Part shown: in pieces, positions 1 to 64,000 of the stretch | Numbering within the stretch: position 1 is the first letter of the stretch | How the letters are laid out: every line of letters begins with the position of its first letter | Assembly (NCBI RefSeq): GCF_001424345.1 | Contig: NZ_LMPF01000026.1 | Coordinates: 478-64,477 of the forward strand | Origin: Burkholderia sp. Leaf177 | Lineage (GTDB): Bacteria > Pseudomonadota > Gammaproteobacteria > Burkholderiales > Burkholderiaceae | Reading direction: 5' to 3' | DNA: 64,000 nucleotides | Program-made: the position numbers and the translations under genes | The notes under the pieces: generated by a model | What the model was told of the DNA's origin: nothing | Databases searched by the model: none | Seen by the model: the letters and a program-made list of their open reading frames with translations, nothing else

Positions 1-1
1 C

Positions 2-679
2 GTGCCGACACCCGGCATCACGGACACGCTGCTCACCATCGACACGCAAAAGCTTCACTACTACAACCAGCGTGAAACGTGGCACGGGTTGATGTGGCCA
101 TCGAACGATCCGCAAGTGGCGGGTACGCGATTGCAATGGCAAACCGAGACGGCGGGAACGAGCAAGAACTTCGAGTTCGGCGGACGCTGGGCGCTTGTGC
201 GCATGCTCGAACGTGCGAAGGTTGAACCTATCGATAGCGCCACGTTTCAGCTGACCTGGCAGGCAGCACCGGATACGCGGCGAAGTGTACAAGTAGTTGC
301 GATGCCAACAACTTCAGTCATCGCGAAAGCACCTTCGCACTCGAGCGCACGCAACGCAGACGACTGGACCAGCGCGACCCGCGACCTCACAGCAACAGCA
401 CCACAACAAATCCCGGCGCTCGACAGCCTCATCACGCAACAACCGCTTACGGCGCCGCCCGCGAACGTGAGTTATCCGCTGAGCTATTTGATGCGCACGG
501 ACGTTGGCAAAGGTCCGCTCGAACTGCTCGCGCTAAAAGGTTTTGTGCTGCCGAATCGCATGTTCATCGATAAGCCGCGCACAACGAACACGGACCGAAG
601 CCCGAACCCACCGCCATTGCCAAAAGCCGCCGTAGAAGCGGCGAAACACGCCGTCACGCCGTTGCCGGACCAAACGTAA
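2..679 (+). CDS. tssM: TssM (IcmF) C-terminal part, T6SS cluster 1, truncated by window edge
   Basis: TssM is the inner-membrane and periplasmic stalk of the T6SS membrane complex, working with TssL and TssJ. Only the last 225 or so codons are inside the window, and the reading frame is open to the left edge. The visible part matches the conserved C-terminal TssM domain: ETWHGLMWP near residue 26, NFEFGGRWALVRML near 56, then PLSYLMRTD and GFVLPNRMFI close to the end. The same type of ending occurs in the full-length TssM of the second cluster (residues after about 1080), which supports the call. A proline-rich tail follows the domain. It is followed after 14 bases by tssA on the same strand, so it belongs to the operon tssM-A-F-G-J. 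The N-terminal membrane and NTPase regions are not in view. Confidence 0.9.
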   Translation: MPTPGITDTLLTIDTQKLHYYNQRETWHGLMWPSNDPQVAGTRLQWQTETAGTSKNFEFGGRWALVRMLERAKVEPIDSATFQLTWQAAPDTRRSVQVVAMPTTSVIAKAPSHSSARNADDWTSATRDLTATAPQQIPALDSLITQQPLTAPPANVSYPLSYLMRTDVGKGPLELLALKGFVLPNRMFIDKPRTTNTDRSPNPPPLPKAAVEAAKHAVTPLPDQT

Positions 680-693
680 AACGAGTACATGAC

Positions 694-2328
694 ATGATCA
701 ACTTCTCCAAGCTCCTTAACGCGCTGTTCGGCACGCGCGCGCCATCCGACCTCGCACGATCCGCACAAGCAAAGTGGGACGCGTGGCTTCAACCGATCGT
801 CGAGTTGCATCCAGGCGATGTCGCCACACTCGCCGCGCAAGTGGGCGAAGACCCGGGCTACGACGACGGTTTTCTCGCTATCAAGGAGCAGGTCGCAAAG
901 CTCTCGGATATCGATGACACGCTTATCGTCGATACCGCCGAACGTTTGCTCAAGCACACGGCCAAGGACGTACGCGTCGCGGTCTATTACCTCTACGGCC
1001 GCATGCGCCGCGATGGCGCGGAAGGCGTTGCAGCGGGCTTCGAGTTGCTCTCGGCCATGATCGATCGTTTCGGCACGGACCTATTGCCTGCGCGGGTGGA
1101 AACGCGCAAAGCCGCGCTCGAATGGCTCGCGGGATCGACGTTCGCCGACCGGCTCGATCGTGTGCAAGGGTTGACCGGCGACGTGCTCGAACGCGCGCTT
1201 TCCGCCGTTGCATTGATCACCGAGGACACCGCGAAATGGCCTGAGAACGCACGTCCACAACTGAGCGCGTTGTATCGGCGATTCGAAGGCCGCGTGGAGT
1301 CGCCCAAGGCAACCGATCATCCCGCGCTGATGGCGTCGGCACCGGTCAATCCGGGCAAAGCGGTTGCGTCCGTGCATGCGCCAAGCAACGTTTCGTCGAG
1401 CCGCGATTTACTCGATCGTGCGCGCGAGATGGCGTTGTTCCTGCGCGAGCAGCCGCAAGGTTATTTTGCGGCGTACCGTTTGATGCGCTGCATCCGATGG
1501 GACACGCTGACCGAAGTTCCGCCGTGCGATCCGGATAGCCGCACGCGGCTCGTGCCGCCGCGCGCGGAACTTCGCGTCCAGCTCAAGCGTGTCCTCGCAC
1601 AAAAACAGTGGCTCGAACTGCTCGACAAGGTAGAACTCGCCTTCGCCGAAGGTGCGAATCATTTCTGGCTCGACCTTCAGTATTACGCGTTCGTCGCCCA
1701 GGAGCAGGCGGGTGGCGACTATGTGCCGGTGCGCGATGTAGCCGCAACCGATTGCGCTTTGATGCTCGAACGTCTTCCGGGTTTTCACCTGCTTTCTTTC
1801 TCCGATGGCACGCCTTTCGCCAACGACACCACGCTCGAATGGATCGCGCGGCATGCAAGCGCGCGTGACTCGACTCGCAACGAAACGTCGAGCACGGTTG
1901 CCGCACAATCGGCGAACATCGACTGGGTTGAAACGGAATCCAAGGCGCTGGAACTCGCCACGCAACAAGGACTCGATACCGCATTCCACTGGCTGCAAAG
2001 TCTCCCCGCGCAAGACGGCGAACGCGACCGTTTTGTGCGGCAGATGGTGATGGCGCGCATTGCCGAGCGCGCAGATCGTCCGGACACGGCGATGCATCTG
2101 CTCACCACGCTCGATACCTCCACGCATCGCTTCAAGCTGCCCGCATGGGAACCGTCGCTCGCCTTCGAAGCCAAGCAACATTTGATGCGCTTGCTCAAGG
2201 TGCGCATGAACCGCAAGGACGCCGACAAGGCGACGCTTGCACAACGCATTGAGACGCTCATTGGCGAACTGACGGCAATCGATGCCGCGCGCGCCGTCGC
2301 ACTGGATTCAGCGAACAAGACATCGTGA
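694..2328 (+). CDS. tssA: TssA (long, VasJ-like form), T6SS cluster 1
   Basis: TssA starts and caps assembly of the T6SS tail tube and sheath at the baseplate. This 544-residue protein has the ImpA-type N-terminal domain (roughly residues 15-190, with the GRMRRDGAEGVAAGFELL and GTDLLPAR region). A variable linker follows, and then a C-terminal helical VasJ-like domain (about 230-540) containing REMALFLREQPQGYFAAYRLMR and LPAWEPSLAFEAKQHLMRLL. The length fits the long TssA class and clearly exceeds the 353-residue TssA of the second cluster. The ATG at 694 lies 14 bases after the tssM stop. The stop codon overlaps the tssF start (GTGA), which indicates translational coupling. Confidence 0.88.
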   Translation: MINFSKLLNALFGTRAPSDLARSAQAKWDAWLQPIVELHPGDVATLAAQVGEDPGYDDGFLAIKEQVAKLSDIDDTLIVDTAERLLKHTAKDVRVAVYYLYGRMRRDGAEGVAAGFELLSAMIDRFGTDLLPARVETRKAALEWLAGSTFADRLDRVQGLTGDVLERALSAVALITEDTAKWPENARPQLSALYRRFEGRVESPKATDHPALMASAPVNPGKAVASVHAPSNVSSSRDLLDRAREMALFLREQPQGYFAAYRLMRCIRWDTLTEVPPCDPDSRTRLVPPRAELRVQLKRVLAQKQWLELLDKVELAFAEGANHFWLDLQYYAFVAQEQAGGDYVPVRDVAATDCALMLERLPGFHLLSFSDGTPFANDTTLEWIARHASARDSTRNETSSTVAAQSANIDWVETESKALELATQQGLDTAFHWLQSLPAQDGERDRFVRQMVMARIAERADRPDTAMHLLTTLDTSTHRFKLPAWEPSLAFEAKQHLMRLLKVRMNRKDADKATLAQRIETLIGELTAIDAARAVALDSANKTS

Positions 2329-4139
2329 CTAAAGCCGTACACCCCTCCAAAGACAACGAAGTCTTGCGCTACTACGAAGCCGAAATGCGCTACCTGCGCG
2401 ACGCGGGCAAGGAATTCGCGCAAGCGTTTCCCGAGCGTGCGCGCATGCTCAATATCGATCGCGTAGGCGAACGCGATCCACACGTTGAACGCTTGTTCGA
2501 AGGCTTCGCGTTCCTCGTTGGCCGCTTGCGCCAGAAGCTCGACGACGAGTTACCCGAGCTCACCGAAGGCCTCGTCAGTATGTTGTGGCCGCATTATCTT
2601 CGGATGATTCCATCGCTTTCGATACTCGAAGTTACGCCCACGCATGGATCGTTGCAAAGTCATGAGGTGCTCGCGGCCGGCCTCGAAGTGCTCGCCGATC
2701 CGATTGCTGTCGGCGAGCAGCGCGTGGAGTGCGTTTACCGCACGACGCAACCCGTCGATTTGTATCCGCTCAAGCTGATCGAAGCGAATAGCTACGCGCG
2801 CGAGGACGGCCGCTCGGTGATCAAGCTTCGCCTGGAATTGCAGCCGCAGATTCCGCGCGCGCAAATGCAGGTTCCACGGTTGCGCGTATATCTCAACGCA
2901 GACCGGCCTGTTGCGCTCGCGCTTTACACGGCGCTCACCGCTGCGCCGCTCGCCGTGCACGTTCGCGTGCCTGGGTATCCGGTCGACCGCCCGGGCTTGC
3001 CCCAAAGCATGCACGGCTTGCACATCGAACCTGCAGGTTTTAGAACGGACGAACGTCTGTGGCCGAAAGCCGATAACGCATTCGGCGGCTATCAACTGCT
3101 GCTCGAATATTTCACGTTCCCCGAGAAGTTCATGTTCGTGGATCTCGTGGGCCTCGACATGCAATTGATTCCCCAGAGCGCGCCGTATTTCGATGTCGAG
3201 ATCGTTCTCGCGCAGCCGTATCCCGACGACATGCGTTTCACCGCCGACAACGTGCGGCTCTTTTGCACGCCGATCATTAATCTCTTCAAGATTCAGGCCG
3301 ATCCGCTTATCGTCTCGCACTTCGAAACCGAGTATCGGGTGCACGCGGTCAAGCAGAGCGGAGATTTTGTCGAAGCGTATTCGGTCGACGAAGTCGTCGG
3401 CTTCGAAACCTCGAACGGCTCGCGTTTCGAGTACGCGCCGTTTGCATCGTTTCGACATAGGGGCGGCATGTTGCGCCATGAAATGCCCGAGCGTTATTTT
3501 CATACTCGCTCGCGACGCGGGCCGTCCGGACGCTTCGACACATGGGTGGTGCTGGGCGGTCACGCGTGGGAAAGCGAGACTGCGTTGCAGGACGAGACGC
3601 TGTCGCTTTCGGTGACGGGCACGAACGGCATGCTGCCGCGCAAGGGCTTGAGGGAGGCCAGCATCCATCGCACGAGCAGTGGTTTTACGAACGTGACATC
3701 GGTGAGGAATCTGACGGCGCCCACGTTGCCGGTTTATCCGCCAACGGGCGACCGTTTTCATTGGCGCGTGCTCTCGCATCTCGCGCCGAACTATCTCTCG
3801 TTACTCGATGCCGAGATCCTGCGCGGCTCGCTCGCGCTCTACGACTGGACCGATGGCGAACTGAATCGCCGTCGCATTGAAGCGATCACCGATGTGAAAC
3901 ATCGGCCGCTGCAAAAGCTCGTCAAAGGCGGTTTGCTGCGCGGCGTGGAAATTGAAGTCACGCTGCAAAGCGACAAGTTCGCCGGCGACGGCGACCTCGC
4001 GTTGTTCGGCGAAATGCTCAATCGTTTTCTCGCGCTCTACGCAACCGTGAACCTGTACACGCGACTCGTGATCGTCTCGTTGCCAACGGGGCGCCGCATC
4101 ACGTTCGCCGATTGCAAAGGCGAAGGAGCGCCGTTTTGA
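2325..4139 (+). CDS. tssF: TssF baseplate protein, T6SS cluster 1
   Basis: TssF forms the T6SS baseplate wedge with TssG, TssE and TssK in the cytoplasm. The protein is 604 residues, the family's usual size. It opens with the conserved block RYYEAEMRYLRDAGKEFA followed by HVERLFEGFAFLVGRLRQK. The centre has LLLEYFTFPEKFMFVDL, and the C-terminal part has WRVLSHLAPNYLSL and GGLLRGVEIEV, all TssF hallmarks also present in the second cluster's TssF. I chose the GTG at 2325 because it overlaps the tssA stop as GTGA and keeps the usual short N-terminus. It is immediately followed by tssG with overlapping codons. The two TssF copies in the window are clearly divergent, so they belong to different T6SS lineages and are not a recent duplication. 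Confidence 0.93.
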   Translation: MTKAVHPSKDNEVLRYYEAEMRYLRDAGKEFAQAFPERARMLNIDRVGERDPHVERLFEGFAFLVGRLRQKLDDELPELTEGLVSMLWPHYLRMIPSLSILEVTPTHGSLQSHEVLAAGLEVLADPIAVGEQRVECVYRTTQPVDLYPLKLIEANSYAREDGRSVIKLRLELQPQIPRAQMQVPRLRVYLNADRPVALALYTALTAAPLAVHVRVPGYPVDRPGLPQSMHGLHIEPAGFRTDERLWPKADNAFGGYQLLLEYFTFPEKFMFVDLVGLDMQLIPQSAPYFDVEIVLAQPYPDDMRFTADNVRLFCTPIINLFKIQADPLIVSHFETEYRVHAVKQSGDFVEAYSVDEVVGFETSNGSRFEYAPFASFRHRGGMLRHEMPERYFHTRSRRGPSGRFDTWVVLGGHAWESETALQDETLSLSVTGTNGMLPRKGLREASIHRTSSGFTNVTSVRNLTAPTLPVYPPTGDRFHWRVLSHLAPNYLSLLDAEILRGSLALYDWTDGELNRRRIEAITDVKHRPLQKLVKGGLLRGVEIEVTLQSDKFAGDGDLALFGEMLNRFLALYATVNLYTRLVIVSLPTGRRITFADCKGEGAPF

Positions 4140-5182
4140 ACGCGCCGCTTTCTGCCTTGGTATCTGCGTTGTCACCCGCGCTGTTACCTGCGTTGCTGCA
4201 AAACGCCACGCAGATGAACTTCATGCGATTTTGCGAGTTACTCGAACTCGCCGCGCCCGAGGAAGCACCGCTTGGCACCACGGATTCGCCATCGAACGAT
4301 CTGGTGCGCTTTCGTTCGCGTCGACGCCTGGGCTTTCCGGGCAAGGAGATCGATGCAGTTGAATACGACTACGACGATGCATCGAAACCCGCATCCGTGC
4401 GCACGACGTTCCTCGGGCTTTATGGTGTGGACGCGCGCATGCCATCGTATTTCATCGATGAAATCGCGCAGAACCGCGACGGCGCCGAGCCGCTGTCGGC
4501 GTTCCTCGACATGTTTCATCATCGGATCGCAACGCAGTTTTACAGAGCATGGCGGAAGTATCGATTTCCCGCTGGCTTTAAAAAAGGCGGCACGGACGAT
4601 GTCTCGCGCTGCCTCGTCAGCCTCGTGGGATTGGGAATCGGGCATTCAGAAATTGAGCAGACGGTCGGCACGCGCAAGCTGCTTTCAATGCTGGGCTTGG
4701 CGAGCCAGCGCACGCGTACCGCAGAAGGGCTTGCGGGCGTGCTGCAACATGCCGTGCCCGATGCAAACATCGCCGTTACCGAATTCCATCCTGTCTGGAT
4801 TCAACTCAACGACTTCGAACCGACGGCTTTAGGCGAAAACTGCGTACTCGGACGCGGATTTTACGACCGCGGCAACTGCGTGCGCGTGGTCATCACGCCT
4901 GCAACACGCGAGTCGGTGTTGGGCCTTACGCCGGGTCGCCAACTCCATAGCGAGATCATGGCGCTGCTGCGCTTTTATCTTGGATACGAGGCGAATGCAC
5001 AACTGGAAATGCACGTCTTGCCGGAGCTGATGCCACGTGCGGATATTGCTTCAGCGCAGGTTCGTCTTGGGTACACAAGTCAATTTCAGCAAGTCGAGCG
5101 CCCTTTCAAAACGGGCGCAATCACGCGCGTGCAGCTTGGCACGTGGACCGGTCAGAGCAATACAACGGAACGACGCATATGA
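4136..5182 (+). CDS. tssG: TssG baseplate protein, T6SS cluster 1
   Basis: TssG is the second wedge component of the T6SS baseplate and pairs with TssF. The protein has about 348 residues with typical motifs: PNDLVRFRSRRRLGFPGKEI near the N-terminus, YGVDARMPSYFIDEI, LDMFHHRIATQFYRAWRKYR in the middle, and LGYTSQFQ near the end. I place the start at the TTG at 4136. An AAGGAG ribosome-binding site lies 8 bases upstream, and the TTG overlaps the tssF stop (TTGA). An in-frame TTG at 4112 would add eight residues but has no such site. The stop overlaps the tssJ ATG (ATGA). The order tssF-tssG-tssJ supports the assignment. Confidence 0.9.
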   Translation: MNAPLSALVSALSPALLPALLQNATQMNFMRFCELLELAAPEEAPLGTTDSPSNDLVRFRSRRRLGFPGKEIDAVEYDYDDASKPASVRTTFLGLYGVDARMPSYFIDEIAQNRDGAEPLSAFLDMFHHRIATQFYRAWRKYRFPAGFKKGGTDDVSRCLVSLVGLGIGHSEIEQTVGTRKLLSMLGLASQRTRTAEGLAGVLQHAVPDANIAVTEFHPVWIQLNDFEPTALGENCVLGRGFYDRGNCVRVVITPATRESVLGLTPGRQLHSEIMALLRFYLGYEANAQLEMHVLPELMPRADIASAQVRLGYTSQFQQVERPFKTGAITRVQLGTWTGQSNTTERRI

Positions 5183-5862
5183 TTAATAGAACGATGCACC
5201 GCGCAGTCCTTTTCGCCGCGGTCTGCACTACATTGGCTTTAGGCGCTTGCGGCGTGGCGCAATCGGTGAAAACCGGCACCGTGGACGCAGCGAAATGGGC
5301 ATTCACAACTCAGATCAAGACCATGAACCTCGACCTCGTGAGCCGGTCGTCGATCAACACAAGCGGCGCGGGACAATCGTTATCGACGGTGGTTCGCGTA
5401 TATCAATTGAAGACGCCACAGGCGTTCGAGCAACTCGACTACGCGCGGTTGGAAAGCAATGATCTGGATGCCTTGAAGCCCGATCTGTTGAGCGCAACGG
5501 ATGTCGTGCTTAGACCTAACGCGAATGCCAGCATCAGCGAGCCGATGAATGACGACGCGCAGTTCGTTGCGATCGTTGCGTTCTTTAGAGAAGACAGTCA
5601 GCGTGAAACATGGCGGATCGTGTTGCCACGCAAGCAGTGGAAACAGGGCGATCCGGTTCGCATCGAGGTGAGGGATAGTTCGATGACGCTTATTGGCAAG
5701 GGATCGCAAGCGGTCACGCAACAGCCAACGGTACGCAGTACGCCTCGACAAACGGCCGATCCTCAGCCCCGTAAAACGGTTTCAACGACGCAAGGCGCGG
5801 TATCGAGACCAACAGCAAAGCTCGTCTCTTCACGTGACGACTGGGCGCGACCGGCCGACTGA
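5179..5862 (+). CDS. tssJ: TssJ outer-membrane lipoprotein, T6SS cluster 1
   Basis: TssJ is the outer-membrane lipoprotein that anchors TssM from the periplasmic side. The ATG at 5179 overlaps the tssG stop as ATGA and gives 227 residues. The N-terminus is a lipoprotein signal with a hydrophobic stretch ending in the lipobox LGAC, so lipidation is expected at the cysteine near residue 25. The TssJ transthyretin-like domain covers about residues 40-165, with STVVRVYQLKTPQAFEQLDY, DVVLRPNANASISEPMNDDAQFV cut short here as DVVLRP, and VAIVAFFRE. A basic, Pro/Thr/Arg-rich tail of about 55 residues follows, longer than in most TssJ proteins. It is the last gene of cluster 1 and the only tssJ seen in the window. 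Confidence 0.9.
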   Translation: MINRTMHRAVLFAAVCTTLALGACGVAQSVKTGTVDAAKWAFTTQIKTMNLDLVSRSSINTSGAGQSLSTVVRVYQLKTPQAFEQLDYARLESNDLDALKPDLLSATDVVLRPNANASISEPMNDDAQFVAIVAFFREDSQRETWRIVLPRKQWKQGDPVRIEVRDSSMTLIGKGSQAVTQQPTVRSTPRQTADPQPRKTVSTTQGAVSRPTAKLVSSRDDWARPAD

Positions 5863-5875
5863 CATCTGGTCGCGC
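5845..5875. terminator. Hairpin between convergent tssJ and ppnP
   Basis: The arms GCGCGACC (5845-5852) and GGTCGCGC (5868-5875) form a perfect 8-bp stem with a 15-base loop. It spans the tssJ stop codon and lies just before the end of the oppositely oriented ppnP. There is no U-tract on either side, so intrinsic termination is uncertain. The convergent position makes a shared stop or mRNA 3'-end structure plausible. Confidence 0.4.
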
Positions 5876-5885
5876 TCAACACGAA

Positions 5886-6230
5886 TCAGAAATAATGGCA
5901 GACGTAATCCAGCGTCTCAACCACTTCGATATCGAAACTCGTATTCGCCGGCACCGAGATCGATTCACCGGGGCCGTACTCGCGCCATTGTTCTTCGCCG
6001 GGGTTTCGCACGCGACAGCGGCCCGCGTTGACATCGATTTTTTCTGCCGCTTGTGTCGAAAATGTCAGCGACGCAGGAAAGATAACGCCGAGCGTCTTGC
6101 GGGTTCCGTCGCTGAGAAGGACCGTATGCGAAACGCATTTTCCATCGAAGTAGATGTTCGCGCGCTTGATGATCGAGGCGTTATCGAATTGCGTGTTGTT
6201 GGTGTCGGTGTTGGTCGTGTCCGATGTCAT
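5886..6230 (-). CDS. ppnP: Pyrimidine/purine nucleoside phosphorylase PpnP
   Basis: PpnP (formerly DUF1255/YaiE) is a small cupin that cleaves nucleosides with phosphate to give the base and ribose-1-phosphate. The 114-residue protein carries the family core: [19 protein letters not shown], then [20 protein letters not shown] and [12 protein letters not shown], ending in DYVCHYF. The first 20 or so residues are a Thr/Asn/Asp-rich extension not present in the Escherichia coli protein, so translation might begin further in, but no good internal ATG is seen. It lies 57 bases from the end of acdR on the same strand and converges with tssJ. A nucleoside salvage role has no clear link to its neighbours. 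Confidence 0.88.
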
Positions 6231-6287
6231 GCGTAAGAGTCCCTGATGCGGTTGAGTATTGGCGGCATTTTAATATGATCATGGAGT

Positions 6288-6809
6288 TTATACGGGAAAA
6301 CTCGTCGTAGATAAAATCTCCTTGAGCACCATGAAACTGCGCACTTGCCGCACGCCCGGCAAATAAAGCAATTGCTCGGCATGGAGCTTGTTGAAGCTCT
6401 CGCTGTCGCGTGTGCGGATCAGCATGAAGTAATCGAACTCACCCGTCACAACGTGGCATTCCATGCAGCCGGACACTTTTTGCGCGGCTTTTTCGAAAGC
6501 CGCGAAGGACTCGGGCGTCGATCGATCCAGCACCACCCCAATCATCACCAGCATTCCAGCGTTCAATTTCTTAGGCGCCAGCAACGCGACAATTCCGCTA
6601 ATAAACCCCGCCTGCTTTAACCGTTCCACTCGACGCAAGCAGGCCGGCGCGCTTAGATTCACCTTCGCGGCAAGCGCGACATTGGAGATGGAGGCATCGC
6701 GTTGCAACTGCCGAAGGATTGCGCGGTCGACGCGATCAATCTCATTGCCTGACAAGTCGGGCTTCTTGGCAGCGCTCCTTAAACTGGCACGAACTTTTGT
6801 TGCGTTCAT
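6288..6809 (-). CDS. acdR: Lrp/AsnC-family regulator of ACC deaminase (AcdR)
   Basis: This 173-residue protein is an Lrp/AsnC-type regulator. The N-terminal helix-turn-helix covers about residues 25-75 (DRAILRQLQRDASISNVALA and LSAPACLRRVERL). A C-terminal RAM ligand-binding domain follows, with CHVVTGEFDYFMLIRTRD as its signature. It is divergent from acdS with a 159-base shared AT-rich spacer, the classic acdR-acdS arrangement in which the Lrp protein activates acdS in response to ACC. That arrangement and the short distance are the basis for the symbol. The first 20 residues are basic and precede the usual HTH start. Confidence 0.88.
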   Translation of the reverse strand: MNATKVRASLRSAAKKPDLSGNEIDRVDRAILRQLQRDASISNVALAAKVNLSAPACLRRVERLKQAGFISGIVALLAPKKLNAGMLVMIGVVLDRSTPESFAAFEKAAQKVSGCMECHVVTGEFDYFMLIRTRDSESFNKLHAEQLLYLPGVRQVRSFMVLKEILSTTSFPV

Positions 6810-6968
6810 TGTCGTTTATCCACACGTTAATTAAGCATATAGCCCGATTAAACCGCGCTAATAAAGATAAAGCATTTTTCTTTGCAACACTGATTGCCAG
6901 GAATTTTTCTACCATGTTCGTATCGACGCAAATGGTTGCGACGACTTGGCTGATCATCGGAGCGAGAC
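6810..6968. promoter_or_regulatory. acdR-acdS divergent control region
   Basis: This 159-base spacer is much more AT-rich than its surroundings, with TTAATTAAGCATATAG near 6829 and AATAAAGATAAAGCATTTTT near 6860. It must hold both start sites for acdR (leftward) and acdS (rightward). Such AT-rich tracts suit Lrp binding, and related acdS genes are known to carry an Lrp box here. I cannot define exact -10 and -35 boxes with confidence. Confidence 0.6.
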
Positions 6969-7985
6969 ATGAACCTGAAGAAATTTCCGCGGCATGCACT
7001 AACCTTCGGCCCTACGCCGATCCAGCCGCTCAAGCGTTTGTCGGAACATCTTGGCGGCAAAGTCGAGTTGTATGCCAAGCGTGAGGACTGCAATAGCGGC
7101 CTGGCATTTGGCGGCAATAAAACTCGCAAGCTCGAATATCTGATCCCCGAAGCAATCGCGCAAGGTTGCGATACGCTGGTGTCCATCGGCGGAATTCAGT
7201 CGAACCAGACGCGCCAGGTTGCCGCCGTCGCCGCGCATCTGGGCATGAAATGCGTGCTGGTGCAGGAGAACTGGGTCAACTATTCGGACGCGGTGTATGA
7301 CCGTGTCGGAAATATCCAGATGTCGCGAATCATGGGCGCCGATGTGCGGCTCGCGGCGGACGGTTTCGATATCGGCTTTCGCAAGAGTTGGGAGGACGCG
7401 CTCGAAAGCGTCAGGCAGGCTGGCGGCAAACCTTACGCCATTCCGGCGGGCTGCTCGGACCATCCGCTCGGCGGCCTTGGATTCGTGGGCTTTGCAGAGG
7501 AAGTGCGGCAGCAGGAAGCGGAGCTGGGCTTCAAGTTCGATTACATCGTGGTGTGCTCGGTGACGGGCAGCACGCAAGCGGGCATGGTCGTCGGTTTTGC
7601 CGCCGATGGCCGCGCGGATCGCGTGATCGGCATCGATGCATCGGCCAAACCGGAAAAGACTCGCGAGCAGATCCACCGGATAGCGCGGCAAACAGCGGAG
7701 AAGGTCGAGCTAGGGCGGGACATCACGGCAAAGGATATCGTTCTGGACGAGCGTTACGGTGGCCCCGAATATGGTCTGCCGAATGAGGGTACGCTCGATG
7801 CAATCCGGCTCTGCGCAAAGCTGGAAGGCGTCCTGACCGATCCAGTCTACGAAGGCAAGTCCATGCACGGGATGATCGACCGGGTCAAGCGGGGCGAATT
7901 TCCGTCGGGATCGAAGGTGCTTTACGCGCATCTTGGCGGCGTGCCGGCGCTTAACGCCTATAGCTTCATTTTCCGGGAGGGTTGA
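6969..7985 (+). CDS. acdS: 1-aminocyclopropane-1-carboxylate (ACC) deaminase
   Basis: AcdS is a PLP enzyme of the tryptophan synthase beta-like fold that splits ACC, the plant ethylene precursor, into 2-oxobutyrate and ammonia. The protein has 338 residues, exactly the usual length. The PLP lysine is K51 in [10 protein letters not shown], followed by S78-N79-Q80 in [12 protein letters not shown]. The residues that separate true ACC deaminases from D-cysteine desulfhydrases are present: Y294 and E295 in DPVYEGKS, and L322 in HLGGVPAL. The start ATG at 6969 follows GGAGCGAGAC. It is divergent from acdR and followed by two hairpins. It is intact and probably functional, and it points to a plant-associated lifestyle. 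Confidence 0.97.
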
Positions 7986-7986
7986 G

Positions 7987-8008
7987 CGCCAAGGGAATAA
8001 GCTTGGCG
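7987..8008 (+). terminator. First hairpin after acdS
   Basis: CGCCAAG (7987-7993) pairs with CTTGGCG (8002-8008) around an 8-base loop, starting two bases after the acdS stop codon. The following sequence is only moderately T-rich, so it may act together with the second hairpin downstream. Confidence 0.55.
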
Positions 8009-8033
8009 TTCCATTCGTTTAATGATTGGCGCC

Positions 8034-8085
8034 TAGCCGCCGCTAAGTTCCTTACGAAGACTTGACGGCGGCTAAGCGTTTTATT
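8034..8085 (+). terminator. Second hairpin after acdS with T-rich tail
   Basis: TAGCCGCCG (8034-8042) and CGGCGGCTA (8066-8074) form a perfect 9-bp stem with a 23-base loop, followed by AAGCGTTTTATTT. This fits a Rho-independent terminator that ends acdS transcription before the DUF3455 gene. Confidence 0.55.
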
Positions 8086-8162
8086 TATCGATGGAATAGA
8101 CCCGGGGCATGGAGTGTTGTGTCACAAGCAGCCAGGAGAAACCACTATCAAACGGGGATTCC

Positions 8163-8669
8163 ATGTCCATTTTGTTCGATCGTTCCATGCCTGCAGCCGT
8201 GCTGTTTCTTTCAGCAATGACCACGTGTTCGGCCGTGTTTGACGCTTCGTCAATTGAACCACAACAAGCGGAACAGGTTATGTCGACGACGGCTTCAGGC
8301 GTGCAGGTCTATTCCTGCGAGTACGATGCGCAACATCATCTTGCGTGGATATTCCAGAGTCCACTCGCAACGCTCTACGATCCCAGTGGGCAAGCCGTGA
8401 TCAGGCACGCGGCCGGACCGTCGTGGCAAGCAGATGATGGCAGTCGTATAGTCGGTCACGTGCTGGCGCAAACGCCCAGCGTCACGACTGAAAGTATTCC
8501 GCAGCTATTACTCGAAACGCATAGCGCCGGCGCAAACGGTACGCTGTCCAGCATTCGATATGTCCAGCGGATCAATACCGTTGGCGGCCTGATGCCGGCG
8601 GCTGCGTGTACATCGGAACACCAGACGGGCAGTTCTCCCTATCTCGCGAACTACGTCTTCTACAAGTAG
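8163..8669 (+). CDS. Exported DUF3455-family protein
   Basis: The protein has 168 residues from the ATG at 8163. I prefer this start to the in-frame ATG at 8109 because it gives a clean signal peptide (hydrophobic to about residue 20, cleavage after CSA) with a GGGGA stretch just upstream. The mature part matches the DUF3455 family: ASGVQVYSCEYD, HHLAWIFQSPLATLYD, GPSWQADDGSRIVGHVLA, IPQLLLETH and a C-terminal YVQRINTVGGLMPAAAC. The function of the family is unknown; it is an exported single-domain protein common in Burkholderiales and fungi. It lies 15 bases before the yceI gene on the same strand, so the two are probably co-transcribed. Confidence 0.75.
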   Translation: MSILFDRSMPAAVLFLSAMTTCSAVFDASSIEPQQAEQVMSTTASGVQVYSCEYDAQHHLAWIFQSPLATLYDPSGQAVIRHAAGPSWQADDGSRIVGHVLAQTPSVTTESIPQLLLETHSAGANGTLSSIRYVQRINTVGGLMPAAACTSEHQTGSSPYLANYVFYK

Positions 8670-8684
8670 CGTGCAAGGACAGCC

Positions 8685-9350
8685 ATGATGCAATCCAGAT
8701 TTTTATCGAACCTGCGCACCTTTCGGGCCGGACTGGTCGTGGCGGGATTGGTCTCGCTGTCCGCTTGCACTGCAATAAGCGTGGTCACGCATTCTGTATC
8801 GCCGAATGAAGCCAGCGTTCCGGCCGGGCGCTATAAGCTCGACGAACACCACTGGAATGTCAGCTTCGACGTAGACCACTTCAAGTATTCGCGCTTTGTC
8901 ATGCGCTTCGATAAAGTCGATGCACAACTGAACTGGAACGCGGGTGGCATGGACCAAAGCACGGTTGAGGCGACTATCGATGCAAACAGTCTCGACACCA
9001 ACGTCCCGATCCTCAACAAGATGATCAAGGGAACCGACGTGCTGAACGTGGACACGTACCCGACCATTCGTTTTGTCAGCACGCAGTTCAAACGCACGGG
9101 CGATCAAAAGGGCGAGTTGACCGGGGACCTGACCATACGCGGCACGACACGTCCGGTGACGCTTGCGGTTACGTTCAACGGGCACGCGAAAGATCCGCTG
9201 ACAAAAAAGGAGACAATCGGTTTTTCCGCCGATAGTCATTTCAGCCGCGCTCAATTTGGTTTATCGACATGGTATCCCGCAGTGGGCGACGACGTGCATG
9301 TCGCGATTCAGGCTGAGTTCGATGCCGATGCGCCAGCGGCGTCTCAATGA
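8685..9350 (+). CDS. YceI-family lipoprotein
   Basis: YceI proteins are lipocalin-like barrels that bind isoprenoid-type lipids in the periplasm. The 221-residue protein begins with a lipoprotein signal ending in the lipobox LSAC near residue 27, so it should be membrane-anchored and not free. The YceI core runs from about residue 47 to 212: YKLDEHHWNVSFDVDHFKYS, then FKRTGDQKGELTGDLTIRG, TRPVTLAVTFNG and GFSADSHFSRAQFGL. It follows the DUF3455 gene by 15 bases and is closed by a strong terminator. The family is often linked to stress or low pH, but the sequence itself says nothing about the ligand. Lipid anchoring is less common than a soluble form in this family. Confidence 0.88.
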   Translation: MMQSRFLSNLRTFRAGLVVAGLVSLSACTAISVVTHSVSPNEASVPAGRYKLDEHHWNVSFDVDHFKYSRFVMRFDKVDAQLNWNAGGMDQSTVEATIDANSLDTNVPILNKMIKGTDVLNVDTYPTIRFVSTQFKRTGDQKGELTGDLTIRGTTRPVTLAVTFNGHAKDPLTKKETIGFSADSHFSRAQFGLSTWYPAVGDDVHVAIQAEFDADAPAASQ

Positions 9351-9368
9351 GCTAAGCGAAGGATAAGA

Positions 9369-9399
9369 AAGCGCGCCCTGGATACGGCGCGCTTTTTTT
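9369..9399 (+). terminator. Rho-independent terminator after yceI
   Basis: AAGCGCGCC (9369-9377) and GGCGCGCTT (9386-9394) form a perfect 9-bp GC-rich stem with an 8-base loop, followed by an unbroken run of T to 9399. This is a textbook intrinsic terminator, isolating the second T6SS operon from upstream transcription. Confidence 0.9.
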
Positions 9400-9496
9400 A
9401 AGTCCTGATCGTTTAGTTATCCGATGGTTTTGTCACCACGTGCCAAAGTACTAAATACCTGCTTCCCTTCTCGCAGGAAACCCTTGTTTCATTCGG

Positions 9497-9604
9497 AAAC
9501 ATCTTCAATCGAATACGCGCCAAAACAATACGGAATAAACCGCGCTTCAAGATGTTTTGTTAGGTAAGAGGCGCATCAATCAGCGCTTTAACAAGTTACC
9601 TAAC
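9497..9604 (+). promoter_or_regulatory. Two adjacent inverted repeats upstream of T6SS operon 2
   Basis: In the 227 bases between the yceI terminator and tssA there are two perfect 9-bp inverted repeats in series. AAACATCTT (9497-9505) pairs with AAGATGTTT (9549-9557), and GTTAGGTAA (9559-9567) pairs with TTACCTAAC (9596-9604). The second ends 22 bases before the tssA ATG. They may be protein-binding sites or leader hairpins. No clear sigma-70 or sigma-54 promoter and no strong ribosome-binding site could be picked out here. Confidence 0.5.
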
Positions 9605-9626
9605 CGATCCGTTCTGAAGCACCGAC

Positions 9627-10688
9627 ATGACACCTGAATTCATCACGCACATCGAATGGACTGCCTGGCTCGAAGACATCTCGGCGGACTCTGCGTGCGG
9701 CGTGGATCTTGAATACGACACATCGTTCCGGCTGCTGGAGGACGCAGTCAACGGAAAGCCGGAAGCGGAATATGGCAAGACCGTTGTTGCAGCCGTGCCC
9801 GCCGACTGGACTGCGGCGAATGCGTTATGCATGGAACTGATGTCGCGTAGCCGCGACTTGAGAGTCGTCGCGTTCTTGTCGCGTGCGCGGCTCGCGATCG
9901 TTGGCATGCTGGGCCTCGCTGATGGACTCGCGCTTGCAAGCGGTCTCCTGGAACGTCATTGGGACGATGTACACCCGCAACTCGATGCCAGCGATGGCAA
10001 CGATTCAACCGCACGTATCAATGCGCTCGCGGCGTTCGTAGATGCAACCGGCGTGCTTGGGGAGCTTCTCGATACCCCGTTGTTGCCGCAGCTTCCGTCG
10101 CAAACGTTGCCGGTCACGTTGCGTGAGTGGTTCTACGCGACTGGCGACATGATGCCGCCCGCTGCGCGCGCGGTCATGAGCCTTGCGGAAATCGAAGCGG
10201 CGACCGCGGCCGCAATCGATCGCGCTGTATCGCTCAAAGCCGCGTTCAGCGCCGCACTGAAGCATGCGGAGCGGATTGAAACCGTACTGGCGGAACACGT
10301 CGGCGTGGCGCAAGCGCTGGACCTGGTTGCATTGAAAACACCGCTTAGGCGAGGCGAGGCACTGCTTGGAGAGTGCTTGACGAAGCTGGGTATCGGTAAG
10401 TCGTCCGACCCTGATGCAGTCGATCCGTCTCAAGCAACGCCCGTAACAGGCACCTCGGCGGCGTCGGCAAACCAGCTCGCCACACGCGCCGACGTGATCG
10501 CCACGATCGACCGGCTTTGCGACTACTACGCGCGCCACGAACCCTCCAGTCCCGTGCCGCTGCTGTTGCACCGCGCACGAGGACTCGTCGACAAATCGTT
10601 CGTCGATTTACTGAAGGACCTTGCACCCGAAGGGCTGGCTCAACTGACCAGCGTAGTTGGAACAGCCGGCATGTCGGCACCCGAATAG
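9627..10688 (+). CDS. tssA: TssA (short form), T6SS cluster 2
   Basis: First gene of the second T6SS operon. TssA organises baseplate and sheath assembly. The 353-residue protein has the ImpA N-terminal domain in its first 140 residues (CGVDLEYDTSFRLLE, AEYGKTVVAAVPADW, SRDLRVVAFLSRARLA, LLERHWDDVHPQLD) and a compact helical C-terminus ending LVDKSFVDLLKDLAPEGLAQL. It is about 190 residues shorter than the TssA of cluster 1 and belongs to a different TssA class. It follows a 227-base leader with two inverted repeats and is 32 bases upstream of tssB. The ATG at 9627 is the first plausible start. Confidence 0.92.
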   Translation: MTPEFITHIEWTAWLEDISADSACGVDLEYDTSFRLLEDAVNGKPEAEYGKTVVAAVPADWTAANALCMELMSRSRDLRVVAFLSRARLAIVGMLGLADGLALASGLLERHWDDVHPQLDASDGNDSTARINALAAFVDATGVLGELLDTPLLPQLPSQTLPVTLREWFYATGDMMPPAARAVMSLAEIEAATAAAIDRAVSLKAAFSAALKHAERIETVLAEHVGVAQALDLVALKTPLRRGEALLGECLTKLGIGKSSDPDAVDPSQATPVTGTSAASANQLATRADVIATIDRLCDYYARHEPSSPVPLLLHRARGLVDKSFVDLLKDLAPEGLAQLTSVVGTAGMSAPE

Positions 10689-10720
10689 CTCGTTCGATTC
10701 ATTCACTGGAGAACAGGAAG

Positions 10721-11221
10721 ATGGCTAAGGAAAGCAGTCAAAAATTCATTGCACGCAACCGTGCGCCGCGCGTGCAAATTGAATACGACGTCGAGATCTA
10801 CGGCTCGGAGAAGAAGGTCAATTTGCCTTTTGTAATGGGTGTTTTATCGGATTTGTCAGGGACTCCTGAAGAATCGCTGCAGCCGGTGGCGGATCGAAAG
10901 TTCCTCGAAATCGACATCGACAACTTCGACGAACGCCTTCGTTCCATGAAGCCGCGCGTTGCCATGCAGGTCGAAAACACGCTGACGGGCAACGGCAAGA
11001 TGGGTGTGGATATGACCTTCGAAAGCATGGACGACTTCTCGCCGGCGGCGATTGCCCGCAAGGTCGAGCCGCTTGCGAAATTGCTCGAGGCACGCAGCCA
11101 GTTGCAGAACCTGCTGACCTACATGGACGGCAAGACCGACGCGGAAAAGCTGGTCAGCAAGCTGCTGGAAGACCCGGCACTTCTCAGTGCGCTAGCGTCT
11201 GCGCCCAAGCCGCAAGAGTAA
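10721..11221 (+). CDS. tssB: TssB contractile sheath small subunit
   Basis: TssB (VipA) interlocks with TssC to build the contractile sheath around the Hcp tube. The 166-residue product starts at the ATG at 10721, with GGAGAACAGGAAG just upstream. Family features are clear: KFIARNRAPRVQIEYDVEIYG near the N-terminus, LPFVMGVLSDLSG, KFLEIDIDNFDERL and a C-terminal helix ending in LLSALAS. Length and motifs are canonical. It sits between tssA and tssC, the usual order. Confidence 0.97.
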   Translation: MAKESSQKFIARNRAPRVQIEYDVEIYGSEKKVNLPFVMGVLSDLSGTPEESLQPVADRKFLEIDIDNFDERLRSMKPRVAMQVENTLTGNGKMGVDMTFESMDDFSPAAIARKVEPLAKLLEARSQLQNLLTYMDGKTDAEKLVSKLLEDPALLSALASAPKPQE

Positions 11222-11269
11222 TCTCGCGCGCCTGGATCTCAATCAATCAGTAAGCCACGAGGACCGATC

Positions 11270-12787
11270 ATGGCAGATGCCAGCGACAACATGCAACAAC
11301 AGACGATCAACCCACAAGAGACGCAGACAACCGAGGCGGACGCGTCCGGCGACTTTGGGCGCCTCTTGCAAAAGGCGTTCAAGCCGCGCACGGATAAAGC
11401 CAAGGAAGCAGTGGAAACCGCGGTCCGCACGCTCGCGGAACAAGTGCTGCAAGACACGCATCTCGTATCAGACGACGCGCTTGCGACTATCGAATCGCTG
11501 ATTGCGAAGATCGATGAAAAGCTCAGCGCGCAAGTGAACGTGATCCTGCATACCGAGCAGTTTCAGCAACTCGAAAGCGCGTGGCGCGGTCTGCATTATC
11601 TGGTGACGAACACCGAAAGCGACGAGACGCTCAAGCTGCGCGTGCTGAACATATCGAAGAACGACTTGCATCGTTCGTTGCGCAAATACAAGGGCGTGGC
11701 GTGGGATCAGAGTCCGCTCTTTAAGAAGCTCTATGAAGAAGAGTACGGGCAGTTTGGTGGCGAGCCTTATGGTGCGCTAGTGGCAGATTATTACTTCGAC
11801 AACAGCGGCCCCGACGTCGATTTCCTCACGCAGATGGGCAAGATATCGGCGGCGGCGCATGCACCGTTTATCGCGGGTGCCGACCCGGCGGTGATGTTGA
11901 TGGACTCATGGCAGGAGCTCGCCAACCCGCGCGACCTGACCAAGATATTCCAGACGCCGGAGCACGCCGCATGGCGCTCGCTGCGCGACTCCGAAGATTC
12001 ACGTTATATCGGCCTGGCCATGCCGCGGTTCCTCGCTCGCACGCCTTATGGCGCAAAGACGAGCCCGGTCGAAGAGTTCGACTTCGAGGAAGATACGGTC
12101 GGCGCGGATGCATCAAAATACGCTTGGGCAAATGCAGCCTACGCAATGGCTGTGAATATCAATCGTTCGTTCAAGACCTACGGATGGTGCTCGCGGATTC
12201 GCGGCATTGAGTCGGGTGGCGCGGTCGAGAATCTGCCGGTTCATGCATTCCCGACCGATGACGGCGGTGTCGACATGAAGTGCCCGACCGAAATCGCAAT
12301 CAGCGATCGTCGTGAAGCTGAACTTGCCAAGAACGGTTTCATGCCGCTCGTGCACAAGAAGAACTCGGACTTTGCCGCGTTCATTGGTGCGCAATCTTTG
12401 AACAAGCCGGTCGAATACGAAGATCCGGATGCAACCGCTAACGCGAACCTCGCAGCGCGCTTGCCATATCTGTTTGCTTGCAGCCGCTTTGCGCACTACT
12501 TGAAATGCATCGCACGCGACAAGGTCGGCAGTTTCAAGGAGAAGGACGATATGCAGCGATGGCTGCAGGACTGGATTCTTCAGTACGTGGATGGCGATCC
12601 CGAGAACTCGTCGGAGTTGACCAAGGCGCGCCGTCCGCTTGCCGCTGCCGAGGTGGTCGTGGAAGAAGTGGAAGGTAATCCGGGCTACTACACCTCGAAG
12701 TTCTTCTTGCGTCCGCATTATCAACTCGAAGGTCTTACCGTTTCATTGCGCCTTGTCTCGAAGTTGCCGACAGCCAAGGCCGCGTAG
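11270..12787 (+). CDS. tssC: TssC contractile sheath large subunit
   Basis: TssC (VipB) is the large sheath subunit, recycled by ClpV after contraction. The 505-residue protein has the conserved ESAWRGLHYLV block (near residue 105), FKKLYEEEYGQFGGEPYGALV, the long central domain with PRFLARTPYG, and the C-terminal gp18-like part with QRWLQDWILQYV and FFLRPHYQLEGLTVSLRLVS. Size and motif order are standard. It lies 48 bases after tssB and before hcp. Confidence 0.97.
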   Translation: MADASDNMQQQTINPQETQTTEADASGDFGRLLQKAFKPRTDKAKEAVETAVRTLAEQVLQDTHLVSDDALATIESLIAKIDEKLSAQVNVILHTEQFQQLESAWRGLHYLVTNTESDETLKLRVLNISKNDLHRSLRKYKGVAWDQSPLFKKLYEEEYGQFGGEPYGALVADYYFDNSGPDVDFLTQMGKISAAAHAPFIAGADPAVMLMDSWQELANPRDLTKIFQTPEHAAWRSLRDSEDSRYIGLAMPRFLARTPYGAKTSPVEEFDFEEDTVGADASKYAWANAAYAMAVNINRSFKTYGWCSRIRGIESGGAVENLPVHAFPTDDGGVDMKCPTEIAISDRREAELAKNGFMPLVHKKNSDFAAFIGAQSLNKPVEYEDPDATANANLAARLPYLFACSRFAHYLKCIARDKVGSFKEKDDMQRWLQDWILQYVDGDPENSSELTKARRPLAAAEVVVEEVEGNPGYYTSKFFLRPHYQLEGLTVSLRLVSKLPTAKAA

Positions 12788-12855
12788 CTTTATTTAGTCC
12801 CGGGCTCGACCCGAACGTTTGTTCAATCGCAATAACCTATTTAGGAACCCAAATC

Positions 12856-13347
12856 ATGGCAGTCGATATTTTCTTGGATCTCGGTACCGTCAAGGGCGAA
12901 TCGCTGGATTCGGTGCATAAGGATGAGATCGACATCCTCTCGTGGAGCTGGGGCATGAGCCAGTCCGGGACGATGCATCTGGGCACGGGCGGCGGCGGCG
13001 GCAAGGTTGCGGTCCAGGATCTGTCGGTCACCAAATACACCGACCGTTCTACGCCTTCCATCGTCACGGCATGCACGACCGGCAAGCATTATCCGACCGG
13101 CAAGCTGACGGTGCGCAAGGCTGGCGGAACGAAGCCGCTCGAGTACTACATCATCGAACTGGAAAAAGTACTGGTGACGAATTATTCGACGGGTGGTTCG
13201 GACGGCGAGGATCGTTTCACCGAAACGGTGACGCTCAACTTCGAAAAATTTCACGTGAGTTATCAGCAGCAGGATCCGACATCCGGCTCGGCGCTGGGTG
13301 GCGTGGTCGAAAGCAAGTGGAATATTCCTGCTAACGCGGAAGCGTGA
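12856..13347 (+). CDS. hcp: Hcp tube protein (TssD)
   Basis: Hcp forms the hexameric inner tube that is fired out of the cell and can carry effectors. The 163-residue protein begins AVDIFLDLGTVKGESLD and contains ILSWSWGMSQSGTMHLGTGGG, KLTVRKAGGTKPLEYYIIEL and LNFEKFHVSYQQQD, all typical of Burkholderia Hcp. The ATG at 12856 follows TTTAGGAACCC. There is no C-terminal extension, so this is a plain structural Hcp and not a fused effector. Its stop overlaps the tssE start as GTGA. Confidence 0.97.
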   Translation: MAVDIFLDLGTVKGESLDSVHKDEIDILSWSWGMSQSGTMHLGTGGGGGKVAVQDLSVTKYTDRSTPSIVTACTTGKHYPTGKLTVRKAGGTKPLEYYIIELEKVLVTNYSTGGSDGEDRFTETVTLNFEKFHVSYQQQDPTSGSALGGVVESKWNIPANAEA

Positions 13348-13874
13348 TCGTGACAAAGCCGCCGACGATCGCGCGCAACGCGGGACGCATCCAGCCTTCG
13401 CTGCTCGAACGCCTGACCGATCATGATCGCGATGCCACCCGCGAAGTGCGGGAGCAACGTGCGAGTTCGGCGCGTGCGCTGCGACAAAGCGTGATGCGCG
13501 ATCTCGGCTGGCTTTTGAATGCGCAGGGAATATCCGCAGCGCAGGAGATCGGGCATTTTCCGCATGTCGCGAACTCGGTGCTGAATTTCGGCTTCTCCGA
13601 TCTTGCCGGCAAGAGCGCGTCGAATGTGGACATCGTGCAGATCGAACGTCTGATGGCCGATACCATCCGCGCGTTCGAGCCGCGAATCATTCCCGGCACG
13701 TTGCGCGTGCGCGCGGTGCAGTCCGGCGTAACGACCGGTCAGCACAACGCGATTGCGTTCATCGTGGAAGGGGATCTGCATGCGCATCCCGTTCCCGAAC
13801 GTCTTTATCTGCGGACCGAACTCGACCTCGAAGCAGGGAAAGTCAACGTGTCCGAACAACCCGGCGCGAATTAA
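13344..13874 (+). CDS. tssE: TssE baseplate protein (gp25-like)
   Basis: TssE is the gp25-like baseplate wedge protein that starts sheath polymerisation. The 176-residue product has the family pattern: SLLERLTDHD near the N-terminus, SVMRDLGWLLNA in the middle, SVLNFGFSDLAGK, ADTIRAFEPRIIPGTLRV and a C-terminal beta-strand region ending LYLRTELDLEAGKV. The start is GTG at 13344, overlapping the hcp stop (GTGA); a second GTG two codons later is also possible. It is coupled to hcp and followed by tssF after a 33-base gap. Confidence 0.93.
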   Translation: MIVTKPPTIARNAGRIQPSLLERLTDHDRDATREVREQRASSARALRQSVMRDLGWLLNAQGISAAQEIGHFPHVANSVLNFGFSDLAGKSASNVDIVQIERLMADTIRAFEPRIIPGTLRVRAVQSGVTTGQHNAIAFIVEGDLHAHPVPERLYLRTELDLEAGKVNVSEQPGAN

Positions 13875-13907
13875 AAATCCCCGTTGTCACCGACCCGAAC
13901 CCCGACC

Positions 13908-15764
13908 ATGAATCCAAAACTGATCGAGTATTACAGCCAGGAGCTTCAGCACGTCCGCGAGATGGGCGGGGAATTCGCGAAGGAATTCCCGAAGGTCGCG
14001 GGACGACTCGGGCTTGAAAGTTTCGAATGCGCCGATCCGTACGTTGAGCGCTTGCTGGAAGGTTTTAGCTTTCTCTCGGCGCGCGTGCAGATGAAGATCG
14101 ACGCCGAGTTTCCACGCTTCACGCAGCATCTCGCAGAGCTGGTCTACCCGCATTATCTTGCGCCCACGCCGGCAATGACGATCGTGGAAGTGCAGCCCGA
14201 CATGACACATCCGTCGCTCGCCGATGGCGTGCAGGTTCCCCGCGGAACGGCCTTGCATGGAAGGCTGGACGGTGAAAGTTCCACGCGTTGTGAATTCCGC
14301 ACGGCGCATGCAATGACGATGTGGCCCATCGAATTGTTGGAAGCGCGTTTGTTCACGCATACAGGCTCCCTCGCGGGTGTGGACGTTGCTTTGCCGCGCG
14401 GCGTGAAAGCGGGATTGCGCCTGCGCTTGCGCGCGCTGAACAACAAAAAATTCAGCGATATTTCGCTCGATAATCTGCCGCTTTATTTGCGCGGCGGAGA
14501 GGGTTTGCCAGCGCGTTTATATGAGTTGTTGCTCGGCTCGACGCTTGGTGTAGTCGTTGAAGGCAAGCTGTTGCCGGCTTCGTCTATCCGACCGATCGGC
14601 TTCTCCGACGACGAAGCCTTGCTTCCAGTGAGCGGTCAGTCGTTTCCCGGATATCGCTTGCTGCAAGAGTATTTCGCGTTTTCTCAGCGCTTCATGTTCG
14701 TTTCCATCGATGGACTCAAACCAAGCATGGCCCGTTGCGACCGCGACGAAATCGATTTGATCATCTTGCTCTCGCGAGCGGATCAGACGCTCGAACAACT
14801 TGTCGATGGATCTCACTTTGCGCTTCACTGCACACCGTGTATCAACCTGTTTCCTCGGCGCACCGACCGCATTGCTGTAACCGGCGAACAGTTCGAGCAT
14901 CACGTGGTGGTGGATCGCACGCGGCCGATGGACTTCGAGGTCTATCAGATCCAGGGCGTGACCGGATATCGCGCGGGCGGCGGCGCCGAGTTGCCGTTCC
15001 AGCCGTTTTATCGCGCGCGCGACATGGGTGTTCCCGACTCGGGCGATGGTGCGTTTTATCAAATACGCCGCGAGAAACGCCTGCCTTCATCGCGCCAAAA
15101 CGAACGCGGCATGCGCTCGAATTACCTCGGCAGCGAGACGTTCATCGCTTTAGTCGATACAACCGACGCGCCATATCCGGGCGAACTTCATCAGCTTGGA
15201 TTAAACGTGCTGTGCACGAATCGCGACCTGACGCTGACCATGCCGCTCGGCGATTCAGCGACCGATTTCACCGTCGATCTGGAAGTGCCCGTGCTCAGCG
15301 CGCGTTGCATTGGCGGTCCGAGCAGGCCGTTGCCGTCGTACGCGGAGGGTCCGGTTGCCTGGCGCTTGCTGAGTCATTTGTCGCTGAATTATGCGTCGCT
15401 TGTGGATAGCGATGACGGCCAAGGCGCGCAGGCCATGCGTGATCTGCTCGGCCTCTACGCGCCCGCTGGCGACGGCGCGGCGGCGCTTCAGATCGATGGC
15501 CTTCGTTCTATCAATACCCACGCGGTCACGCGACGTTTGCCATCGCGTGGACCAATCGTGTTTGGGCGGGGCCTCGAGATCAACCTGCTTATCGATGAAA
15601 CCGGCTTCGAGGGTGCAAGCGCGTTTCTATTCGGCGCGGTGCTCGCGCGCTTCTTTACGCAATACGTGTCGCTGAACTCGTTCACGGAGACCGTTGTCAC
15701 GAGCACGACGCGTGGCGAAATCATGCGCTGGGCGCCGGGGAGCGGATCATGCAAAACGCTGTGA
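13908..15764 (+). CDS. tssF: TssF baseplate protein, T6SS cluster 2
   Basis: This TssF has 618 residues from the ATG at 13908. I prefer this start to an upstream TTG at 13884 because TssF proteins normally open with MNPKLIEYYSQELQHVRE. The conserved blocks follow: PYVERLLEGFSFLSARVQ, the strong HYLAPTPAMTIVEV segment, YRLLQEYFAFSQRFMFVSIDGL in the middle, and AWRLLSHLSLNYASLVD and GRGLEINLLIDE in the C-terminal third. No strong ribosome-binding site is visible. The gene ends 16 bases inside tssG. Its partner in cluster 1 is clearly diverged. Confidence 0.95.
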   Translation: MNPKLIEYYSQELQHVREMGGEFAKEFPKVAGRLGLESFECADPYVERLLEGFSFLSARVQMKIDAEFPRFTQHLAELVYPHYLAPTPAMTIVEVQPDMTHPSLADGVQVPRGTALHGRLDGESSTRCEFRTAHAMTMWPIELLEARLFTHTGSLAGVDVALPRGVKAGLRLRLRALNNKKFSDISLDNLPLYLRGGEGLPARLYELLLGSTLGVVVEGKLLPASSIRPIGFSDDEALLPVSGQSFPGYRLLQEYFAFSQRFMFVSIDGLKPSMARCDRDEIDLIILLSRADQTLEQLVDGSHFALHCTPCINLFPRRTDRIAVTGEQFEHHVVVDRTRPMDFEVYQIQGVTGYRAGGGAELPFQPFYRARDMGVPDSGDGAFYQIRREKRLPSSRQNERGMRSNYLGSETFIALVDTTDAPYPGELHQLGLNVLCTNRDLTLTMPLGDSATDFTVDLEVPVLSARCIGGPSRPLPSYAEGPVAWRLLSHLSLNYASLVDSDDGQGAQAMRDLLGLYAPAGDGAAALQIDGLRSINTHAVTRRLPSRGPIVFGRGLEINLLIDETGFEGASAFLFGAVLARFFTQYVSLNSFTETVVTSTTRGEIMRWAPGSGSCKTL

Positions 15765-16786
15765 CGATCCTCGATCGCCTCTCTGACGGCGCAAAGAGCT
15801 TCGACTTTTTCCAGGCCGTGCGCTTGCTCGAATGCGCCTATCCGGGCTTGCCGCGCGTGGGTTCATCGCTTCGTCCGCGCGACGACGCCGTGCGCTTCGG
15901 TCAGGAACCCGACCTCATTTTCTTCCCGACCACGCTGCGCAATTTCAGCGTGAACGGCGACGGTGAAAAGGCGCCGAAACTCACCGTGAATTTCTTCGGC
16001 TTACTCGGGCCGAATGGTCCGATGCCGACGCACTTGACCGAATATATTCGCGATAGAACGCGCAATGCAAACGATCCGACCTTCGCGCGCTTTCTCGATG
16101 TGTTCCATCACCGTATGACATCGCTGTTTTATCGATCATGGTCGGTGGCGCAGCCCACAGTCAGCCTGGACCGCAACAACGGTGATCGTTTTTCCGCGTA
16201 TGTAGGCAGCACGTTCGGACTCGGCGAACCGGCGCTGCGCAATCGCGACAGCATTCCGGATTTCGCGAAGCTTCACTTCGCCGGCGTGCTCAGCGGTCCG
16301 ACTCGTCATGCCGCGGGTTTGCGTCTGGTGTTGATGCGTTTCTTTAACGTACCGGTCGAATTGAAGCAAAACGTCGGTCATTGGATCGACTTGCCGGCGC
16401 GTTCGCTGAGCCGTCTCGGTGCCGCCGATGAAAGCGGTCGCCTCGGTATTGGAACCATGCTCGGCGCTCGCGCGTGGGACCGGCAGCACAAGTTTCGCGT
16501 TGTCCTCGGTCCGCTTTCGATGGTCGACTATCAGCGCTTCCTGCCTGGCGGTGCGAGCCTCGCGCGTCTCGCCGACTGGATCCGCAACTACGTGCGCGAT
16601 CCGCTCGAATGGGACCTGAATCTGCAATTGCGGCGCACCGACGTGCCGCGTCTCGCGCTCGGATCGAAACAACGACTCGGCTACACGACGTGGTTATTAG
16701 CGCGTCCTGCATCGTCCGATGCAACGCAACTCCTACTCAAACCGCTCGGCCCCGACGGCCGCGTCAAGACTCTCGCACAGGATTAA
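15749..16786 (+). CDS. tssG: TssG baseplate protein, T6SS cluster 2
   Basis: The 345-residue TssG starts at the ATG at 15749, which overlaps the end of tssF by 16 bases and follows GGGGAGCGG. Motifs are FDFFQAVRLLECAYPGLPRVG, VRFGQEPDLIFFPTTL, NFFGLLGPNGPMPTHLTEYI, FLDVFHHRMTSLFYRSW and, near the end, RLGYTTWLLAR. These are classic TssG features. The partner TssF is adjacent, and the ATG of clpV follows two bases after the stop. The overlaps imply coupled translation of the baseplate genes. Confidence 0.95.
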   Translation: MQNAVTILDRLSDGAKSFDFFQAVRLLECAYPGLPRVGSSLRPRDDAVRFGQEPDLIFFPTTLRNFSVNGDGEKAPKLTVNFFGLLGPNGPMPTHLTEYIRDRTRNANDPTFARFLDVFHHRMTSLFYRSWSVAQPTVSLDRNNGDRFSAYVGSTFGLGEPALRNRDSIPDFAKLHFAGVLSGPTRHAAGLRLVLMRFFNVPVELKQNVGHWIDLPARSLSRLGAADESGRLGIGTMLGARAWDRQHKFRVVLGPLSMVDYQRFLPGGASLARLADWIRNYVRDPLEWDLNLQLRRTDVPRLALGSKQRLGYTTWLLARPASSDATQLLLKPLGPDGRVKTLAQD

Positions 16787-16788
16787 CC

Positions 16789-19392
16789 ATGGCAGAAATC
16801 AGCCGCGCCGTGATGTTCGGCAAACTCGACACACTCAGCTATCGCGCGATGGAAAGTGCCACGACGTTCTGTCGTTTGCGCGGCAATCCGTATGTCGAGC
16901 TGACGCACTGGCTGCATCAAGTGCTCAATTCGACCGACTCGGATCTGCATCGGATCATCAAGCATTTTGGCGTGGAGCCATCGGCGCTGGCTCGCGATCT
17001 GACTGAAGCGCTGGATCGATTGCCGCGCGGGTCCACGTCGATCACGGACATTTCTTCGCAACTGGAAGAAGCGGTCGAGCGCGGCTGGGTGTATGCGTCG
17101 TTGTTGTTTAATGCATCGAAAGTGAGAAGTGCGCATTTGATTGTCGGCGCATTGAAGACGCCGTCCTTGCGCAACGCGCTGCGCGGGATCTCGCGCGAAT
17201 TCGATCGCGTGAATCTCGATGACCTCGTGGACGACTTCGATCTTTTGCTCGCGGATTCGCCGGAGAATGTGCAGCCCTCCAATGCAACGCCGGCGGTTGC
17301 TACTGCGCCTGTAACCAACCAGGATGCGTTGCAACGCTTCACAGTCGACCTGACGGAACAAGCGCGCTCGGGCAAGCTCGATGCGATCGTTGGACGCGAC
17401 GAAGAGATTCGTCAGGTTATCGATATCCTCATGCGCCGTCGCCAGAACAACCCGCTGTTGACGGGCGAAGCGGGCGTGGGAAAGACCGCCGTGGTCGAAG
17501 GTCTCGCGCAGCGGATCGTTGCTGGCGATGTGCCGCCCATGCTTCGCGACGTCACGCTGCGCACGCTCGACGTTGCATTGCTTCAAGCCGGCGCCGGCGT
17601 AAAGGGCGAGTTCGAAACGCGTTTGCGTCAAGTGCTCGAAGAGGTGCAGTCGGCGCAACGTCCGGTGATCCTTTTTATCGATGAAGCGCATACGCTCGTG
17701 GGCGCGGGCGGCACGGCTGGAACCGGCGACGCTGCGAACCTGCTGAAGCCCGCGCTTGCTCGCGGAACGGTCCGCACGATTGCGGCGACTACGTGGTCGG
17801 AGTATCGGCGTTACATCGAGAAAGATCCCGCGCTGACGCGACGCTTCCAGGTCGTCCAAGTGCGCGAACCCGACGAAGCACGCGCCATCACCATGATGCG
17901 TGGCATTGCAGGCGCGCTCGAACAGCATCACGGCGTGCAGGTTCTCGACGAGGCCATTGAAGCCGCCGTGCGTTTGTCGCATCGATACATTCCGGCGCGC
18001 CAGTTGCCCGACAAGTCCGTCAGCCTCCTCGATACCGCCTGCGCGCGTGTTGCGGTAAGCCAGCACGCGACACCACCCGCAGTGGACGACGCACAAAAGC
18101 GCATTGCGGCGTTGACGACCGAACTGGAAGTGATCGCGCGCGAAAGCCTCATCGGTATAGACACAACCGCGCGTCATGAGGTGGCACTGATGGCGCTGGA
18201 AGAAGAAACGCAACGGCTCGCTCAGCTCGACGCGCGGTGGAAGACCGAGCGCGAACTCGTGAAGGACATTCTCGCGCGCCGTGCGCAATTGCGCGATGGT
18301 GCTCCGGGCGCCGATCTCGCCGCGCTCAGAACGCAACAGGCGTTGCTCGCCGACCACCAGGGCGATGCGCCGTTGATACTGCCCAGCGTGGATCGTCAGG
18401 CGGTCGCCGCCGTGGTCCAGGACTGGACCGGGGTGCCGGTTCTCAAGATGGTGAAGAACGATATCGATAACGTACTGCGCCTGGGTGAGTTACTGGACCG
18501 TCGGATCATTGGTCAGGGTCACGCAACCGAGATGATCGCGCGGCGCATTCGCACGTCGCGTGCGGGACTCGACAATCCGGACAAACCGGTCGGCGTGTTC
18601 ATGCTCGCGGGAACCTCGGGCGTGGGCAAGACGGAAACCGCGCTTGCGCTCGCCGAGCTGCTTTATGGAGGTGAGCAGAACCTCATCACCATCAACATGA
18701 GCGAGTATCAGGAAGCACATACGGTCTCGTTGTTGAAGGGCGCGCCGCCCGGTTATGTTGGATTTGGCGAAGGCGGGGTGCTGACCGAAGCGGTGCGTCG
18801 CCGGCCGCATAGCGTCGTGCTGCTCGACGAGGTGGAGAAGGCGCATCCCGACGTGCACGAGCTCTTTTTCCAGGTCTTCGACAAAGGCTGGATGGAAGAT
18901 AGCGAAGGCCGATCCATCGACTTTCGCAACACGCTAATCCTGCTGACCACGAATGCGGGAACCGAGTGCATCGCGCATCTGTGTCGCGATCCGCAGAACA
19001 TGCCGGCAATGGAAACCATTGAAGAACAACTGCACGCGGAACTCCTGCACACGTTCCCGCCGGCATTGCTCGGCCGAATGGTCACGATCCCGTATTACCC
19101 GCTGAGCGACGCGATGCTGCGATCCATCATTCGTCTGCAACTGGGCCGCGTTGCGGAGCGCGTGACGCGTACACATCAAGTGCCTTTCACCTTCGATGAA
19201 AACGTCGTAGCCCAGATCGCCGTGCGTTGCACGCGTCTTGAAAGCGGCGGCCGCATGATCGATGCGATCTTGACGAACAGTCTCCTGCCGCGTATCAGCA
19301 CGGAATTCCTGTCTCGCGTGATAGATGGAGAGACGCTTGCTCGCGTGCATGTAGGCGTTGAAGCAGAGGAGTTCACCTATGCCTTCGACTAG
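16789..19392 (+). CDS. clpV: ClpV ATPase (TssH)
   Basis: ClpV is the AAA+ unfoldase that disassembles contracted sheath by pulling on TssC. The start is the ATG at 16789, two bases after tssG, giving 867 residues; a much longer open frame upstream is only read-through within tssG. The Clp N-domain covers about residues 1-150. The first AAA domain has Walker A GEAGVGKT at 226-233 and Walker [15 protein letters not shown] middle coiled-coil region (about 420-530) follows, then a second AAA domain with Walker A GTSGVGKT near 608 and Walker [15 protein letters not shown]. The ClpB C-terminal domain ends the protein. This is a complete, intact ClpV. Its last 14 bases overlap vgrG. Confidence 0.97.
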
Positions 19393-21355
19393 CACTCGCC
19401 ACGTTCGCATGGAGTGCGCCGCGCTCGGCGACACGGCCGTGTTCATGCGCATGTCGACAACTGAAGCGCTCGGTCGCATGAGCGAGTTTCAGCTCGCTTT
19501 TCTGAGCCCGCGTAATGACATAGACCCGGGCGATGTGCTTGGCCAGAACCTTTCCGTGACGCTCGATTATCCGGTGAGCGGCGAGCGGCAGTTCAACGGA
19601 ATTGTCACCACGCTTCGCTTGATTGTTCCCGGCGATACCACGCATAACCGCATGGCACGTTACGAAGCGATCGTGCATCCTAGGTTGTGGCTGCTGACGC
19701 AATCGTCGCATAGAAGGTTCTTTTATCAGAAAACGGTGCCGCAGATCGTGAGCGCCGTATTCGAACCATTCGACATCGACTTTCGCAACGCCTGCAGCGC
19801 AAATTATCCTGCGCTCGAACATTGCGTGCAGTATCGCGAGACCGATTTCGACTTTGTCAGCCGCTTGCTCGAACGCGAAGGCATCCATTATTTTTTCGAG
19901 CATACGGGCGGCAAACACACGCTCGTATTGGCCGATTCAAACAGCGAACATAGACCCATTGCGCACTACGAGACGATTCCATATCAAGCATGGGACAGGC
20001 CTGACCAGGACGAGGAATGCGTGTACCGGTGGGTATCGGGCGCAACGTTGCAGACCGGCCGGTATGAAGTCAACGAGTACGACTTCGAGAAGGCATCGGT
20101 GAGTAACAGTCACGGGCTCGTCTCGCGTGCGACCCGCGCCGCGCCCTTCGATCCCGCGCGCTATGTCATGCAGGAGCATTTGACGGGTCACATCAAGGCC
20201 GCCGATGGCGACCGTCTTGCACGCGTGAACGTGGAAATCCATCAGACCCAAAATGATTCCATCGATGCACGCAGCACATCGCGCGGTCTCATTCCGGGCG
20301 GCCTGATTCGCTTGCGCGATCATCCGGCGACCGAGCAGGATCGTCAGTATCTGATCACGGAAACGCGCGCGGAGATTGTCTCCGACGCATATGTATCGAC
20401 GAGTGACAGCACGTTGCCGATCTTCGATTGCAGCTTCAAGGCCATTCGCGCCGATAACACTTTCCGTACTGCCCGCACCACGCCTGAGCCGCGTGTTGGT
20501 GGCCCGCAAACGGCTGTGGTCGTGGGTCCCGATGGCGATGAAATCCTCACCGATCAATACGGCCGCGTGAAGGTCCAGTTTCATTGGGAGCAGCTTGCAC
20601 AATCATCGGGCGCGCAGAAATTCGACCGTTGTTGGGTGCGTGTATCGCAGAGCTGGGCCAACAAACGCTGGGGCTCCATGCAGCTTCCGCGCATCGGGCA
20701 AGAGGTGCTCGTGGAGTTCATCGAGGGCGATCCGGATCGGCCGGTAATAACGGGCGCGGTCTACAACTCGACCAACATGCCGCCGTATGAGCTGCCTGCA
20801 AACGCGGCCATTTCCACGCTCAAGAGCAACTCGACTAAAGGCGGAAGCGGTTACAACGAAGTGCGTCTCGACGACCGCAAGGGCGATGAACAACTGTTCT
20901 TTCACGCCGAGCGAGATCACGAGACATGGGTCAAGCACGACGCGCTGATGAACGTAAAACACGATCGTCATTTAAGCGTGAGCGGCAGCGAATTTGTGAA
21001 GACGAACGGCACCCGGAACGACACCGTGATGGGCAGCAGCAAGTCGAGCGTGCTTGGCGGCGTAACGGCCGCGACCATGACCACGCATAACCAGTTCGTT
21101 GGCGAAGCGTATTCGCTGAATGCCGGCATGGTGGTGCAGATCAAGGCGGGTATGGCCGTTGAGATCGAGGCGACCGCGACTATCGCGTTGCGTGCCGGCG
21201 CTTCGTACATCTTGATCGGTCCGGAGACCATCGAGATGTCGAGCTTCCCAATACCCATCGGTCCCGGCATTCCACCCGTTCCGGTGAGTGTGCCGCCACC
21301 GCCGCCGACACCGCCGCGCGACGCCGACGACGGCACGCGCCAAGTCGCCAAATAA
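19379..21355 (+). CDS. vgrG: VgrG spike protein (TssI)
   Basis: VgrG trimers form the needle tip that sits on Hcp. The ATG at 19379 overlaps clpV by 14 bases and gives 658 residues. The gp27-like part spans about residues 1-370 (FQLAFLSPRNDIDPGDVLGQ, YRETDFDFVSRLLEREGIHYFFEH). The gp5 OB-fold follows at about 380-470 (LTDQYGRVKVQFHWE, RCWVRVSQSWANKRWGS, GQEVLVEFIEGDPDRPVITG). A gp5 beta-helix repeat region and a proline-rich tail (PPPPPTPP) end the protein. No extra enzymatic C-terminal domain is present. No PAAR, adaptor (DUF4123, DUF1795) or effector gene is adjacent, so this looks like a structural spike. Confidence 0.97.
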   Translation: MPSTSTRHVRMECAALGDTAVFMRMSTTEALGRMSEFQLAFLSPRNDIDPGDVLGQNLSVTLDYPVSGERQFNGIVTTLRLIVPGDTTHNRMARYEAIVHPRLWLLTQSSHRRFFYQKTVPQIVSAVFEPFDIDFRNACSANYPALEHCVQYRETDFDFVSRLLEREGIHYFFEHTGGKHTLVLADSNSEHRPIAHYETIPYQAWDRPDQDEECVYRWVSGATLQTGRYEVNEYDFEKASVSNSHGLVSRATRAAPFDPARYVMQEHLTGHIKAADGDRLARVNVEIHQTQNDSIDARSTSRGLIPGGLIRLRDHPATEQDRQYLITETRAEIVSDAYVSTSDSTLPIFDCSFKAIRADNTFRTARTTPEPRVGGPQTAVVVGPDGDEILTDQYGRVKVQFHWEQLAQSSGAQKFDRCWVRVSQSWANKRWGSMQLPRIGQEVLVEFIEGDPDRPVITGAVYNSTNMPPYELPANAAISTLKSNSTKGGSGYNEVRLDDRKGDEQLFFHAERDHETWVKHDALMNVKHDRHLSVSGSEFVKTNGTRNDTVMGSSKSSVLGGVTAATMTTHNQFVGEAYSLNAGMVVQIKAGMAVEIEATATIALRAGASYILIGPETIEMSSFPIPIGPGIPPVPVSVPPPPPTPPRDADDGTRQVAK

Positions 21356-21364
21356 GGAGATCGC

Positions 21365-22813
21365 ATGTCATTGAATGATGCCAACACAGCAAGACTCGGG
21401 CTGACGCTGAGCGGTGGCGACATGAGCACGCCGCGGAACATCGAACTCGATGCAACCGGCGGCACGCTCGGCCGCGCGCCCGAGTGCACCGTGGTGCTGC
21501 CCGATACGCAACGTGCAATCTCGCGCGTGCAGGCACGTATTGAATGGCGCGACGGGTCGTTCGTGTTGATCGATTCAGGCAGCAATCCGACTGTGCTGAA
21601 CGATCAGATTCTCGATGGTTCGCGCGAGGCGCAACTTCACGATAAAAACCGTTTGCGCATCGGACCGTATTCGCTCGTTGTATCCATCGAGCAGGATATG
21701 CAGAACATGACCATGATGACGCGTCCGGATGTGCCGGCGCCGTCCGCGCCTTCGCCGGAAAAGCCGGACTGGGACGTGAAACCCGTCGCGCCGCTGATTC
21801 CTGACGACTGGAATGCGCCGCACGAGGCATCGAGAGAGAGCCGCGCAGACACACCGTTCATGCCCGATCCGCTCGCGGCTACGCCGCTCCTGCGCGAACC
21901 TGCGCGATTCGGTGTGAACGCAAATCAGGAACTGATCGATGCGCTGGGTGCGTCCGAACGTCCGCTCGGCTTTGGTCCGGCCAGACCGGATGCGTCTTCA
22001 TTCATGGTATCGGGATCGAGCAAGGGTTTCGAGCATGTATCGCCGGAACGCGCGATGTCCTCGGTCCCTGCATTGCCGCCGTTGGATGAACCAATGGCTG
22101 CAATCCTGCCCGAGGACTTCGATCCGTTTATCCCGCCGATGGAAATGCAGGAGCCCGATGCGCCGCTGCCTGAGCCGAAGCCCGCTGCGCCCATCGCCGA
22201 CCGCAATGGCAACGACAGCGCCACGCTCGCTGCGCTTCTCGAAGGCCTCGGCATCGACGCCAGCACCGTCCGCCACATTCCCGCGCCCGACCTCGCGCGT
22301 CTGGTCGGCGGCATGTTGCGCGTGGCGACGCAAGGCACCATGACCGCACTGCGTTCCCGCTCGATGGCCAAGCGCGAGACGCGCATTGCAATGACGTTGA
22401 TCGAAGAGCGCGACAACAATCCGCTCAAGTTTTTCCCCGACGTTGACATGGCGCTCACTCAAATGCTCGGTGCGCGCGGCGCAGGTTATCTCGCGCCCGA
22501 AGACGCGCTGCAAGAAGCTTTCCACGATATCCAGGCGCACGAACTTGCGGTCGTCGCAGGCATGCGCGCGGCGCTCGAACACGCAATGTCGCGGATCGAT
22601 CCCGTGACCATCGACAAATCGGTGGAACCGGCGAAGGGTCTCGACGGACTGCTAAGCAATCGCCGCGCACGCCTCTGGCAGCGTTTCGTCGATACATGGG
22701 AGCACGTTGCGCGCGATGCCGGCGACGACTTCCAGCGCACCTTTGGAGAACCCTTTAGCCGCGCGTATCAGGCGCAGCTCGACGCGCTCACGCGTTCAAC
22801 CCCAAGCGAATAA
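21365..22813 (+). CDS. tagH: FHA-domain T6SS protein (TagH/Fha)
   Basis: The 482-residue protein has an N-terminal forkhead-associated domain (about residues 20-100) with the GRAPECTVVLPD strand, the conserved S-R of RAISRVQARIE and NPTVLNDQ. A long acidic and proline-rich linker follows (about 115-290). The C-terminal T6SS-FHA domain contains IPAPDLARLVGGMLRVATQG, KFFPDVDMALTQML and QRTFGEPFSRAYQ. FHA domains bind phosphothreonine, and in Pseudomonas aeruginosa the equivalent Fha1 is phosphorylated by PpkA to switch on the H1-T6SS. A PpkA-like kinase gene lies at the far end of this locus. It follows vgrG by nine bases with AAGGAG upstream of the ATG. Confidence 0.93.
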   Translation: MSLNDANTARLGLTLSGGDMSTPRNIELDATGGTLGRAPECTVVLPDTQRAISRVQARIEWRDGSFVLIDSGSNPTVLNDQILDGSREAQLHDKNRLRIGPYSLVVSIEQDMQNMTMMTRPDVPAPSAPSPEKPDWDVKPVAPLIPDDWNAPHEASRESRADTPFMPDPLAATPLLREPARFGVNANQELIDALGASERPLGFGPARPDASSFMVSGSSKGFEHVSPERAMSSVPALPPLDEPMAAILPEDFDPFIPPMEMQEPDAPLPEPKPAAPIADRNGNDSATLAALLEGLGIDASTVRHIPAPDLARLVGGMLRVATQGTMTALRSRSMAKRETRIAMTLIEERDNNPLKFFPDVDMALTQMLGARGAGYLAPEDALQEAFHDIQAHELAVVAGMRAALEHAMSRIDPVTIDKSVEPAKGLDGLLSNRRARLWQRFVDTWEHVARDAGDDFQRTFGEPFSRAYQAQLDALTRSTPSE

Positions 22814-22817
22814 CGCC

Positions 22818-24152
22818 ATGTACTGGAATAGCAAGGTCATCTGGTCGGAAGGCATGTTCCTGCAGCCGCAGCATTTGCAGCAGCACGACCGGTACGTACA
22901 GACACAACTCGAAGCGCGCGTTGAAAGCTTGCGGGCTTACGGTTGGGGATTCACATCGGTGGAAATCGATGAAGCGTTGCTGAAACTCGGCAAACTCGCG
23001 CTGCGTTCGGCGGCCGGTGTCTTGCCCGACGGCACGCCTTTCAACCTTCCCGCCGATGACGACCTGCCCGAGCCACTCGACATTCCCGAAGGCACGGCGA
23101 ACCTGCTCGTCGTGCTCGCGTTGCCGGTGCGCCGGCCGGGCGCCACTGAATCCGGCGGCCCAGAACGCGCGGACAATCTCGCGCGTTATCGGGCGGAAGA
23201 ATTCGATGTTCACGACAGCAACGACCCCGATGCCGTCAGCACCTTGCTGCAAGTCGGCAAGCTGCGATTGAAGCTTGCGCTCGAACCCGATGTTGCTAAT
23301 GCGCATGCTTATGTGGGCGTCGCGCGCGTGGTGGAACGCCTGAGCGATTCGCGTGTGGTGCTCGACGATGAGTATTGCCCGCCGTGTCTCGACTTCACCG
23401 TGGCGAGCAAGCTCGCGCGTTTTTCAACCGAGCTTCATGGCTTGCTGCAACAACGTGGCGAGGCGCTAGCGGGGCGGTTATCGCAACCCGAAGCCGCGGG
23501 CATGGCGGAGATTTCCGACTTCCTGTTGCTGCAGATCGTCAACCGCGCGCAGCCGCTGGTCGCGCATTTTGGATCGATGACAGGATTGCATCCCGAGGCG
23601 CTGTTTCAGGCCACCGTGCAGCTTGCGGGCGAGCTTGCGACCTTCAGTCAGCGCGACCGCCGGCCGCCTGTGTTCCCAGTGTATCGGCATGACCGGTTGA
23701 AGGAAACGTTCACGCCGGTGATCGAAGCGTTGCGTCTTGCCTTGAGCCGGGTAGCCGATCCAGGCGTTGTATCGATACCGCTCGAGGAACGCAAATACGG
23801 CCTGCGCGTGGCGCTGGTTGCGGACCGCTCGCTGTTCGCGAATGCGACCTTCGTGCTCGCGGTGCGAGCACAGGTATCGACTGAAACGCTGCTGTCCGCA
23901 TTCGGCAGTCAGGTAAAGATCGGCGCAGTCGAGAAGATCCGCGATCTCGTCAACCTGCAGTTGCCGGGCATCGGCTTGCGTGCATTGCCGGTCGCGCCGC
24001 GCCAGCTTCCGTTCCATGCGGGTTTTACCTATTTCGAACTCGATGACAAGAACGATGGCTGGCAAGCGCTCAATGCATCGGCCGGCATGGCGTTGCATGT
24101 GGCCGGCGAATTCCCCGGCTTGACCATGGAATGCTGGGCCATCCGCCGATGA
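22818..24152 (+). CDS. tssK: TssK baseplate-membrane connector
   Basis: TssK trimers link the baseplate to the TssL/TssM membrane complex. The ATG at 22818, four bases after the fha stop, gives 444 residues with the expected N-terminus MYWNSKVIWSEGMFLQPQHLQQHDR cut here to its key part, WSEGMFLQPQHLQQHDRY. Further motifs are LARYRAEEFDVHDSN, the central helices with FLLLQIVNRAQPLVAHF, and a C-terminal receptor-binding part with LPVAPRQLPFHAGFTYFEL. In most clusters with this gene order a tssJ gene lies between fha and tssK. Here there is no room for one. Confidence 0.95.
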   Translation: MYWNSKVIWSEGMFLQPQHLQQHDRYVQTQLEARVESLRAYGWGFTSVEIDEALLKLGKLALRSAAGVLPDGTPFNLPADDDLPEPLDIPEGTANLLVVLALPVRRPGATESGGPERADNLARYRAEEFDVHDSNDPDAVSTLLQVGKLRLKLALEPDVANAHAYVGVARVVERLSDSRVVLDDEYCPPCLDFTVASKLARFSTELHGLLQQRGEALAGRLSQPEAAGMAEISDFLLLQIVNRAQPLVAHFGSMTGLHPEALFQATVQLAGELATFSQRDRRPPVFPVYRHDRLKETFTPVIEALRLALSRVADPGVVSIPLEERKYGLRVALVADRSLFANATFVLAVRAQVSTETLLSAFGSQVKIGAVEKIRDLVNLQLPGIGLRALPVAPRQLPFHAGFTYFELDDKNDGWQALNASAGMALHVAGEFPGLTMECWAIRR

Positions 24153-24167
24153 AACAAGGACACTGCA

Positions 24168-25496
24168 ATGACTAACGAAACAGATCCGGCCGTCGACGAT
24201 TCGGGTTTCCTCGACGCCGCGCGCACGATCATGATGCCCACGCCCGGCCTCAAGCGCGAACGCCCGGCCACGCTGAAATCCGCAGCAGCGGCGCCTGCGT
24301 TGGCGCCGCTCGATGCCACGCTCGCCGGCCGCAACCCGCTGTTGCGCGCCGCGAACCCGTTGCTCGAACTCGCGTTGCCGTTGCGCCGCCTGACGAGCCA
24401 CCCGGACCTCGAAGCATTGCGTACGCAGCTGATCCAGATGGTGCGCACATTCGAAACCAATGGCCGCGCGTTCGGCGTGCCCGACGCGCAACTCGGTCCG
24501 GCGCGCTATTGCCTGTGCACGTTTATCGATGAATCGATTGCCGCCACACCGTGGGGCGCGGGCGTATGGGGCCGCCGCAGTCTGCTCGTGACGTTCCACA
24601 ACGAAGCATCGGGCGGCGAACGTTTGTTCGTGATCCTGCAACGTCTTGCACAAACACCGGCTATCGATGTCGATCTGCTCGAACTGATCTACGTGATGCT
24701 CGCACTCGGTTTCGACGGACGATATCGCCTGATCGAAGGCGGCAAGACGCAACTCGACGTGATCCGCGAACGCCTCGAACAAATGATTCGCGCGCAGCGT
24801 GCGCCCGTCGAGCGTGCGTTGTCGCCGCATTGGCAGCCGGCTCCGCGTGAACGCAAGCGCTTGCTGCAATTCGTGCCGCTGTGGGTCGCGCTTGCGCTCG
24901 CCGCGTTCGTGCTCGTTACCGCGAGCCTGATATTGAGCTTCCGGATCAATGACTTTTCCGATCCGGTATTTGCATCCATGCGGTCGATACGCGTGGCGCC
25001 CGCGCCCGTGCTGGCATCGAAGGTCGATGCAGCGCCCAAACTCGCCGCCACGCTCGCCGGTTTCCTCGCGCCGGAAATCGCGCAAGGCCTGGTCACGGTC
25101 GGCGATTCCGCGGATCGCACCACCGTCACCATCAACAACACGGCGACGGGCACGCAATTGTTTGCATCGGGCAGCGCCGATCTCGATCCGCATTTCGCGC
25201 CGTTGATGCAGCGCATTGCGGATGCATTGCAGGACAAGCCGGGCAATGTCGTGGTGATCGGCCATACCGACAACCAGCGCATCATCTCGGCGCGGTTTCC
25301 GTCGAACGTGGCGCTCTCGCAGGCACGCGCCGACACCGTGCGCGCCATCATCGCCGCGCGGATCAACTCGCCGGCCCGTCTGAGTTCGGAAGGGCGGGGC
25401 GATACCGAACCGATCGCATCGAACGATACCCCTGCCGGCCGCGCGAAAAATCGTCGCGTCGCCATCGTGATTCTCTCGCCAGGAGCCGCGTCATGA
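24168..25496 (+). CDS. tssL: TssL with C-terminal OmpA peptidoglycan-binding domain
   Basis: TssL (DotU/IcmH) is the inner-membrane partner of TssM. The 442-residue protein has the cytoplasmic DotU domain at about residues 60-215 (NPLLELALPLRRL, ARYCLCTFIDESIAATPWG, VILQRLAQTP, LELIYVMLALGFDGRYR). One transmembrane helix follows at about 235-257, then a periplasmic OmpA-like domain at about 320-435 (LFASGSADLDP, VVVIGHTDNQ, SNVALSQARADTV, GRAKNRRVAIVI). This is the evolved type of TssL that can bind peptidoglycan itself. The stop overlaps the tssM start (ATGA). The peptidoglycan domain is relevant because tssJ is absent from this cluster. Confidence 0.95.
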   Translation: MTNETDPAVDDSGFLDAARTIMMPTPGLKRERPATLKSAAAAPALAPLDATLAGRNPLLRAANPLLELALPLRRLTSHPDLEALRTQLIQMVRTFETNGRAFGVPDAQLGPARYCLCTFIDESIAATPWGAGVWGRRSLLVTFHNEASGGERLFVILQRLAQTPAIDVDLLELIYVMLALGFDGRYRLIEGGKTQLDVIRERLEQMIRAQRAPVERALSPHWQPAPRERKRLLQFVPLWVALALAAFVLVTASLILSFRINDFSDPVFASMRSIRVAPAPVLASKVDAAPKLAATLAGFLAPEIAQGLVTVGDSADRTTVTINNTATGTQLFASGSADLDPHFAPLMQRIADALQDKPGNVVVIGHTDNQRIISARFPSNVALSQARADTVRAIIAARINSPARLSSEGRGDTEPIASNDTPAGRAKNRRVAIVILSPGAAS

Positions 25497-28400
25497 GATG
25501 GTTAAGCGGATTCAGAAAGCCGGTCGTCGTGTCGTTCTTCGGCGTGATGGCGCTGGGGTTCATCGTGTGGTTCGAGGGACCGTTGCTTGCGTTCAACAGC
25601 AGTGCGCCGCTAGGCAGTGCAACAAGCCGATGGATCGTGATCGCGCTGCTGTTCGCCGGCTGGGCGGTGTATTTCGGTTCGCGTGCTTTGAAGGCGCGGC
25701 TTGCGAGTTCCAGCTTTGTGCGCAGCCTGATTGCGGATTCGGTGAACCCGGCGAATCGCGAACCGAGCGAAGCGCGCAAGGCCGCCGATGCCGATCTTTC
25801 CATCCTGCGCACGCGCTTCGAAGAAGCGTTGAAGACTTTGCGCAGCACGCCAACCGGTAAAGACAGCAAAGGCTGGAAGTCGTGGTTCGGCGCGCGCCGC
25901 CAGACCATTTACGACTTGCCCTGGTACATGTTTGTCGGTGCGCCGGGCGCCGGGAAGACCACGGCGCTGGTTCATTCCGGTCTGCGTTTTCCTTTGGCGG
26001 ATCGTTTAGGCTCGCAAGCCATTGGCGGCGTGGGCGGCACGCGTCATTGCGACTGGTGGTTCACTGACGACGCCGTTCTCCTCGACACCGCCGGCCGCTT
26101 TACCACGCAAGACAGCCACGCCGAAGCGGATCGCGGCGCATGGCTCGGCTTCCTCGCGATGTTGCGGAAGTATCGTCCGCGCCGACCGCTCAACGGCGTG
26201 ATGGTGGTGGTATCGGCGGCGGATTTGTTGCAGCAGACCGACGCCCAGCGCTCGGCGCATGCGGCGTCGGTTCGTGAACGCCTGAGCGAGTTGAACAAGC
26301 AGCTCGGCATGCGTTTTCCCGTGTACGTAGTGGTCACGAAGAGCGACATGCTTTCGGGCTTTTCCGAATTTTTCGATGACCTCGGCCGCGACGAACGCGA
26401 GCAAGTCTGGGGCATGACCTTCCCGCATTCGCCCGACGACGAGACGGAAAACGCGGAGCAACCGCTGCAGCGTTTCCCCGATGAATTCCGTCTGCTGCAT
26501 CGGCAACTTCAGGATCGGGTGTTGCAACGCATGCAGCAGGAAACCGATGTGCGGCGTCGCGCGCTGATTTATTCCTTCCCGCAGCAATTTGCGGGTATAG
26601 AAGGGTCGTTGCAGCGTTTTCTCGACGATGCGTTCAGCGAATCGCGCTTTGATCGCGCTGCGTTGTTGCGCGGCGTGTACTTCACGAGCGGCACGCAAAG
26701 CGGCCGTCCGCTGGATCGCATGATGAGTTCCATGGCGGCGGCGCTCGGCTTGCAACGCGAAGTGCTGCTCGCCGATACATCGAGTGGACGCGCGTATTTC
26801 GTGAAGCGTCTGCTCCGCGATGTGATCTTCGAGGAAGCCGGTCTTGCGGGCAGCAACCCGCGTGTAGAGCGGCGGCGCGCGCGGTTCCAGCAGATTGCCA
26901 TCGGCGTGGTCGGCGCGGTGCTGATCGCGGGATTGATCGGCCTTTTCGTGAGCGATCGCGCGAACCGCCGCTTCGTTGAAGAAAGCCGGCAGCAGATCGC
27001 CGCGCTTCAGCAACGCGTGCAGCAAACCACGCTGGGTGACGATCCGCTCGCCGTTCTTCCCGTACTCGATGCAGCCCGTGATCTTCCCGGCGGCGAAGCC
27101 GAACGCGAAAGCGGCGGCGATGTCTGGTGGGCGAAGCTCGGTCTCGATCAACGCGAGAAGCTCGGTGCCGAAGCACAGCGTGTCTATCAGCGTTTGCTGC
27201 GCCAGACGTTGTTGCCTATCGTTGTGCAGCGCATGGAAGAGGAGTTGCGCAGGGGCGACGCCAACAATGCCGCGCTTCAATACGAAGTGCTGCGCGCGTA
27301 CCTGATGCTCGGCGACCCGACGCATTACGATCCCGACGCGCTGAGAAACTGGGCCATGCGTGACTGGCAACGCGGTCCGCTGAAGACGGCAAGCGACGCA
27401 CAACGCGCGAGTATCGACCAGCATCTCGAAGCGCTGTTCCGTCGTGGACAGTTCGATTCAAACCTGCCGCTCGACCAGAACCTGATCGCCCAGGCGCGCT
27501 CCACATTGAGCCGCGTGCCGCTTGCGCAACGCCTGAACAGCCGCATCCAGCAACAGCTTACGCAGTTGCATCTCGCGGATTTTTCCATCGCCAAGGCCGC
27601 GGGGCCGAGTGGTCTGCTCGTGTTCGTGCGCAAGAGCGGGACGCCGTTGACGCAGGGTATCGACGGCGCTTATACGCAAGCCGGCTTCACCGCGTTCCTG
27701 CGTTTGCGCGAGATGACGCTCGCCAATATCGCGAAAGACGACTGGGTGCTGGGGCGCGCGGAGACGAAGCCGGATGCTGCGGGTATCGATGACCTTCGCA
27801 CGGCGCTGACGCGTTTGTATTGCGAGGAAAGCATCCGGCAATGGGACGGTCTGCTTGGCGATGTCGGCGTCGTGCCGTTTTCCGCGCCTGACCAGGGCGC
27901 ACGCGTGGCGAACCTGATGGGCTCGCAGAATTCGCCGTTGCGCGCGCTGATTGAGGCGGCATCGAATGAGACTACGTTCGTTGCGCCTGTTTCGAACGCG
28001 GACGCTTCCACCGGCAAATTCGATGCATTGCGCAAGAGCCTCGGTAGTTCAGCCGCGCAACCCGCTGCCACCGCCGACAGCGCCGCGCTCGTCAACGCGC
28101 ATTTCCAGTCGCTGCATGATCTCGCGGGCAAGCCGGGAGCGACGTCGGGTGCGCCTATCGACGATTCCATTGGTGCATTGAAGGAAGCTGCCGCCACGCT
28201 GCAAGCGGTCGATTCCGCGCGCAAACAATCGCTGCCCTTGCCGCCCACGAGTTCGCTCGACCGTCTCAAGCTGCTCGCGCAAGGCGCGCCCGCGCCGCTA
28301 GGTTCGGTGCTGCAAGGCGTCGCCGATAACGCCGATACCGTGCAAGTCCAGAGCCAGCGCGCGCAGCTTCGCGCGCTGTGGGCGTCGACGGTTGCGCCGG

Positions 28401-29050
28401 CCTGCAGGCAAGCGCTCGACGGCCGCTATCCGCTGGTGCGAACCTCAACACGTGACGCCGCGCCGGATGATTTCGGGCGCATTCTCGGGCCGGGCGGTTT
28501 GATCGATGACTTCTTCCAGAAGAACCTGCAGAACCGCGTGGATACGTCGGGCGCCGTGTGGCGCTGGCGGCCCGAAGCGCGCTCGCTCGGCATACCCGAT
28601 GACGTCCTCGCGCAGTTTCAGAACGCCGCGCAGATTCGCGATGCGTTGTTTCGCGACGGCGGCCATGATGTATCGGTGCGATTTTCGGCGAAGCTCGCGT
28701 CCATCGATCCATCCGTCAAACGTTTCGTACTCGATATAGACGGTCTGCAACTGGTCGCAACGGACAGCACGCCGGGCGCAACCGCCGCCTTCCAATGGCC
28801 GAGCGGCAAGGGCACGGGACAGGCGCATGTTGAACTCGATCCGGCATCATCGAGTGCGCCGCACGCGGACGGTCCGTGGGCCTTGTTTCATCTTCTCGAT
28901 ACCGCCCGGATCGCGCCCGCCGGTCAGCCTGATCATTTCAAAGCGGCGTTCGGCGGCGGCCTGGTCTCCGTCGATCTCACCGCGAGCAGCGTGGTCAATC
29001 CGTTTCGCGCGGGCGTGCTCGATCGCTTCCGCTGCCCGGCGCAACTATGA
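25493..29050 (+). CDS. tssM: TssM (IcmF), T6SS cluster 2
   Basis: TssM spans the inner membrane and periplasm of the T6SS channel. The protein has 1185 residues. Two N-terminal transmembrane helices lie at about 10-28 and 47-63. The cytoplasmic NTPase domain has Walker A GAPGAGKTT at 149-157 and DTAGRF shortly after. A third transmembrane helix lies around 465-485 (IGVVGAVLIAGLIGLFV). The large periplasmic part ends in the conserved C-terminal domain (GPWALFHLLDTARI, FKAAFGGGLVSVDL, FRAGVLDRFRCP). The ATG at 25493 overlaps the tssL stop, and the stop overlaps tagF (ATGA). The Walker motif is intact, so ATP binding is plausible. Confidence 0.96.
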   Translation: MRWLSGFRKPVVVSFFGVMALGFIVWFEGPLLAFNSSAPLGSATSRWIVIALLFAGWAVYFGSRALKARLASSSFVRSLIADSVNPANREPSEARKAADADLSILRTRFEEALKTLRSTPTGKDSKGWKSWFGARRQTIYDLPWYMFVGAPGAGKTTALVHSGLRFPLADRLGSQAIGGVGGTRHCDWWFTDDAVLLDTAGRFTTQDSHAEADRGAWLGFLAMLRKYRPRRPLNGVMVVVSAADLLQQTDAQRSAHAASVRERLSELNKQLGMRFPVYVVVTKSDMLSGFSEFFDDLGRDEREQVWGMTFPHSPDDETENAEQPLQRFPDEFRLLHRQLQDRVLQRMQQETDVRRRALIYSFPQQFAGIEGSLQRFLDDAFSESRFDRAALLRGVYFTSGTQSGRPLDRMMSSMAAALGLQREVLLADTSSGRAYFVKRLLRDVIFEEAGLAGSNPRVERRRARFQQIAIGVVGAVLIAGLIGLFVSDRANRRFVEESRQQIAALQQRVQQTTLGDDPLAVLPVLDAARDLPGGEAERESGGDVWWAKLGLDQREKLGAEAQRVYQRLLRQTLLPIVVQRMEEELRRGDANNAALQYEVLRAYLMLGDPTHYDPDALRNWAMRDWQRGPLKTASDAQRASIDQHLEALFRRGQFDSNLPLDQNLIAQARSTLSRVPLAQRLNSRIQQQLTQLHLADFSIAKAAGPSGLLVFVRKSGTPLTQGIDGAYTQAGFTAFLRLREMTLANIAKDDWVLGRAETKPDAAGIDDLRTALTRLYCEESIRQWDGLLGDVGVVPFSAPDQGARVANLMGSQNSPLRALIEAASNETTFVAPVSNADASTGKFDALRKSLGSSAAQPAATADSAALVNAHFQSLHDLAGKPGATSGAPIDDSIGALKEAAATLQAVDSARKQSLPLPPTSSLDRLKLLAQGAPAPLGSVLQGVADNADTVQVQSQRAQLRALWASTVAPACRQALDGRYPLVRTSTRDAAPDDFGRILGPGGLIDDFFQKNLQNRVDTSGAVWRWRPEARSLGIPDDVLAQFQNAAQIRDALFRDGGHDVSVRFSAKLASIDPSVKRFVLDIDGLQLVATDSTPGATAAFQWPSGKGTGQAHVELDPASSSAPHADGPWALFHLLDTARIAPAGQPDHFKAAFGGGLVSVDLTASSVVNPFRAGVLDRFRCPAQL

Positions 29051-29631
29051 CCACGCTTGGAGAGACCTGCACGGGCTTCTACGGAAAAGTGCGCACGCAT
29101 GGCGATTTCGTGGGACGGGGTTTATCGCATGAGTTTGTCGTGCAATGGGACGCGTGGCTGCAACGCGGTTTGCTAACGGCTCAACACCATCTCGGCGATG
29201 CATGGCTGCAAGACTTTCTCGGCATGCCGTTATGGTGCTTCGCGATGAAACCGGGCGTGATCGATGACGCCGCATATGCAGGCGTGTTGATGCCCGGGAT
29301 CGATGCGGTCGGGCGCTATTTTCCGTTCGTGGTCGCGCGGTCGATGGATCGGGCGGTCTTGGGCGAATGGCTGCGTAGCAGTCCGGTCTGGTACGAACAT
29401 GCAGCGGGTCTCGCGTTATCGACGTTGAAGGCGAAGTTCTCGCTGACGGAGTTCGAGTCGGAACTGGAGCACCTCGATAGCGATGCTGAAACGCTCGTCT
29501 GGCGCGATACGTTCAGGCAGTTCTTGAGCGAAAGCGATGCGGCGAGCGTGTGGTGGACGAGCGCGCAAGTGCTGCACAAGCACGAAGGTGCGCTCAATAC
29601 AGCGTTGTTCCTGCGGTTGCTGGAAGGCTAA
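29047..29631 (+). CDS. tagF: TagF, T6SS accessory protein
   Basis: TagF (DUF2094) is a cytoplasmic post-translational repressor of the T6SS in Pseudomonas aeruginosa and Agrobacterium, acting through Fha. The 194-residue protein has the family pattern GFYGKVRTHGDFVGRGL, QWDAWLQRGLLTAQ, PLWCFAMKPGVI and GVLMPGIDAVGRYFPFVV. It starts at the ATG at 29047, overlapping the tssM stop, and is the last gene of the operon. It ends one base from the convergent kinase gene. TagF is not fused here to a PppA phosphatase, and no separate pppA gene is seen in the window. Confidence 0.93.
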   Translation: MTTLGETCTGFYGKVRTHGDFVGRGLSHEFVVQWDAWLQRGLLTAQHHLGDAWLQDFLGMPLWCFAMKPGVIDDAAYAGVLMPGIDAVGRYFPFVVARSMDRAVLGEWLRSSPVWYEHAAGLALSTLKAKFSLTEFESELEHLDSDAETLVWRDTFRQFLSESDAASVWWTSAQVLHKHEGALNTALFLRLLEG

Positions 29632-29632
29632 A

Positions 29633-31024
29633 TTAATTAGGCGCGATACCAAGATCCCGCCGCAACGCATTGCCGTCTTTCGCGTCCTGCACGGACGCAA
29701 TCAAACGTTCGTAGAACGTATCGACGTCTGGCACGTTCGCGGCGGCGCGCGCCACGATAACCCGTGCTATCGGCCCGACATAGGCGGCGAGTTTCAGCGT
29801 TGCGTCCTGCAGCACGTCGGGTTCGATACTCGCGGGCGTTGCAGTCCGTCCGATACTCGATGAAACCCGCGAGCCATTCCCCGGCGTTTCCAGACGCATC
29901 AAAAGCGAATTGAAATCGCGCCGTGCGGCATCGGTCGGAAAATGCGCGGCGAGCCGCTCGCGCAATGCGTTGAAGTCCGAAGCCCTGGCCGTGGCACGTC
30001 GCAGCAGGATCGTCGCGACCGGCCCCACGTGACTCGCCAGCCGCTCCTCCAGTTGCGCGATCAACTCGGGCGGCCATTCCATTGAAGGCTCGGCGAGTTC
30101 GGGCGCTTCCAGCAACGCAACCGGCTTCGCAAACGCAATGACGGTCTGATCGCTGTCGCTGGATTGAGCGGCGCCGAGCGCGCCCAGCAGCACGTCGCGC
30201 CATTCGCGCGCGGAGTTATATCGATCCCCGGGCCGCTTCGAAAGCGCTTTCATCAACATCGCATCGGTGAAAGCCGGCAAGCCCGGTGCGCGCTCCGATG
30301 GCAGCATAGGCGTGTCGCTCAGCACTTGCCGCATGACGGCGGTCGGGGTGCCGGCGAACGGACATACGCCCGTCAGCATTTCATACAGCACGACCGCGGC
30401 GGAAAAAAGATCGGCGCGCGCATCGATGGTCTCACCCGTGAACTGTTCCGGCGACATGTAGCTGGGCGTGCCGATCACCGTGCCCAGTTGCGTGAGATGC
30501 GACGCTTCAATCCGCGCAATGCCGAAGTCCGTGATCTTGCATTCGCCGCGCTGCGTGATCAGCAAATTTGCCGGCTTGATATCGCGATGAATCACACCCT
30601 CATGATGCGCGTAGTCGAGTGCATCGAGTAGTTGCACAAAGCAACCCAAAGCACGCGCCGGTTCAATGCGAGTCTGAGCGCGGGCATGTTGCGCGAGACG
30701 CGCGGCGAGACTTTCTCCGCGCACATATTCCATCGTGATGTACGCCGTGTCTCCCGCCTCGCCGTAATCATGAACCGACACAATATTCGGATGCGCAAGA
30801 CGCCCGGCCGCCCGCGCTTCGTTCAGAAAACGCGCGGTCAGGTCGTGCATCGACTCGCCGTCGGAACCTGCCGGCAACAACTCGTTGCGGATGGTTTTAA
30901 GCGCGACATGGCGCTCGATCTGCGGATCGAACGCGAGATACACCACGCCCATCGCGCCACGTCCGAGCACGCGCTCGATGCGGTATCGGCCGAGTTCAGT
31001 CGGGGTATCGGCGGATGCGGTCAT
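29633..31024 (-). CDS. PpkA-like cytoplasmic Ser/Thr kinase, T6SS-linked
   Basis: A Hanks-type kinase of 463 residues. The glycine loop GRGAMG is at 21-26, the ATP lysine K43 is in HVALKTIR, and the helix-C glutamate is E69. The catalytic loop HRDIKPAN is at 146-153, DFG at 166-168, and SPEQF in the activation segment, so all key catalytic residues are present. The C-terminal 140 residues contain two copies of a helical motif: LASHVGPVATILLRRA (329-344) and LAAYVGPIARVIVARA (412-427), each followed by a similar DFNALRERLA- or DTFYERLIAS-like segment. These resemble the DUF8082 domain. There is no transmembrane helix or von Willebrand domain, unlike PpkA of Pseudomonas aeruginosa. It is the last gene of a minus-strand operon after the haem sensor (two-base gap). 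The FHA protein of the adjacent operon is a likely substrate (inference). Confidence 0.88.
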   Translation of the reverse strand: MTASADTPTELGRYRIERVLGRGAMGVVYLAFDPQIERHVALKTIRNELLPAGSDGESMHDLTARFLNEARAAGRLAHPNIVSVHDYGEAGDTAYITMEYVRGESLAARLAQHARAQTRIEPARALGCFVQLLDALDYAHHEGVIHRDIKPANLLITQRGECKITDFGIARIEASHLTQLGTVIGTPSYMSPEQFTGETIDARADLFSAAVVLYEMLTGVCPFAGTPTAVMRQVLSDTPMLPSERAPGLPAFTDAMLMKALSKRPGDRYNSAREWRDVLLGALGAAQSSDSDQTVIAFAKPVALLEAPELAEPSMEWPPELIAQLEERLASHVGPVATILLRRATARASDFNALRERLAAHFPTDAARRDFNSLLMRLETPGNGSRVSSSIGRTATPASIEPDVLQDATLKLAAYVGPIARVIVARAAANVPDVDTFYERLIASVQDAKDGNALRRDLGIAPN

Positions 31025-31026
31025 GA

Positions 31027-31920
31027 TCAGTTCGCGCTTTCATCGAGGATCTTGAACGCCTCGATCAAGCTCGTCCGCATGCGTCCAAACGATACCGCCA
31101 GTGACGCAATCTCATCCGATCCACCCGTTGGCAGCGGCGTTTCGGCGAGCTTGCCGAGACTCATTTCATCGGCGGCGCGCGAGAGCGACTGAATGGGCCG
31201 CGTGATCAGCAGGTTCACCATCACGTTCATCACGATCAGCACCACCGCGAACACCGCGGTGAGCGACAGCATGAACGTGCGCCACACGGCGCGTCCGCGT
31301 TCTATGGGTTGCGTCATCGGCACCGATACAAACTCCGCGCCGATCACGTCGTTCATGGCCCAGCCGAAACCGTTCGCCGAGCCATATTTATCGATCATGG
31401 TGGCGGGCGCCGCGCTCGGCGTGCTGTGGCATTGCATGCACGCCACGTCCGTGATGCGGCTCGGCCGCGCGAGGAACAAGGTCGGGTTGCCGGATGAAAC
31501 GCGCTGGCCGGTCATCTGCTTCAGGTCGGGGTGATCGTGCAGATGCGTGATCACGTCCGTTTCCCAATCCGTCGGCCGGTCGCGGGGATTGGTCGGATTG
31601 AGCATGGTCGACTTGTACGAGAAGTTCGGAAAATCCTTTTGCAGCAGGTTCAGCATTTCGATGGCCGAGAACGCCGGAATGGATTCGGGCACGAACTGGT
31701 ATTTGATCTGCGTGGCGAGCAGCGGCGTGACGTGGGTCGCGGTGTAGCTTTGCATCGACGCAGCCGCGCTGATGAGCACGTTCGCGTCGTGGACGGTTTC
31801 ATCGAGCGCCTGCTTTTGCAACAAACGGTCTGCGACCACACCCGCCGCGCTCAGGCCGATGGCGAAGACGATCAGGAAGACGAGGTTGAACTTGGCGCTA
31901 AGAGAGAGTTTGCGTTTCAT
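31027..31920 (-). CDS. Membrane-bound c-type haem sensor (DUF3365-like) with HAMP, no output domain
   Basis: The 297-residue protein starts at the ATG at 31920, whose codon overlaps the upstream stop (ATGA). Transmembrane helix 1 spans about 11-30. A periplasmic region of about 180 residues resembles the DUF3365/Tll0287 sensor fold, and it contains one CXXCH haem-c motif, CMQCH at 161-165. Transmembrane helix 2 spans about 215-239. A HAMP domain (about 240-290) begins with the RPIQSLSRAADEMS segment. The protein stops there: no histidine kinase, cyclase or methyl-accepting domain follows. Two bases downstream the PpkA-like kinase begins. I infer that the kinase, or a partner acting through it, supplies the missing output. 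Proteins with this periplasmic fold sense redox state or small gases. Confidence 0.85.
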   Translation of the reverse strand: MKRKLSLSAKFNLVFLIVFAIGLSAAGVVADRLLQKQALDETVHDANVLISAAASMQSYTATHVTPLLATQIKYQFVPESIPAFSAIEMLNLLQKDFPNFSYKSTMLNPTNPRDRPTDWETDVITHLHDHPDLKQMTGQRVSSGNPTLFLARPSRITDVACMQCHSTPSAAPATMIDKYGSANGFGWAMNDVIGAEFVSVPMTQPIERGRAVWRTFMLSLTAVFAVVLIVMNVMVNLLITRPIQSLSRAADEMSLGKLAETPLPTGGSDEIASLAVSFGRMRTSLIEAFKILDESAN

Positions 31921-32861
31921 GGGTGTTGATACAGTGAGTTCGCGGGCAGCGCGGAGGTGTTGACGCGAAGGCTTTGCAACGCGCGTTGGCGGGCATCGGG
32001 ATGCGGCGCGGGCGGATAGAGCAGGACGCGCCACTCGGGCAGCGCCTTGAGGTTTTGATCGATGGCGCGGCGAAACGCGGGGTCGCTCAGGCGCGGCCGG
32101 AAGCGCGCGGGGAAGCGCTTGCGCGCAGGCAGGTCGCTTGTGAGCCACGCGGAGACATCGTCGTAGCTTGCGGCGCGCAGCGGTTTTATCGCGTGGTCGT
32201 GTGCGGCTGGCGTAACCGGCACACGTTGCAATGCATCGCGAAAAGCGACGGGCATGTCGGCGAGAAACGCGCTCGACGGACGCTGCGCAATTTGCGGCGG
32301 CGTGTTTGCGATTGCATATGCAAAGCTGCCTGGTGCGACCGCGTTTCGGTGCGCTGAAGCGGCCAACGTTTGCGTGCCGCTTTCGCTGAAGACGGCGACG
32401 GTCGACTTGCTTCCTTCGGCGCCAGGAAGTGCCGCGATGACCGCCGCTGAGTTCGCTCCAAGTTCGAGAGCGCCTCGTTCTGTATCGATGACTGTCGCTG
32501 CGCACGGCTGCGTTGCGCACGTCTGCGCGACCTTCAGCCAGCCATCGAGCAGCGACACGCGCGTTCCTGCCTGGAGCAGCACGCGCGTCTGTGCGCCGAG
32601 CGCGAGCAGGCGGCCGGCATCGTCCTGAAGCTGCACCACGCTGCGTGGCGCGGATTCGATCAGGTCATCGTCGCGCAACGCTTCGCCCGCGCCTAGTTGA
32701 TAGACGTTCGTCGCGCGAATCACGGTTGCCGGGGCGTCGGCGGCGGCTATCGTCCAGCCGGCGTGAGCTTGCGATACCGCGAACAGAAAGCCGAACGCGA
32801 GCACGAGGCGCAACCTGCGCGAGAGCAACAGAAACAGGGCGTATAGGCGGCGATATCTCAT
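31917..32861 (-). CDS. Exported FecR-like domain protein
   Basis: The 314-residue protein has an N-terminal signal peptide (basic start, hydrophobic stretch to about residue 30, likely cleavage after AHA at 34). A FecR-like beta-rich domain spans about 40-150, with LGAGEALRDDDLIESAPRSV and VLLQAGTRVSLLDGWLKV, and the domain holds one Cys pair (CATQPC). A less conserved Pro/Arg-rich C-terminal region of about 150 residues has no recognised fold. FecR proteins usually pass signals to ECF sigma factors, but this one has no cytoplasmic anti-sigma part, so it is a periplasmic domain only. Its stop overlaps the haem-sensor start, so these genes are translationally coupled. The real role is unknown; ligand or peptidoglycan sensing next to the haem sensor is a guess. 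Confidence 0.75.
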   Translation of the reverse strand: MRYRRLYALFLLLSRRLRLVLAFGFLFAVSQAHAGWTIAAADAPATVIRATNVYQLGAGEALRDDDLIESAPRSVVQLQDDAGRLLALGAQTRVLLQAGTRVSLLDGWLKVAQTCATQPCAATVIDTERGALELGANSAAVIAALPGAEGSKSTVAVFSESGTQTLAASAHRNAVAPGSFAYAIANTPPQIAQRPSSAFLADMPVAFRDALQRVPVTPAAHDHAIKPLRAASYDDVSAWLTSDLPARKRFPARFRPRLSDPAFRRAIDQNLKALPEWRVLLYPPAPHPDARQRALQSLRVNTSALPANSLYQHP

Positions 32862-32949
32862 GCGTTTCGCTGTGCGTTAATGCGCCGCGAGCCAGGAAAT
32901 GGCCGGCGCATTAAACACAACAGCGAAGCGATGAAATTATTCCGCGCGG

Positions 32950-33927
32950 CTAGAAAACGGAGCGGGAATTGAACGGGACTTTAACCGATGCCAGCAGCGC
33001 AGCGTTTGGCGCGCGAGAGTCGTCGCGGCTGAAAAGCGGCGCGACCTGGCTGCTGGAAATCTGCTTGCCGAGCGTGGTCAGATCGACGCCTTGCGGCTGC
33101 CCGATCAACGCATAACCGAGTTCGGCCTGGCGCCAGGTGACCACGGTCATCGATGCAACCTTCTGATCCGCCACCGGCGCATCCGGCTTGACCTCTTTCA
33201 TCACGCACAGCGCAATGGGCGCGCCTTCCTTCGGCAAGTACACAATCTGCACGAGCGGCTTGTTGTTGAAGCGCAGCCGCTGCACGCGCTTGAACGTCAG
33301 CCCCGCCGCGCTCAAGTCCGGAATGCGCAGCGCAAGGCCATCGTCCTGGCGGATTTCGTTGACGGTCTTGATGGAGAGGTCCGTGTCGCTATTGACGTTG
33401 GCAACCGTGTCGCGCGAATAGAGTTGCTGGTAGCTGGCCGCGGCCGTGATCCACGGCGACACGCCCGTTCCCACCGATGCAATCGATGCCCCCACATTCG
33501 ATGCCGGCCCCGCGCCGGGTCCGAGCCGCAGTACGAGGCCGCATGCGAATGCGCCGCCGAGGAACGCAACAGCGAGCCACGCCGGGGCTACGCGCAGCCG
33601 TGAACGAATGGTCGATGCCACCGGACTTCCGGGCGCGCGTTCTACCACTGGATCATTGACGCCCACATTGGGATGGGCGGTTTGATTTTCGGCCTTGAGC
33701 TTGGCCGCTCGCGCCATTTCCTCGATCTTCGCCGTGAGGCTGGCGGGAACGGGCGGCAGCTTCTGCCCGGCAAAAGCATCGCGATAAGGCAGCCGCGAAG
33801 CCTGCAGAAGCGCAACGCGCTCGGCCACGTCGGGAGAGGTGCGCAGTTCGCGCTCCACTTCCTCGCGTTCGTGCAACGGCAGTTCGCCGTCCACGTAGGC
33901 CATCAGCAGGATATCGTCCGATTTCAT
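32950..33927 (-). CDS. Anti-sigma factor, paralogue 2
   Basis: The 325-residue membrane protein starts MKSDDILLMAYVDGELP, the usual opening of anti-sigma factors, and has an N-terminal anti-sigma helical domain to about residue 75. The zinc-binding HX3CX2C motif is absent. One transmembrane helix lies near 117-135 (WLAVAFLGGAFACGLVL). The periplasmic part contains LYSRDTVANVN, GLALRIPDLSAAGLTFKRVQ, FNNKPLVQIVYLPKEG and VVTWRQAELGYALIGQP. It is a clear paralogue of the anti-sigma factor at 34443-35333, matching over nearly the whole length, with an extra C-terminal tail. It is separated from that gene by about 515 bases and may have its own promoter. It has no dedicated sigma gene next to it. 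Confidence 0.85.
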   Translation of the reverse strand: MKSDDILLMAYVDGELPLHEREEVERELRTSPDVAERVALLQASRLPYRDAFAGQKLPPVPASLTAKIEEMARAAKLKAENQTAHPNVGVNDPVVERAPGSPVASTIRSRLRVAPAWLAVAFLGGAFACGLVLRLGPGAGPASNVGASIASVGTGVSPWITAAASYQQLYSRDTVANVNSDTDLSIKTVNEIRQDDGLALRIPDLSAAGLTFKRVQRLRFNNKPLVQIVYLPKEGAPIALCVMKEVKPDAPVADQKVASMTVVTWRQAELGYALIGQPQGVDLTTLGKQISSSQVAPLFSRDDSRAPNAALLASVKVPFNSRSVF

Positions 33928-34442
33928 AAGACTTAAGCAGTGTGCTTTCGCTGATGATTTATGTTCTTGTTTCTCTCTTGGCTTAATTGCATTCCATCTA
34001 TGAATAGAGCAATTCGATTTGGAATGGCAATCGACCTTCGAGGACCCTACTGCTTCGTCACAGTTTCTCTAATGGCTTATTTATAAACAAGCCGTCACCG
34101 CTATACAACCAGCATAACCACCCGTTGTGCTTGCGACAACGCTCGGCGAGGAGCATGCCGGGGGTTTTTGACCGCGTTGTTTTCCCAAACGACGCATCAA
34201 AGTTATACCGGTCCTAAATGAAGAACACCTGGGTTTGCAGCAAAATTCCATGCACGCGCGATTAATCTCAAACGCCTGGAACTCAACGTGGTTTGGACTC
34301 AAGCCGCAGCTGTAACAAGTGTAACTGTGATTTGGTGCAGATGCTTAATCGTTGTTTCGTGCAAACCACACGTTATGTGTTGAGGTGGATCACATAAGAC
34401 GGCGCCGCGGAATGGACGCACGGCGCGTGAAAATCGCAAGAG
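33928..34442. other. 515-base spacer between paralogous anti-sigma genes
   Basis: This stretch is relatively AT-rich for the window and no convincing gene is seen. A 73-codon minus-strand frame at 34081-34302 lacks a ribosome-binding site and recognisable features. A sigma-70-like promoter for the downstream anti-sigma gene may lie at 34001-34030. The remainder shows no other element I can support. Confidence 0.5.
34001..34030 (-). promoter_or_regulatory. Possible promoter for anti-sigma paralogue 2
   Basis: On the minus strand TTGCCA (34030-34025) and TATTCA (34006-34001) are separated by 18 bases and resemble -35 and -10 boxes, about 75 bases upstream of the ATG at 33927. This would let the second anti-sigma gene be expressed apart from the sigma factor operon. 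Confidence 0.35.
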
Positions 34443-35333
34443 TCAAGCAGCCAATGGTTCCGGCTGCATTACGGAAGTTGCATCGCTGAAAAGTTGATCC
34501 ACTTCGCGATTCGAGATCTGCTTGCCGACCGCATTCAGATCCACGCCGTCGGGCTTGCCGATCAGCGCGTAGCTAAGCTCGGCCTGACGCCACGTGACCA
34601 CGCGCATGGAATCGACGTCCTGACCCGCTACCGCCTGATCCGGTTTCACGTCTTTCATCACGCACAGCGCGACAGGTTCGCCTTTTTCCGGCTGATACAC
34701 GATCTGCACGAGCGGCTTGTTGTTGAAACGCAGGCGCTGCACCGTCTTGAACGTCAGACCCGCGTTGCGCAAATCCGGAATGCGTAACGCAAGACCGTCT
34801 TCGCGGCGGATGTCATCGACCGTTTTCGACGATGTTCCCTGCGTCTCGCTCACATAGGCCAGCGTGTCGCGTGTATAGAGTTTTTGATAGCCCGTTGCGG
34901 CTTGCACCCATGGCGAAAGGTTGCTTGAAGCCATCGAACCAGATGCACCATGGTCGAGCAAAGGCCCGAGCCGCAGGAACAATCCGCCGCAGAACGCGCC
35001 GGCCACGCATGCCGCCGCGAGCCACGCCGGAACCGAGCGCATGCGCGAGCGAACGGGAACGTTGGCCGGCGCCGGCACAGCACTGTCGTTGACGGCGGAA
35101 GGAGCGGCATGCGCCCGAGCCATCGCTTCAATTTTCTGCGTCAGTGAATCCGGTACAGGCGGCAAATTTTGCGTGGCGAACGCGCCCTGATAATCCACAC
35201 GCGATGCCTTCAGCAGTTCGACCAGCTCGGCGGCTTCGGCCGACGTCCGTATGTGTTCCTCGACTTCATGGCGCTGGTCGGGCGGCAGTTCACCGTCCAC
35301 ATACGCCATTAACGTAATTTCATCGGTTTTCAT
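34443..35333 (-). CDS. Anti-sigma factor, partner of the ECF sigma factor
   Basis: The 296-residue protein opens with MKTDEITLMAYVDGELPPDQ and has an N-terminal cytoplasmic anti-sigma domain (to about residue 75) without zinc ligands. A transmembrane helix (about 104-122, WLAAACVAGAFCGGLFL) and a periplasmic domain follow, with GLALRIPDLRNAGLTFKTVQ, FNNKPLVQIVYQPEKG and VVTWRQAELSYALIGKP. Its ATG overlaps the sigma factor stop (ATGA), which is the usual layout for a sigma/anti-sigma pair made at matched levels. The signal it senses is unknown; the upstream peroxidase gene suggests an oxidative signal. A near full-length paralogue follows downstream. Confidence 0.9.
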   Translation of the reverse strand: MKTDEITLMAYVDGELPPDQRHEVEEHIRTSAEAAELVELLKASRVDYQGAFATQNLPPVPDSLTQKIEAMARAHAAPSAVNDSAVPAPANVPVRSRMRSVPAWLAAACVAGAFCGGLFLRLGPLLDHGASGSMASSNLSPWVQAATGYQKLYTRDTLAYVSETQGTSSKTVDDIRREDGLALRIPDLRNAGLTFKTVQRLRFNNKPLVQIVYQPEKGEPVALCVMKDVKPDQAVAGQDVDSMRVVTWRQAELSYALIGKPDGVDLNAVGKQISNREVDQLFSDATSVMQPEPLAA

Positions 35334-35875
35334 GCAATTGAATCCTTTCGCGTCGCCGAGGCTTTTGGCTTCGGTTCTTGCGTGCCGAACTGCGCGCCGA
35401 CGGCTTGCCGTGCACGCGATAAGCGGCTCATGACGGTTCCGATAGGAACCTCGAGTACATCTGCTGCTTCCTGATAACTCAGGCCTTCGACGGCGACCAG
35501 CAGCATGACCACGCGTTGCGCTTCGGGCAGGCGCTCCACGGCGCTGATGATCTGACCGTGCATGAGCTGGGTTTCCGGGCCTTTATCGACGGGATCGGCG
35601 ACGTTTTCCAGGAAGTCGTCGTCCCATTCCATGCTGGAACGTTTGCGCACGCTTCGCGCACGCAACTCGTTGATCCAGGTGGAATGCACGATCGAAAACA
35701 TCCAGCTCAACGGAGCCGTATCGGGCTGCAACTGATGCGCCCGTTCGAGCGCGCGAAGGCACGCGCGCTGGACGAGATCCTCGGCGTCGTGCCGGTCGCC
35801 CGATATGCGCAGCGCGAAGGCCCACAAGCGCGGCAGCATCTCGGGAAGCATGCTTGGTAAGTCTGCACCGTTCAT
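35330..35875 (-). CDS. ECF-type RNA polymerase sigma factor
   Basis: The 181-residue product is an extracytoplasmic-function sigma factor. Region 2 covers about residues 10-80, with ALRISGDRHDAEDLVQRACL and PLSWMFSIVHSTWINELRA. Region 4 covers about 115-165, with LPEAQRVVMLLVAVEGLSYQ and PIGTVMSRLSRARQAV. The frame is open further upstream, but I choose the ATG at 35875 because AGGAG lies 11 bases before it and ECF proteins normally begin just ahead of region 2. The order is peroxidase, sigma, anti-sigma on one strand, with 138 bases between peroxidase and sigma. Autoregulation of the operon is likely but no ECF promoter was identified. Confidence 0.92.
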   Translation of the reverse strand: MNGADLPSMLPEMLPRLWAFALRISGDRHDAEDLVQRACLRALERAHQLQPDTAPLSWMFSIVHSTWINELRARSVRKRSSMEWDDDFLENVADPVDKGPETQLMHGQIISAVERLPEAQRVVMLLVAVEGLSYQEAADVLEVPIGTVMSRLSRARQAVGAQFGTQEPKPKASATRKDSIA

Positions 35876-36013
35876 CGAACGAATATCTCCTGGTACCAGT
35901 GTCTTGTCCGAGTGCTGCTGGCAGCATGCACTTGAGCGCTGCATGAAACGAACCGCGTAGTTTAACGTGAGATCGGACATTTCGCCGCACGCCAGCCGCG
36001 GCTTGGAGCGGGC

Positions 36014-37096
36014 CTAGCGCCGTGTGTTCGCCGCCGCTTCGGCCGTTTGCGCCTCTTCGCGTGTACGACGGTTGAAAGAAACCGCATAAGCCGACGAACG
36101 CGCCGCCAGCAGCGGATCGTCCGATGGCTCGATCCCGGCCGGCAAGATCAGCGGATCGAAATTGATGTCGCGGCAGGCGCCATCGATCTGCGATTCCGCC
36201 TGGTCGATCACCAAAACCCCCGCGTCCACACGATGCAACTCGCGCTCTTCTGGCCAGACGCGCGTGGCGTCGCTCGTCGGATCTCCAGGCGCGGCCGGCG
36301 TGATCATCAGATGCCAGCGCACCGGACCGCGCGCGAGCCGCTTGCTCAGGTCGTGCGCGAGAAAATCCGGATCGCGCGTCATGGTTGCACTGACCGGCTG
36401 GTATGTGGCTTCGGGGACGACGCTCCATCGGACGAACCGCGTGGTGCCTTGGGCGTTGATAAATTTGAACGCGTTGATGCTGAAATAACTGGCGTTATAA
36501 AAGTTCGATGACGCCGGGTGACTCGCCAGCCATTCGTGAAAAGCCCTTGTTTCAGGGTGTTTTTCCAGAAACATCTCCATTTTCGCGGGGTCCACGCGGC
36601 CGCTCGCGGCGTCCGGCCGCAATGCAGCCAATTGCTCATACAGCGCGTCGGGCGTGCTGACGGCGAAGATGGGCACGGAATTCATGGCCGTGCGCCATTG
36701 TTCGCCATCGCTCGATGTAAAGCGCAGCGCGAAGCTGCGGACCATGGCGGTATCGTCTTCTTGCGTGGGGTCGAAACCCGGCGCCGACAGACGCCCGACC
36801 AACGGCACGACGCCCGGCTTGAACACGCTCGCCCGCGAAAGCTGCGCACCATTGCCATTGCTCTCGAAGCGGCCGCTCACGCACACGCCCTTTGCATGAT
36901 TGCGCCTGAAGCCGGGATGCGGACTGGTATCGGCTTCGAATGCATCGATCAGCCGGGCTGGAGTAAGCGCTTGTTGAGTCGGGGCTAAATGAATCCATCC
37001 GCCGGTCCACGCAAACAATCCCGCTATGACGCCAATGGATACGGCAATGATGGCGTAACGGGATATCAGGCTGGAATGGCGGCGCTTTTCAGTCAT
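36014..37096 (-). CDS. Membrane-anchored catalase-family peroxidase (SrpA-like)
   Basis: The 360-residue protein belongs to the small-subunit catalase-like peroxidases that are exported and act as haem peroxidases in the periplasm. A single N-terminal transmembrane helix (about 13-31) gives an anchor or uncleaved signal. The distal histidine is probably H67 in GFRRNHAKGVCVSG, and the proximal haem tyrosine is probably Y337 in SSAYAVSFNRR. Other catalase-fold segments are VRSFALRFTSSDGEQWRTAM and NFYNASYFSINAFKF. It is the first gene of an operon with an ECF sigma factor and anti-sigma factor. The pairing of a catalase-like peroxidase with an ECF sigma factor is seen elsewhere in Proteobacteria; here no cytochrome b561 partner gene is adjacent. 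Confidence 0.88.
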   Translation of the reverse strand: MTEKRRHSSLISRYAIIAVSIGVIAGLFAWTGGWIHLAPTQQALTPARLIDAFEADTSPHPGFRRNHAKGVCVSGRFESNGNGAQLSRASVFKPGVVPLVGRLSAPGFDPTQEDDTAMVRSFALRFTSSDGEQWRTAMNSVPIFAVSTPDALYEQLAALRPDAASGRVDPAKMEMFLEKHPETRAFHEWLASHPASSNFYNASYFSINAFKFINAQGTTRFVRWSVVPEATYQPVSATMTRDPDFLAHDLSKRLARGPVRWHLMITPAAPGDPTSDATRVWPEERELHRVDAGVLVIDQAESQIDGACRDINFDPLILPAGIEPSDDPLLAARSSAYAVSFNRRTREEAQTAEAAANTRR

Positions 37097-37298
37097 GGCG
37101 ATGCTTGGCTTCTGGCTGAACGTGGGATCGACCTTTGATCGGCGATGCCGGCAAGCCAGGAAGTCAGAAGGCCGTAAGTATAGTCCGACAAAAAAGTTGT
37201 CTGTTGACCCTTCTACACAAATCTGGAGGTGAGTTTGTGTGTCGGGCTTTGTTTAGCGAATGGTCATGCAACTTGTTGTCTGACGAGCCCGACGTACA

Positions 37299-38429
37299 TC
37301 ACCAGCCGTAAAAGCGATCCCACACTTCGACTTCGTCATCGGCCGAGCGCGCGTGATAAGCCGGGTATTGCGCGCCGGTCGCGCAGGCGTGATTCGGCAG
37401 AATCAAAAGCCGCGTGCCGACCGGCAAATGCTTGACGATGTCTGTATCTGCGTGACCGGTATTCGCCAAAATCCCGTGTTCCTGATTTGCGCCGGTCAAT
37501 GTATAGCCTTCCAGCGGTGAGCCATCGAGCGTACATGGCTGGCCGTAACCGTAGTCGTGTGCCTGTTTCGCCGTGCCTCGATCGCGGCTCATCGCCATCC
37601 ATCCGGCATCGAGAATGGCCCAGCCCTTGTCCGCCTGATGACCGATGACCGTGGTCAGCACGCTCAGCGCGAGATTGCGGGTATCGCAAACGCCGATGTT
37701 GCGCATCACGAGATCGAAGAACACATAAACGCCCGCGCGAACCTCGGTCACGCCTTCGAGATGACGCGCGGCGAGGGCGGTCGGCGTGGAACCAACGCTG
37801 ACGACGTCGCAAGGCAAACCCGCTTTGCGCAAGCGTTCGGCGGCGTGCACGCAACCGGCGCGTTCCTGTTCGGCGAGGGCGGCGAGCGCGTCGGGCGTAT
37901 TCAGTTCGTAACTCGATCCGGCGTGTGTCAGCACGCCGCCCAGACGCGCGCCGTTTCCATTCAACGCATGACCGATATCGATCAAGCGCGGCTCGTCAGG
38001 CTTGACGCCAGAGCGATGGCCGTCGGTATCGATTTCGATCCATACCTCGAACGTCTCGCTGTGCAGCCGGCCGAATTCCGCAACGGCCTGAGCCGATTCG
38101 ATGTTATCCGCGATCAGTTTCAAATCGCAACCGGCTTGCTTCAGCGCCAGTGCGCGCGGTAATTTCGACGCAACCATTCCCACTGCATACAGAATGTTGC
38201 TGAAGCCGGCCGCGAAGAACTGTTCCGCTTCCTTGAGCGTGGACACCGTGATGCCGCGCGCGCCTGCATTGCGCTGCGCCCGCGCGACCTCCACGCACTT
38301 CGATGTCTTCACGTGCGGCCTGAACGCCACGCCGAGCGCATTCATATGCGCCTGCATACGTTCGATATTGAGCATCATGCGCGGCCGGTCGATCAGCGCT
38401 GCGGGTGTTTCTATCTGGTCGAGCGTCAT
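37299..38429 (-). CDS. D-serine dehydratase / D-threonine aldolase-fold PLP enzyme
   Basis: The 376-residue protein is a fold-III (alanine racemase-like) PLP enzyme acting on D-hydroxy amino acids. The PLP lysine is probably K41 in FRPHVKTSKCVEVARAQ. GITVSTLKEAEQFFAAGF follows, and the pattern GSTPTALAARHLEGVTEVRAGVYVFFD is typical. Near the C-terminus the metal site reads H347-A-C349 (PNHACAT). A His-X-Cys zinc pair is the pattern of eukaryotic-type D-serine dehydratase, whereas D-threonine aldolases have His-X-Asp, so dehydration of a D-hydroxy amino acid may be the better guess. The start ATG at 38429 overlaps the stop of the upstream HAD gene (ATGA). Confidence 0.85.
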   Translation of the reverse strand: MTLDQIETPAALIDRPRMMLNIERMQAHMNALGVAFRPHVKTSKCVEVARAQRNAGARGITVSTLKEAEQFFAAGFSNILYAVGMVASKLPRALALKQAGCDLKLIADNIESAQAVAEFGRLHSETFEVWIEIDTDGHRSGVKPDEPRLIDIGHALNGNGARLGGVLTHAGSSYELNTPDALAALAEQERAGCVHAAERLRKAGLPCDVVSVGSTPTALAARHLEGVTEVRAGVYVFFDLVMRNIGVCDTRNLALSVLTTVIGHQADKGWAILDAGWMAMSRDRGTAKQAHDYGYGQPCTLDGSPLEGYTLTGANQEHGILANTGHADTDIVKHLPVGTRLLILPNHACATGAQYPAYHARSADDEVEVWDRFYGW

Positions 38430-39097
38430 GGTGCAGAGCCTTCCTTCAATGAACCGAAATCGCGCAGCCACGGCAGCAGCGCATCGAACGTGGGTGCTTC
38501 GATTTCGGGCGCTTGCGCGCCATCGACGAGATCGAGTCCCACTCGGTTATGCCAGTAAGTACGCAAGCCGAGCTTCGCGGTGCCGAACATGTCATAGCTC
38601 GATCCGGCGACGAACGCGGCATCGTGCGCGCTGACATTCAGCCGTTCCAGCGCAAGCTGATAAGGACGCGGATCGGGTTTATAAAAGCCCGCGTTTTCCG
38701 CTGTCACGATGACATCCCAGTCGATATCGAACAGTTCGGCGGCTTGCTGGCCAAGGCGATTCGAACAGTTCGTGACGATCGCCAGCCTGCAGTGCGGGAC
38801 GAGTTCGCGCAACGTGTCGCGGGCGCCGCTCCATGGCGCGAGTTGCAGCCATTGCGCGTCCAGCATGCGCGCCGCTGACTCGTTCAAGCCGACTTGCAAT
38901 GCGGCTTGCCGCACGAGTTCTTCGTATGGCACATACGCGCCGCAGTTGTAGGTCAGGCGCAGATATTCCGCGCGCCACGTGCGTCCCGCGGTTTCGCTGC
39001 CGGCCGCGCGGTTCCACAAGCTCCATGAATCCAGCAGGGCGGTCAGCAGGTCGAACAGCACCGCTTTCGGATAAATCGAGGCAGATTGATTTGGCAT
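38426..39097 (-). CDS. HAD hydrolase, haloacid dehalogenase type II-like
   Basis: The 223-residue protein has the HAD core: nucleophile D16 in KAVLFDLLTALLD, motif II in AIVTNCSNRLG, the motif III lysine in AGFYKPDPRPYQ and motif IV in FVAGSSYDMFG. The second motif-I aspartate is replaced by leucine, which is also the case in type II 2-haloacid dehalogenases and argues against a standard phosphatase. The overall pattern and length match that subfamily, but the substrate cannot be read from the sequence. It overlaps the D-serine dehydratase-like gene (ATGA) and is divergent from a LysR gene, so the pair is probably under that regulator. Confidence 0.85.
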   Translation of the reverse strand: MPNQSASIYPKAVLFDLLTALLDSWSLWNRAAGSETAGRTWRAEYLRLTYNCGAYVPYEELVRQAALQVGLNESAARMLDAQWLQLAPWSGARDTLRELVPHCRLAIVTNCSNRLGQQAAELFDIDWDVIVTAENAGFYKPDPRPYQLALERLNVSAHDAAFVAGSSYDMFGTAKLGLRTYWHNRVGLDLVDGAQAPEIEAPTFDALLPWLRDFGSLKEGSAP

Positions 39098-39174
39098 GAT
39101 GACCCTGACTTTATCGACAAAACATTAAGCTATGGTTAAATTCAGACTTAATTATCCTTAAGCAAAATTGAACG
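39098..39174. promoter_or_regulatory. Divergent HAD operon / lysR control region
   Basis: This 77-base AT-rich spacer contains the inverted repeat TTAAG (39125-39129) and CTTAA (39147-39151) and a second TTAATTATCCTTAA stretch. LysR proteins bind interrupted palindromes in such divergent spacers. It probably serves both the HAD/D-serine dehydratase operon (leftward) and the lysR gene (rightward). No clear -35 box is visible. Confidence 0.45.
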
Positions 39175-40098
39175 ATGGAAATCGCCGATCTCAGGCTCGT
39201 CACCACGCTTGCGCGATCGGAATCGCTCAGCGCGGCGGCGCGCGTGCTCAACGTGACGACATCGGCGCTTTCCATGCGGCTCAAGAAGCTGGAGGAAACG
39301 CTGGGCGTCACGCTCGCCACGCGCGACGCACGCAACATGTCGTTGACCGCGGACGGCGCCCGGCTCGCACGCGAAGCGCAGGGTTTGCTCGCTGCCATCG
39401 AAGCGCTGCCCGACACTTTCCGCGACCAGACCGCGCGGCTCGCAGGCCATATCCGGATTGCTGCGCCGTTCGGCTTTGGCCGCGTGCACGTTGCGCCTTT
39501 GCTCGCGCGTTTTGCGCGTGAAAATCCGGAGATCCGGCTGCAACTCGATCTGCTGGAAACGCCCTGGCCGCATAGTCACGATGCCGACGTCGTGATCCAG
39601 ATCGGCACGGTGCGCGATACATCGTGGACCGCGCGGCCATTGTTCGCCAACGAGCGATGGTTATGCGCAAGTCCCGGTTATGTGGCGACGCGCGGGTATC
39701 CGCGTGAACCGCGCGAAATTCTGGATCACGATTGCATCTGCATCCGCGAAAACGATGAAGACGTGACCCTGTGGCGCGTGCGCCGGCGCCGCGCTCAAAG
39801 CGGCACGAGACATTCCACGCCGCTTCCTCTTCGCGTCACGGCGGCATTCAGCACGAACGATGGCAGCGTTGCGCGCAACTGGGCCGAAGACGGTCTGGGA
39901 CTCGTGCTGCGTTCGCAATGGGACGTGGCTGACGCGGTTGCATCGGGCAAGCTCGTGCGGCTTCTCGGCGACTGGGATTTCGGCAGCGCGCCGGTTATTG
40001 CGCTCGCGCCGTCGCGCAAGGGCCGCGCTCCGCGTGTGCAGGCGCTGCTGAATTTTCTTGCGGCGAACCTCGGCGCCGCGACCACGAATAACCGATAA
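39175..40098 (+). CDS. LysR-family transcription regulator
   Basis: The 307-residue protein has the N-terminal winged helix (residues 1-60: EIADLRLVTTLARSESLSAA, STTSALSMRLKKLEETLGV cut as TSALSMRLKKLEETLG) and a C-terminal periplasmic-binding-like effector domain (about 90-295). It is divergent from the HAD and D-serine dehydratase-like genes, 77 bases apart, and upstream of an aminotransferase gene on its own strand. It is the likely regulator of the D-amino acid genes. The effector cannot be deduced. Confidence 0.9.
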   Translation: MEIADLRLVTTLARSESLSAAARVLNVTTSALSMRLKKLEETLGVTLATRDARNMSLTADGARLAREAQGLLAAIEALPDTFRDQTARLAGHIRIAAPFGFGRVHVAPLLARFARENPEIRLQLDLLETPWPHSHDADVVIQIGTVRDTSWTARPLFANERWLCASPGYVATRGYPREPREILDHDCICIRENDEDVTLWRVRRRRAQSGTRHSTPLPLRVTAAFSTNDGSVARNWAEDGLGLVLRSQWDVADAVASGKLVRLLGDWDFGSAPVIALAPSRKGRAPRVQALLNFLAANLGAATTNNR

Positions 40099-40108
40099 AA
40101 ACCATCGC

Positions 40109-40114
40109 TATAAT
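40109..40114 (+). promoter_or_regulatory. Consensus -10 box before aminotransferase gene
   Basis: A perfect TATAAT at 40109-40114 lies 32 bases before the aminotransferase ATG, between the lysR stop and GGAGTGGCCGC. The -35 position (GAATAA, spacing 17) is poor, so an activator may be needed. Confidence 0.4.
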
Positions 40115-40145
40115 CGAACGAAAACGCGTTCAACGGAGTGGCCGC

Positions 40146-41324
40146 ATGAAGTATTCGAATCTCGTCGAGCGTCTGCAAGGCAAGCGCACGGCCGCATGGG
40201 AAATTCATCACGCAGCGCAACAGGCGTTCGATAAAGGCGACGACGTCATCATTCTAAGCGTCGGCGATCCGGATTTCGCGACGCCTGAAGTGATCGTCGA
40301 CCGCGCGGTTCATGCGCTGCGCGACGGCGACACACATTACGCGGAAGTGGTGGGACGTGCGCCGCTTCGTGCTGCCATCGCGCGGAATCATGTGCGGCAG
40401 ACCGGCATTGAAGGTACTGATGAAACCAACGTGATCGTGGTCGCGGGCGCACAGAACGGGCTCTTTGCAACATCGTTATGCTTGTGCGAAGCGGGCGATG
40501 AAATCATCGTGCCCGAACCGATGTACCTGACTTACGAAGCAAGCGTGCGTGTCACCGGCGCGACGCTCGTGCCTGTGGCCGTGGATCCGGCGAAGGCATT
40601 TCACCTCGATTGCGATGCGCTCGAAGCCGCGATCACGCCGCGCACCAAAGCCATTTTTTTCGCTACGCCGTGCAATCCTACGGGTGTCGTCATGCCTCGC
40701 GCCGATCTCGAGCGCATTGCCGAATTGGCGAAAAAACACGACCTGTGGATCGTTTCCGATGAAGTCTACGCCGACCTTACGTTCGATCGCGAGCATGTCA
40801 GCATTGCTTTGCTCGAAGGCATGGCCGAGCGCACTGTCACAATCGGCAGCTTGTCGAAATCGCATGCAATGCCCGGATGGCGCGTGGGTTGGGTGATCGG
40901 GCCGAAGACGCTTGTAGAACATCTTGGGCGCTTGGCGTTATGCATGCTTTACGGCTTGCCGGGTTTTATCCAGCAAGCCGCAATGACCGCGCTTGAGAAC
41001 CGTCCGCAGATCGTTGCGGACATGCGCGAGATTTATCGGCGTCGTCGCGATATTGTGTTCGACCGTTTGCGCAACGTGCCCGGCTTGCATTGCCTGTTGC
41101 CGGAAGCCGGCATGTTCATGATGGTCGACGTAACCGGCACGGGCCTGAGCGCCTACGACTTCAGTTGGCAATTGTTTCGCGCGCAGGGCGTGTCCGTGCT
41201 CGACGCCAGCGCATTCGGCGACACCGCGGCGGGTTTCGTGCGGCTTGGCTTTGTACTCGATGAAGCGCGTCTCGCCGAAGCCTGCGACCGCATTGCAGCG
41301 TTCGTGGCAAGCATTAAGCGTTGA
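40146..41324 (+). CDS. PLP-dependent aminotransferase, class I/II
   Basis: The 392-residue protein is a fold-I aminotransferase. The substrate-binding GDPDFATPEVI is near residue 38, the PLP ring-stacking segment is around NGLFATSLCL, NPTG is in FATPCNPTGVVMPRADL, the cofactor aspartate is in WIVSDEVYADL, and the PLP lysine is K238 in GSLSKSHAMPGWRVGWV. The length and motifs fit the arginine:pyruvate or aspartate-type transaminase group; the exact amino donor is not evident. It has its own -10 box and a terminator that lies inside the convergent lrp gene. The neighbours suggest amino-acid catabolism. Confidence 0.9.
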   Translation: MKYSNLVERLQGKRTAAWEIHHAAQQAFDKGDDVIILSVGDPDFATPEVIVDRAVHALRDGDTHYAEVVGRAPLRAAIARNHVRQTGIEGTDETNVIVVAGAQNGLFATSLCLCEAGDEIIVPEPMYLTYEASVRVTGATLVPVAVDPAKAFHLDCDALEAAITPRTKAIFFATPCNPTGVVMPRADLERIAELAKKHDLWIVSDEVYADLTFDREHVSIALLEGMAERTVTIGSLSKSHAMPGWRVGWVIGPKTLVEHLGRLALCMLYGLPGFIQQAAMTALENRPQIVADMREIYRRRRDIVFDRLRNVPGLHCLLPEAGMFMMVDVTGTGLSAYDFSWQLFRAQGVSVLDASAFGDTAAGFVRLGFVLDEARLAEACDRIAAFVASIKR

Positions 41325-41327
41325 GCA

Positions 41328-41807
41328 TCAAGCAGATTCCTCTGGATCATCCAGAGGAATTTTCGTCTCGAACTTCGAGCAGTTCATTGCGAAGTTGCTC
41401 TTGAAGTTGCGCACATTGTTGTTCGATGAAAAGAGCCTTCGCGTGAACGCGTGGTAGGTCTCCATCGACGCGGAATTCACGATCAGCAAAAAATCGAATT
41501 CCCCCGATACCTCGTAGCACGCCATTACATCGGCTTCGTTCGCCATGCGGCGCTCGAACGCGCGCAGCAGCGAATCGTTCTGCTTGTCCAGTTCCACCGA
41601 TACAAAAACGGTCAGCGGCCGCCCAACGCGCATGCGGTCGACGATCGCGACTTCCTTCAGCAACACGCCGTCGGCCTTGAGTTGCGCGATCCGGCGCTGG
41701 CACGTTGCGACCGACGCATTGGCTTCGGTCGCGATAACGCGCAATGGCGTGGCCGCGTTTTCTTGCAGCAAGTTGAGGATGCGGACGTCAAGCCGATCAA
41801 GTGCCAT
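41328..41807 (-). CDS. Lrp/AsnC-family regulator
   Basis: The 159-residue protein has an AsnC-type HTH (residues 1-60: LDRLDVRILNLLQENAATPL, SVATCQRRIAQLKADGV) and a RAM domain with MACYEVSGEFDFLLIV. It is convergent with the aminotransferase gene, three bases apart, and divergent from the M20/dpaL operon 146 bases away. It is therefore the likely amino-acid-responsive regulator of the diaminopropionate genes. The last codons (encoding IPLDDPEES) also form the terminator hairpin of the opposite strand, a notable double use. Confidence 0.9.
   Translation of the reverse strand: MALDRLDVRILNLLQENAATPLRVIATEANASVATCQRRIAQLKADGVLLKEVAIVDRMRVGRPLTVFVSVELDKQNDSLLRAFERRMANEADVMACYEVSGEFDFLLIVNSASMETYHAFTRRLFSSNNNVRNFKSNFAMNCSKFETKIPLDDPEESA
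41336..41364 (+). terminator. Terminator of aminotransferase gene within lrp 3' end
   Basis: ATTCCTCTGGAT (41336-41347) and ATCCAGAGGAAT (41349-41360) are perfect 12-base complements, followed by a short run of T on the plus strand. It lies 11 bases after the aminotransferase stop and acts in the plus direction. The same bases encode the C-terminus of the opposing Lrp protein. Confidence 0.75.
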
Positions 41808-41953
41808 GAATGCGTTCCGGTGAAGAGATGCGGTGTTGATCGAGTGTAAGTGGCAAAAATCGATTGGAATTATCAGCGATACAGCATTTCGCGGGATTTT
41901 TTCTCATCAGGCGTTCTTATACTGGAGTCCATATACGGCAGCGGAGACACGCG

Positions 41954-43129
41954 ATGGAATTCGAGCAGCAATTGTTGCAATGGCGGCACTGGTTTCATCG
42001 TGTGCCCGAGACGGGTTTCGAGGAACACCAGACCAGTGCGTTCGCAGCCGACGTGCTCGAAGGTCTCGGACTCGACGTAACACGTGGCATCGGCGGGACG
42101 GGCTTTGTCGCAAATCTCGTTTGCGGCGGCGGGCCCGGCGTGATCGGCCTGCGTGCTGAAATGGACGCGCTCAACATCCATGAGCAGGCGCCTGAACGCG
42201 GCCACGCATCGGTTCACGCGGGGAAATCGCACGCGTGCGGTCATGACGGTCACATGAGCATGGTTCTGGGCGCCGCGAAATTGCTAAGCGAACGGCGCGA
42301 TTTCAACGGCACGGTGCGTTTCATTTTCCAGCCGGCGGAAGAACACGGCTTAGGCGCGAAGGCGATGATTGCCGACAAGCTTTTCGAGCGCTTCCCTGTC
42401 GATGAGATATACGGCGTTCACAACATTCCAGGTCTTCGCGCAGGCACTATATCGACCCGCGCCGGCGGAATCATGGCAAGCGAAGATAACTTCGTTATCC
42501 GTATCAATGGACGCGGTGGACATGCGGCGCGACCGCATATGACCATCGATCCAATTGTGATCGCGGCGGAAATAGTTCTGGCTTTGCAGACGGTTGTATC
42601 GAGAAACGTGGAGCCGGGCGTGCCCGCAGTCGTGTCGTGCACCGAGCTTTTCACCGACGGCATCCGCAACGCGATTCCAGGTGAGGTGGTGATCAAGGGC
42701 GATACACGCAGTTATGCGCCAGCGGTCCAACTGCTGCTCGAAAAACGTATGCGCGCTTTGTGTGAAGGCATAAGCGCAGCGCACGGCGCGTTTTGCACTT
42801 TCGAATACACACATGAATTTGTTCCGACCGTGAATACGCCTTCTTGCGTTCCGGTCGCGGTTGCTGCGGCCACGGCCGTAGTGGGCGCAGAGAACGTTGA
42901 CGGCAACGTCCCGCCGATGATGATCTCAGAAGACTTCGGCGCGTTCCTTGAAGTAGTGCCCGGCAACTTCGCGTTCATAGGCAATGGCGCCGATGGCGAA
43001 GCGGGTGCAACGCCGCTTCACAACGGCCGGTACGACTTCAATGACGCCATTTTATCTATCGGTGCGCATTATTTCGCTGAGGTCGTGCGCCTGAAATTAC
43101 CAGTTGAAAATATCCAGAGGAAAGTTTGA
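41954..43129 (+). CDS. M20-family amidohydrolase
   Basis: The 391-residue protein is an M20 metallo-amidohydrolase of the hippurate/N-acyl amino acid hydrolase type. Metal-binding motifs are SHACGHDGHMSM near residue 95 and QPAEEHGLGA, with EIYGVHNIPGL following. The C-terminal part has PPMMISEDFGAFLE and FIGNG. I use the ATG at 41954, preceded by GGAGACAC; an open frame further upstream has no good start. The stop overlaps the ATG of dpaL by one base (TGATG). In Escherichia coli the analogous ygeY (M20 peptidase) sits beside ygeX (diaminopropionate ammonia-lyase), so a linked substrate is likely: an N-acyl-diaminopropionate or a dipeptide. Confidence 0.9.
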   Translation: MEFEQQLLQWRHWFHRVPETGFEEHQTSAFAADVLEGLGLDVTRGIGGTGFVANLVCGGGPGVIGLRAEMDALNIHEQAPERGHASVHAGKSHACGHDGHMSMVLGAAKLLSERRDFNGTVRFIFQPAEEHGLGAKAMIADKLFERFPVDEIYGVHNIPGLRAGTISTRAGGIMASEDNFVIRINGRGGHAARPHMTIDPIVIAAEIVLALQTVVSRNVEPGVPAVVSCTELFTDGIRNAIPGEVVIKGDTRSYAPAVQLLLEKRMRALCEGISAAHGAFCTFEYTHEFVPTVNTPSCVPVAVAAATAVVGAENVDGNVPPMMISEDFGAFLEVVPGNFAFIGNGADGEAGATPLHNGRYDFNDAILSIGAHYFAEVVRLKLPVENIQRKV

Positions 43130-44403
43130 TGCTTCACATTAACGCCAATGCGCGCCGCGGTACTTACGACGATTCGCTTCGCCAGGTTCTCAACATTCGC
43201 GCCGCCGATGAAAGCCGCGCGTGGTTATCCGCGTGGGACGGGTTGAACGCGGGACCGACTCCGCTTTGGGACTTGCCGGATATCGCATTGAAACTCGGCG
43301 TGGGATCGATTCGCGTGAAAGACGAGGGTCATCGCTCGCCGCTCGGGAGCTTTAAGGCGCTCGGTGCGCCGATCGCGTTGATACGGCTGATCCGAAGGCT
43401 GTTCGAGGAACAGGATCTGGACCCGACCAAATTGTTTAACGGCGATTACAAGGCTTTGTTGCATGACTTCACCGCGATCAGCGCAACCGATGGCAATCAT
43501 GGTCGCGCGCTGGCGGCGGCTGCGCGCAGTATCGGCTGCCGATGTGTGATCGTGCTGCACAAACATGTGAACGATGAACGCCGGATCGCGATTGAAATGC
43601 TTGGTGCCGAGATCGTGCAGATCGAGGGCAATTATGACGAGTCGGTGAAGGAGGCGGCGCGGCTTGCAAAGGAACATGCGTGGCACGTCGTCTCCGATAC
43701 TTCCTATGAAGGCTATGAGGCCATTCCGCGCGATGTGATGCAAGGCTACGGGACGATCGCCGCGGAAGCGCTCGAGCAAAACAACAGCCGGCCCTATACG
43801 CATGTGTTCGTTCAAGGCGGCGTGGGCGGCTTGGCTGCAGGCGTGATCAGTTATTTCGCCGAGCGTGACGGCGAGCGTCGGCCGCGCTTCGTGATCGTGG
43901 AACCGATGCAGGCGGATTGTCTTTATCAAAGCGCGCTGAAAGGAGCCGCGGCCAACGCCGAAGGTTCGGTCGATTCGGTCATGGCAGGGCTGGCATGCGG
44001 AGAAACGTCGCCGTTGGCCTGGCGCTTTTTGAACGTTCTCGCCGATGCGTTCATGACCATTCCGGACGAAGCCGCAATCGAAGCAATGCGTATTCTCGCG
44101 ATAGGTTCAACGCGTGATATTCCCATCGTTTCGGGTGAATCCGGAGCGGCTGGTCTCGCTGGATTGATGCACGCTTCGGGCAACGCGGAAGAACGTAATG
44201 CGCTCGGGCTCGACAAACATTCGCAAGTGCTGTTGCTGAACACGGAAGGCGCGACTGCGCCGGCGTTGTATCGGGAATTGACGTCGTTGCGCGCAGAGGA
44301 CGTGCTCTGCGCGCAACGCAAATGGCGCGAGGGTCAGGCTACAACGGTGACGTTTGGATCGGCGGCATCGAATGCAGCTTTGCGATCCGCTGCCGGCGGG
44401 TAG
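43129..44403 (+). CDS. dpaL: Diaminopropionate ammonia-lyase
   Basis: DpaL is a PLP fold-II enzyme that converts 2,3-diaminopropionate to pyruvate and two ammonia. The 424-residue protein starts at the ATG at 43129, which overlaps the M20 stop, with AGAGGAAAG upstream; a TTG one codon earlier is a poorer choice. The PLP lysine is K76 in SPLGSFKALGAP. ATDGNHGRALAAAAR, VVSDTSYEGYEAIPRDVMQGY and VQGGVGGLAAGV are all typical. C-terminal SGESGAAGLAGL is the cofactor phosphate or glycine-rich segment. The 3' end overlaps the convergent flavoprotein gene by 70 bases. Confidence 0.93.
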   Translation: MLHINANARRGTYDDSLRQVLNIRAADESRAWLSAWDGLNAGPTPLWDLPDIALKLGVGSIRVKDEGHRSPLGSFKALGAPIALIRLIRRLFEEQDLDPTKLFNGDYKALLHDFTAISATDGNHGRALAAAARSIGCRCVIVLHKHVNDERRIAIEMLGAEIVQIEGNYDESVKEAARLAKEHAWHVVSDTSYEGYEAIPRDVMQGYGTIAAEALEQNNSRPYTHVFVQGGVGGLAAGVISYFAERDGERRPRFVIVEPMQADCLYQSALKGAAANAEGSVDSVMAGLACGETSPLAWRFLNVLADAFMTIPDEAAIEAMRILAIGSTRDIPIVSGESGAAGLAGLMHASGNAEERNALGLDKHSQVLLLNTEGATAPALYRELTSLRAEDVLCAQRKWREGQATTVTFGSAASNAALRSAAGG

Positions 44404-45554
44404 ATCCACTCGGTGCAGATCTGGCGCTTCAATGCCTTCGCTTCATCTCCTACGAGCTTGATCTGCCTGTCCCATCCTTCAGTGAAGACCGCGCCCCACG
44501 ATCCGAGGTCGAGGCAAGTCACATAAACAGGCTGACGATAAGGCAAAAGCGCGCCGCCGATCATGTCGGCCGCCACGTTATGCCCGGCGAAGCGGCCCAT
44601 GTTCATCGCATGCTGGCATGACATCAGCGCGTGGTTGCCGGCGTCGTCTGTCGCTGCAAAAGCGACGTCGCCGGCGGCGAATACATCGTCCATTCCGAGC
44701 ACGCGCAAGTTCGCATCCACGTGCAGACGGCCAAGTGAGTCACGCTCGGCGTTGAACTGTTTCGTCAGTGAATTGGCGCGCATGCCCGCCGTCCAGATCA
44801 CCGTCTTCGCATCGATACGCTCGCCGTCCGACGTAACGATGCCTTCTTTATCGATACTGCCAACCGCAACGTTCAGACGCACTTCAATGCCGAGTTCATT
44901 CAACGCCTGTTCGATAACCGGTCGCGGTCCGATCCCAAGATCGGGACCTACGGCATTGGCTTGTTCGATCACGATTACCTTAAAGGTGGTATTCGCGTCG
45001 ATAAACGAACGCAGGCGCTCGGGCAGTTCAGTCGCGATTTCGATGCCGGTGAATCCCGCTCCCACTACGACTACCGTATTGCGCGAAGGCGTATTCGGTT
45101 GATCGGCGAGTCCACGTAGATGTGCTTCGAGGAGCGCTGCATCGGCGATCTGATCGATGCTGAATGCCGCTGTGTCCAGTCCCGGAACACTCGGGCGGAA
45201 CAGCGCGCTGCCGCTGGCAAGCACGAGCTTGTCGTATTGCACGCCGAACGTATTGCCGTTGGCGTCCACTGCCTCGACTACATGATCCGCGGCCTTGATA
45301 TCGCGCACGCTTCCTTCGATAAAACGAATGCCCGTTGCATTGAAGAGCGGCAACAGCGGCGCTTTCAAGCCGAGCGGATTGGCTTCGTGAAGACGCGGGC
45401 GAACATGAAGCTGCGGTTCGGGCGCAATCAACGCGACTTCGATTGATTCGCCTTGCAAGTTTGCGGCATCGATCAGGCGAGCTGCGCCGAGCGCGCTCCA
45501 CATGCCGGCGAAGCCGGCGCCAATCACGAGAATTCTTTTGGGACTATGAGTCAT
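44334..45554 (-). CDS. Type II NADH dehydrogenase-like flavoprotein
   Basis: The 406-residue protein has an FAD-binding GAGFAGMWSALG near residue 10, a central NAD-binding VVVVGAGFTGIEIATELPE, and a C-terminal FAD segment DDVFAAGDVAFAATDDAG. It ends with a less conserved segment containing GSWGAVFTEGWDRQIKLVG. This is the NDH-2 family layout, so it probably passes electrons from NADH to quinones without pumping protons. I chose the ATG at 45554, with GGAACG just upstream, over a GTG two codons earlier. It is divergent from an Rrf2 regulator, and its last 70 bases overlap the end of dpaL on the other strand. Confidence 0.88.
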   Translation of the reverse strand: MTHSPKRILVIGAGFAGMWSALGAARLIDAANLQGESIEVALIAPEPQLHVRPRLHEANPLGLKAPLLPLFNATGIRFIEGSVRDIKAADHVVEAVDANGNTFGVQYDKLVLASGSALFRPSVPGLDTAAFSIDQIADAALLEAHLRGLADQPNTPSRNTVVVVGAGFTGIEIATELPERLRSFIDANTTFKVIVIEQANAVGPDLGIGPRPVIEQALNELGIEVRLNVAVGSIDKEGIVTSDGERIDAKTVIWTAGMRANSLTKQFNAERDSLGRLHVDANLRVLGMDDVFAAGDVAFAATDDAGNHALMSCQHAMNMGRFAGHNVAADMIGGALLPYRQPVYVTCLDLGSWGAVFTEGWDRQIKLVGDEAKALKRQICTEWIYPPAADRKAAFDAADPNVTVVA

Positions 45555-45606
45555 TTGCACGTTCCATTCGTTAAGCGGTTGTCGCGGTCATCTGCTGCGA
45601 TAACTA

Positions 45607-45621
45607 CGACTGTACAAGTCG
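45607..45621. promoter_or_regulatory. Possible operator between ndh-like gene and rrf2
   Basis: The inverted repeat CGACT-N5-AGTCG lies in the 240-base divergent spacer, 53 bases upstream of the flavoprotein ATG. It could bind the Rrf2 protein. The half-sites are short, so the evidence is modest. Confidence 0.35.
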
Positions 45622-45732
45622 GAGATAGAATGTGCAAGTGCGTGAATGTCGCACGTCAGTAAAATTTAGAACGCAGCTATATGGTGAAATGTCGCTTGGA
45701 AATTACGAATTTCGGCAAAGAGAAGGCGAGCG

Positions 45733-45761
45733 TTGCCTTGCATCGCCTAAACGCATAGAAT
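45733..45761 (+). promoter_or_regulatory. Sigma-70-like promoter of rrf2
   Basis: TTGCCT (45733-45738) and TAGAAT (45756-45761) are separated by 17 bases and lie 33 bases before the rrf2 ATG at 45795. Both boxes are close to consensus. Confidence 0.55.
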
Positions 45762-45794
45762 GGCGAAACTAGGATTAAGGGTGTCGGAGTAAGA

Positions 45795-46301
45795 ATGAGT
45801 CACATCAGTTCAGGCGTCGAATACGCGCTGCATTGCCTGCTGTACCTGACGGATGCGCCGGCCGGCGTCAGCGAGGCGAGCGTGCGGGATCTGGCGGAAT
45901 TGCAAGGGTTATCGGTGGATTACGTCGCCAAGCTTTTCACCAAGCTTCACAAGGCTGGCCTGACGGTTGCTACCGAAGGCGCGCGCGGAGGATTCACGCT
46001 CGCGCGGCCGGCGGAACGCATCACGGTGCTCGATGTAGTGCAGGCTGTCGATGGCCCTAAGCCGTTGTTCGATTGCCGCGAGATTCGCGCGCGCTGCGCA
46101 ATTTTTGGCGATACCGCACCCAAGTGGGCGACAAGCGGCACGTGTTCCATTCACGCGGTCATGCTCGAAGCGGAGAAGCGTATGCAGGAGGTGCTCGAAG
46201 CGCAGACGTTGGCGGGCCTCGCGGCGCGCACGGTGGCGAAAGCACCGCGCACGTATCACGCCGAGATCGTCAAATGGATCGACCAGCGCGCGGCGAGCTA
46301 G
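45795..46301 (+). CDS. Rrf2-family transcription regulator
   Basis: The 168-residue protein has the Rrf2 winged helix (residues 1-80: GVEYALHCLLYLTDAP, LSVDYVAKLFTKLHKAG, EGARGGFTLARP). C94, C101 and C117 in the LFDCREIRARCAIFG to GTCSIHAVML region may hold an iron-sulfur cluster, as in IscR or NsrR, although their spacing is different from IscR. This would make it a sensor of iron, oxygen or nitric oxide. It is divergent from the NDH-2-like gene, which it probably controls. Confidence 0.88.
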   Translation: MSHISSGVEYALHCLLYLTDAPAGVSEASVRDLAELQGLSVDYVAKLFTKLHKAGLTVATEGARGGFTLARPAERITVLDVVQAVDGPKPLFDCREIRARCAIFGDTAPKWATSGTCSIHAVMLEAEKRMQEVLEAQTLAGLAARTVAKAPRTYHAEIVKWIDQRAAS

Positions 46302-46328
46302 CAAACACGCAAATTTCAAACGCAGACG

Positions 46329-47270
46329 TTAATCCGAAAAACCGTTTTCGAACGTCTTGCGCAAATACGAAACAAACGCAGTCACCGCGCGCGGCACGTG
46401 TGACGCATATGGACGAACCACATAAAGCTGTTCCGCGAAAACGCCCGTAGGCTGCCATTCGGGCAACAACCGCACGAGTTGCCCGGCACGCAGCGCAGCC
46501 TGTGCGCTGAAATCAGGAACCAGCGCCACGCCCAGGTCATCGAGGGCGGCATCGCGCAAGGTTTCGCTATTGTTCGCCGAGAACGGCCCGCTGATCGGCA
46601 CGGTGACGCGTCCCGCAGCCGACTTTCGCCCGGTCGTTCGCTCGAAGGTCCACGCCGGCGCTTCCTGCGCGCGCGGATAAAAGAGGCAATCGTGCGCGGC
46701 AAGTTCTTGCGGAGTGGACGGCGTCCCGCGGCGCTTCAAATAAGCGCGCGTCGCCACGATCACGGATCGCGTCTTGCAAAGCGTCCAGGCAACATGCGTT
46801 TCGGGCGCAACGGCGCTATGCCGGATAGCGAGATCGAAACCTTCGCTTGCAAGCGAACTGATGCGGTCCGATACTTCCAGTTGCACGCGCACTTCAGGGT
46901 TTGCCCTTAGGAACGCCGATAAATGCGGCACGAGCTGTTGCCGCGCAAACGCGACCGGTGCCGTCACGCGCAACTCGCCGCGCGCAATCCCGGCTGAATC
47001 GCGCACACCCGCGAAACTCTCCGCAATGCCTTCGTATTGCCCGCGCGTCTGATCCACAAGCCGTTGCCCCGCTTCCGTCAGTCGCACGCTGCGCGTGGTG
47101 CGCTGCACCAGCGACACACCCGCAGCGCGCTCCAGCTCGACAATTCTCTGGCTCATGGCCGCCTTGCTCACGCCGAGGCGCGTGGCCGCACGCGTATAAC
47201 TGCCTTGCTGCGCGAGGATCGTCAGCCAGTAAAGGTGGGTCCAGAGAGACTCGACTCGTTGCGTTTCCAT
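46329..47270 (-). CDS. LysR-family transcription regulator
   Basis: The LysR protein has about 313 residues from the ATG at 47270; an in-frame start at 47297 would add nine residues, and neither has a convincing ribosome-binding site. The HTH covers the first 70 residues ([38 protein letters not shown]). The effector-binding domain follows, with [19 protein letters not shown]. It is divergent from the mmsA-like gene, 112 bases apart, and so probably regulates it. The 27 bases to the Rrf2 stop on the other strand are convergent. Confidence 0.85.
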
Positions 47271-47382
47271 ATACCCATTGTTCACCATAGAAAACAATCA
47301 TTTCAATCATAGCGTCTTTGCAGGCGCGTCCGCGGTTCTTACACTCAACAGACTTTCCTTCAATCAATTCAGGTGCCTCATC

Positions 47383-48894
47383 ATGCAAAGCTTCAGCGAT
47401 CGCGCGGACGTCGGCCATTTCATTCAGGGCCGTCGTGTACCCGGCACGGGCACGCGCACCCAGCCGATCTTCAACCCCGCGACCGGCGCAGAAGCGCGCA
47501 CGTTGCACCTGGGCGATGTTGCCGATGTCGACGACGCCGTCGTCAGCGCGAAAAAAGCGTTCGCTGCCTGGAGCGAAACGCCGCCAATTCGCCGTGCACG
47601 CGTGATGCTGCGTTTCCTCGAATTGATGAACAAGCATCGCGACGAACTCGCGGCAATCATTACGGCCGAGCACGGCAAGGTATTCAGCGACGCACAAGGC
47701 GAGGTGTCGCGCGGTATCGATGTGATCGAGTTTGCTTGCGGCATTCCGCAACTGCTGAAGGGCGATTTCACGGAGCAGGTTTCTACGGGTATCGATAACT
47801 GGACGACGCGTCAGGCGCTTGGCGTGGTTGCCGGCATCACGCCGTTCAACTTCCCTTGCATGGTGCCGTGCTGGATGTTCCCGGTCGCGATCGCGGCGGG
47901 CAATTGCTTCATCCTGAAGCCGAGCGAACGCGATCCGTCCGCGTCGCTTTTCATGGCGGGGCTGTTGCAGGAAGCCGGCTTGCCGGATGGCGTGTTCAGC
48001 GTGGTGCAGGGTGACAAGGTCGTGGTCGATGCGCTGCTCGTGCATCCCGATGTCAAGGCCATCAGCTTCGTGGGATCCACGCCGATCGCGAATTACATCT
48101 ATCAGACCGGCGCGCAGCACGGCAAGCGCGTGCAGGCGCTCGGCGGCGCGAAGAATCACATGGTCGTGATGCCCGATGCCGACATCGATCAAGCTATCGA
48201 TGCACTCGTTGGCGCGGGTTATGGATCGGCCGGCGAGCGTTGCATGGCGATTTCGGTCGCGGTGCTGGTGGGCGATGTCGCGGACAAACTGATTCCGCGG
48301 TTGGCGGAGCGCGCACGGACGTTGATCGTCAAGAACGGCATGGAAGCCGATGCCGAGATGGGCCCGATCGTGACGCGTCAGGCGCTGGAACGTATTGAAG
48401 GCTATATCGCGCTGGGCGTGGAAGAAGGCGCGTCGCTCGTGGTCGATGGTCGCGGCCTGAAGGTGCCCGGACACGAGGAAGGCTTTTTCACCGGCGGCAC
48501 GCTGTTCGACAACGTGACTTCCGAGATGCGCATCTACAAGGAAGAGATTTTCGGACCGGTGCTGGCGTGCGTGCGGGTGAAGGACTTTACCGAAGCCGTC
48601 GATCTGATCAACGCGCACGAATTCGGCAACGGCGTGGCCTGCTACACGCGCGATGGCCACGTTGCACGCGAGTTCGGGCGCCGCATTGAAGTCGGGATGG
48701 TCGGGATCAATGTGCCCATTCCCGTGCCGATGGCCTGGCATGGTTTTGGTGGCTGGAAGCGCAGTCTTTTCGGCGATATGCATGCTTACGGCGAAGAAGG
48801 CGTGCGGTTTTATACGCGCCAGAAATCGATCATGCAGCGGTGGCCGGAAAGCACGGAGAAGGGCGCGGAGTTTGCGATGCCGACGAGCAAATAA
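47383..48894 (+). CDS. mmsA: CoA-acylating methylmalonate-semialdehyde dehydrogenase
   Basis: MmsA oxidises methylmalonate or malonate semialdehyde to propionyl- or acetyl-CoA with NAD, in valine, beta-alanine and inositol catabolism. The 503-residue protein starts at the ATG at 47383, with AGGTG upstream; a longer open frame exists but its extra 35 residues are unlike the family. NAD-binding features are [30 protein letters not shown] and [16 protein letters not shown]. The catalytic cysteine is C287 in [14 protein letters not shown]. The C-terminal [20 protein letters not shown] is typical of the family. It is divergent from a LysR gene. No mmsB or aminotransferase partner is next to it, so the semialdehyde source is not clear. 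Confidence 0.92.
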
Positions 48895-49087
48895 CTTGGA
48901 GGGGTTTTCTTAATCCGGTGCTGACTTCGCGGGTTGGGGTTGGCGCCGGATTGCTGCTTTCAGGTTTTGCTACGCACGTTGTCAGCGGCATGTTTGCGGG
49001 CAACCCCAAGCGCCCATAACTCGTTTTGGCTACACTCAGGAATCGCCGCACGCATGCGGCAAAAATCATCCTTGAGTGCTTGCATCC

Positions 49088-49438
49088 ATGAATTCACCCG
49101 CTGTTTCCGCCGTCAAATCGTGGCACGCCCACGTCTACTTCAACGCATCAACGCGCGACGCCGCATGGCAACTCCGCGAGGAAATCGGCAGCCGCTTCAG
49201 CGACATTCTTCAACTCGGCCGCTTTCACGAAAAACCCGTGGGTCCGCATCCGCAATGGTCTTATCAACTTGCATTCGAGCCCGCGCAGTTTGCCGTTATC
49301 GTGGAATGGCTCACGCTCAATCACGGTTCCCTCGATGTCTTCCTGCATCCGAATACCGGCGACGCACTTCGCGATCATCGCGATGCCGCCGTCTGGATTG
49401 GACACTCGCACGAACTGGTGCTCGCCAGCCTGATGTAA
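49088..49438 (+). CDS. DOPA 4,5-dioxygenase-family protein
   Basis: The 116-residue protein starts at the ATG at 49088; a GTG four codons upstream is an alternative. It matches the DOPA-dioxygenase family (ferredoxin-like fold) with WHAHVYFNASTRDAAWQLRE near the N-terminus, PVGPHPQWSYQLAF and LNHGSLDVFLHPNTGD with the conserved histidines, and DHRDAAVWIGHS close to the end. Members open the ring of DOPA or catechol-type compounds; plant and fungal homologues make betalamic acid, but most bacterial ones are uncharacterised. No linked aromatic pathway genes are present. It lies just before, and converges with, the AraC gene. Confidence 0.8.
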   Translation: MNSPAVSAVKSWHAHVYFNASTRDAAWQLREEIGSRFSDILQLGRFHEKPVGPHPQWSYQLAFEPAQFAVIVEWLTLNHGSLDVFLHPNTGDALRDHRDAAVWIGHSHELVLASLM

Positions 49439-49444
49439 CGGCTA

Positions 49445-50362
49445 TCAAGCCAGACGCGCCTGCCGATACGCGCCCGGACCCGCGCCATACGTATCCTTGA
49501 ACTTCTTGCTGAACGCCGATTCCGATTGATAGCCGACATCGTCGGCTATTTCCGCGATGCTTTTTGTCGTGCGCACGAGCAACGTTCCTGCGAGTTGCAT
49601 GCGGATGCGCGTGAGCAAGGTCATCGGCGAGTCGTCGGTCAATGCACCGAACGCTCGCGCATAAGTCGCGCGCGACATCGCCGATTGCTGCGCCAGCATT
49701 TCGATGGTCCACTTCTCGGCCGGGCGCTCCAGCATCGCGATGATCGACGCCCCGAGACGCGGATGCGCAAGCAACGCGAGCACGTCGGTCTTCGATGGTT
49801 GTTGCGCCAGATGCGCGCGCAGCAGCATCGTGAAAAGTGCGGTCGATAACGCCGATACGATCGAATGCGCGCCCGGTTCAGCCTCGGCCGATTCGCGCCG
49901 CATCATGCCTACCATTCGCGTCAGATCGGGCACGTCGTCGCGTGCGAACGACATCTTGACGATGTCCGGCAAGACATCGATAAGCAACGCGTTCGCGGCG
50001 TAGTTGAATCGCCCGCAAAGCAGGTCGAGGCTTGCCGCGCCCGGACTGCAATTGGTGCGCACGGTGACCGCGCCGTTGAATTGGCTCTGCATCTCGCGCG
50101 GCACGATTTGATCCGATGATTCCACGCCCTGCAGCACATGTGCGTCGCCACGCGGCAACATCACGATATCGCCGGCTGCAATCCTTACATCTTCCTGTCC
50201 GCGAAACTTGAGCCAGCAAGTCCCTTCGAGCACGACGTGATACACCGCCTCGCTCGGCGGCGCCGGCGGATGGTCGAGCGCCCACTCGCCACTTAAGAGG
50301 CAGCGCAGATCAAGCGCACCTTGCAGGCGCGACAACTGGATCAGACGGTCGAGTGGATCCAT
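49445..50362 (-). CDS. AraC-family regulator with cupin_6 domain
   Basis: From the ATG at 50362 the protein has 305 residues. The usual family start is MDPLDRLIQLSRLQGALDLR, which is why I do not use an in-frame start almost 100 bases upstream. The N-terminal cupin covers about residues 1-180 with VYHVVLEGTCWLKFRG and IAAGDIVMLPRGDAHVL. The C-terminal AraC DNA-binding domain spans about 200-300 with MLAQQSAMSRATYARAFGAL and AEIADDVGYQSESAFSKKFK. It is divergent from the flavoprotein disulfide reductase gene at 50534, whose expression it may control. Confidence 0.9.
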   Translation of the reverse strand: MDPLDRLIQLSRLQGALDLRCLLSGEWALDHPPAPPSEAVYHVVLEGTCWLKFRGQEDVRIAAGDIVMLPRGDAHVLQGVESSDQIVPREMQSQFNGAVTVRTNCSPGAASLDLLCGRFNYAANALLIDVLPDIVKMSFARDDVPDLTRMVGMMRRESAEAEPGAHSIVSALSTALFTMLLRAHLAQQPSKTDVLALLAHPRLGASIIAMLERPAEKWTIEMLAQQSAMSRATYARAFGALTDDSPMTLLTRIRMQLAGTLLVRTTKSIAEIADDVGYQSESAFSKKFKDTYGAGPGAYRQARLA

Positions 50363-50533
50363 GAGGTTTGCGAGAAGAGAGCGATGGCGTAGCGATCTTA
50401 CCAGCGCATCTCTTCGCGTCATGAGACGCGCGAGCAGTGAATCGAGCCGATGCGACATGGGCTTTCCACCTTTCCGAGTCTACATTTCAGTCACACCACG
50501 GGCACGGCCCGCAACCAACTCAAAGGAGCTGAA

Positions 50534-51919
50534 ATGTCTACAGTCGAAAAGTTCGAATACGTATTTCTGGGCGGCGGAAAAGGCGGCAAGACCCTCGCGA
50601 TGGAACTCGCGAAATCGGGCAAGCGCGTAGCCGTGGTGGAAGAGGGCATGATCGGCGGATCGTGTATCAACATTGCCTGTATTCCGAGCAAGGCGCTGAT
50701 CCAGAGCGCACGCATCATGCACGCGGTTCAATCGGCAGACATCCTGCAAGGCGGCACGTCGGATAATAAAGTCGACATGACGAAGGTGCATCGGCGGGTG
50801 CGCGATGTCGTGGACGGCATGGTCGATATCAACGCAAAAGCGTTCGCCGCATCGGGCTTCGACCTGATCCTCGGTACAGGACGTTTCGTAGCGCCGCGCC
50901 GCATCCAGGTTGCATTGAACGACGGACATGAACGTGTGGTGGAAGGCGATCACGTGTTCATCAACACGGGCACGTACGCGGCTGTTCCCGACGTCCCCGG
51001 ACTGCGCGATGCCAACCCCATGACACACGTCGAAGCACTCGCGCTCGACGCCTTGCCGGAACATCTGATCGTGATCGGCGGCGGTTATATCGGGCTGGAA
51101 ATGGCGCAGGCGTTCCGCCGGCTTGGCAGCAAGGTGACGGTCGTTCAGGAAGCGGCGCGCGTTGCCGTGCGCGAAGACGCGGACGTAACCGATGCTATCG
51201 AGTCCGCATTCGCGAACGAAGGAATCGACGTGCGTGTTTCAGTGAAGGCGCTGCGTGTAAGCGGTCGCTCGGGTGAATCCGTCACCGTCGAGCTCGACGA
51301 TGGTTCGAGCCTCAACGGATCGCATATTCTCGTGGCGACCGGACGCGTGCCGCGTACTACGAACATCGGCCTGGATGTGGCGGGCGTCGAACTCGATGCA
51401 CGCGGTTTCATCAAGGTCGACGAGCGCCTCGCTACGTCCGCGCCGAACACCTGGGCGATCGGCGAAGTGGCCGGTACGCCGATGTTCACGCATGCATCGT
51501 TCGACGATTACCGCGTGCTGAAATCGCAACTCGCCGGCGGCACGCTGACCACGCGCGACCGCGTGATTCCGTACGCGTTGTTTATCGAACCGGAACTGGC
51601 GCGCGTCGGCCTCAACGAAAGCGACGCACAACGCCGGGGAATCGCCGTACGCGTCGCCAAATTGCCGATGGCCGGCGTCCCGCGCGCTCGCACAACGGGC
51701 GACACACACGGTTTCATGAAGGCGGTCGTCGCTGCGGATTCGGACCGCATCCTCGGCTTCACGATGTTCGGCTCAAACGCCGGCGAGGTCGTGGCGGTCG
51801 TGCAAATGGCGATGCTCGGCAAGCTCCCGTACACCGCGTTGCGGGACGCAATCCTGGCGCATCCGACCATCGCGGAAGGGCTGAACCTGCTGTTCGCGAA
51901 GGTGCCGGAACGCGTGTGA
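50534..51919 (+). CDS. FAD-dependent pyridine nucleotide-disulfide oxidoreductase
   Basis: The 461-residue protein belongs to the dihydrolipoamide dehydrogenase/mercuric reductase family. The FAD loop is FLGGGKGGKTLAMELAK, with Lys at positions that are often Pro or Ala. The redox disulfide is C44 and C49 in GGSCINIACIPSKAL. The NAD-binding VIGGGYIGLEMAQAFRRLG is central, and the dimer-interface catalytic histidine is in LAHPTIAEGLNLLF. The start is the ATG at 50534 with AAGGAGCTGAA in front, a strong site that overrules the longer frame. It is an orphan with no pyruvate or 2-oxoglutarate dehydrogenase E1/E2 genes nearby, so the substrate is unknown. It is divergent from an AraC regulator. 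Confidence 0.9.
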   Translation: MSTVEKFEYVFLGGGKGGKTLAMELAKSGKRVAVVEEGMIGGSCINIACIPSKALIQSARIMHAVQSADILQGGTSDNKVDMTKVHRRVRDVVDGMVDINAKAFAASGFDLILGTGRFVAPRRIQVALNDGHERVVEGDHVFINTGTYAAVPDVPGLRDANPMTHVEALALDALPEHLIVIGGGYIGLEMAQAFRRLGSKVTVVQEAARVAVREDADVTDAIESAFANEGIDVRVSVKALRVSGRSGESVTVELDDGSSLNGSHILVATGRVPRTTNIGLDVAGVELDARGFIKVDERLATSAPNTWAIGEVAGTPMFTHASFDDYRVLKSQLAGGTLTTRDRVIPYALFIEPELARVGLNESDAQRRGIAVRVAKLPMAGVPRARTTGDTHGFMKAVVAADSDRILGFTMFGSNAGEVVAVVQMAMLGKLPYTALRDAILAHPTIAEGLNLLFAKVPERV

Positions 51920-51920
51920 T

Positions 51921-52940
51921 TCAGCTGCGCACGGGCCCCGTCGATGCGCGTTGCACCAGCACCGGCTGGGGCGCAACGCGCATTGGCGCTGCCGTGTCGC
52001 GGCCGCCGTTTTCTATCAACGCTTCGAGCAATTCCACGGCCATGGCAGCGGCGGCATCGGTGGGAACCGCAATCGTCGATAAACCCGGCCGCGATTCCCG
52101 GGCAAGCTGAATATCGGTGATACCGATTACCGAAAGGTCTTGCGGAATGCGCATGCCGCGATCGGCCGCTGCGTGCATTGCGCCGAGCGCGGGCAGGTCG
52201 TTGGTCGCGAAAATGGCGGTGAGGTCGGGGCGCGCGCTCAGCAATTCGGATGCAGCTTCATAACCGCGTTGTACTTCGTCCCGGGTGAAGCGGACGTCGT
52301 GGTCCGGATGCGCAACGCCCGCCGCTCGCAGCGTGTTGCAGAACCCTTCGTACCGGGCCGCTTGCACGCCTTCGCGCTGGCTCCCGACGATCGCGCCAAT
52401 TCGCGTATGTCCGAGATCGAGCAAATGCTGCGCGGCGAGCGTTCCCGCCGCAAAAAAATCGACGGCCACACAAGGCAGTCCCGGCGATACATCCGGCCGT
52501 TCCCACATGCACAACACAATCGGCGTGCCGCGCGCGAGAGTTTTCTCGAGGTCATCGAAGTCGAGCCGCGCATTCATCACGAGCACCCCTTCCGATAACG
52601 TCCCCGCAATCTGATCGAGATACGCACGTGCGATCACGGGATCTTCGTTGGTGTTGCAGACGATCAGGAAGCGGCCGTTCTTGCGCGCCGCGCGTTCGGC
52701 GGCGAGCGCAAATTCGGGATAGAACGGATTCGCGATGCTCGACACCATCAGCGCGAGCGTCGGCGCACTGCCTTCAGCGAGCGCGCGCGCTGTCAGATGC
52801 GGCCGATATCCCAGCGCGTCCACCGCTTCGAGCACGCGTTGCCGCGTCGCGTCGCCAACCTTGCCGCGTTTGCGCAGCACGTTGGAAACGGTGGCGGGCG
52901 TGACGCCCGCGCGCGCGGCAACTTCGGCCAAAGTGGTCAT
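51921..52940 (-). CDS. LacI-family repressor of the galactoside locus
   Basis: The 339-residue protein has the LacI HTH (residues 1-55: TLAEVAARAGVTPATVSNVL, the hinge before RPHLTARALAEG) and a sugar-binding periplasmic-like domain (about 60-330: LALMVSSIANPFYPEFALA, AIFATNDLPALGAMHAAADR, DLSVIGITDI). It is divergent from the ABC/beta-galactosidase operon with 280 bases between, which contains a 22-bp palindrome. It probably represses that operon until a galactoside binds. The end is one base from the convergent flavoprotein gene. Confidence 0.92.
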   Translation of the reverse strand: MTTLAEVAARAGVTPATVSNVLRKRGKVGDATRQRVLEAVDALGYRPHLTARALAEGSAPTLALMVSSIANPFYPEFALAAERAARKNGRFLIVCNTNEDPVIARAYLDQIAGTLSEGVLVMNARLDFDDLEKTLARGTPIVLCMWERPDVSPGLPCVAVDFFAAGTLAAQHLLDLGHTRIGAIVGSQREGVQAARYEGFCNTLRAAGVAHPDHDVRFTRDEVQRGYEAASELLSARPDLTAIFATNDLPALGAMHAAADRGMRIPQDLSVIGITDIQLARESRPGLSTIAVPTDAAAAMAVELLEALIENGGRDTAAPMRVAPQPVLVQRASTGPVRS

Positions 52941-53131
52941 CGGATCTCGGTGGAAGGGTTAACACTAAGCAGAACGTCGCCTAAGGTCTGCGATCTCGAC
53001 GCCATGTGCAAGCATCGCTCACCGTTCTCATATTTTGGGATGGTTTCCCGGCATTTGTGTAATTCTGCGGAGACGGCTAGATTTGCGTCCAAGGCAGATC
53101 AAAAACACAAGACGGAGACAGCCAGACAAAG

Positions 53132-53156
53132 CGATCCTATAGATGGATCGTTTTTT
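53132..53156 (+). terminator. Hairpin with T-run upstream of galactoside operon
   Basis: CGATCC (53132-53137) and GGATCG (53145-53150) form a 6-bp stem with a 7-base loop, directly followed by six T. It looks like an intrinsic terminator within the LacI-ABC spacer, upstream of the operator. It could insulate the operon or act as an attenuator if the promoter lies further upstream. Confidence 0.5.
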
Positions 53157-53164
53157 CACCGGCA

Positions 53165-53186
53165 GAAGGTTAAGCGCTTAACCTTC
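53165..53186. promoter_or_regulatory. 22-bp perfect palindrome, likely LacI operator
   Basis: A perfect palindrome with centre TTAAGCGCTTAA spans 53165-53186, 34 bases before the ATPase gene. A central CG is characteristic of LacI-family sites. A GGTTAA half-site also occurs at 52957-52962, upstream of the LacI gene itself, which may point to autoregulation. Confidence 0.7.
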
Positions 53187-53220
53187 GTTTGTCTCCTCGG
53201 TAAAACACGGAGACGTCGGC

Positions 53221-54363
53221 ATGGCGAGCATCTCTTTACGAGCAGTACAGAAAGCGTATGGCGACCACGCGCCCGTGATTCGCGATGTCGATCTGGAGAT
53301 CGGCGCGCACGAGTTCTGCGTGTTCCTCGGTCCATCGGGATGCGGCAAATCCACGCTCTTGCGCATGATCGCCGGTCTGGAAGACATCACCGACGGCGAC
53401 CTGTATATAGACGGGAAACTCGTCAACGAAGTACCCGCCGCGCAGCGCGGCGTGGCAATGGTGTTCCAGAGCTACGCGCTCTTTCCGCACATGACCGTCT
53501 ACCAGAACATGGCGTTCGGGCTGACGCTCGCGAAGACGCCAAAAGACGTCATCGATCAAAAGGTGAAGGAAGCCGCCCGCGTGCTGCAGCTCGAAGCGCT
53601 GCTCGAACGAAGGCCGAAGGAGTTGTCCGGCGGACAACGTCAGCGGGTTGCGATCGGACGGGCGATCGTACGTAGTCCGAGCGTATTTCTTTTCGATGAA
53701 CCGCTTTCCAATCTCGACGCTACGCTGCGCGGACAAACGCGCGTGGAGATCGCGCGCCTGCACAAGCAATTCGATAAAGCCAGCGTGGTCTACGTGACGC
53801 ACGATCAGATCGAGGCCATGACGCTCGCCGACAAGATCGTGCTGCTGCACGCCGGCGCCGATACCGCCAAGTACGGCAGCATCGCGCAAGTCGGCGCGCC
53901 GCTTGAGCTGTATCACCGGCCGAAGAGCCGCTTCGTGGCGGGGTTTATCGGCTCGCCGCGAATGAATTTCCTGCCCGCGCGCGTGATTTCGGCGAATGGG
54001 GAAAGTGTGTTGATCTCGCTCGATGGCACCGGCGAACAAATCGAAGTCCACGCCAACGGCGACGCGTTGAAGCCGAATCAGACCGTGACGCTCGGTATTC
54101 GTCCTGAGCATCTCGAACCAGTCGCGAGCAACGTCCAGCCGCAGCACATCACGCGCACGGTGTCGCTTGTCGAGCAACTTGGCGAGCACAGCTACCTGCA
54201 TCTGGAACAACCCGGCGGCGCGGTTCTCATCGCCAAAGCGCCCGGCGACAAGACGCCGAAGCAAGGCGAAAACGTCGCGTTCAACGTGCCGCCCGCATCC
54301 TGTCATCTATTCACCGAAGACGGTTTTGCCGTCACGTCGGCCGCCATTCCTCACTTTGCGTAG
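53221..54363 (+). CDS. ABC transporter ATPase, MalK/UgpC type
   Basis: The 380-residue protein energises sugar uptake. Walker A GPSGCGKST is at 37-45, the Q-loop region has GVAMVFQSYALFPHM, the signature is LSGGQRQRVAIGRAI, and Walker B is VFLFDEPLSNLDATL. A switch histidine follows in VYVTHDQIEAMTL. The C-terminal TOBE-type domain spans about 240-375. It is the first gene of the operon and is followed by beta-galactosidase, binding protein and permeases. The start ATG is preceded by GGAGACG. Although it lies apart from the permeases, the shared operon makes it the ATPase of that transporter. Confidence 0.93.
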   Translation: MASISLRAVQKAYGDHAPVIRDVDLEIGAHEFCVFLGPSGCGKSTLLRMIAGLEDITDGDLYIDGKLVNEVPAAQRGVAMVFQSYALFPHMTVYQNMAFGLTLAKTPKDVIDQKVKEAARVLQLEALLERRPKELSGGQRQRVAIGRAIVRSPSVFLFDEPLSNLDATLRGQTRVEIARLHKQFDKASVVYVTHDQIEAMTLADKIVLLHAGADTAKYGSIAQVGAPLELYHRPKSRFVAGFIGSPRMNFLPARVISANGESVLISLDGTGEQIEVHANGDALKPNQTVTLGIRPEHLEPVASNVQPQHITRTVSLVEQLGEHSYLHLEQPGGAVLIAKAPGDKTPKQGENVAFNVPPASCHLFTEDGFAVTSAAIPHFA

Positions 54364-54374
54364 GAGCGCTTCGT

Positions 54375-56330
54375 ATGCGTCTTGGAGTCTGTTATTACCC
54401 GGAACACTGGCCGGAGTCGATGTGGGAAGACGATGCGGCGCGCATGAAGGCGCTTGGCATCGATCGCGTCCGGATTGCGGAATTTGCGTGGAGCCGGATC
54501 GAGCCGTCGCCGGGTGAATATCAGTGGGACTGGCTCGATCGCGCGATCGATACGCTTGGCCGCGCAGGCCTCAAGGTCGTCATGTGCACGCCGACCGCAA
54601 CGCCGCCGAAGTGGCTGATCGATCGTCATCCGGACATCCTGCCGATAGGCGCGGATGGCCGTCCCCGCGCGTTCGGATCGCGCCGTCATTACGATTTTTC
54701 ATCGCCTTCGTACTTCGAGGCATCACAGAAAATATGCACGGCGGTGGCCGAACGATACGGCAAACATCCCGCCGTCGCGTTCTGGCAAACGGACAATGAG
54801 TTCGGCTGCCACAACACGGTGGTAAGTTATTCGCCAGCCGCATTGCAGCGCTTTCGTGCTTGGCTGAAGCAGCGCTATGAAAGCATCGATGCGCTCAACA
54901 CCGCGTGGGGCACGGTCTTCTGGAGCATGGAATATCGCAGCTTCGACGAGATCGATCTGCCGGTCGCGACCGTGACTGAGGCGCATCCGTCGCATCGGCT
55001 GGATTTCCGCCGTTTTTCCTCCGATGAAGTCGTGCGCTTCAACCGCATGCAGACGGACATCATCCGCGCGCATTCGCCGGAGCGTCCGGTCGCGCACAAC
55101 TTCATGCAGCTCTTCACCGAATTCGATCATTACAAGGTCGCGGCGGACCTCGATATTGCGACGTGGGACAGCTATCCGCTCGGCGCGCTCGAAGAGCAAT
55201 GGTTCGATCCGTCCATCAAGGCAAAGTGGCTGCGCACCGGGCATCCGGACTTTGCATCGTTCAACCACGATGTGTATCGCGGCATGTCGAAGCTGCCGTT
55301 CTGGGTCATGGAACAGCAACCCGGACCTGTGAACTGGGCGCACTGGAATCCGGCGCCGCTGCCCGGCATGGTGAAGCTCTGGAGCTGGGAAGCTTTCGCA
55401 CACGGCGCGGGATGCGTTTCGTACTTCCGCTGGCGGCAGGCGCCGTTCGCGCAAGAGCAAATGCATGCAGGTTTGAATACGCCCGATAACCAGCTCGATC
55501 TGGGCGGCGAAGAAGCGTCGCTCGTGGCAAAGGAGATCGATCGCGTGGTGACGGAAGACGGCGAGTTGCCCGTTGCCGCAAAAGTCGCGCTTGTCTGGGA
55601 CTATGAAGCGAAGTGGCTGTTCGAGATACATCCGCAAGGCGTCGACTTTCACTATCCGCGCTTTGCGTTCGAGTACTACAGCGCGCTGCGCAGCCTCGGC
55701 CTCGACGTCGATATCGTTCCGGTTGATGCGCCCTTCGATAAATACTCGCTGATCGTGGTGCCGCCGCTGCCCATCGTGCCGGATGACTTTGCCGCAAGAC
55801 TTGCCGCGAGCGGCGCGCAAGTCGTGCTCGGACCACGCACGGGATCGAAGACGCAAAACCTGACCATTCCCGACACGTTGCCGCCGGGCGCGGAACTCGC
55901 CCAGCTGATTCCAATGCGCGTCTGGCGCGTGGAATCGATGCGTCCCAACGTGACCGAGAAGGTCGGCAAGCGCGGCGAAGGCCGTCATTGGCGCGACCTG
56001 GTCGAAGCGGGCGAAGGCGTGCAGATCGAAACCAATTTCGCCGATGGTCATCCCGCCATCCTGCGTCACGGATCGATCCGCTACCTGGCGAGTATTTTCG
56101 ACGACGCCCTGACACAAGCCGTCTTCCAGGAAGCCGCGAAAGCGGCGGGGCTCGATGCAGAACCATTGCCCGAAGGCATCCGCATCAGCCGGCGCGGCCC
56201 GCTGACTTACGTCTTCAACTACAACACGACGGTCCACCGCATAACTGATGCAGCCAGCTTCATAGTCGGGCAGGAAGAGGTAGAACCGCAAGGCGTCGCG
56301 ATTTACAAAGCAAACAACACTCATCGATGA
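54375..56330 (+). CDS. GH42 beta-galactosidase
   Basis: The 651-residue protein is a glycoside hydrolase family 42 enzyme that removes terminal beta-galactose. It opens LGVCYYPEHWPESMWEDD. The acid/base catalyst is E142 in AFWQTDNEFGCHN, and the likely nucleophile is E313 in FWVMEQQPGPVNWA. A beta-galactosidase trimerisation-type domain occupies about 400-580, and a small C-terminal beta domain ends the protein. There is no signal peptide, so it acts in the cytoplasm on short galactosides brought in by the co-encoded transporter. The ATG at 54375 is 11 bases after the ATPase stop. Confidence 0.95.
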   Translation: MRLGVCYYPEHWPESMWEDDAARMKALGIDRVRIAEFAWSRIEPSPGEYQWDWLDRAIDTLGRAGLKVVMCTPTATPPKWLIDRHPDILPIGADGRPRAFGSRRHYDFSSPSYFEASQKICTAVAERYGKHPAVAFWQTDNEFGCHNTVVSYSPAALQRFRAWLKQRYESIDALNTAWGTVFWSMEYRSFDEIDLPVATVTEAHPSHRLDFRRFSSDEVVRFNRMQTDIIRAHSPERPVAHNFMQLFTEFDHYKVAADLDIATWDSYPLGALEEQWFDPSIKAKWLRTGHPDFASFNHDVYRGMSKLPFWVMEQQPGPVNWAHWNPAPLPGMVKLWSWEAFAHGAGCVSYFRWRQAPFAQEQMHAGLNTPDNQLDLGGEEASLVAKEIDRVVTEDGELPVAAKVALVWDYEAKWLFEIHPQGVDFHYPRFAFEYYSALRSLGLDVDIVPVDAPFDKYSLIVVPPLPIVPDDFAARLAASGAQVVLGPRTGSKTQNLTIPDTLPPGAELAQLIPMRVWRVESMRPNVTEKVGKRGEGRHWRDLVEAGEGVQIETNFADGHPAILRHGSIRYLASIFDDALTQAVFQEAAKAAGLDAEPLPEGIRISRRGPLTYVFNYNTTVHRITDAASFIVGQEEVEPQGVAIYKANNTHR

Positions 56331-56340
56331 GGAGACACGT

Positions 56341-57585
56341 ATGAAAATTTCGATTCGACACGGCCTGACCGGCATGGCGTTAGCCGTTGCTTTGACTACA
56401 GCCAGCCTCGCGCAAGCGGGTACGCTGACGGTGAACATTGCGTTCAAGGGTGCAAGTCAGCGCACGGTCTGGCAACAGACCTTCGACGCGTTCAAGAAAG
56501 CGCATCCGGATATCGACGTGAAGGTGTCTTTCGTCGATGAAGAAGCGTACAAGGTCCAACTGCCCGGATGGCTCTCGACGGTCGCGCCGGATATTGTGAA
56601 CTGGCATAACGGCGAGCGCATGGCGTATTACGCGAAACGCGGTTTGTTCGAAGACCTGACGCCCGACTGGAAGAAGAACAACTGGGATTCCATGTACGCG
56701 TCGACGAAAGAATCGTCCACGTACAACGGCAAGCAATACGCGGCGCCGACCGTGTATTACTCGTGGGGCATGTTCTACAGGAAGGACCTGTTCCAGAAGG
56801 CCGGCATCACCGCCGAGCCGAAGACATGGCCTGAATTCCTCGATGCCTGCAAGAAACTTCAGGCCGCGGGCATTGCGCCGGTCGCGGTCGCCGGCCGCGA
56901 TGCATGGACGCTTGCCGGATGGTTCGATTACCTCGACTTGCGCATCAACGGCAACGCGTTCCACCAGAAGCTGATGGCGGGCGACGTGCCTTATACCGAC
57001 CCGCGCGTGAAGAAGGTCTACACCGCATGGAAGGAACTGATCGACAGCAAGGTTTTTATCGACAACTCGCTTTCCTACGATCTCGACGCCGTGCAGCCGT
57101 TCCTGTTCCAGGGCAAGGCGGCCATGATGCTGATGGGCACCTTCATTACCGCCGGTTTCCCGCAGAACATCAAGCCGCAGATGGGTTACTTCCAGTTCCC
57201 GATCATCGACAGTCAAGTACCGACCGCCGAAGATGGTCCGGTGGAGTCGCTGCACATTCCGTCGAAGGCGAAGAACAAGGCGGACGCGCACACGTTCCTG
57301 GCTTTCGTGGAAACGCCCGAGATCAGCGCGCAGCTCGCGAAGGGTCTTGGGTCGTTGCCGGCGAACAGCAAGGCGCCCGAACCGGAAGATCCCATCTCGA
57401 AGATCGGCTTCCAGATCTTGTCGCAGACGAAGGGCGGTATCGCGCAGTTCTATGACCGCGACATGACCAAGGAAATGGCCGATGAAGGCATGAAGGGCAT
57501 GCAGCAGTTCGTCTCCGATCCGACGAAACTGGACGCGATCCTGGCGCAACTCGAAGCCACGCGTAAGCGCATTTACAAGAAGTAA
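56341..57585 (+). CDS. ABC transporter sugar-binding protein
   Basis: The 414-residue periplasmic binding protein has a cleavable signal peptide (basic start, hydrophobic core, cleavage around LAQA at residue 22-24). The mature part belongs to the cluster-D carbohydrate binding proteins: TVNIAFKGASQRTVWQQTF, VDEEAYKVQLPGWL, YYSWGMFYRKDLFQKAGI and FLDACKKLQAAGIAPV. It should bind galactosides or oligosaccharides, given the co-encoded beta-galactosidase. It is followed by an intrinsic-terminator-like hairpin before the permease genes, so it is expected to be the most abundant product of the transporter. GGAGACACGT precedes the ATG. Confidence 0.93.
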   Translation: MKISIRHGLTGMALAVALTTASLAQAGTLTVNIAFKGASQRTVWQQTFDAFKKAHPDIDVKVSFVDEEAYKVQLPGWLSTVAPDIVNWHNGERMAYYAKRGLFEDLTPDWKKNNWDSMYASTKESSTYNGKQYAAPTVYYSWGMFYRKDLFQKAGITAEPKTWPEFLDACKKLQAAGIAPVAVAGRDAWTLAGWFDYLDLRINGNAFHQKLMAGDVPYTDPRVKKVYTAWKELIDSKVFIDNSLSYDLDAVQPFLFQGKAAMMLMGTFITAGFPQNIKPQMGYFQFPIIDSQVPTAEDGPVESLHIPSKAKNKADAHTFLAFVETPEISAQLAKGLGSLPANSKAPEPEDPISKIGFQILSQTKGGIAQFYDRDMTKEMADEGMKGMQQFVSDPTKLDAILAQLEATRKRIYKK

Positions 57586-57593
57586 GCGGGACG

Positions 57594-57625
57594 GCGTCCC
57601 TTCGCGGGAAGGGGCGCTCTTTTTT
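57594..57625 (+). terminator. Intra-operon terminator after binding-protein gene
   Basis: GCGTCCCTTC (57594-57603) pairs with GAAGGGGCGC (57608-57617), one G.T pair, around a 4-base loop, and is followed by TCTTTTTT. It lies between the binding protein and the first permease. It is likely partial termination that lowers permease expression relative to binding protein and protects the upstream mRNA. Confidence 0.75.
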
Positions 57626-57644
57626 GAAGGACCAGGAGCACCGT

Positions 57645-58553
57645 ATGTCTGAAACCCTCAGCGTTGCAGAGCTCAAGCCGAAGCGCCGCAAGCGGATGTC
57701 CGCGACCGCGCGGCAGCAGCGGCTGGCTGCGTTTCTGTTCCTGGCGCCCGCGTGCATCATGGTCGCGATCTACGTGATCTGGCCGATCATTTCCAGCGTC
57801 ACGCTCAGCTTCTACAACTGGGACGGGATGACGGAGAAAACCTTCGCGGGCTTCGATAACTACATCGAATTGTTTCAGGCGCCGACGTTTTATACAGCGC
57901 TCAAGAACAATGTCTTGTGGCTGATTCTGTTCCTGCTGGCGCCGCCAATGGGCCTCGCGGTCGCGCTTTATCTGAACCAGGCTGTGCGCGGCATACGCGT
58001 GGTGAAGTCGCTGTTTTTTGCGCCGTTCGTGTTGTCGGGTGTTGTGGTCGGCCTGATGTTCAGCTGGTTCTATGACCCGACCTTCGGCTTGCTGAAGGTC
58101 ATTCTGGGCCACGGCGTTCCCGTACTCGGCGACGCGCGATACGTCACCTTCGGCATCATCTTCGCCGCGCTCTGGCCGCAGACCGCCTATTGCATGATCC
58201 TGTATCTCACGGGGCTGACGTCGCTCAACTCGGAGCAGATCGAGGCAGCGCGCATGGAAGGCGCGAAGGGCTGGACCATGCTGTGGCACGTGATCCTGCC
58301 GCAACTGCGCCCGACCACGTTCATGGCGATCGTGGTGACCATCATCGGTGCGTTGCGAAGTTTCGATCTGATCTCGGTGATGAGCGGCGGCGGTCCGTAC
58401 GAAAGCTCGACCGTGCTCGCCTATTACATGTACGACCAGGCGATCAAGTATTACCGCATTGGTTATTCGGCCGCGATTGCCGTCGTGCTGTTCGCCATCA
58501 TGATGGTGTACATCGTTTATCACTTGCGCAGAATGCTGCGGACCGAACGTTAA
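57645..58553 (+). CDS. ABC sugar permease, MalF type
   Basis: The 302-residue protein from the ATG at 57645 is an inner-membrane permease with six predicted helices. The first is at about 27-52 (LFLAPACIMVAIYVIWPII). The EAA loop that contacts the ATPase is EQIEAARMEGAKGWTMLWHV, followed by ILPQLRPTT. An upstream AGGAGCACC site supports the start. The N-terminal 20 residues are basic. The gene follows the terminator-like hairpin and is 17 bases before the second permease. Confidence 0.92.
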   Translation: MSETLSVAELKPKRRKRMSATARQQRLAAFLFLAPACIMVAIYVIWPIISSVTLSFYNWDGMTEKTFAGFDNYIELFQAPTFYTALKNNVLWLILFLLAPPMGLAVALYLNQAVRGIRVVKSLFFAPFVLSGVVVGLMFSWFYDPTFGLLKVILGHGVPVLGDARYVTFGIIFAALWPQTAYCMILYLTGLTSLNSEQIEAARMEGAKGWTMLWHVILPQLRPTTFMAIVVTIIGALRSFDLISVMSGGGPYESSTVLAYYMYDQAIKYYRIGYSAAIAVVLFAIMMVYIVYHLRRMLRTER

Positions 58554-58570
58554 GAAGTCAGGAGCGCTTT

Positions 58571-59422
58571 ATGTTTCCGATGCCCGTCGCCAAATGGAAG
58601 CCCGTCAACCGGGCGCTTTACAAGCTGTCGCTGCCGGTCGCGCTGGTGATCTGGCTCTTGCCGTTGATCGCGGTGATGGTCACCTCCATTCGTTCCTCCG
58701 ATGAACTCGTGGAAGGCAATTACTGGGGTTGGCCGCGGCACTTTTCGCTGATCGCGAATTACAGCGATGCATTGACCACGTCGCCCATGCTTCACTACCT
58801 GTGGAACAGCGTGCTGATCACGGTGCCAGCGGTTATTGGGTCGATCGTGCTTGCGTCCATGGCCGGTTTCGCGTTGGCCATCTATAACTTTCGCGGCAAT
58901 ACGGCGTTGTTCGCGACGTTCGTGGCAGGCAACTTCGTACCTATCCAGATCCTGATGATTCCCGTGCGCGATCTGTCGTTGCAGCTTGGCATCTTCAATA
59001 CGGTCGGTGCGCTGATCCTGTTCCATATCTCGTTTCAGACGGGTTTTTGCGCGCTTTTCCTGCGCAACTTCATCAAGCAGCTGCCATTCGAACTGGTCGA
59101 GGCGGCGCGCATTGAAGGCGCGAACGAATGGACGGTTTTCTTTCGGATCGTGCTGCCGCTGATTCGTCCGGCGTTGGCGGCGCTTGCCATTCTCGTCTTC
59201 ACGTTTGTCTGGAACGATTACTTTTGGGCCTTGTGTCTGACGCAGGGCGACGAAGCCGCGCCGATCACGGTCGGCGTGGCCGCGCTCAAGGGCCAATGGG
59301 TAACGGCGTGGAATCTGGTGTCGGCCGGGTCGATCCTGGCGGCGCTCCCTTCGGTGCTGATGTTCTTCGCAATGCAGCGGCATTTCGTGGCTGGCCTGAC
59401 ATTCGGGGCAACGAAGGGCTGA
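58571..59422 (+). CDS. ABC sugar permease, MalG type
   Basis: The 283-residue protein begins at the ATG at 58571 with AGGAGCGC in front; a much longer frame upstream lies in the first permease and is not used. Six helices are predicted, starting with LVIWLLPLIAVMVTSI at about 24-40. The EAA loop is FELVEAARIEGANEWTVFF followed by RIVLPLIRPAL. It is the partner of the MalF-type permease, and the pair with the ATPase forms the importer. This is the last gene of the operon. A weak CCGCCGG/CCGGCGG inverted repeat without T-run follows at about 59432-59467. Confidence 0.93.
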   Translation: MFPMPVAKWKPVNRALYKLSLPVALVIWLLPLIAVMVTSIRSSDELVEGNYWGWPRHFSLIANYSDALTTSPMLHYLWNSVLITVPAVIGSIVLASMAGFALAIYNFRGNTALFATFVAGNFVPIQILMIPVRDLSLQLGIFNTVGALILFHISFQTGFCALFLRNFIKQLPFELVEAARIEGANEWTVFFRIVLPLIRPALAALAILVFTFVWNDYFWALCLTQGDEAAPITVGVAALKGQWVTAWNLVSAGSILAALPSVLMFFAMQRHFVAGLTFGATKG

Positions 59423-59590
59423 CGGTTTCACGCGCCGCCGGTGAATGCAGCCGATTTTGCCGGCGGTTCTGCATAGGAATGGATCCGCTCGACTCCATTA
59501 ATTTTTACGATGGAAAGATGTATTGACGCAAATCTGGCTCGGCGTCAAAATATTTCCACTGTAAAGATTAACTGATTCAAGGAGATGACC

Positions 59591-60133
59591 ATGTCTATCG
59601 AAGCTATTTTGCAAGGCACGCCGGTGTGGGTCTGGTTCCTGTTGGCGTATCTGCTCTCGCGCGGTTTCAAGGCGATGCAAGGCGCCACAGCACCGCTTGG
59701 CAAACTCGCGATCGTGCCGGTCGTGTTTGCCGCCTGGGGTTTGCTGCATTTGATGAAAGAACCGGCTGCTGGATGGAATACCGGGCTGGGCTGGATAGTC
59801 GGCGCGGTGGCCGGAATCGGGATAGGCGTCGTGCTGGCGCGTCGGTCAGGGCTGACGGTGGATCGCGTGAAAAAGACGGTGACGCTGCCGGGTTCTATCG
59901 TGCCGCTTGCCCTGATGTTGCTAACTTTTGCGTCGAAATTCTGGCTTGGCGTCGAACTGGCAATTACACACGCTGGAACGGATTCGCTCTACGTTGTGCT
60001 CGACGGTCTGGTTTCAGGTCTTGTCGCCGGGATTTTCGCGGGACGTTTTCTGGTTTATTGCCTGGCGTTCAGGCCGGCTTCGGCTTCAGCTTCGACGCTC
60101 GCTTCACCGGAGACGCTAGCCGAACGCGTTTGA
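59591..60133 (+). CDS. Small integral membrane protein, DUF6622-like
   Basis: The 180-residue protein has about five hydrophobic segments: VWVWFLLAYLLSRGF near the start, LAIVPVVFAAWGLLHLM, LGWIVGAVAGIGIGVVLA, IVPLALMLLTFASKFWLGV and a segment with LVSGLVAGIFAGRFLVYCLA near the end. It resembles the DUF6622 family of unknown function. AAGGAGATGACC gives a strong ribosome-binding site for the ATG at 59591. It stands alone between the sugar operon and the small minus-strand gene. A role in transport or stress is possible but not shown. Confidence 0.7.
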   Translation: MSIEAILQGTPVWVWFLLAYLLSRGFKAMQGATAPLGKLAIVPVVFAAWGLLHLMKEPAAGWNTGLGWIVGAVAGIGIGVVLARRSGLTVDRVKKTVTLPGSIVPLALMLLTFASKFWLGVELAITHAGTDSLYVVLDGLVSGLVAGIFAGRFLVYCLAFRPASASASTLASPETLAERV

Positions 60134-60156
60134 GCGTGTACTCAAAACGCGTGGTT

Positions 60157-60354
60157 TCAATCCGATTTACGCCGTACCGGAACCGGAAGCCCATGTTTTG
60201 ACGGCACGCTTGCGCCGGTGCCGGTGAAAATCGCCTGAGCCGCCGATGCCCGGTTCAATTCATCCGACGCTGAATTCGGCAATGCAATCGAGATGAAGAA
60301 AACCGCCAGCATGGCAATCAGTATGGATGCAAGCCAGGTGGTGAGGTGAATCAT
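60157..60354 (-). CDS. Small single-pass membrane protein, hypothetical
   Basis: The 65-residue frame starts MIHLTTWLASILIAM and has one hydrophobic stretch (about residues 5-25), followed by a polar tail ending in basic residues. The ATG at 60354 is preceded by GGAGAAAACCC on the minus strand, a good ribosome-binding site, which is the main support. No family is recognised. The neighbouring small gene on the other strand is only 23 bases away. It could be a small membrane protein or a mispredicted frame. Confidence 0.5.
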   Translation of the reverse strand: MIHLTTWLASILIAMLAVFFISIALPNSASDELNRASAAQAIFTGTGASVPSKHGLPVPVRRKSD

Positions 60355-60683
60355 GGGTTTTCTCCGGGATCAGGTTCGAGCGCTGCGGGATATATAGCAA
60401 TGAGCGGGCCGCGAACGACATCTTCAGATTAGACCGGTCCGCCGTTTCGTGCAGCCCTACTTACGCGGGGACTCGAAGCAGGGTTCCGTCGCTGACGCTG
60501 TCGCGAAGGACACTCGAATCACTGTGAAATCGGCCATGCACGGCCTATAACTGAAGGGCAGGGCGGACCGATCGCCTTTTGCCTGTCAGGCCTTGCCACG
60601 TGTTTGCAAAGCACGTGCAGAAAAGTGGCGAGCCGCTCACAGAAAGCTTACGGGTGACGCGCCTGGTTTCGAGGAGTATCGAA
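60355..60683. other. Spacer upstream of the small secreted protein gene
   Basis: About 330 bases with no gene I can support apart from the 5' leader of the small secreted protein at its right end (GAGGAG at 60671-60676) and the ribosome-binding site of the minus-strand small gene at its left end. A TATATAG stretch near 60391 on the left could be part of the minus-strand promoter. No repeat or RNA gene was seen. Confidence 0.4.
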
Positions 60684-60977
60684 ATGAAAACCCGTTTCTT
60701 CTTTGTGGGTGGCGCGCTGCTGGTTGCAATGGCGGGAAGCGCGATTGCGCAGGAAAGCCAGCAGGACACTCAGTCGCAAGCGCAATCACAGGCGCAATTA
60801 CAAGCCCGTCCGGCCGGACAAGCCGGCGTTGCGCACGACGCGAACATGTCGGCGCAGGCCACGTCCGACACATCGTATGGCGGCATGCCCGATACACGCG
60901 GCGCCACGAGCAATATGTCACGCCCGCGGCAATGCGTGGGCGGATCGGTGCAATGCGATGTATTTTTTGGTCACTGA
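60684..60977 (+). CDS. Small secreted glutamine-rich protein
   Basis: From the ATG at 60684 (GAGGAG seven bases upstream) the product has 97 residues. The N-terminal signal peptide ends around SAIA before QESQQD, at about residue 23. The mature peptide is rich in Gln, Ser and Ala, with repeats of the type SQAQ, and ends with two cysteines in RPRQCVGGSVQCDVFFGH that could form a disulfide. No known family was recognised. Its last seven bases overlap the end of the convergent lyase gene. Confidence 0.7.
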   Translation: MKTRFFFVGGALLVAMAGSAIAQESQQDTQSQAQSQAQLQARPAGQAGVAHDANMSAQATSDTSYGGMPDTRGATSNMSRPRQCVGGSVQCDVFFGH

Positions 60978-62467
60978 CCGGACACTTTGCCGAAGTCGGT
61001 ATCGAGCCGGGCAAGCGAACTCGAAATGTGCGCGCGATTGTCCTTGATCCACTTGCCCTGATCGGCCACGCGTTTGTTCGCGTCATTTAGCATCCGCGCC
61101 ATTTCGGCCGGTTGCGGGCCGCCCGTTGTCGCGCGATTGTTGACGATTGCAACCGGATTCAGCGTCGAGCGGAATTCGGCTTCGCTCATTGGCAGATCGC
61201 CCGCGTAAGGCGTGCCGGCGACCGTCTGCGTGTAGATGCGCTGTGCGTCGGCGTAAGGAAAGTCGAGCGGCTTGATGTCCTTTTGCCGCGCGAATTCCAC
61301 CACGGTCGATGCGAAATGGTGCCCGACGCGAAACGGCAACTTGTATTTGCGCATGAGCACATCGGCGACTTCCTGCGACGCAGTCCAGTCACTGTTGAGT
61401 TCTTCGAGCGCGCGTTCCGGATTGATCACGAGCGAGTTCATCACTTCGTTCCAGCCCTTCAGCGCGGCAATGCCGCTTTCGATCATCTCGGTGTTGGCTT
61501 TCACGTCCTTCGGATCGCTCATGCCGGGCGGCAGGTTGTGCGCCAGCATGACCACGCCCTCGGCCTGCGATATCGCCGTCGATGCGTCCGTGCGCGTGCG
61601 GATCAGCAATCCCGGGTTGCGCTTTTGCGGCATCGCGCTCGATACATATGTGTTCGCGCCGCCTTCCTGCAAGAGTATCCACGGACGCGATTCGGCGTAT
61701 TGCGTCATCACGTCCTGGATGAAACTGCCGGTATGCAACCCGACGCTCGTGACAATGGCGCCGGCTTCCACGGGTTCATCGACGGAGGAAATTTGCGACG
61801 CGTCGTATGCGTTATCCACGATCGCGTTGAAGCCGAGATACTTCGCCATGCGTTCGCGATCGAGCGGCCAGCTCGTGCCGTTGAGCACCGTTGTTCCCAT
61901 CGACGAACGGTCCACGCGCGCGTACGCCTCGCGGATTCGCTGTGCATCGCGATCGAGTCCTGCAACGTAGCCGAGCAGATAGTGGCCGTAACTGTTGGGC
62001 TGCGCCGCCACGCCGTTCGTGTAATTCGGCACGACGGTGGCTTTGTATTTATCGGCGAGACGCACGATGGTCGCAGTCGTCTGGTTCAGTTGATCGGCAA
62101 GGTCGAGCAGGTCGTCGCGCAAAATGGCCGAGCGATAGGTCGCGTGCATATCCTGGCTCGAACGGCCGGCGTGCAGCAACGTGATGTCCTCGCCGGCGGC
62201 TTTGATCAAAAGCGGCTCGAACGTGATCACCGTCTTCGGACGCTTGGCGCCCGGCTGGTTTCCATCCGCGATAACCTTGGCCACGCCCGCGGCCAGACGC
62301 GGCGCCATGGATTTGTCGAGCAAACCTTCGTCCGTGTTGATGACAACGGTTGCCTTGTTGATTTCGCCGAGCCAGAAGAATTCATCGTGGGGCGGGTTCT
62401 GTTGTGCAAACGCCGGCGCTGCGCACAGCAAAACGGCCGCCGGGAACGCCCAGCCATGCAGTCTCAT
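60971..62467 (-). CDS. Exported argininosuccinate lyase/fumarase superfamily protein
   Basis: The 498-residue protein has a signal peptide (hydrophobic to about residue 20, AFAQ cleavage). The rest shows the lyase superfamily pattern: HAGRSSQDMHATYRSAIL, VVPNYTNGVAAQPNSYGHYL in place of the usual TH(T/M)Q motif, and SSAMPQKRNPGLLIRTR, which corresponds to the GSSxMPxKxN signature. The serine of the SSAM segment aligns with the catalytic loop. Family members are normally cytoplasmic, so a periplasmic location is unusual. The reaction (arginosuccinate, fumarate or aspartate type) cannot be decided. It converges with the small secreted gene and lies 74 bases from the Hsp70-like gene on the same strand. 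Confidence 0.8.
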   Translation of the reverse strand: MRLHGWAFPAAVLLCAAPAFAQQNPPHDEFFWLGEINKATVVINTDEGLLDKSMAPRLAAGVAKVIADGNQPGAKRPKTVITFEPLLIKAAGEDITLLHAGRSSQDMHATYRSAILRDDLLDLADQLNQTTATIVRLADKYKATVVPNYTNGVAAQPNSYGHYLLGYVAGLDRDAQRIREAYARVDRSSMGTTVLNGTSWPLDRERMAKYLGFNAIVDNAYDASQISSVDEPVEAGAIVTSVGLHTGSFIQDVMTQYAESRPWILLQEGGANTYVSSAMPQKRNPGLLIRTRTDASTAISQAEGVVMLAHNLPPGMSDPKDVKANTEMIESGIAALKGWNEVMNSLVINPERALEELNSDWTASQEVADVLMRKYKLPFRVGHHFASTVVEFARQKDIKPLDFPYADAQRIYTQTVAGTPYAGDLPMSEAEFRSTLNPVAIVNNRATTGGPQPAEMARMLNDANKRVADQGKWIKDNRAHISSSLARLDTDFGKVSGQ

Positions 62468-62541
62468 GATAGGAATGGTCGCGGATTGGGAAGCCGCGAT
62501 TATAGAAGCGCCGCGCGTCTCACGTGTTTTTCACGTGCTTT

Positions 62542-64000
62542 TCACGCGCTCGTGACGAGTTTCAACCCCGGCGGCAACGATTCGCCGAATACGCGGCCTT
62601 CGTCGGCTTGATCGAGTTCCACGACTTCACGCACCATCCCGATCCAGCTTTTCGGCGCGCCCGCATTTTCCAGCCGATGAACCACGCGCGCGCGAACGTC
62701 GTCGGGCAGATCGCGCGAACGGTCGCCGGTCAGACGCGCGATCTGCGCAGCGGCGAACGCCGCGGGTTCGACCTTCTTCCAGTCGAGCGCAACAATTCTA
62801 TCGAGCCATTGCGTGGCGATATCAGGCGGCACCACGCCGTGCGCGCTGCCGTAGAACGGACGGCGCGCGCCGAAGCGCCCGATCGCCCACCATCCCTGAT
62901 GATTTTCCGACGGCTTTGCGAGCCGCGCGAACAGCTTTTGCGCGGCGTCGATCTTGCGTTCTACCGGCACGCGTTCAAGCGATGCCGTGAGCCGCACCAT
63001 ATCGGCGTAACCGGTTTTCGATGCATCGAAGGGCGCTTTGGTTTTCGTGCGCGACGCGGCGATGGACTGCACGTAATCGACGGCATCGAGCACGGCGGTT
63101 TGCTGATCCGCGTTCAAGCCGCCCGCCGCGCGCCGCCACAAGGTCCACCATTCCGACCAGACCTGGGCGTCGTTGAGATACTGAATACCGTCGTCGAACA
63201 GGGACCAGAGTTGTTCGACGCGCCATTCATCGAGCGGATAACCAAAGCCCGGGCGCAGGCAATAACCGGCGAGATTCAGCCACAGGCGTTCGTGATCCGC
63301 CGAGCGCCGCCGCCGTCGCGCGCGTTCCCACAGCGCGCCGAACAGTTCGCGAAGCAGCGCGCTGTCCCACGTATCGCGCGGGCCGAGAAGATGTTCGAGT
63401 TGCGCGCGCAGGCGTTTGACTTCCTTCGGGTCCACGTCGTGCGCGCGGTCGCCGAACGCGCGGTCGATCTGTTCGAGCGCCTTGTCATACGATGGATGAA
63501 GCACCTGCACAGTCGACGAGTCGGCCGGGGCTTCGCGGCGCAGCTGGAATTCGAGCTGCCATCGCCGGGATGGATCGGTTTGATCGATGCAATGCACTTC
63601 CAGCGTTCCGAGCTCCGTCAACGACGCCGAAAGCTGCACCCGCGTTTCGCGCGGACCTTTCGCCGAGCGCGGCTGGACGACGGTGGCGATCGGCGGAAGC
63701 CGGACGAAGTCGCCCGCGGAAAGATCGACGAGTTCGCCCGGCTGATAAACCCTGTCTCCCGTCGATGAAACCAGATGGAACCGGACCGGATGTCCAAGCA
63801 GCAGCGTGAACACGCGATCCTGAAGAAACACTTCGCGGCCTTCTTCCGTGCCGCGCGGCAGGAGACAAATGCCTTGCTGGTTTTTGTGGTCGCCGCCAAC
63901 TTCATCTTCCAGCACGAGGAAGTAGCTGCGCGCCGCGCCGCCGCCAATGCGCGGTCCAATCCCGCCGCGCGCGAGGCCATACGCGACCGCGCCGCGTGCC
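62542..64000 (-). CDS. Hsp70-family protein with DUF3731-like C-terminal part, truncated by window edge
   Basis: The minus-strand frame is open to the right edge, so this is the C-terminal part only (about 486 codons). Near the window edge it reads AVAYGLARGGIGPRIGGG and RSYFLVLEDE, which match the end of an Hsp70 actin-like ATPase domain, and this rules out a start at the GTG at 63915. A beta-rich substrate-binding-like part follows (about 30-150 from there). The rest is a helical domain with WLNLAGYCLRPGFGYPLDEWRV and WWAIGRFGARRPFYGSAH, which match DUF3731. Such proteins are DnaK-like with an altered C-terminus, and their clients are unknown. The N-terminal ATPase half is outside the window. 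Confidence 0.85.
   Translation of the reverse strand, partial: ARGAVAYGLARGGIGPRIGGGAARSYFLVLEDEVGGDHKNQQGICLLPRGTEEGREVFLQDRVFTLLLGHPVRFHLVSSTGDRVYQPGELVDLSAGDFVRLPPIATVVQPRSAKGPRETRVQLSASLTELGTLEVHCIDQTDPSRRWQLEFQLRREAPADSSTVQVLHPSYDKALEQIDRAFGDRAHDVDPKEVKRLRAQLEHLLGPRDTWDSALLRELFGALWERARRRRRSADHERLWLNLAGYCLRPGFGYPLDEWRVEQLWSLFDDGIQYLNDAQVWSEWWTLWRRAAGGLNADQQTAVLDAVDYVQSIAASRTKTKAPFDASKTGYADMVRLTASLERVPVERKIDAAQKLFARLAKPSENHQGWWAIGRFGARRPFYGSAHGVVPPDIATQWLDRIVALDWKKVEPAAFAAAQIARLTGDRSRDLPDDVRARVVHRLENAGAPKSWIGMVREVVELDQADEGRVFGESLPPGLKLVTSA

Follow-up and report, generated by a model that had tools for sequence, protein, structure and literature searches.

The last three genes of a seven-gene block in the window (the whole 64,000-nt stretch of DNA analysed here) probably encode a split transmembrane Ser/Thr kinase. 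In this arrangement a haem-bearing sensor (SENS) would signal to a kinase (KIN) docked on it in trans through a STAC-like domain, a FecR-like protein (FECR) would act as modulator, and the output would be control of a type VI secretion system (T6SS). A haem sensor without an output domain, set next to a separate kinase beside T6SS genes, suggests that this weapon is under NO or redox control. The new part is the SENS–KIN architecture, a HAMP-ended sensor with a STAC-like kinase, in which two questions, how HAMP-ended receptors relay their signal and what STAC does, can be tested together. If the proposal is true, a periplasmic gas or redox input is added to the post-translational control of T6SS. 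The words 'heme', 'haem' and 'HAMP' are absent from the text of a T6SS review (PMC10482370), and in the open-access literature we found no paper joining DUF3365 with type VI secretion.

Features of the window (coordinates, strand, description and basis):
9627..29631, +, T6SS cluster, tssA to tssM plus tagF (Pfam; tssM via tblastn)
21365..22813, +, T6SS FHA protein (TagH), putative KIN substrate (PF00498, PF20232)
25493..29050, +, tssM (tblastn, full-length alignment to annotated TssM of Skermanella)
29047..29631, +, tagF, convergent with KIN (PF09867)
29633..31024, −, KIN, soluble Ser/Thr kinase of 463 aa with C-terminal doubled STAC-like domain (PF00069, 6.9e-50; G-loop, HRD and DFG present)
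29657..29824, −, STAC-like repeat 2 of KIN, aa 401-456, motif YVGPIA (local HMM, alignment; modelled as three helices, the first long)
29909..30076, −, STAC-like repeat 1 of KIN, aa 317-372, motif HVGPVA (local HMM, alignment, AlphaFold four-helix unit)
30230..30985, −, KIN catalytic domain, aa 14-265 (Pfam)
31027..31920, −, SENS, 297 aa, two TM, periplasmic sCache_heme (Tll0287-like), C-terminal orphan HAMP, no output domain (Pfam; two hydrophobic helices)
31063..31209, −, orphan HAMP of SENS, aa 238-286, C terminus 11 residues on (Pfam)
31318..31818, −, sCache_heme (PF11845) domain of SENS, aa 35-201 (Pfam)
31426..31440, −, CMQCH haem c attachment motif of SENS, aa 161-165 (CxxCH conservation)
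31917..31920, −, ATGA overlap of FECR stop and SENS start (sequence)
31917..32861, −, FECR, exported-looking; a FecR/CSS-like beta domain at about 36-192 is followed by a helical domain at the C terminus (AlphaFold, Foldseek PupR, ortholog PF04773)
32877..32914, −, perfect 11-bp inverted repeat between ASF2 and FECR, arms 16 nt apart, no T run (sequence)
32950..33927, −, ASF2, second anti-sigma paralog (Pfam, NCBIfam, ASF1 alignment)
34443..35333, −, ASF1, anti-sigma factor, ATGA overlap with ECF (Pfam, NCBIfam)
35330..35980, −, ECF sigma factor (Pfam, NCBIfam)
36014..37096, −, PEROX, catalase-family peroxidase with N-terminal hydrophobic stretch (PF00199, 1.4e-27)

Locus layout and association with T6SS genes

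The block (29633..37096) consists of seven minus-strand genes in the order peroxidase, ECF sigma factor, two paralogous anti-sigma factors, FecR-like protein, sCache_heme-HAMP sensor and Ser/Thr kinase. All seven lie where a preliminary description had placed them, with Pfam and NCBIfam evidence for ECF and its anti-sigma factors (Sigma70_r2 and r4_2 in ECF; zf-HC2 at 1e-6 in ASF1 and at 0.0034, below cut-off, in ASF2; 181 identities over 325 columns between ASF1 and ASF2). That description had the block running into the end of the T6SS operon. KIN does abut tagF, its stop (29633) being one base away from the tagF stop (29631), and the block is therefore convergent on the operon, not co-directional with it. 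The tight packing described for the last three genes recurs elsewhere: the −4 overlap of FECR and SENS is kept in 10/13 relatives, and the sensor–kinase spacing, a two-base gap in the window (31025-31026), is −4 to +16 bp in 12/13. Given this recurrence, the packing exceeds chance. Rfam gave no match across the window at gathering scores.

The occurrence of the triad at T6SS loci elsewhere, on which the preliminary description had staked its proposal, is borne out. Among 150 family genomes, a kinase and tagF/tssM stand beside 12 of the 13 sensor loci, and the Burkholderiaceae plasmid loci are T6SS-linked in 4/4 cases (eight of the 10 plasmid records with a match were covered). Beyond the class of the window, three loci, one in Skermanella and two in other genomes of the phylum, have a sensor–kinase pair at T6SS genes. 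The FecR–sensor–kinase triad is T6SS-linked.

Sensor, kinase and FecR-like protein

SENS matches the Tll0287-like family (PF11845; 2e-34, 119.5 bits against a cut-off of 24.1) and HAMP (2.1e-10). Its CMQCH motif contains the only two cysteines of the protein, and CxxCH is invariant in 20/20 aligned sensors and present in 52 of 54 SENS-like ORFs. The protein has the TM-HAMP architecture without an axial cysteine that marks the sCache_heme NO-sensor type. Its cytoplasmic part ends at the HAMP, whose best match among solved structures is the Af1503 HAMP, and carries no output domain of its own. A SENS profile gave 7,884 matches among 8,000 candidates scored, the best 120 all of 289-303 aa; this large receptor family may gain a partner.

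The C terminus of KIN is a doubled helical domain of about 57 residues whose top-ranked match is STAC (Af1502), with no individual match significant. An AlphaFold model (pLDDT 81.7, pTM 0.42) places four helices in unit 1 (13-27, 30-41, 45-53 and 59-73) and three in unit 2 (96-123, 128-138 and 142-151). In an alignment, the GP of the LGPx(x)A-type motif is invariant (28/28) in both repeats and the A in repeat 2 only; the repeat 1 motif sits between modelled helices 13-27 and 30-41, as the LGPx(x)A-type motif sits between helices 1 and 2. No further STAC-named chain figures in the VIA list. Across 369 class genomes, the sensor occurs in 25, the STAC-like domain in 26, both in 23 and the two adjacent in 22, and the domain adjoins an orphan-HAMP sensor in 19/20 class loci. 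Beside the sensor, the domain is carried by kinases, by cyclases or by an ACT-like protein. Because STAC (Af1502) ranks first, the HAMP is an orphan and sensor and domain co-occur, KIN most likely docks on the SENS HAMP through this putative STAC domain. The direct sensor–kinase coupling proposed earlier is strongly supported by the co-occurrence and the STAC-like domain.

FECR itself has no Pfam match, but an ortholog matches PF04773 (5.7e-7), and the AlphaFold model of FECR (pLDDT 82) has the PupR cell-surface-signalling domain as best Foldseek match (E 5.2e-6, prob 1.00), in agreement with its earlier description as a FecR-like exported protein. It shares with FecR regulators a predicted periplasmic FecR/CSS beta fold. 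A cytoplasmic N-terminal anti-sigma domain is part of the definition of those regulators; FECR lacks it, the model opening with one helix (2-26) that leads into the beta domain.

Proposed mechanism and alternatives

Drawing on the observed gene order, domains, conservation, co-occurrence and T6SS linkage, we propose that SENS would form an inner-membrane dimer with haem c attached covalently on the periplasmic side and an orphan HAMP in the cytoplasm, that KIN would be a soluble kinase tethered in trans to this HAMP by its two C-terminal STAC-like helical units, and that FECR may modulate the sensor from the periplasm. A ligand bound at the haem or a change in its redox state, with NO the most likely cause, would shift the SENS HAMP; the STAC pair would pass the shift to the kinase; and KIN would phosphorylate T6SS components, the FHA protein first, so that T6SS assembly would be either licensed or held. 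ECF, ASF1 and ASF2 would make up a second, transcriptional module belonging to the same T6SS locus. Tentatively, though as a serious possibility, a large bacterial family of orphan-HAMP haem receptors might signal in trans via STAC on interchangeable effectors (Ser/Thr kinase, nucleotide cyclase, ACT-like), with STAC a general receptor–effector coupler and the T6SS version a periplasmic NO or redox control exerted via a split kinase.

Could KIN be a conventional PpkA acting in the threonine phosphorylation pathway, with the sensor and FecR-like protein as incidental neighbours? Like PpkA, it has a kinase domain of the Hanks type and is encoded at a T6SS locus that includes FHA and TagF; it adjoins tagF, and a PP2C lies between kinase and tagF in 8/14 relatives. 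Its hydrophobicity profile, however, reveals neither the TM segment nor the periplasmic C-terminal domain of PpkA (layout from the available text of PMC12607579): the one hydrophobic 19-mer peak, at residue 206, falls within the kinase domain, and the label 'PpkA-like' given to KIN earlier does not suit its shape. At 20 sensor loci without T6SS, moreover, the protein beside the sensor shares this C-terminal domain in 19 and is a kinase in 17, and we regard an ordinary PpkA as very unlikely. A reading of KIN as an anti-phage kinase was set aside: PADLOC models of PD-T4-6 match it strongly (best 4.4e-94), mostly over the generic kinase domain and in one case over residues 11-434. That the helical domain is an unrelated bundle, with KIN docking by other means, is unlikely: each STAC match is non-significant by itself and small helical bundles give matches widely, yet the motif, the genomic link with an orphan HAMP and the top structural rank all favour Af1502.

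As the signal, NO is more likely than O2 or free haem, because a protein of the same architecture, Pseudomonas azotoformans WP_033902098, is reported to bind NO and to form no stable O2 complex (available text of PMC12889525); by this analogy NO may be the SENS ligand, and the O2 or free-haem sensing suggested earlier is less likely. The input might instead be the haem redox state, set by periplasmic redox or peroxide, which seems to us not very likely. It would fit the redox-type members of the domain family, the roughly tenfold faster autoxidation of the HAMP-bearing protein relative to the stand-alone one (same text) and the peroxidase neighbour in the window's clade. The redox-like members in that text, however, are stand-alone and Cys-ligated, whereas SENS has a HAMP and no spare cysteine, and in 9/14 relatives, one of them also without the kinase, no peroxidase lies near the sensor. 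PEROX stands beside the triad in 5/14 fetched relatives only; it is a clade-specific neighbour, and was rejected as a member of the signalling unit on that count. The ECF/anti-sigma pair, which is widespread across the family without T6SS, forms a module of its own within the T6SS locus. The single 'redox-themed block' of the preliminary description thus finds no support in the form given. One integrated oxidative-stress regulon, in which ECF and peroxidase drive T6SS and triad jointly, is quite unlikely, even though triad genomes have the pair at the T6SS locus also where it does not adjoin the triad, at the far end in 7/7 clade-2 genomes checked, against a T6SS match at 1/20 sampled triad-negative loci. 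Those seven stretches yielded no peroxidase, and an 88-nt gap bearing the inverted repeat divides the modules between ASF2 and FECR. Aligned upstream regions show conserved blocks among near relatives and, by eye, no motif common to the modules, and a sigma-70 scan gave no shared promoter motif.

Comparison with known systems

Af1503/Af1502 of Archaeoglobus fulgidus pairs an orphan-HAMP receptor with a translationally coupled, small stand-alone STAC protein (PMC4834066, available text). As here, HAMP is the sole cytosolic part of the receptor, and the adjacent coupled partner has a helical domain with an LGPx(x)A-type motif. In contrast, the present sensor has a haem c Cache domain, and its partner has two STAC-like units joined to a kinase (in other loci, to a cyclase or an ACT-like portion); the system is bacterial and T6SS-linked, whereas Af1503 loci are described in the same text as membrane-transport-enriched. 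WP_033902098, likened to SENS by architecture alone, has two TM, a Cache with CxxCH haem, a HAMP and no axial cysteine; in the main text of PMC12889525, as available, 'operon', 'threonine' and 'type VI' are absent and no partner for it is described.

With the PpkA-PppA-Fha-TagF pathway of P. aeruginosa, Serratia and Acidovorax, the locus shares a Ser/Thr kinase by tagF and an FHA T6SS, PP2C in sister loci and a periplasmic accessory protein, FECR perhaps having an RtkS-like role. It differs in that sensor and kinase are separate proteins, the kinase lacks both TM and periplasmic portions and the sensor bears haem. EcfK/PknS of Xanthomonas likewise ties an ECF factor and a Ser/Thr kinase to T6SS, but here ECF has its own anti-sigma genes, in a separate module. 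An ECF of that type is reportedly under kinase control without an anti-sigma factor, which this one does not fit; ECF control of KIN in the EcfK/PknS manner was dropped because ECF overlaps its own anti-sigma gene.

In SLC5-STAC histidine kinases (CbrA, CrbS, RpuS), STAC also lies between membrane input and kinase output. There it sits in cis below a transporter, whereas in the present system it would work in trans, under a HAMP receptor; its precise role is called unclear in a 2026 preprint (PMC13022988, available text). The genome to which the window belongs has three SSF frames of its own, 531-783 aa long.

Triad genes and their T6SS linkage in the family

Gene calls and the sequence bear out all seven minus-strand genes, with their positions, that a preliminary description had listed beside the T6SS cluster of the window.

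Genes of the window
29633–31024, minus strand: Ser/Thr kinase (KIN), Pkinase match
31027–31920, minus strand: sCache_heme–HAMP membrane sensor (SENS), PF11845 and HAMP matches
31917–32861, minus strand: FecR-like protein (FECR), without a family match
Upstream of FECR, minus strand: anti-sigma paralogs ASF2 and ASF1, sigma factor ECF and catalase-family peroxidase PEROX, domain matches
9627–29631: T6SS cluster, family matches, with tagF at its end convergent with KIN

The tssM gene was identified by alignment with annotated TssM, not by the family scan. The host genome is from the Burkholderiaceae (the three named relatives in the SENS scan are Caballeronia) and holds one PF11845 match; on another contig, roughly 16 kb apart, are one further KIN-like kinase and a single hit for the PP2C of relative L021. 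A second, partial T6SS operon (694–5862; VasJ-type TssA, TssF, TssG and TssJ) immediately precedes the main cluster, close to the contig end, and nested inverted repeats (32863–32930; a perfect 11-bp pair inside an 11-bp pair at 91%) lie between ASF2 and FECR.

The FecR–sensor–kinase order, proposed for a search at T6SS loci elsewhere, recurs there. FECR matched 13/150 family genomes (14 rows; G101 was left out, its match covering only 74 residues at 9.8e-4), and SENS gave 13 loci, spread over 12 genomes of that set and identical to the FECR loci (L016, on a contig of equal length, being counted as the locus of G009). KIN and tagF/tssM adjoin FECR–SENS in 12 of these 13 loci, window included, the loci being related to each other and mostly from one genus, in which the sensor is absent from 5 of 15 sampled genomes. 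Six further loci (L017, L018 and four on plasmids) are all T6SS-linked; in Paraburkholderia aromaticivorans, the triad neighbour is tssB instead of tagF. FECR and SENS overlap by 4 bp in 10/13 relatives, SENS and KIN are −4 to +16 bp apart in 12/13 (1,464 bp in L018), and a PP2C gene separates KIN from tagF in 8 of 14 fetched relatives. The one family locus with neither KIN nor tagF/tssM is L022 (G108:C5:752200-772199), where at 8591–12336 FECR–SENS directly adjoins an EACC1 protein (4.4e-5) and a caspase-fold protein (3.2e-6), neither with a PADLOC match; the pair may have been recruited there to a conflict-type system.

The sensor–partner pair beyond the family

A SENS profile (20-row alignment, CxxCH invariant; cut-off 1e-40) matched 25/369 class genomes, and an initial 20 contexts were fetched, for 28 rows apart from the window's. 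No T6SS genes were found by tblastn in any of the 20. In 19, an ORF carrying the C-terminal STAC-like domain of KIN adjoins SENS, the domain being doubled in all but L063 and L066. In 17 loci the neighbour encodes a kinase, joined by a cyclase in L060 and L061; in L063 and L066 a class III cyclase takes its place. The Pfam scan covered part of these ORFs. The SENS–KIN pair predates its T6SS role.

Searched alone, the C-terminal domain matched 26/369 class genomes. Sensor and domain occur together in 23 (Fisher 3.6e-31, genomes treated as unrelated) and, by listed coordinates, within about 2 kb of each other in 22 of those 23. These comparisons establish the parts, their order, their conservation and their co-occurrence. 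In G434 (L062, L093) sensor and STAC-kinase are both present 260 kb apart, which suggests that the pair can work unlinked. Among discordant genomes (L090–L098), the sensor ORF of G413 (L091) is cut to 207 aa, has no CxxCH and precedes a domain-bearing cyclase, and in G303 (L094) a stop disrupts the sensor and the domain is on an ACT-like protein (ACT match only 0.0034); the matches in G236, G439 and G419 lie on short contigs or close to ends and are uninformative.

Class III cyclases with STAC-like domains beside the haem sensor
L060: 7117–8238
L061: 9421–10593
L063: 9406–10260
L066: 9347–10156 (assigned by sequence likeness only)
L091: 7939–8796

These cyclases carry one or two STAC-like domains, and a branch from NO to cyclic nucleotides through them is possible.

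In the phylum sample, SENS matched 9/398 genomes. Three of seven further contexts have the C-terminal domain: L099, in FECR–SENS–KIN order, where a stretch of about 9 kb around it shows no T6SS; L100, where T6SS genes lie downstream of the pair at about 3 kb; and L104, with the domain as one repeat only, where the pair adjoins tssC/F/G and PP2C is present. In L101, L102, L103 and L105 no STAC-like-domain partner was found in the stretch fetched, and the sensor extends into additional C-terminal sequence. Skermanella rosea has the pair within a T6SS operon (tagH-dotU-tssM-tagF-SENS-kinase-tssH). Together with L100 and L104, T6SS linkage therefore extends from the Burkholderiaceae to three loci outside the window's class. 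In Rhodovulum the pair is present and T6SS was not found in the stretch covered; for the cyanobacteria Rippkaea (orphan-HAMP sensor) and Kovacikia (526-residue frame), no partner was found in the stretches covered.

The ECF/anti-sigma module and the peroxidase

The single redox-themed block first envisaged is not supported here. ASF homologues occur in 37/150 family genomes, 25 of them without the triad; among the 20 of these 25 genomes that were fetched, one locus has a weak T6SS match and two have a peroxidase. The ECF/ASF pair adjoins the triad in the window clade; in clade 2 (7/7 genomes checked) it is at the far end of the T6SS cluster from the triad, and no peroxidase match was found in the stretches fetched there; G139 has its copy on a separate contig. 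As the pair is at the T6SS in 11/11 triad genomes versus 1/20 triad-negative loci (Fisher 1.4e-7, with related genomes), it is part of the T6SS locus, forming a module of its own there. The peroxidase is a local addition. The 515-bp gap between the anti-sigma paralogs (33928–34442) is well conserved in two close relatives and has no Rfam match.

Proposed sensor ligand, FECR and proposed signal path

In the FECR model (pLDDT 82), a beta domain (36–192) is followed by a helical tail, and Foldseek ranks the PupR C-terminal signalling domain first among its matches (E 5.2e-6). FecR proteins have a cytoplasmic anti-sigma part, which is absent from FECR. Outside the window's taxonomic order, several loci have a different small protein upstream of SENS, exported-looking by eye; two tested gave no Pfam match. 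By analogy with RtkS of Serratia, given a modulating role in PMC10482370, we would guess at a similar role for FECR.

The only Cys residues of SENS are those of CxxCH, a motif kept in 52/54 SENS-like ORFs (the exceptions being the shortened L091 ORF and L104); 46 of the 54, from loci possibly overlapping in origin, have at most two Cys within the matched part. SENS shares its architecture (sCache_heme and HAMP, with two TM helices) with a Pseudomonas azotoformans protein. According to a 2026 preprint, NO dissociates from that protein with a koff of 6.25e-4 per s, O2 gives no stable complex with it and it has no axial Cys, stand-alone, Cys-ligated sCache_heme members appearing redox-like (PMC12889525). 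The preprint's main text mentions no operons, threonine or type VI. From this architecture we infer that NO may be the SENS ligand. The T6SS-linked sensor of L104 (G834:C41, 9647–10747) has CATCY in place of the CxxCH haem motif; its HAMP-like sequence persists, as does a kinase that bears a STAC-like repeat.

The best reading is a path in which the haem c sensor would signal through HAMP and STAC to the kinase, which would act on the FHA protein (TagH) and so on T6SS assembly; we infer the docking, substrate and sign of control that such a path would entail. KIN had been called PpkA-like. Because it has no membrane and periplasmic parts, it does not belong with PpkA; despite this, KIN may well work in a PpkA-like way.
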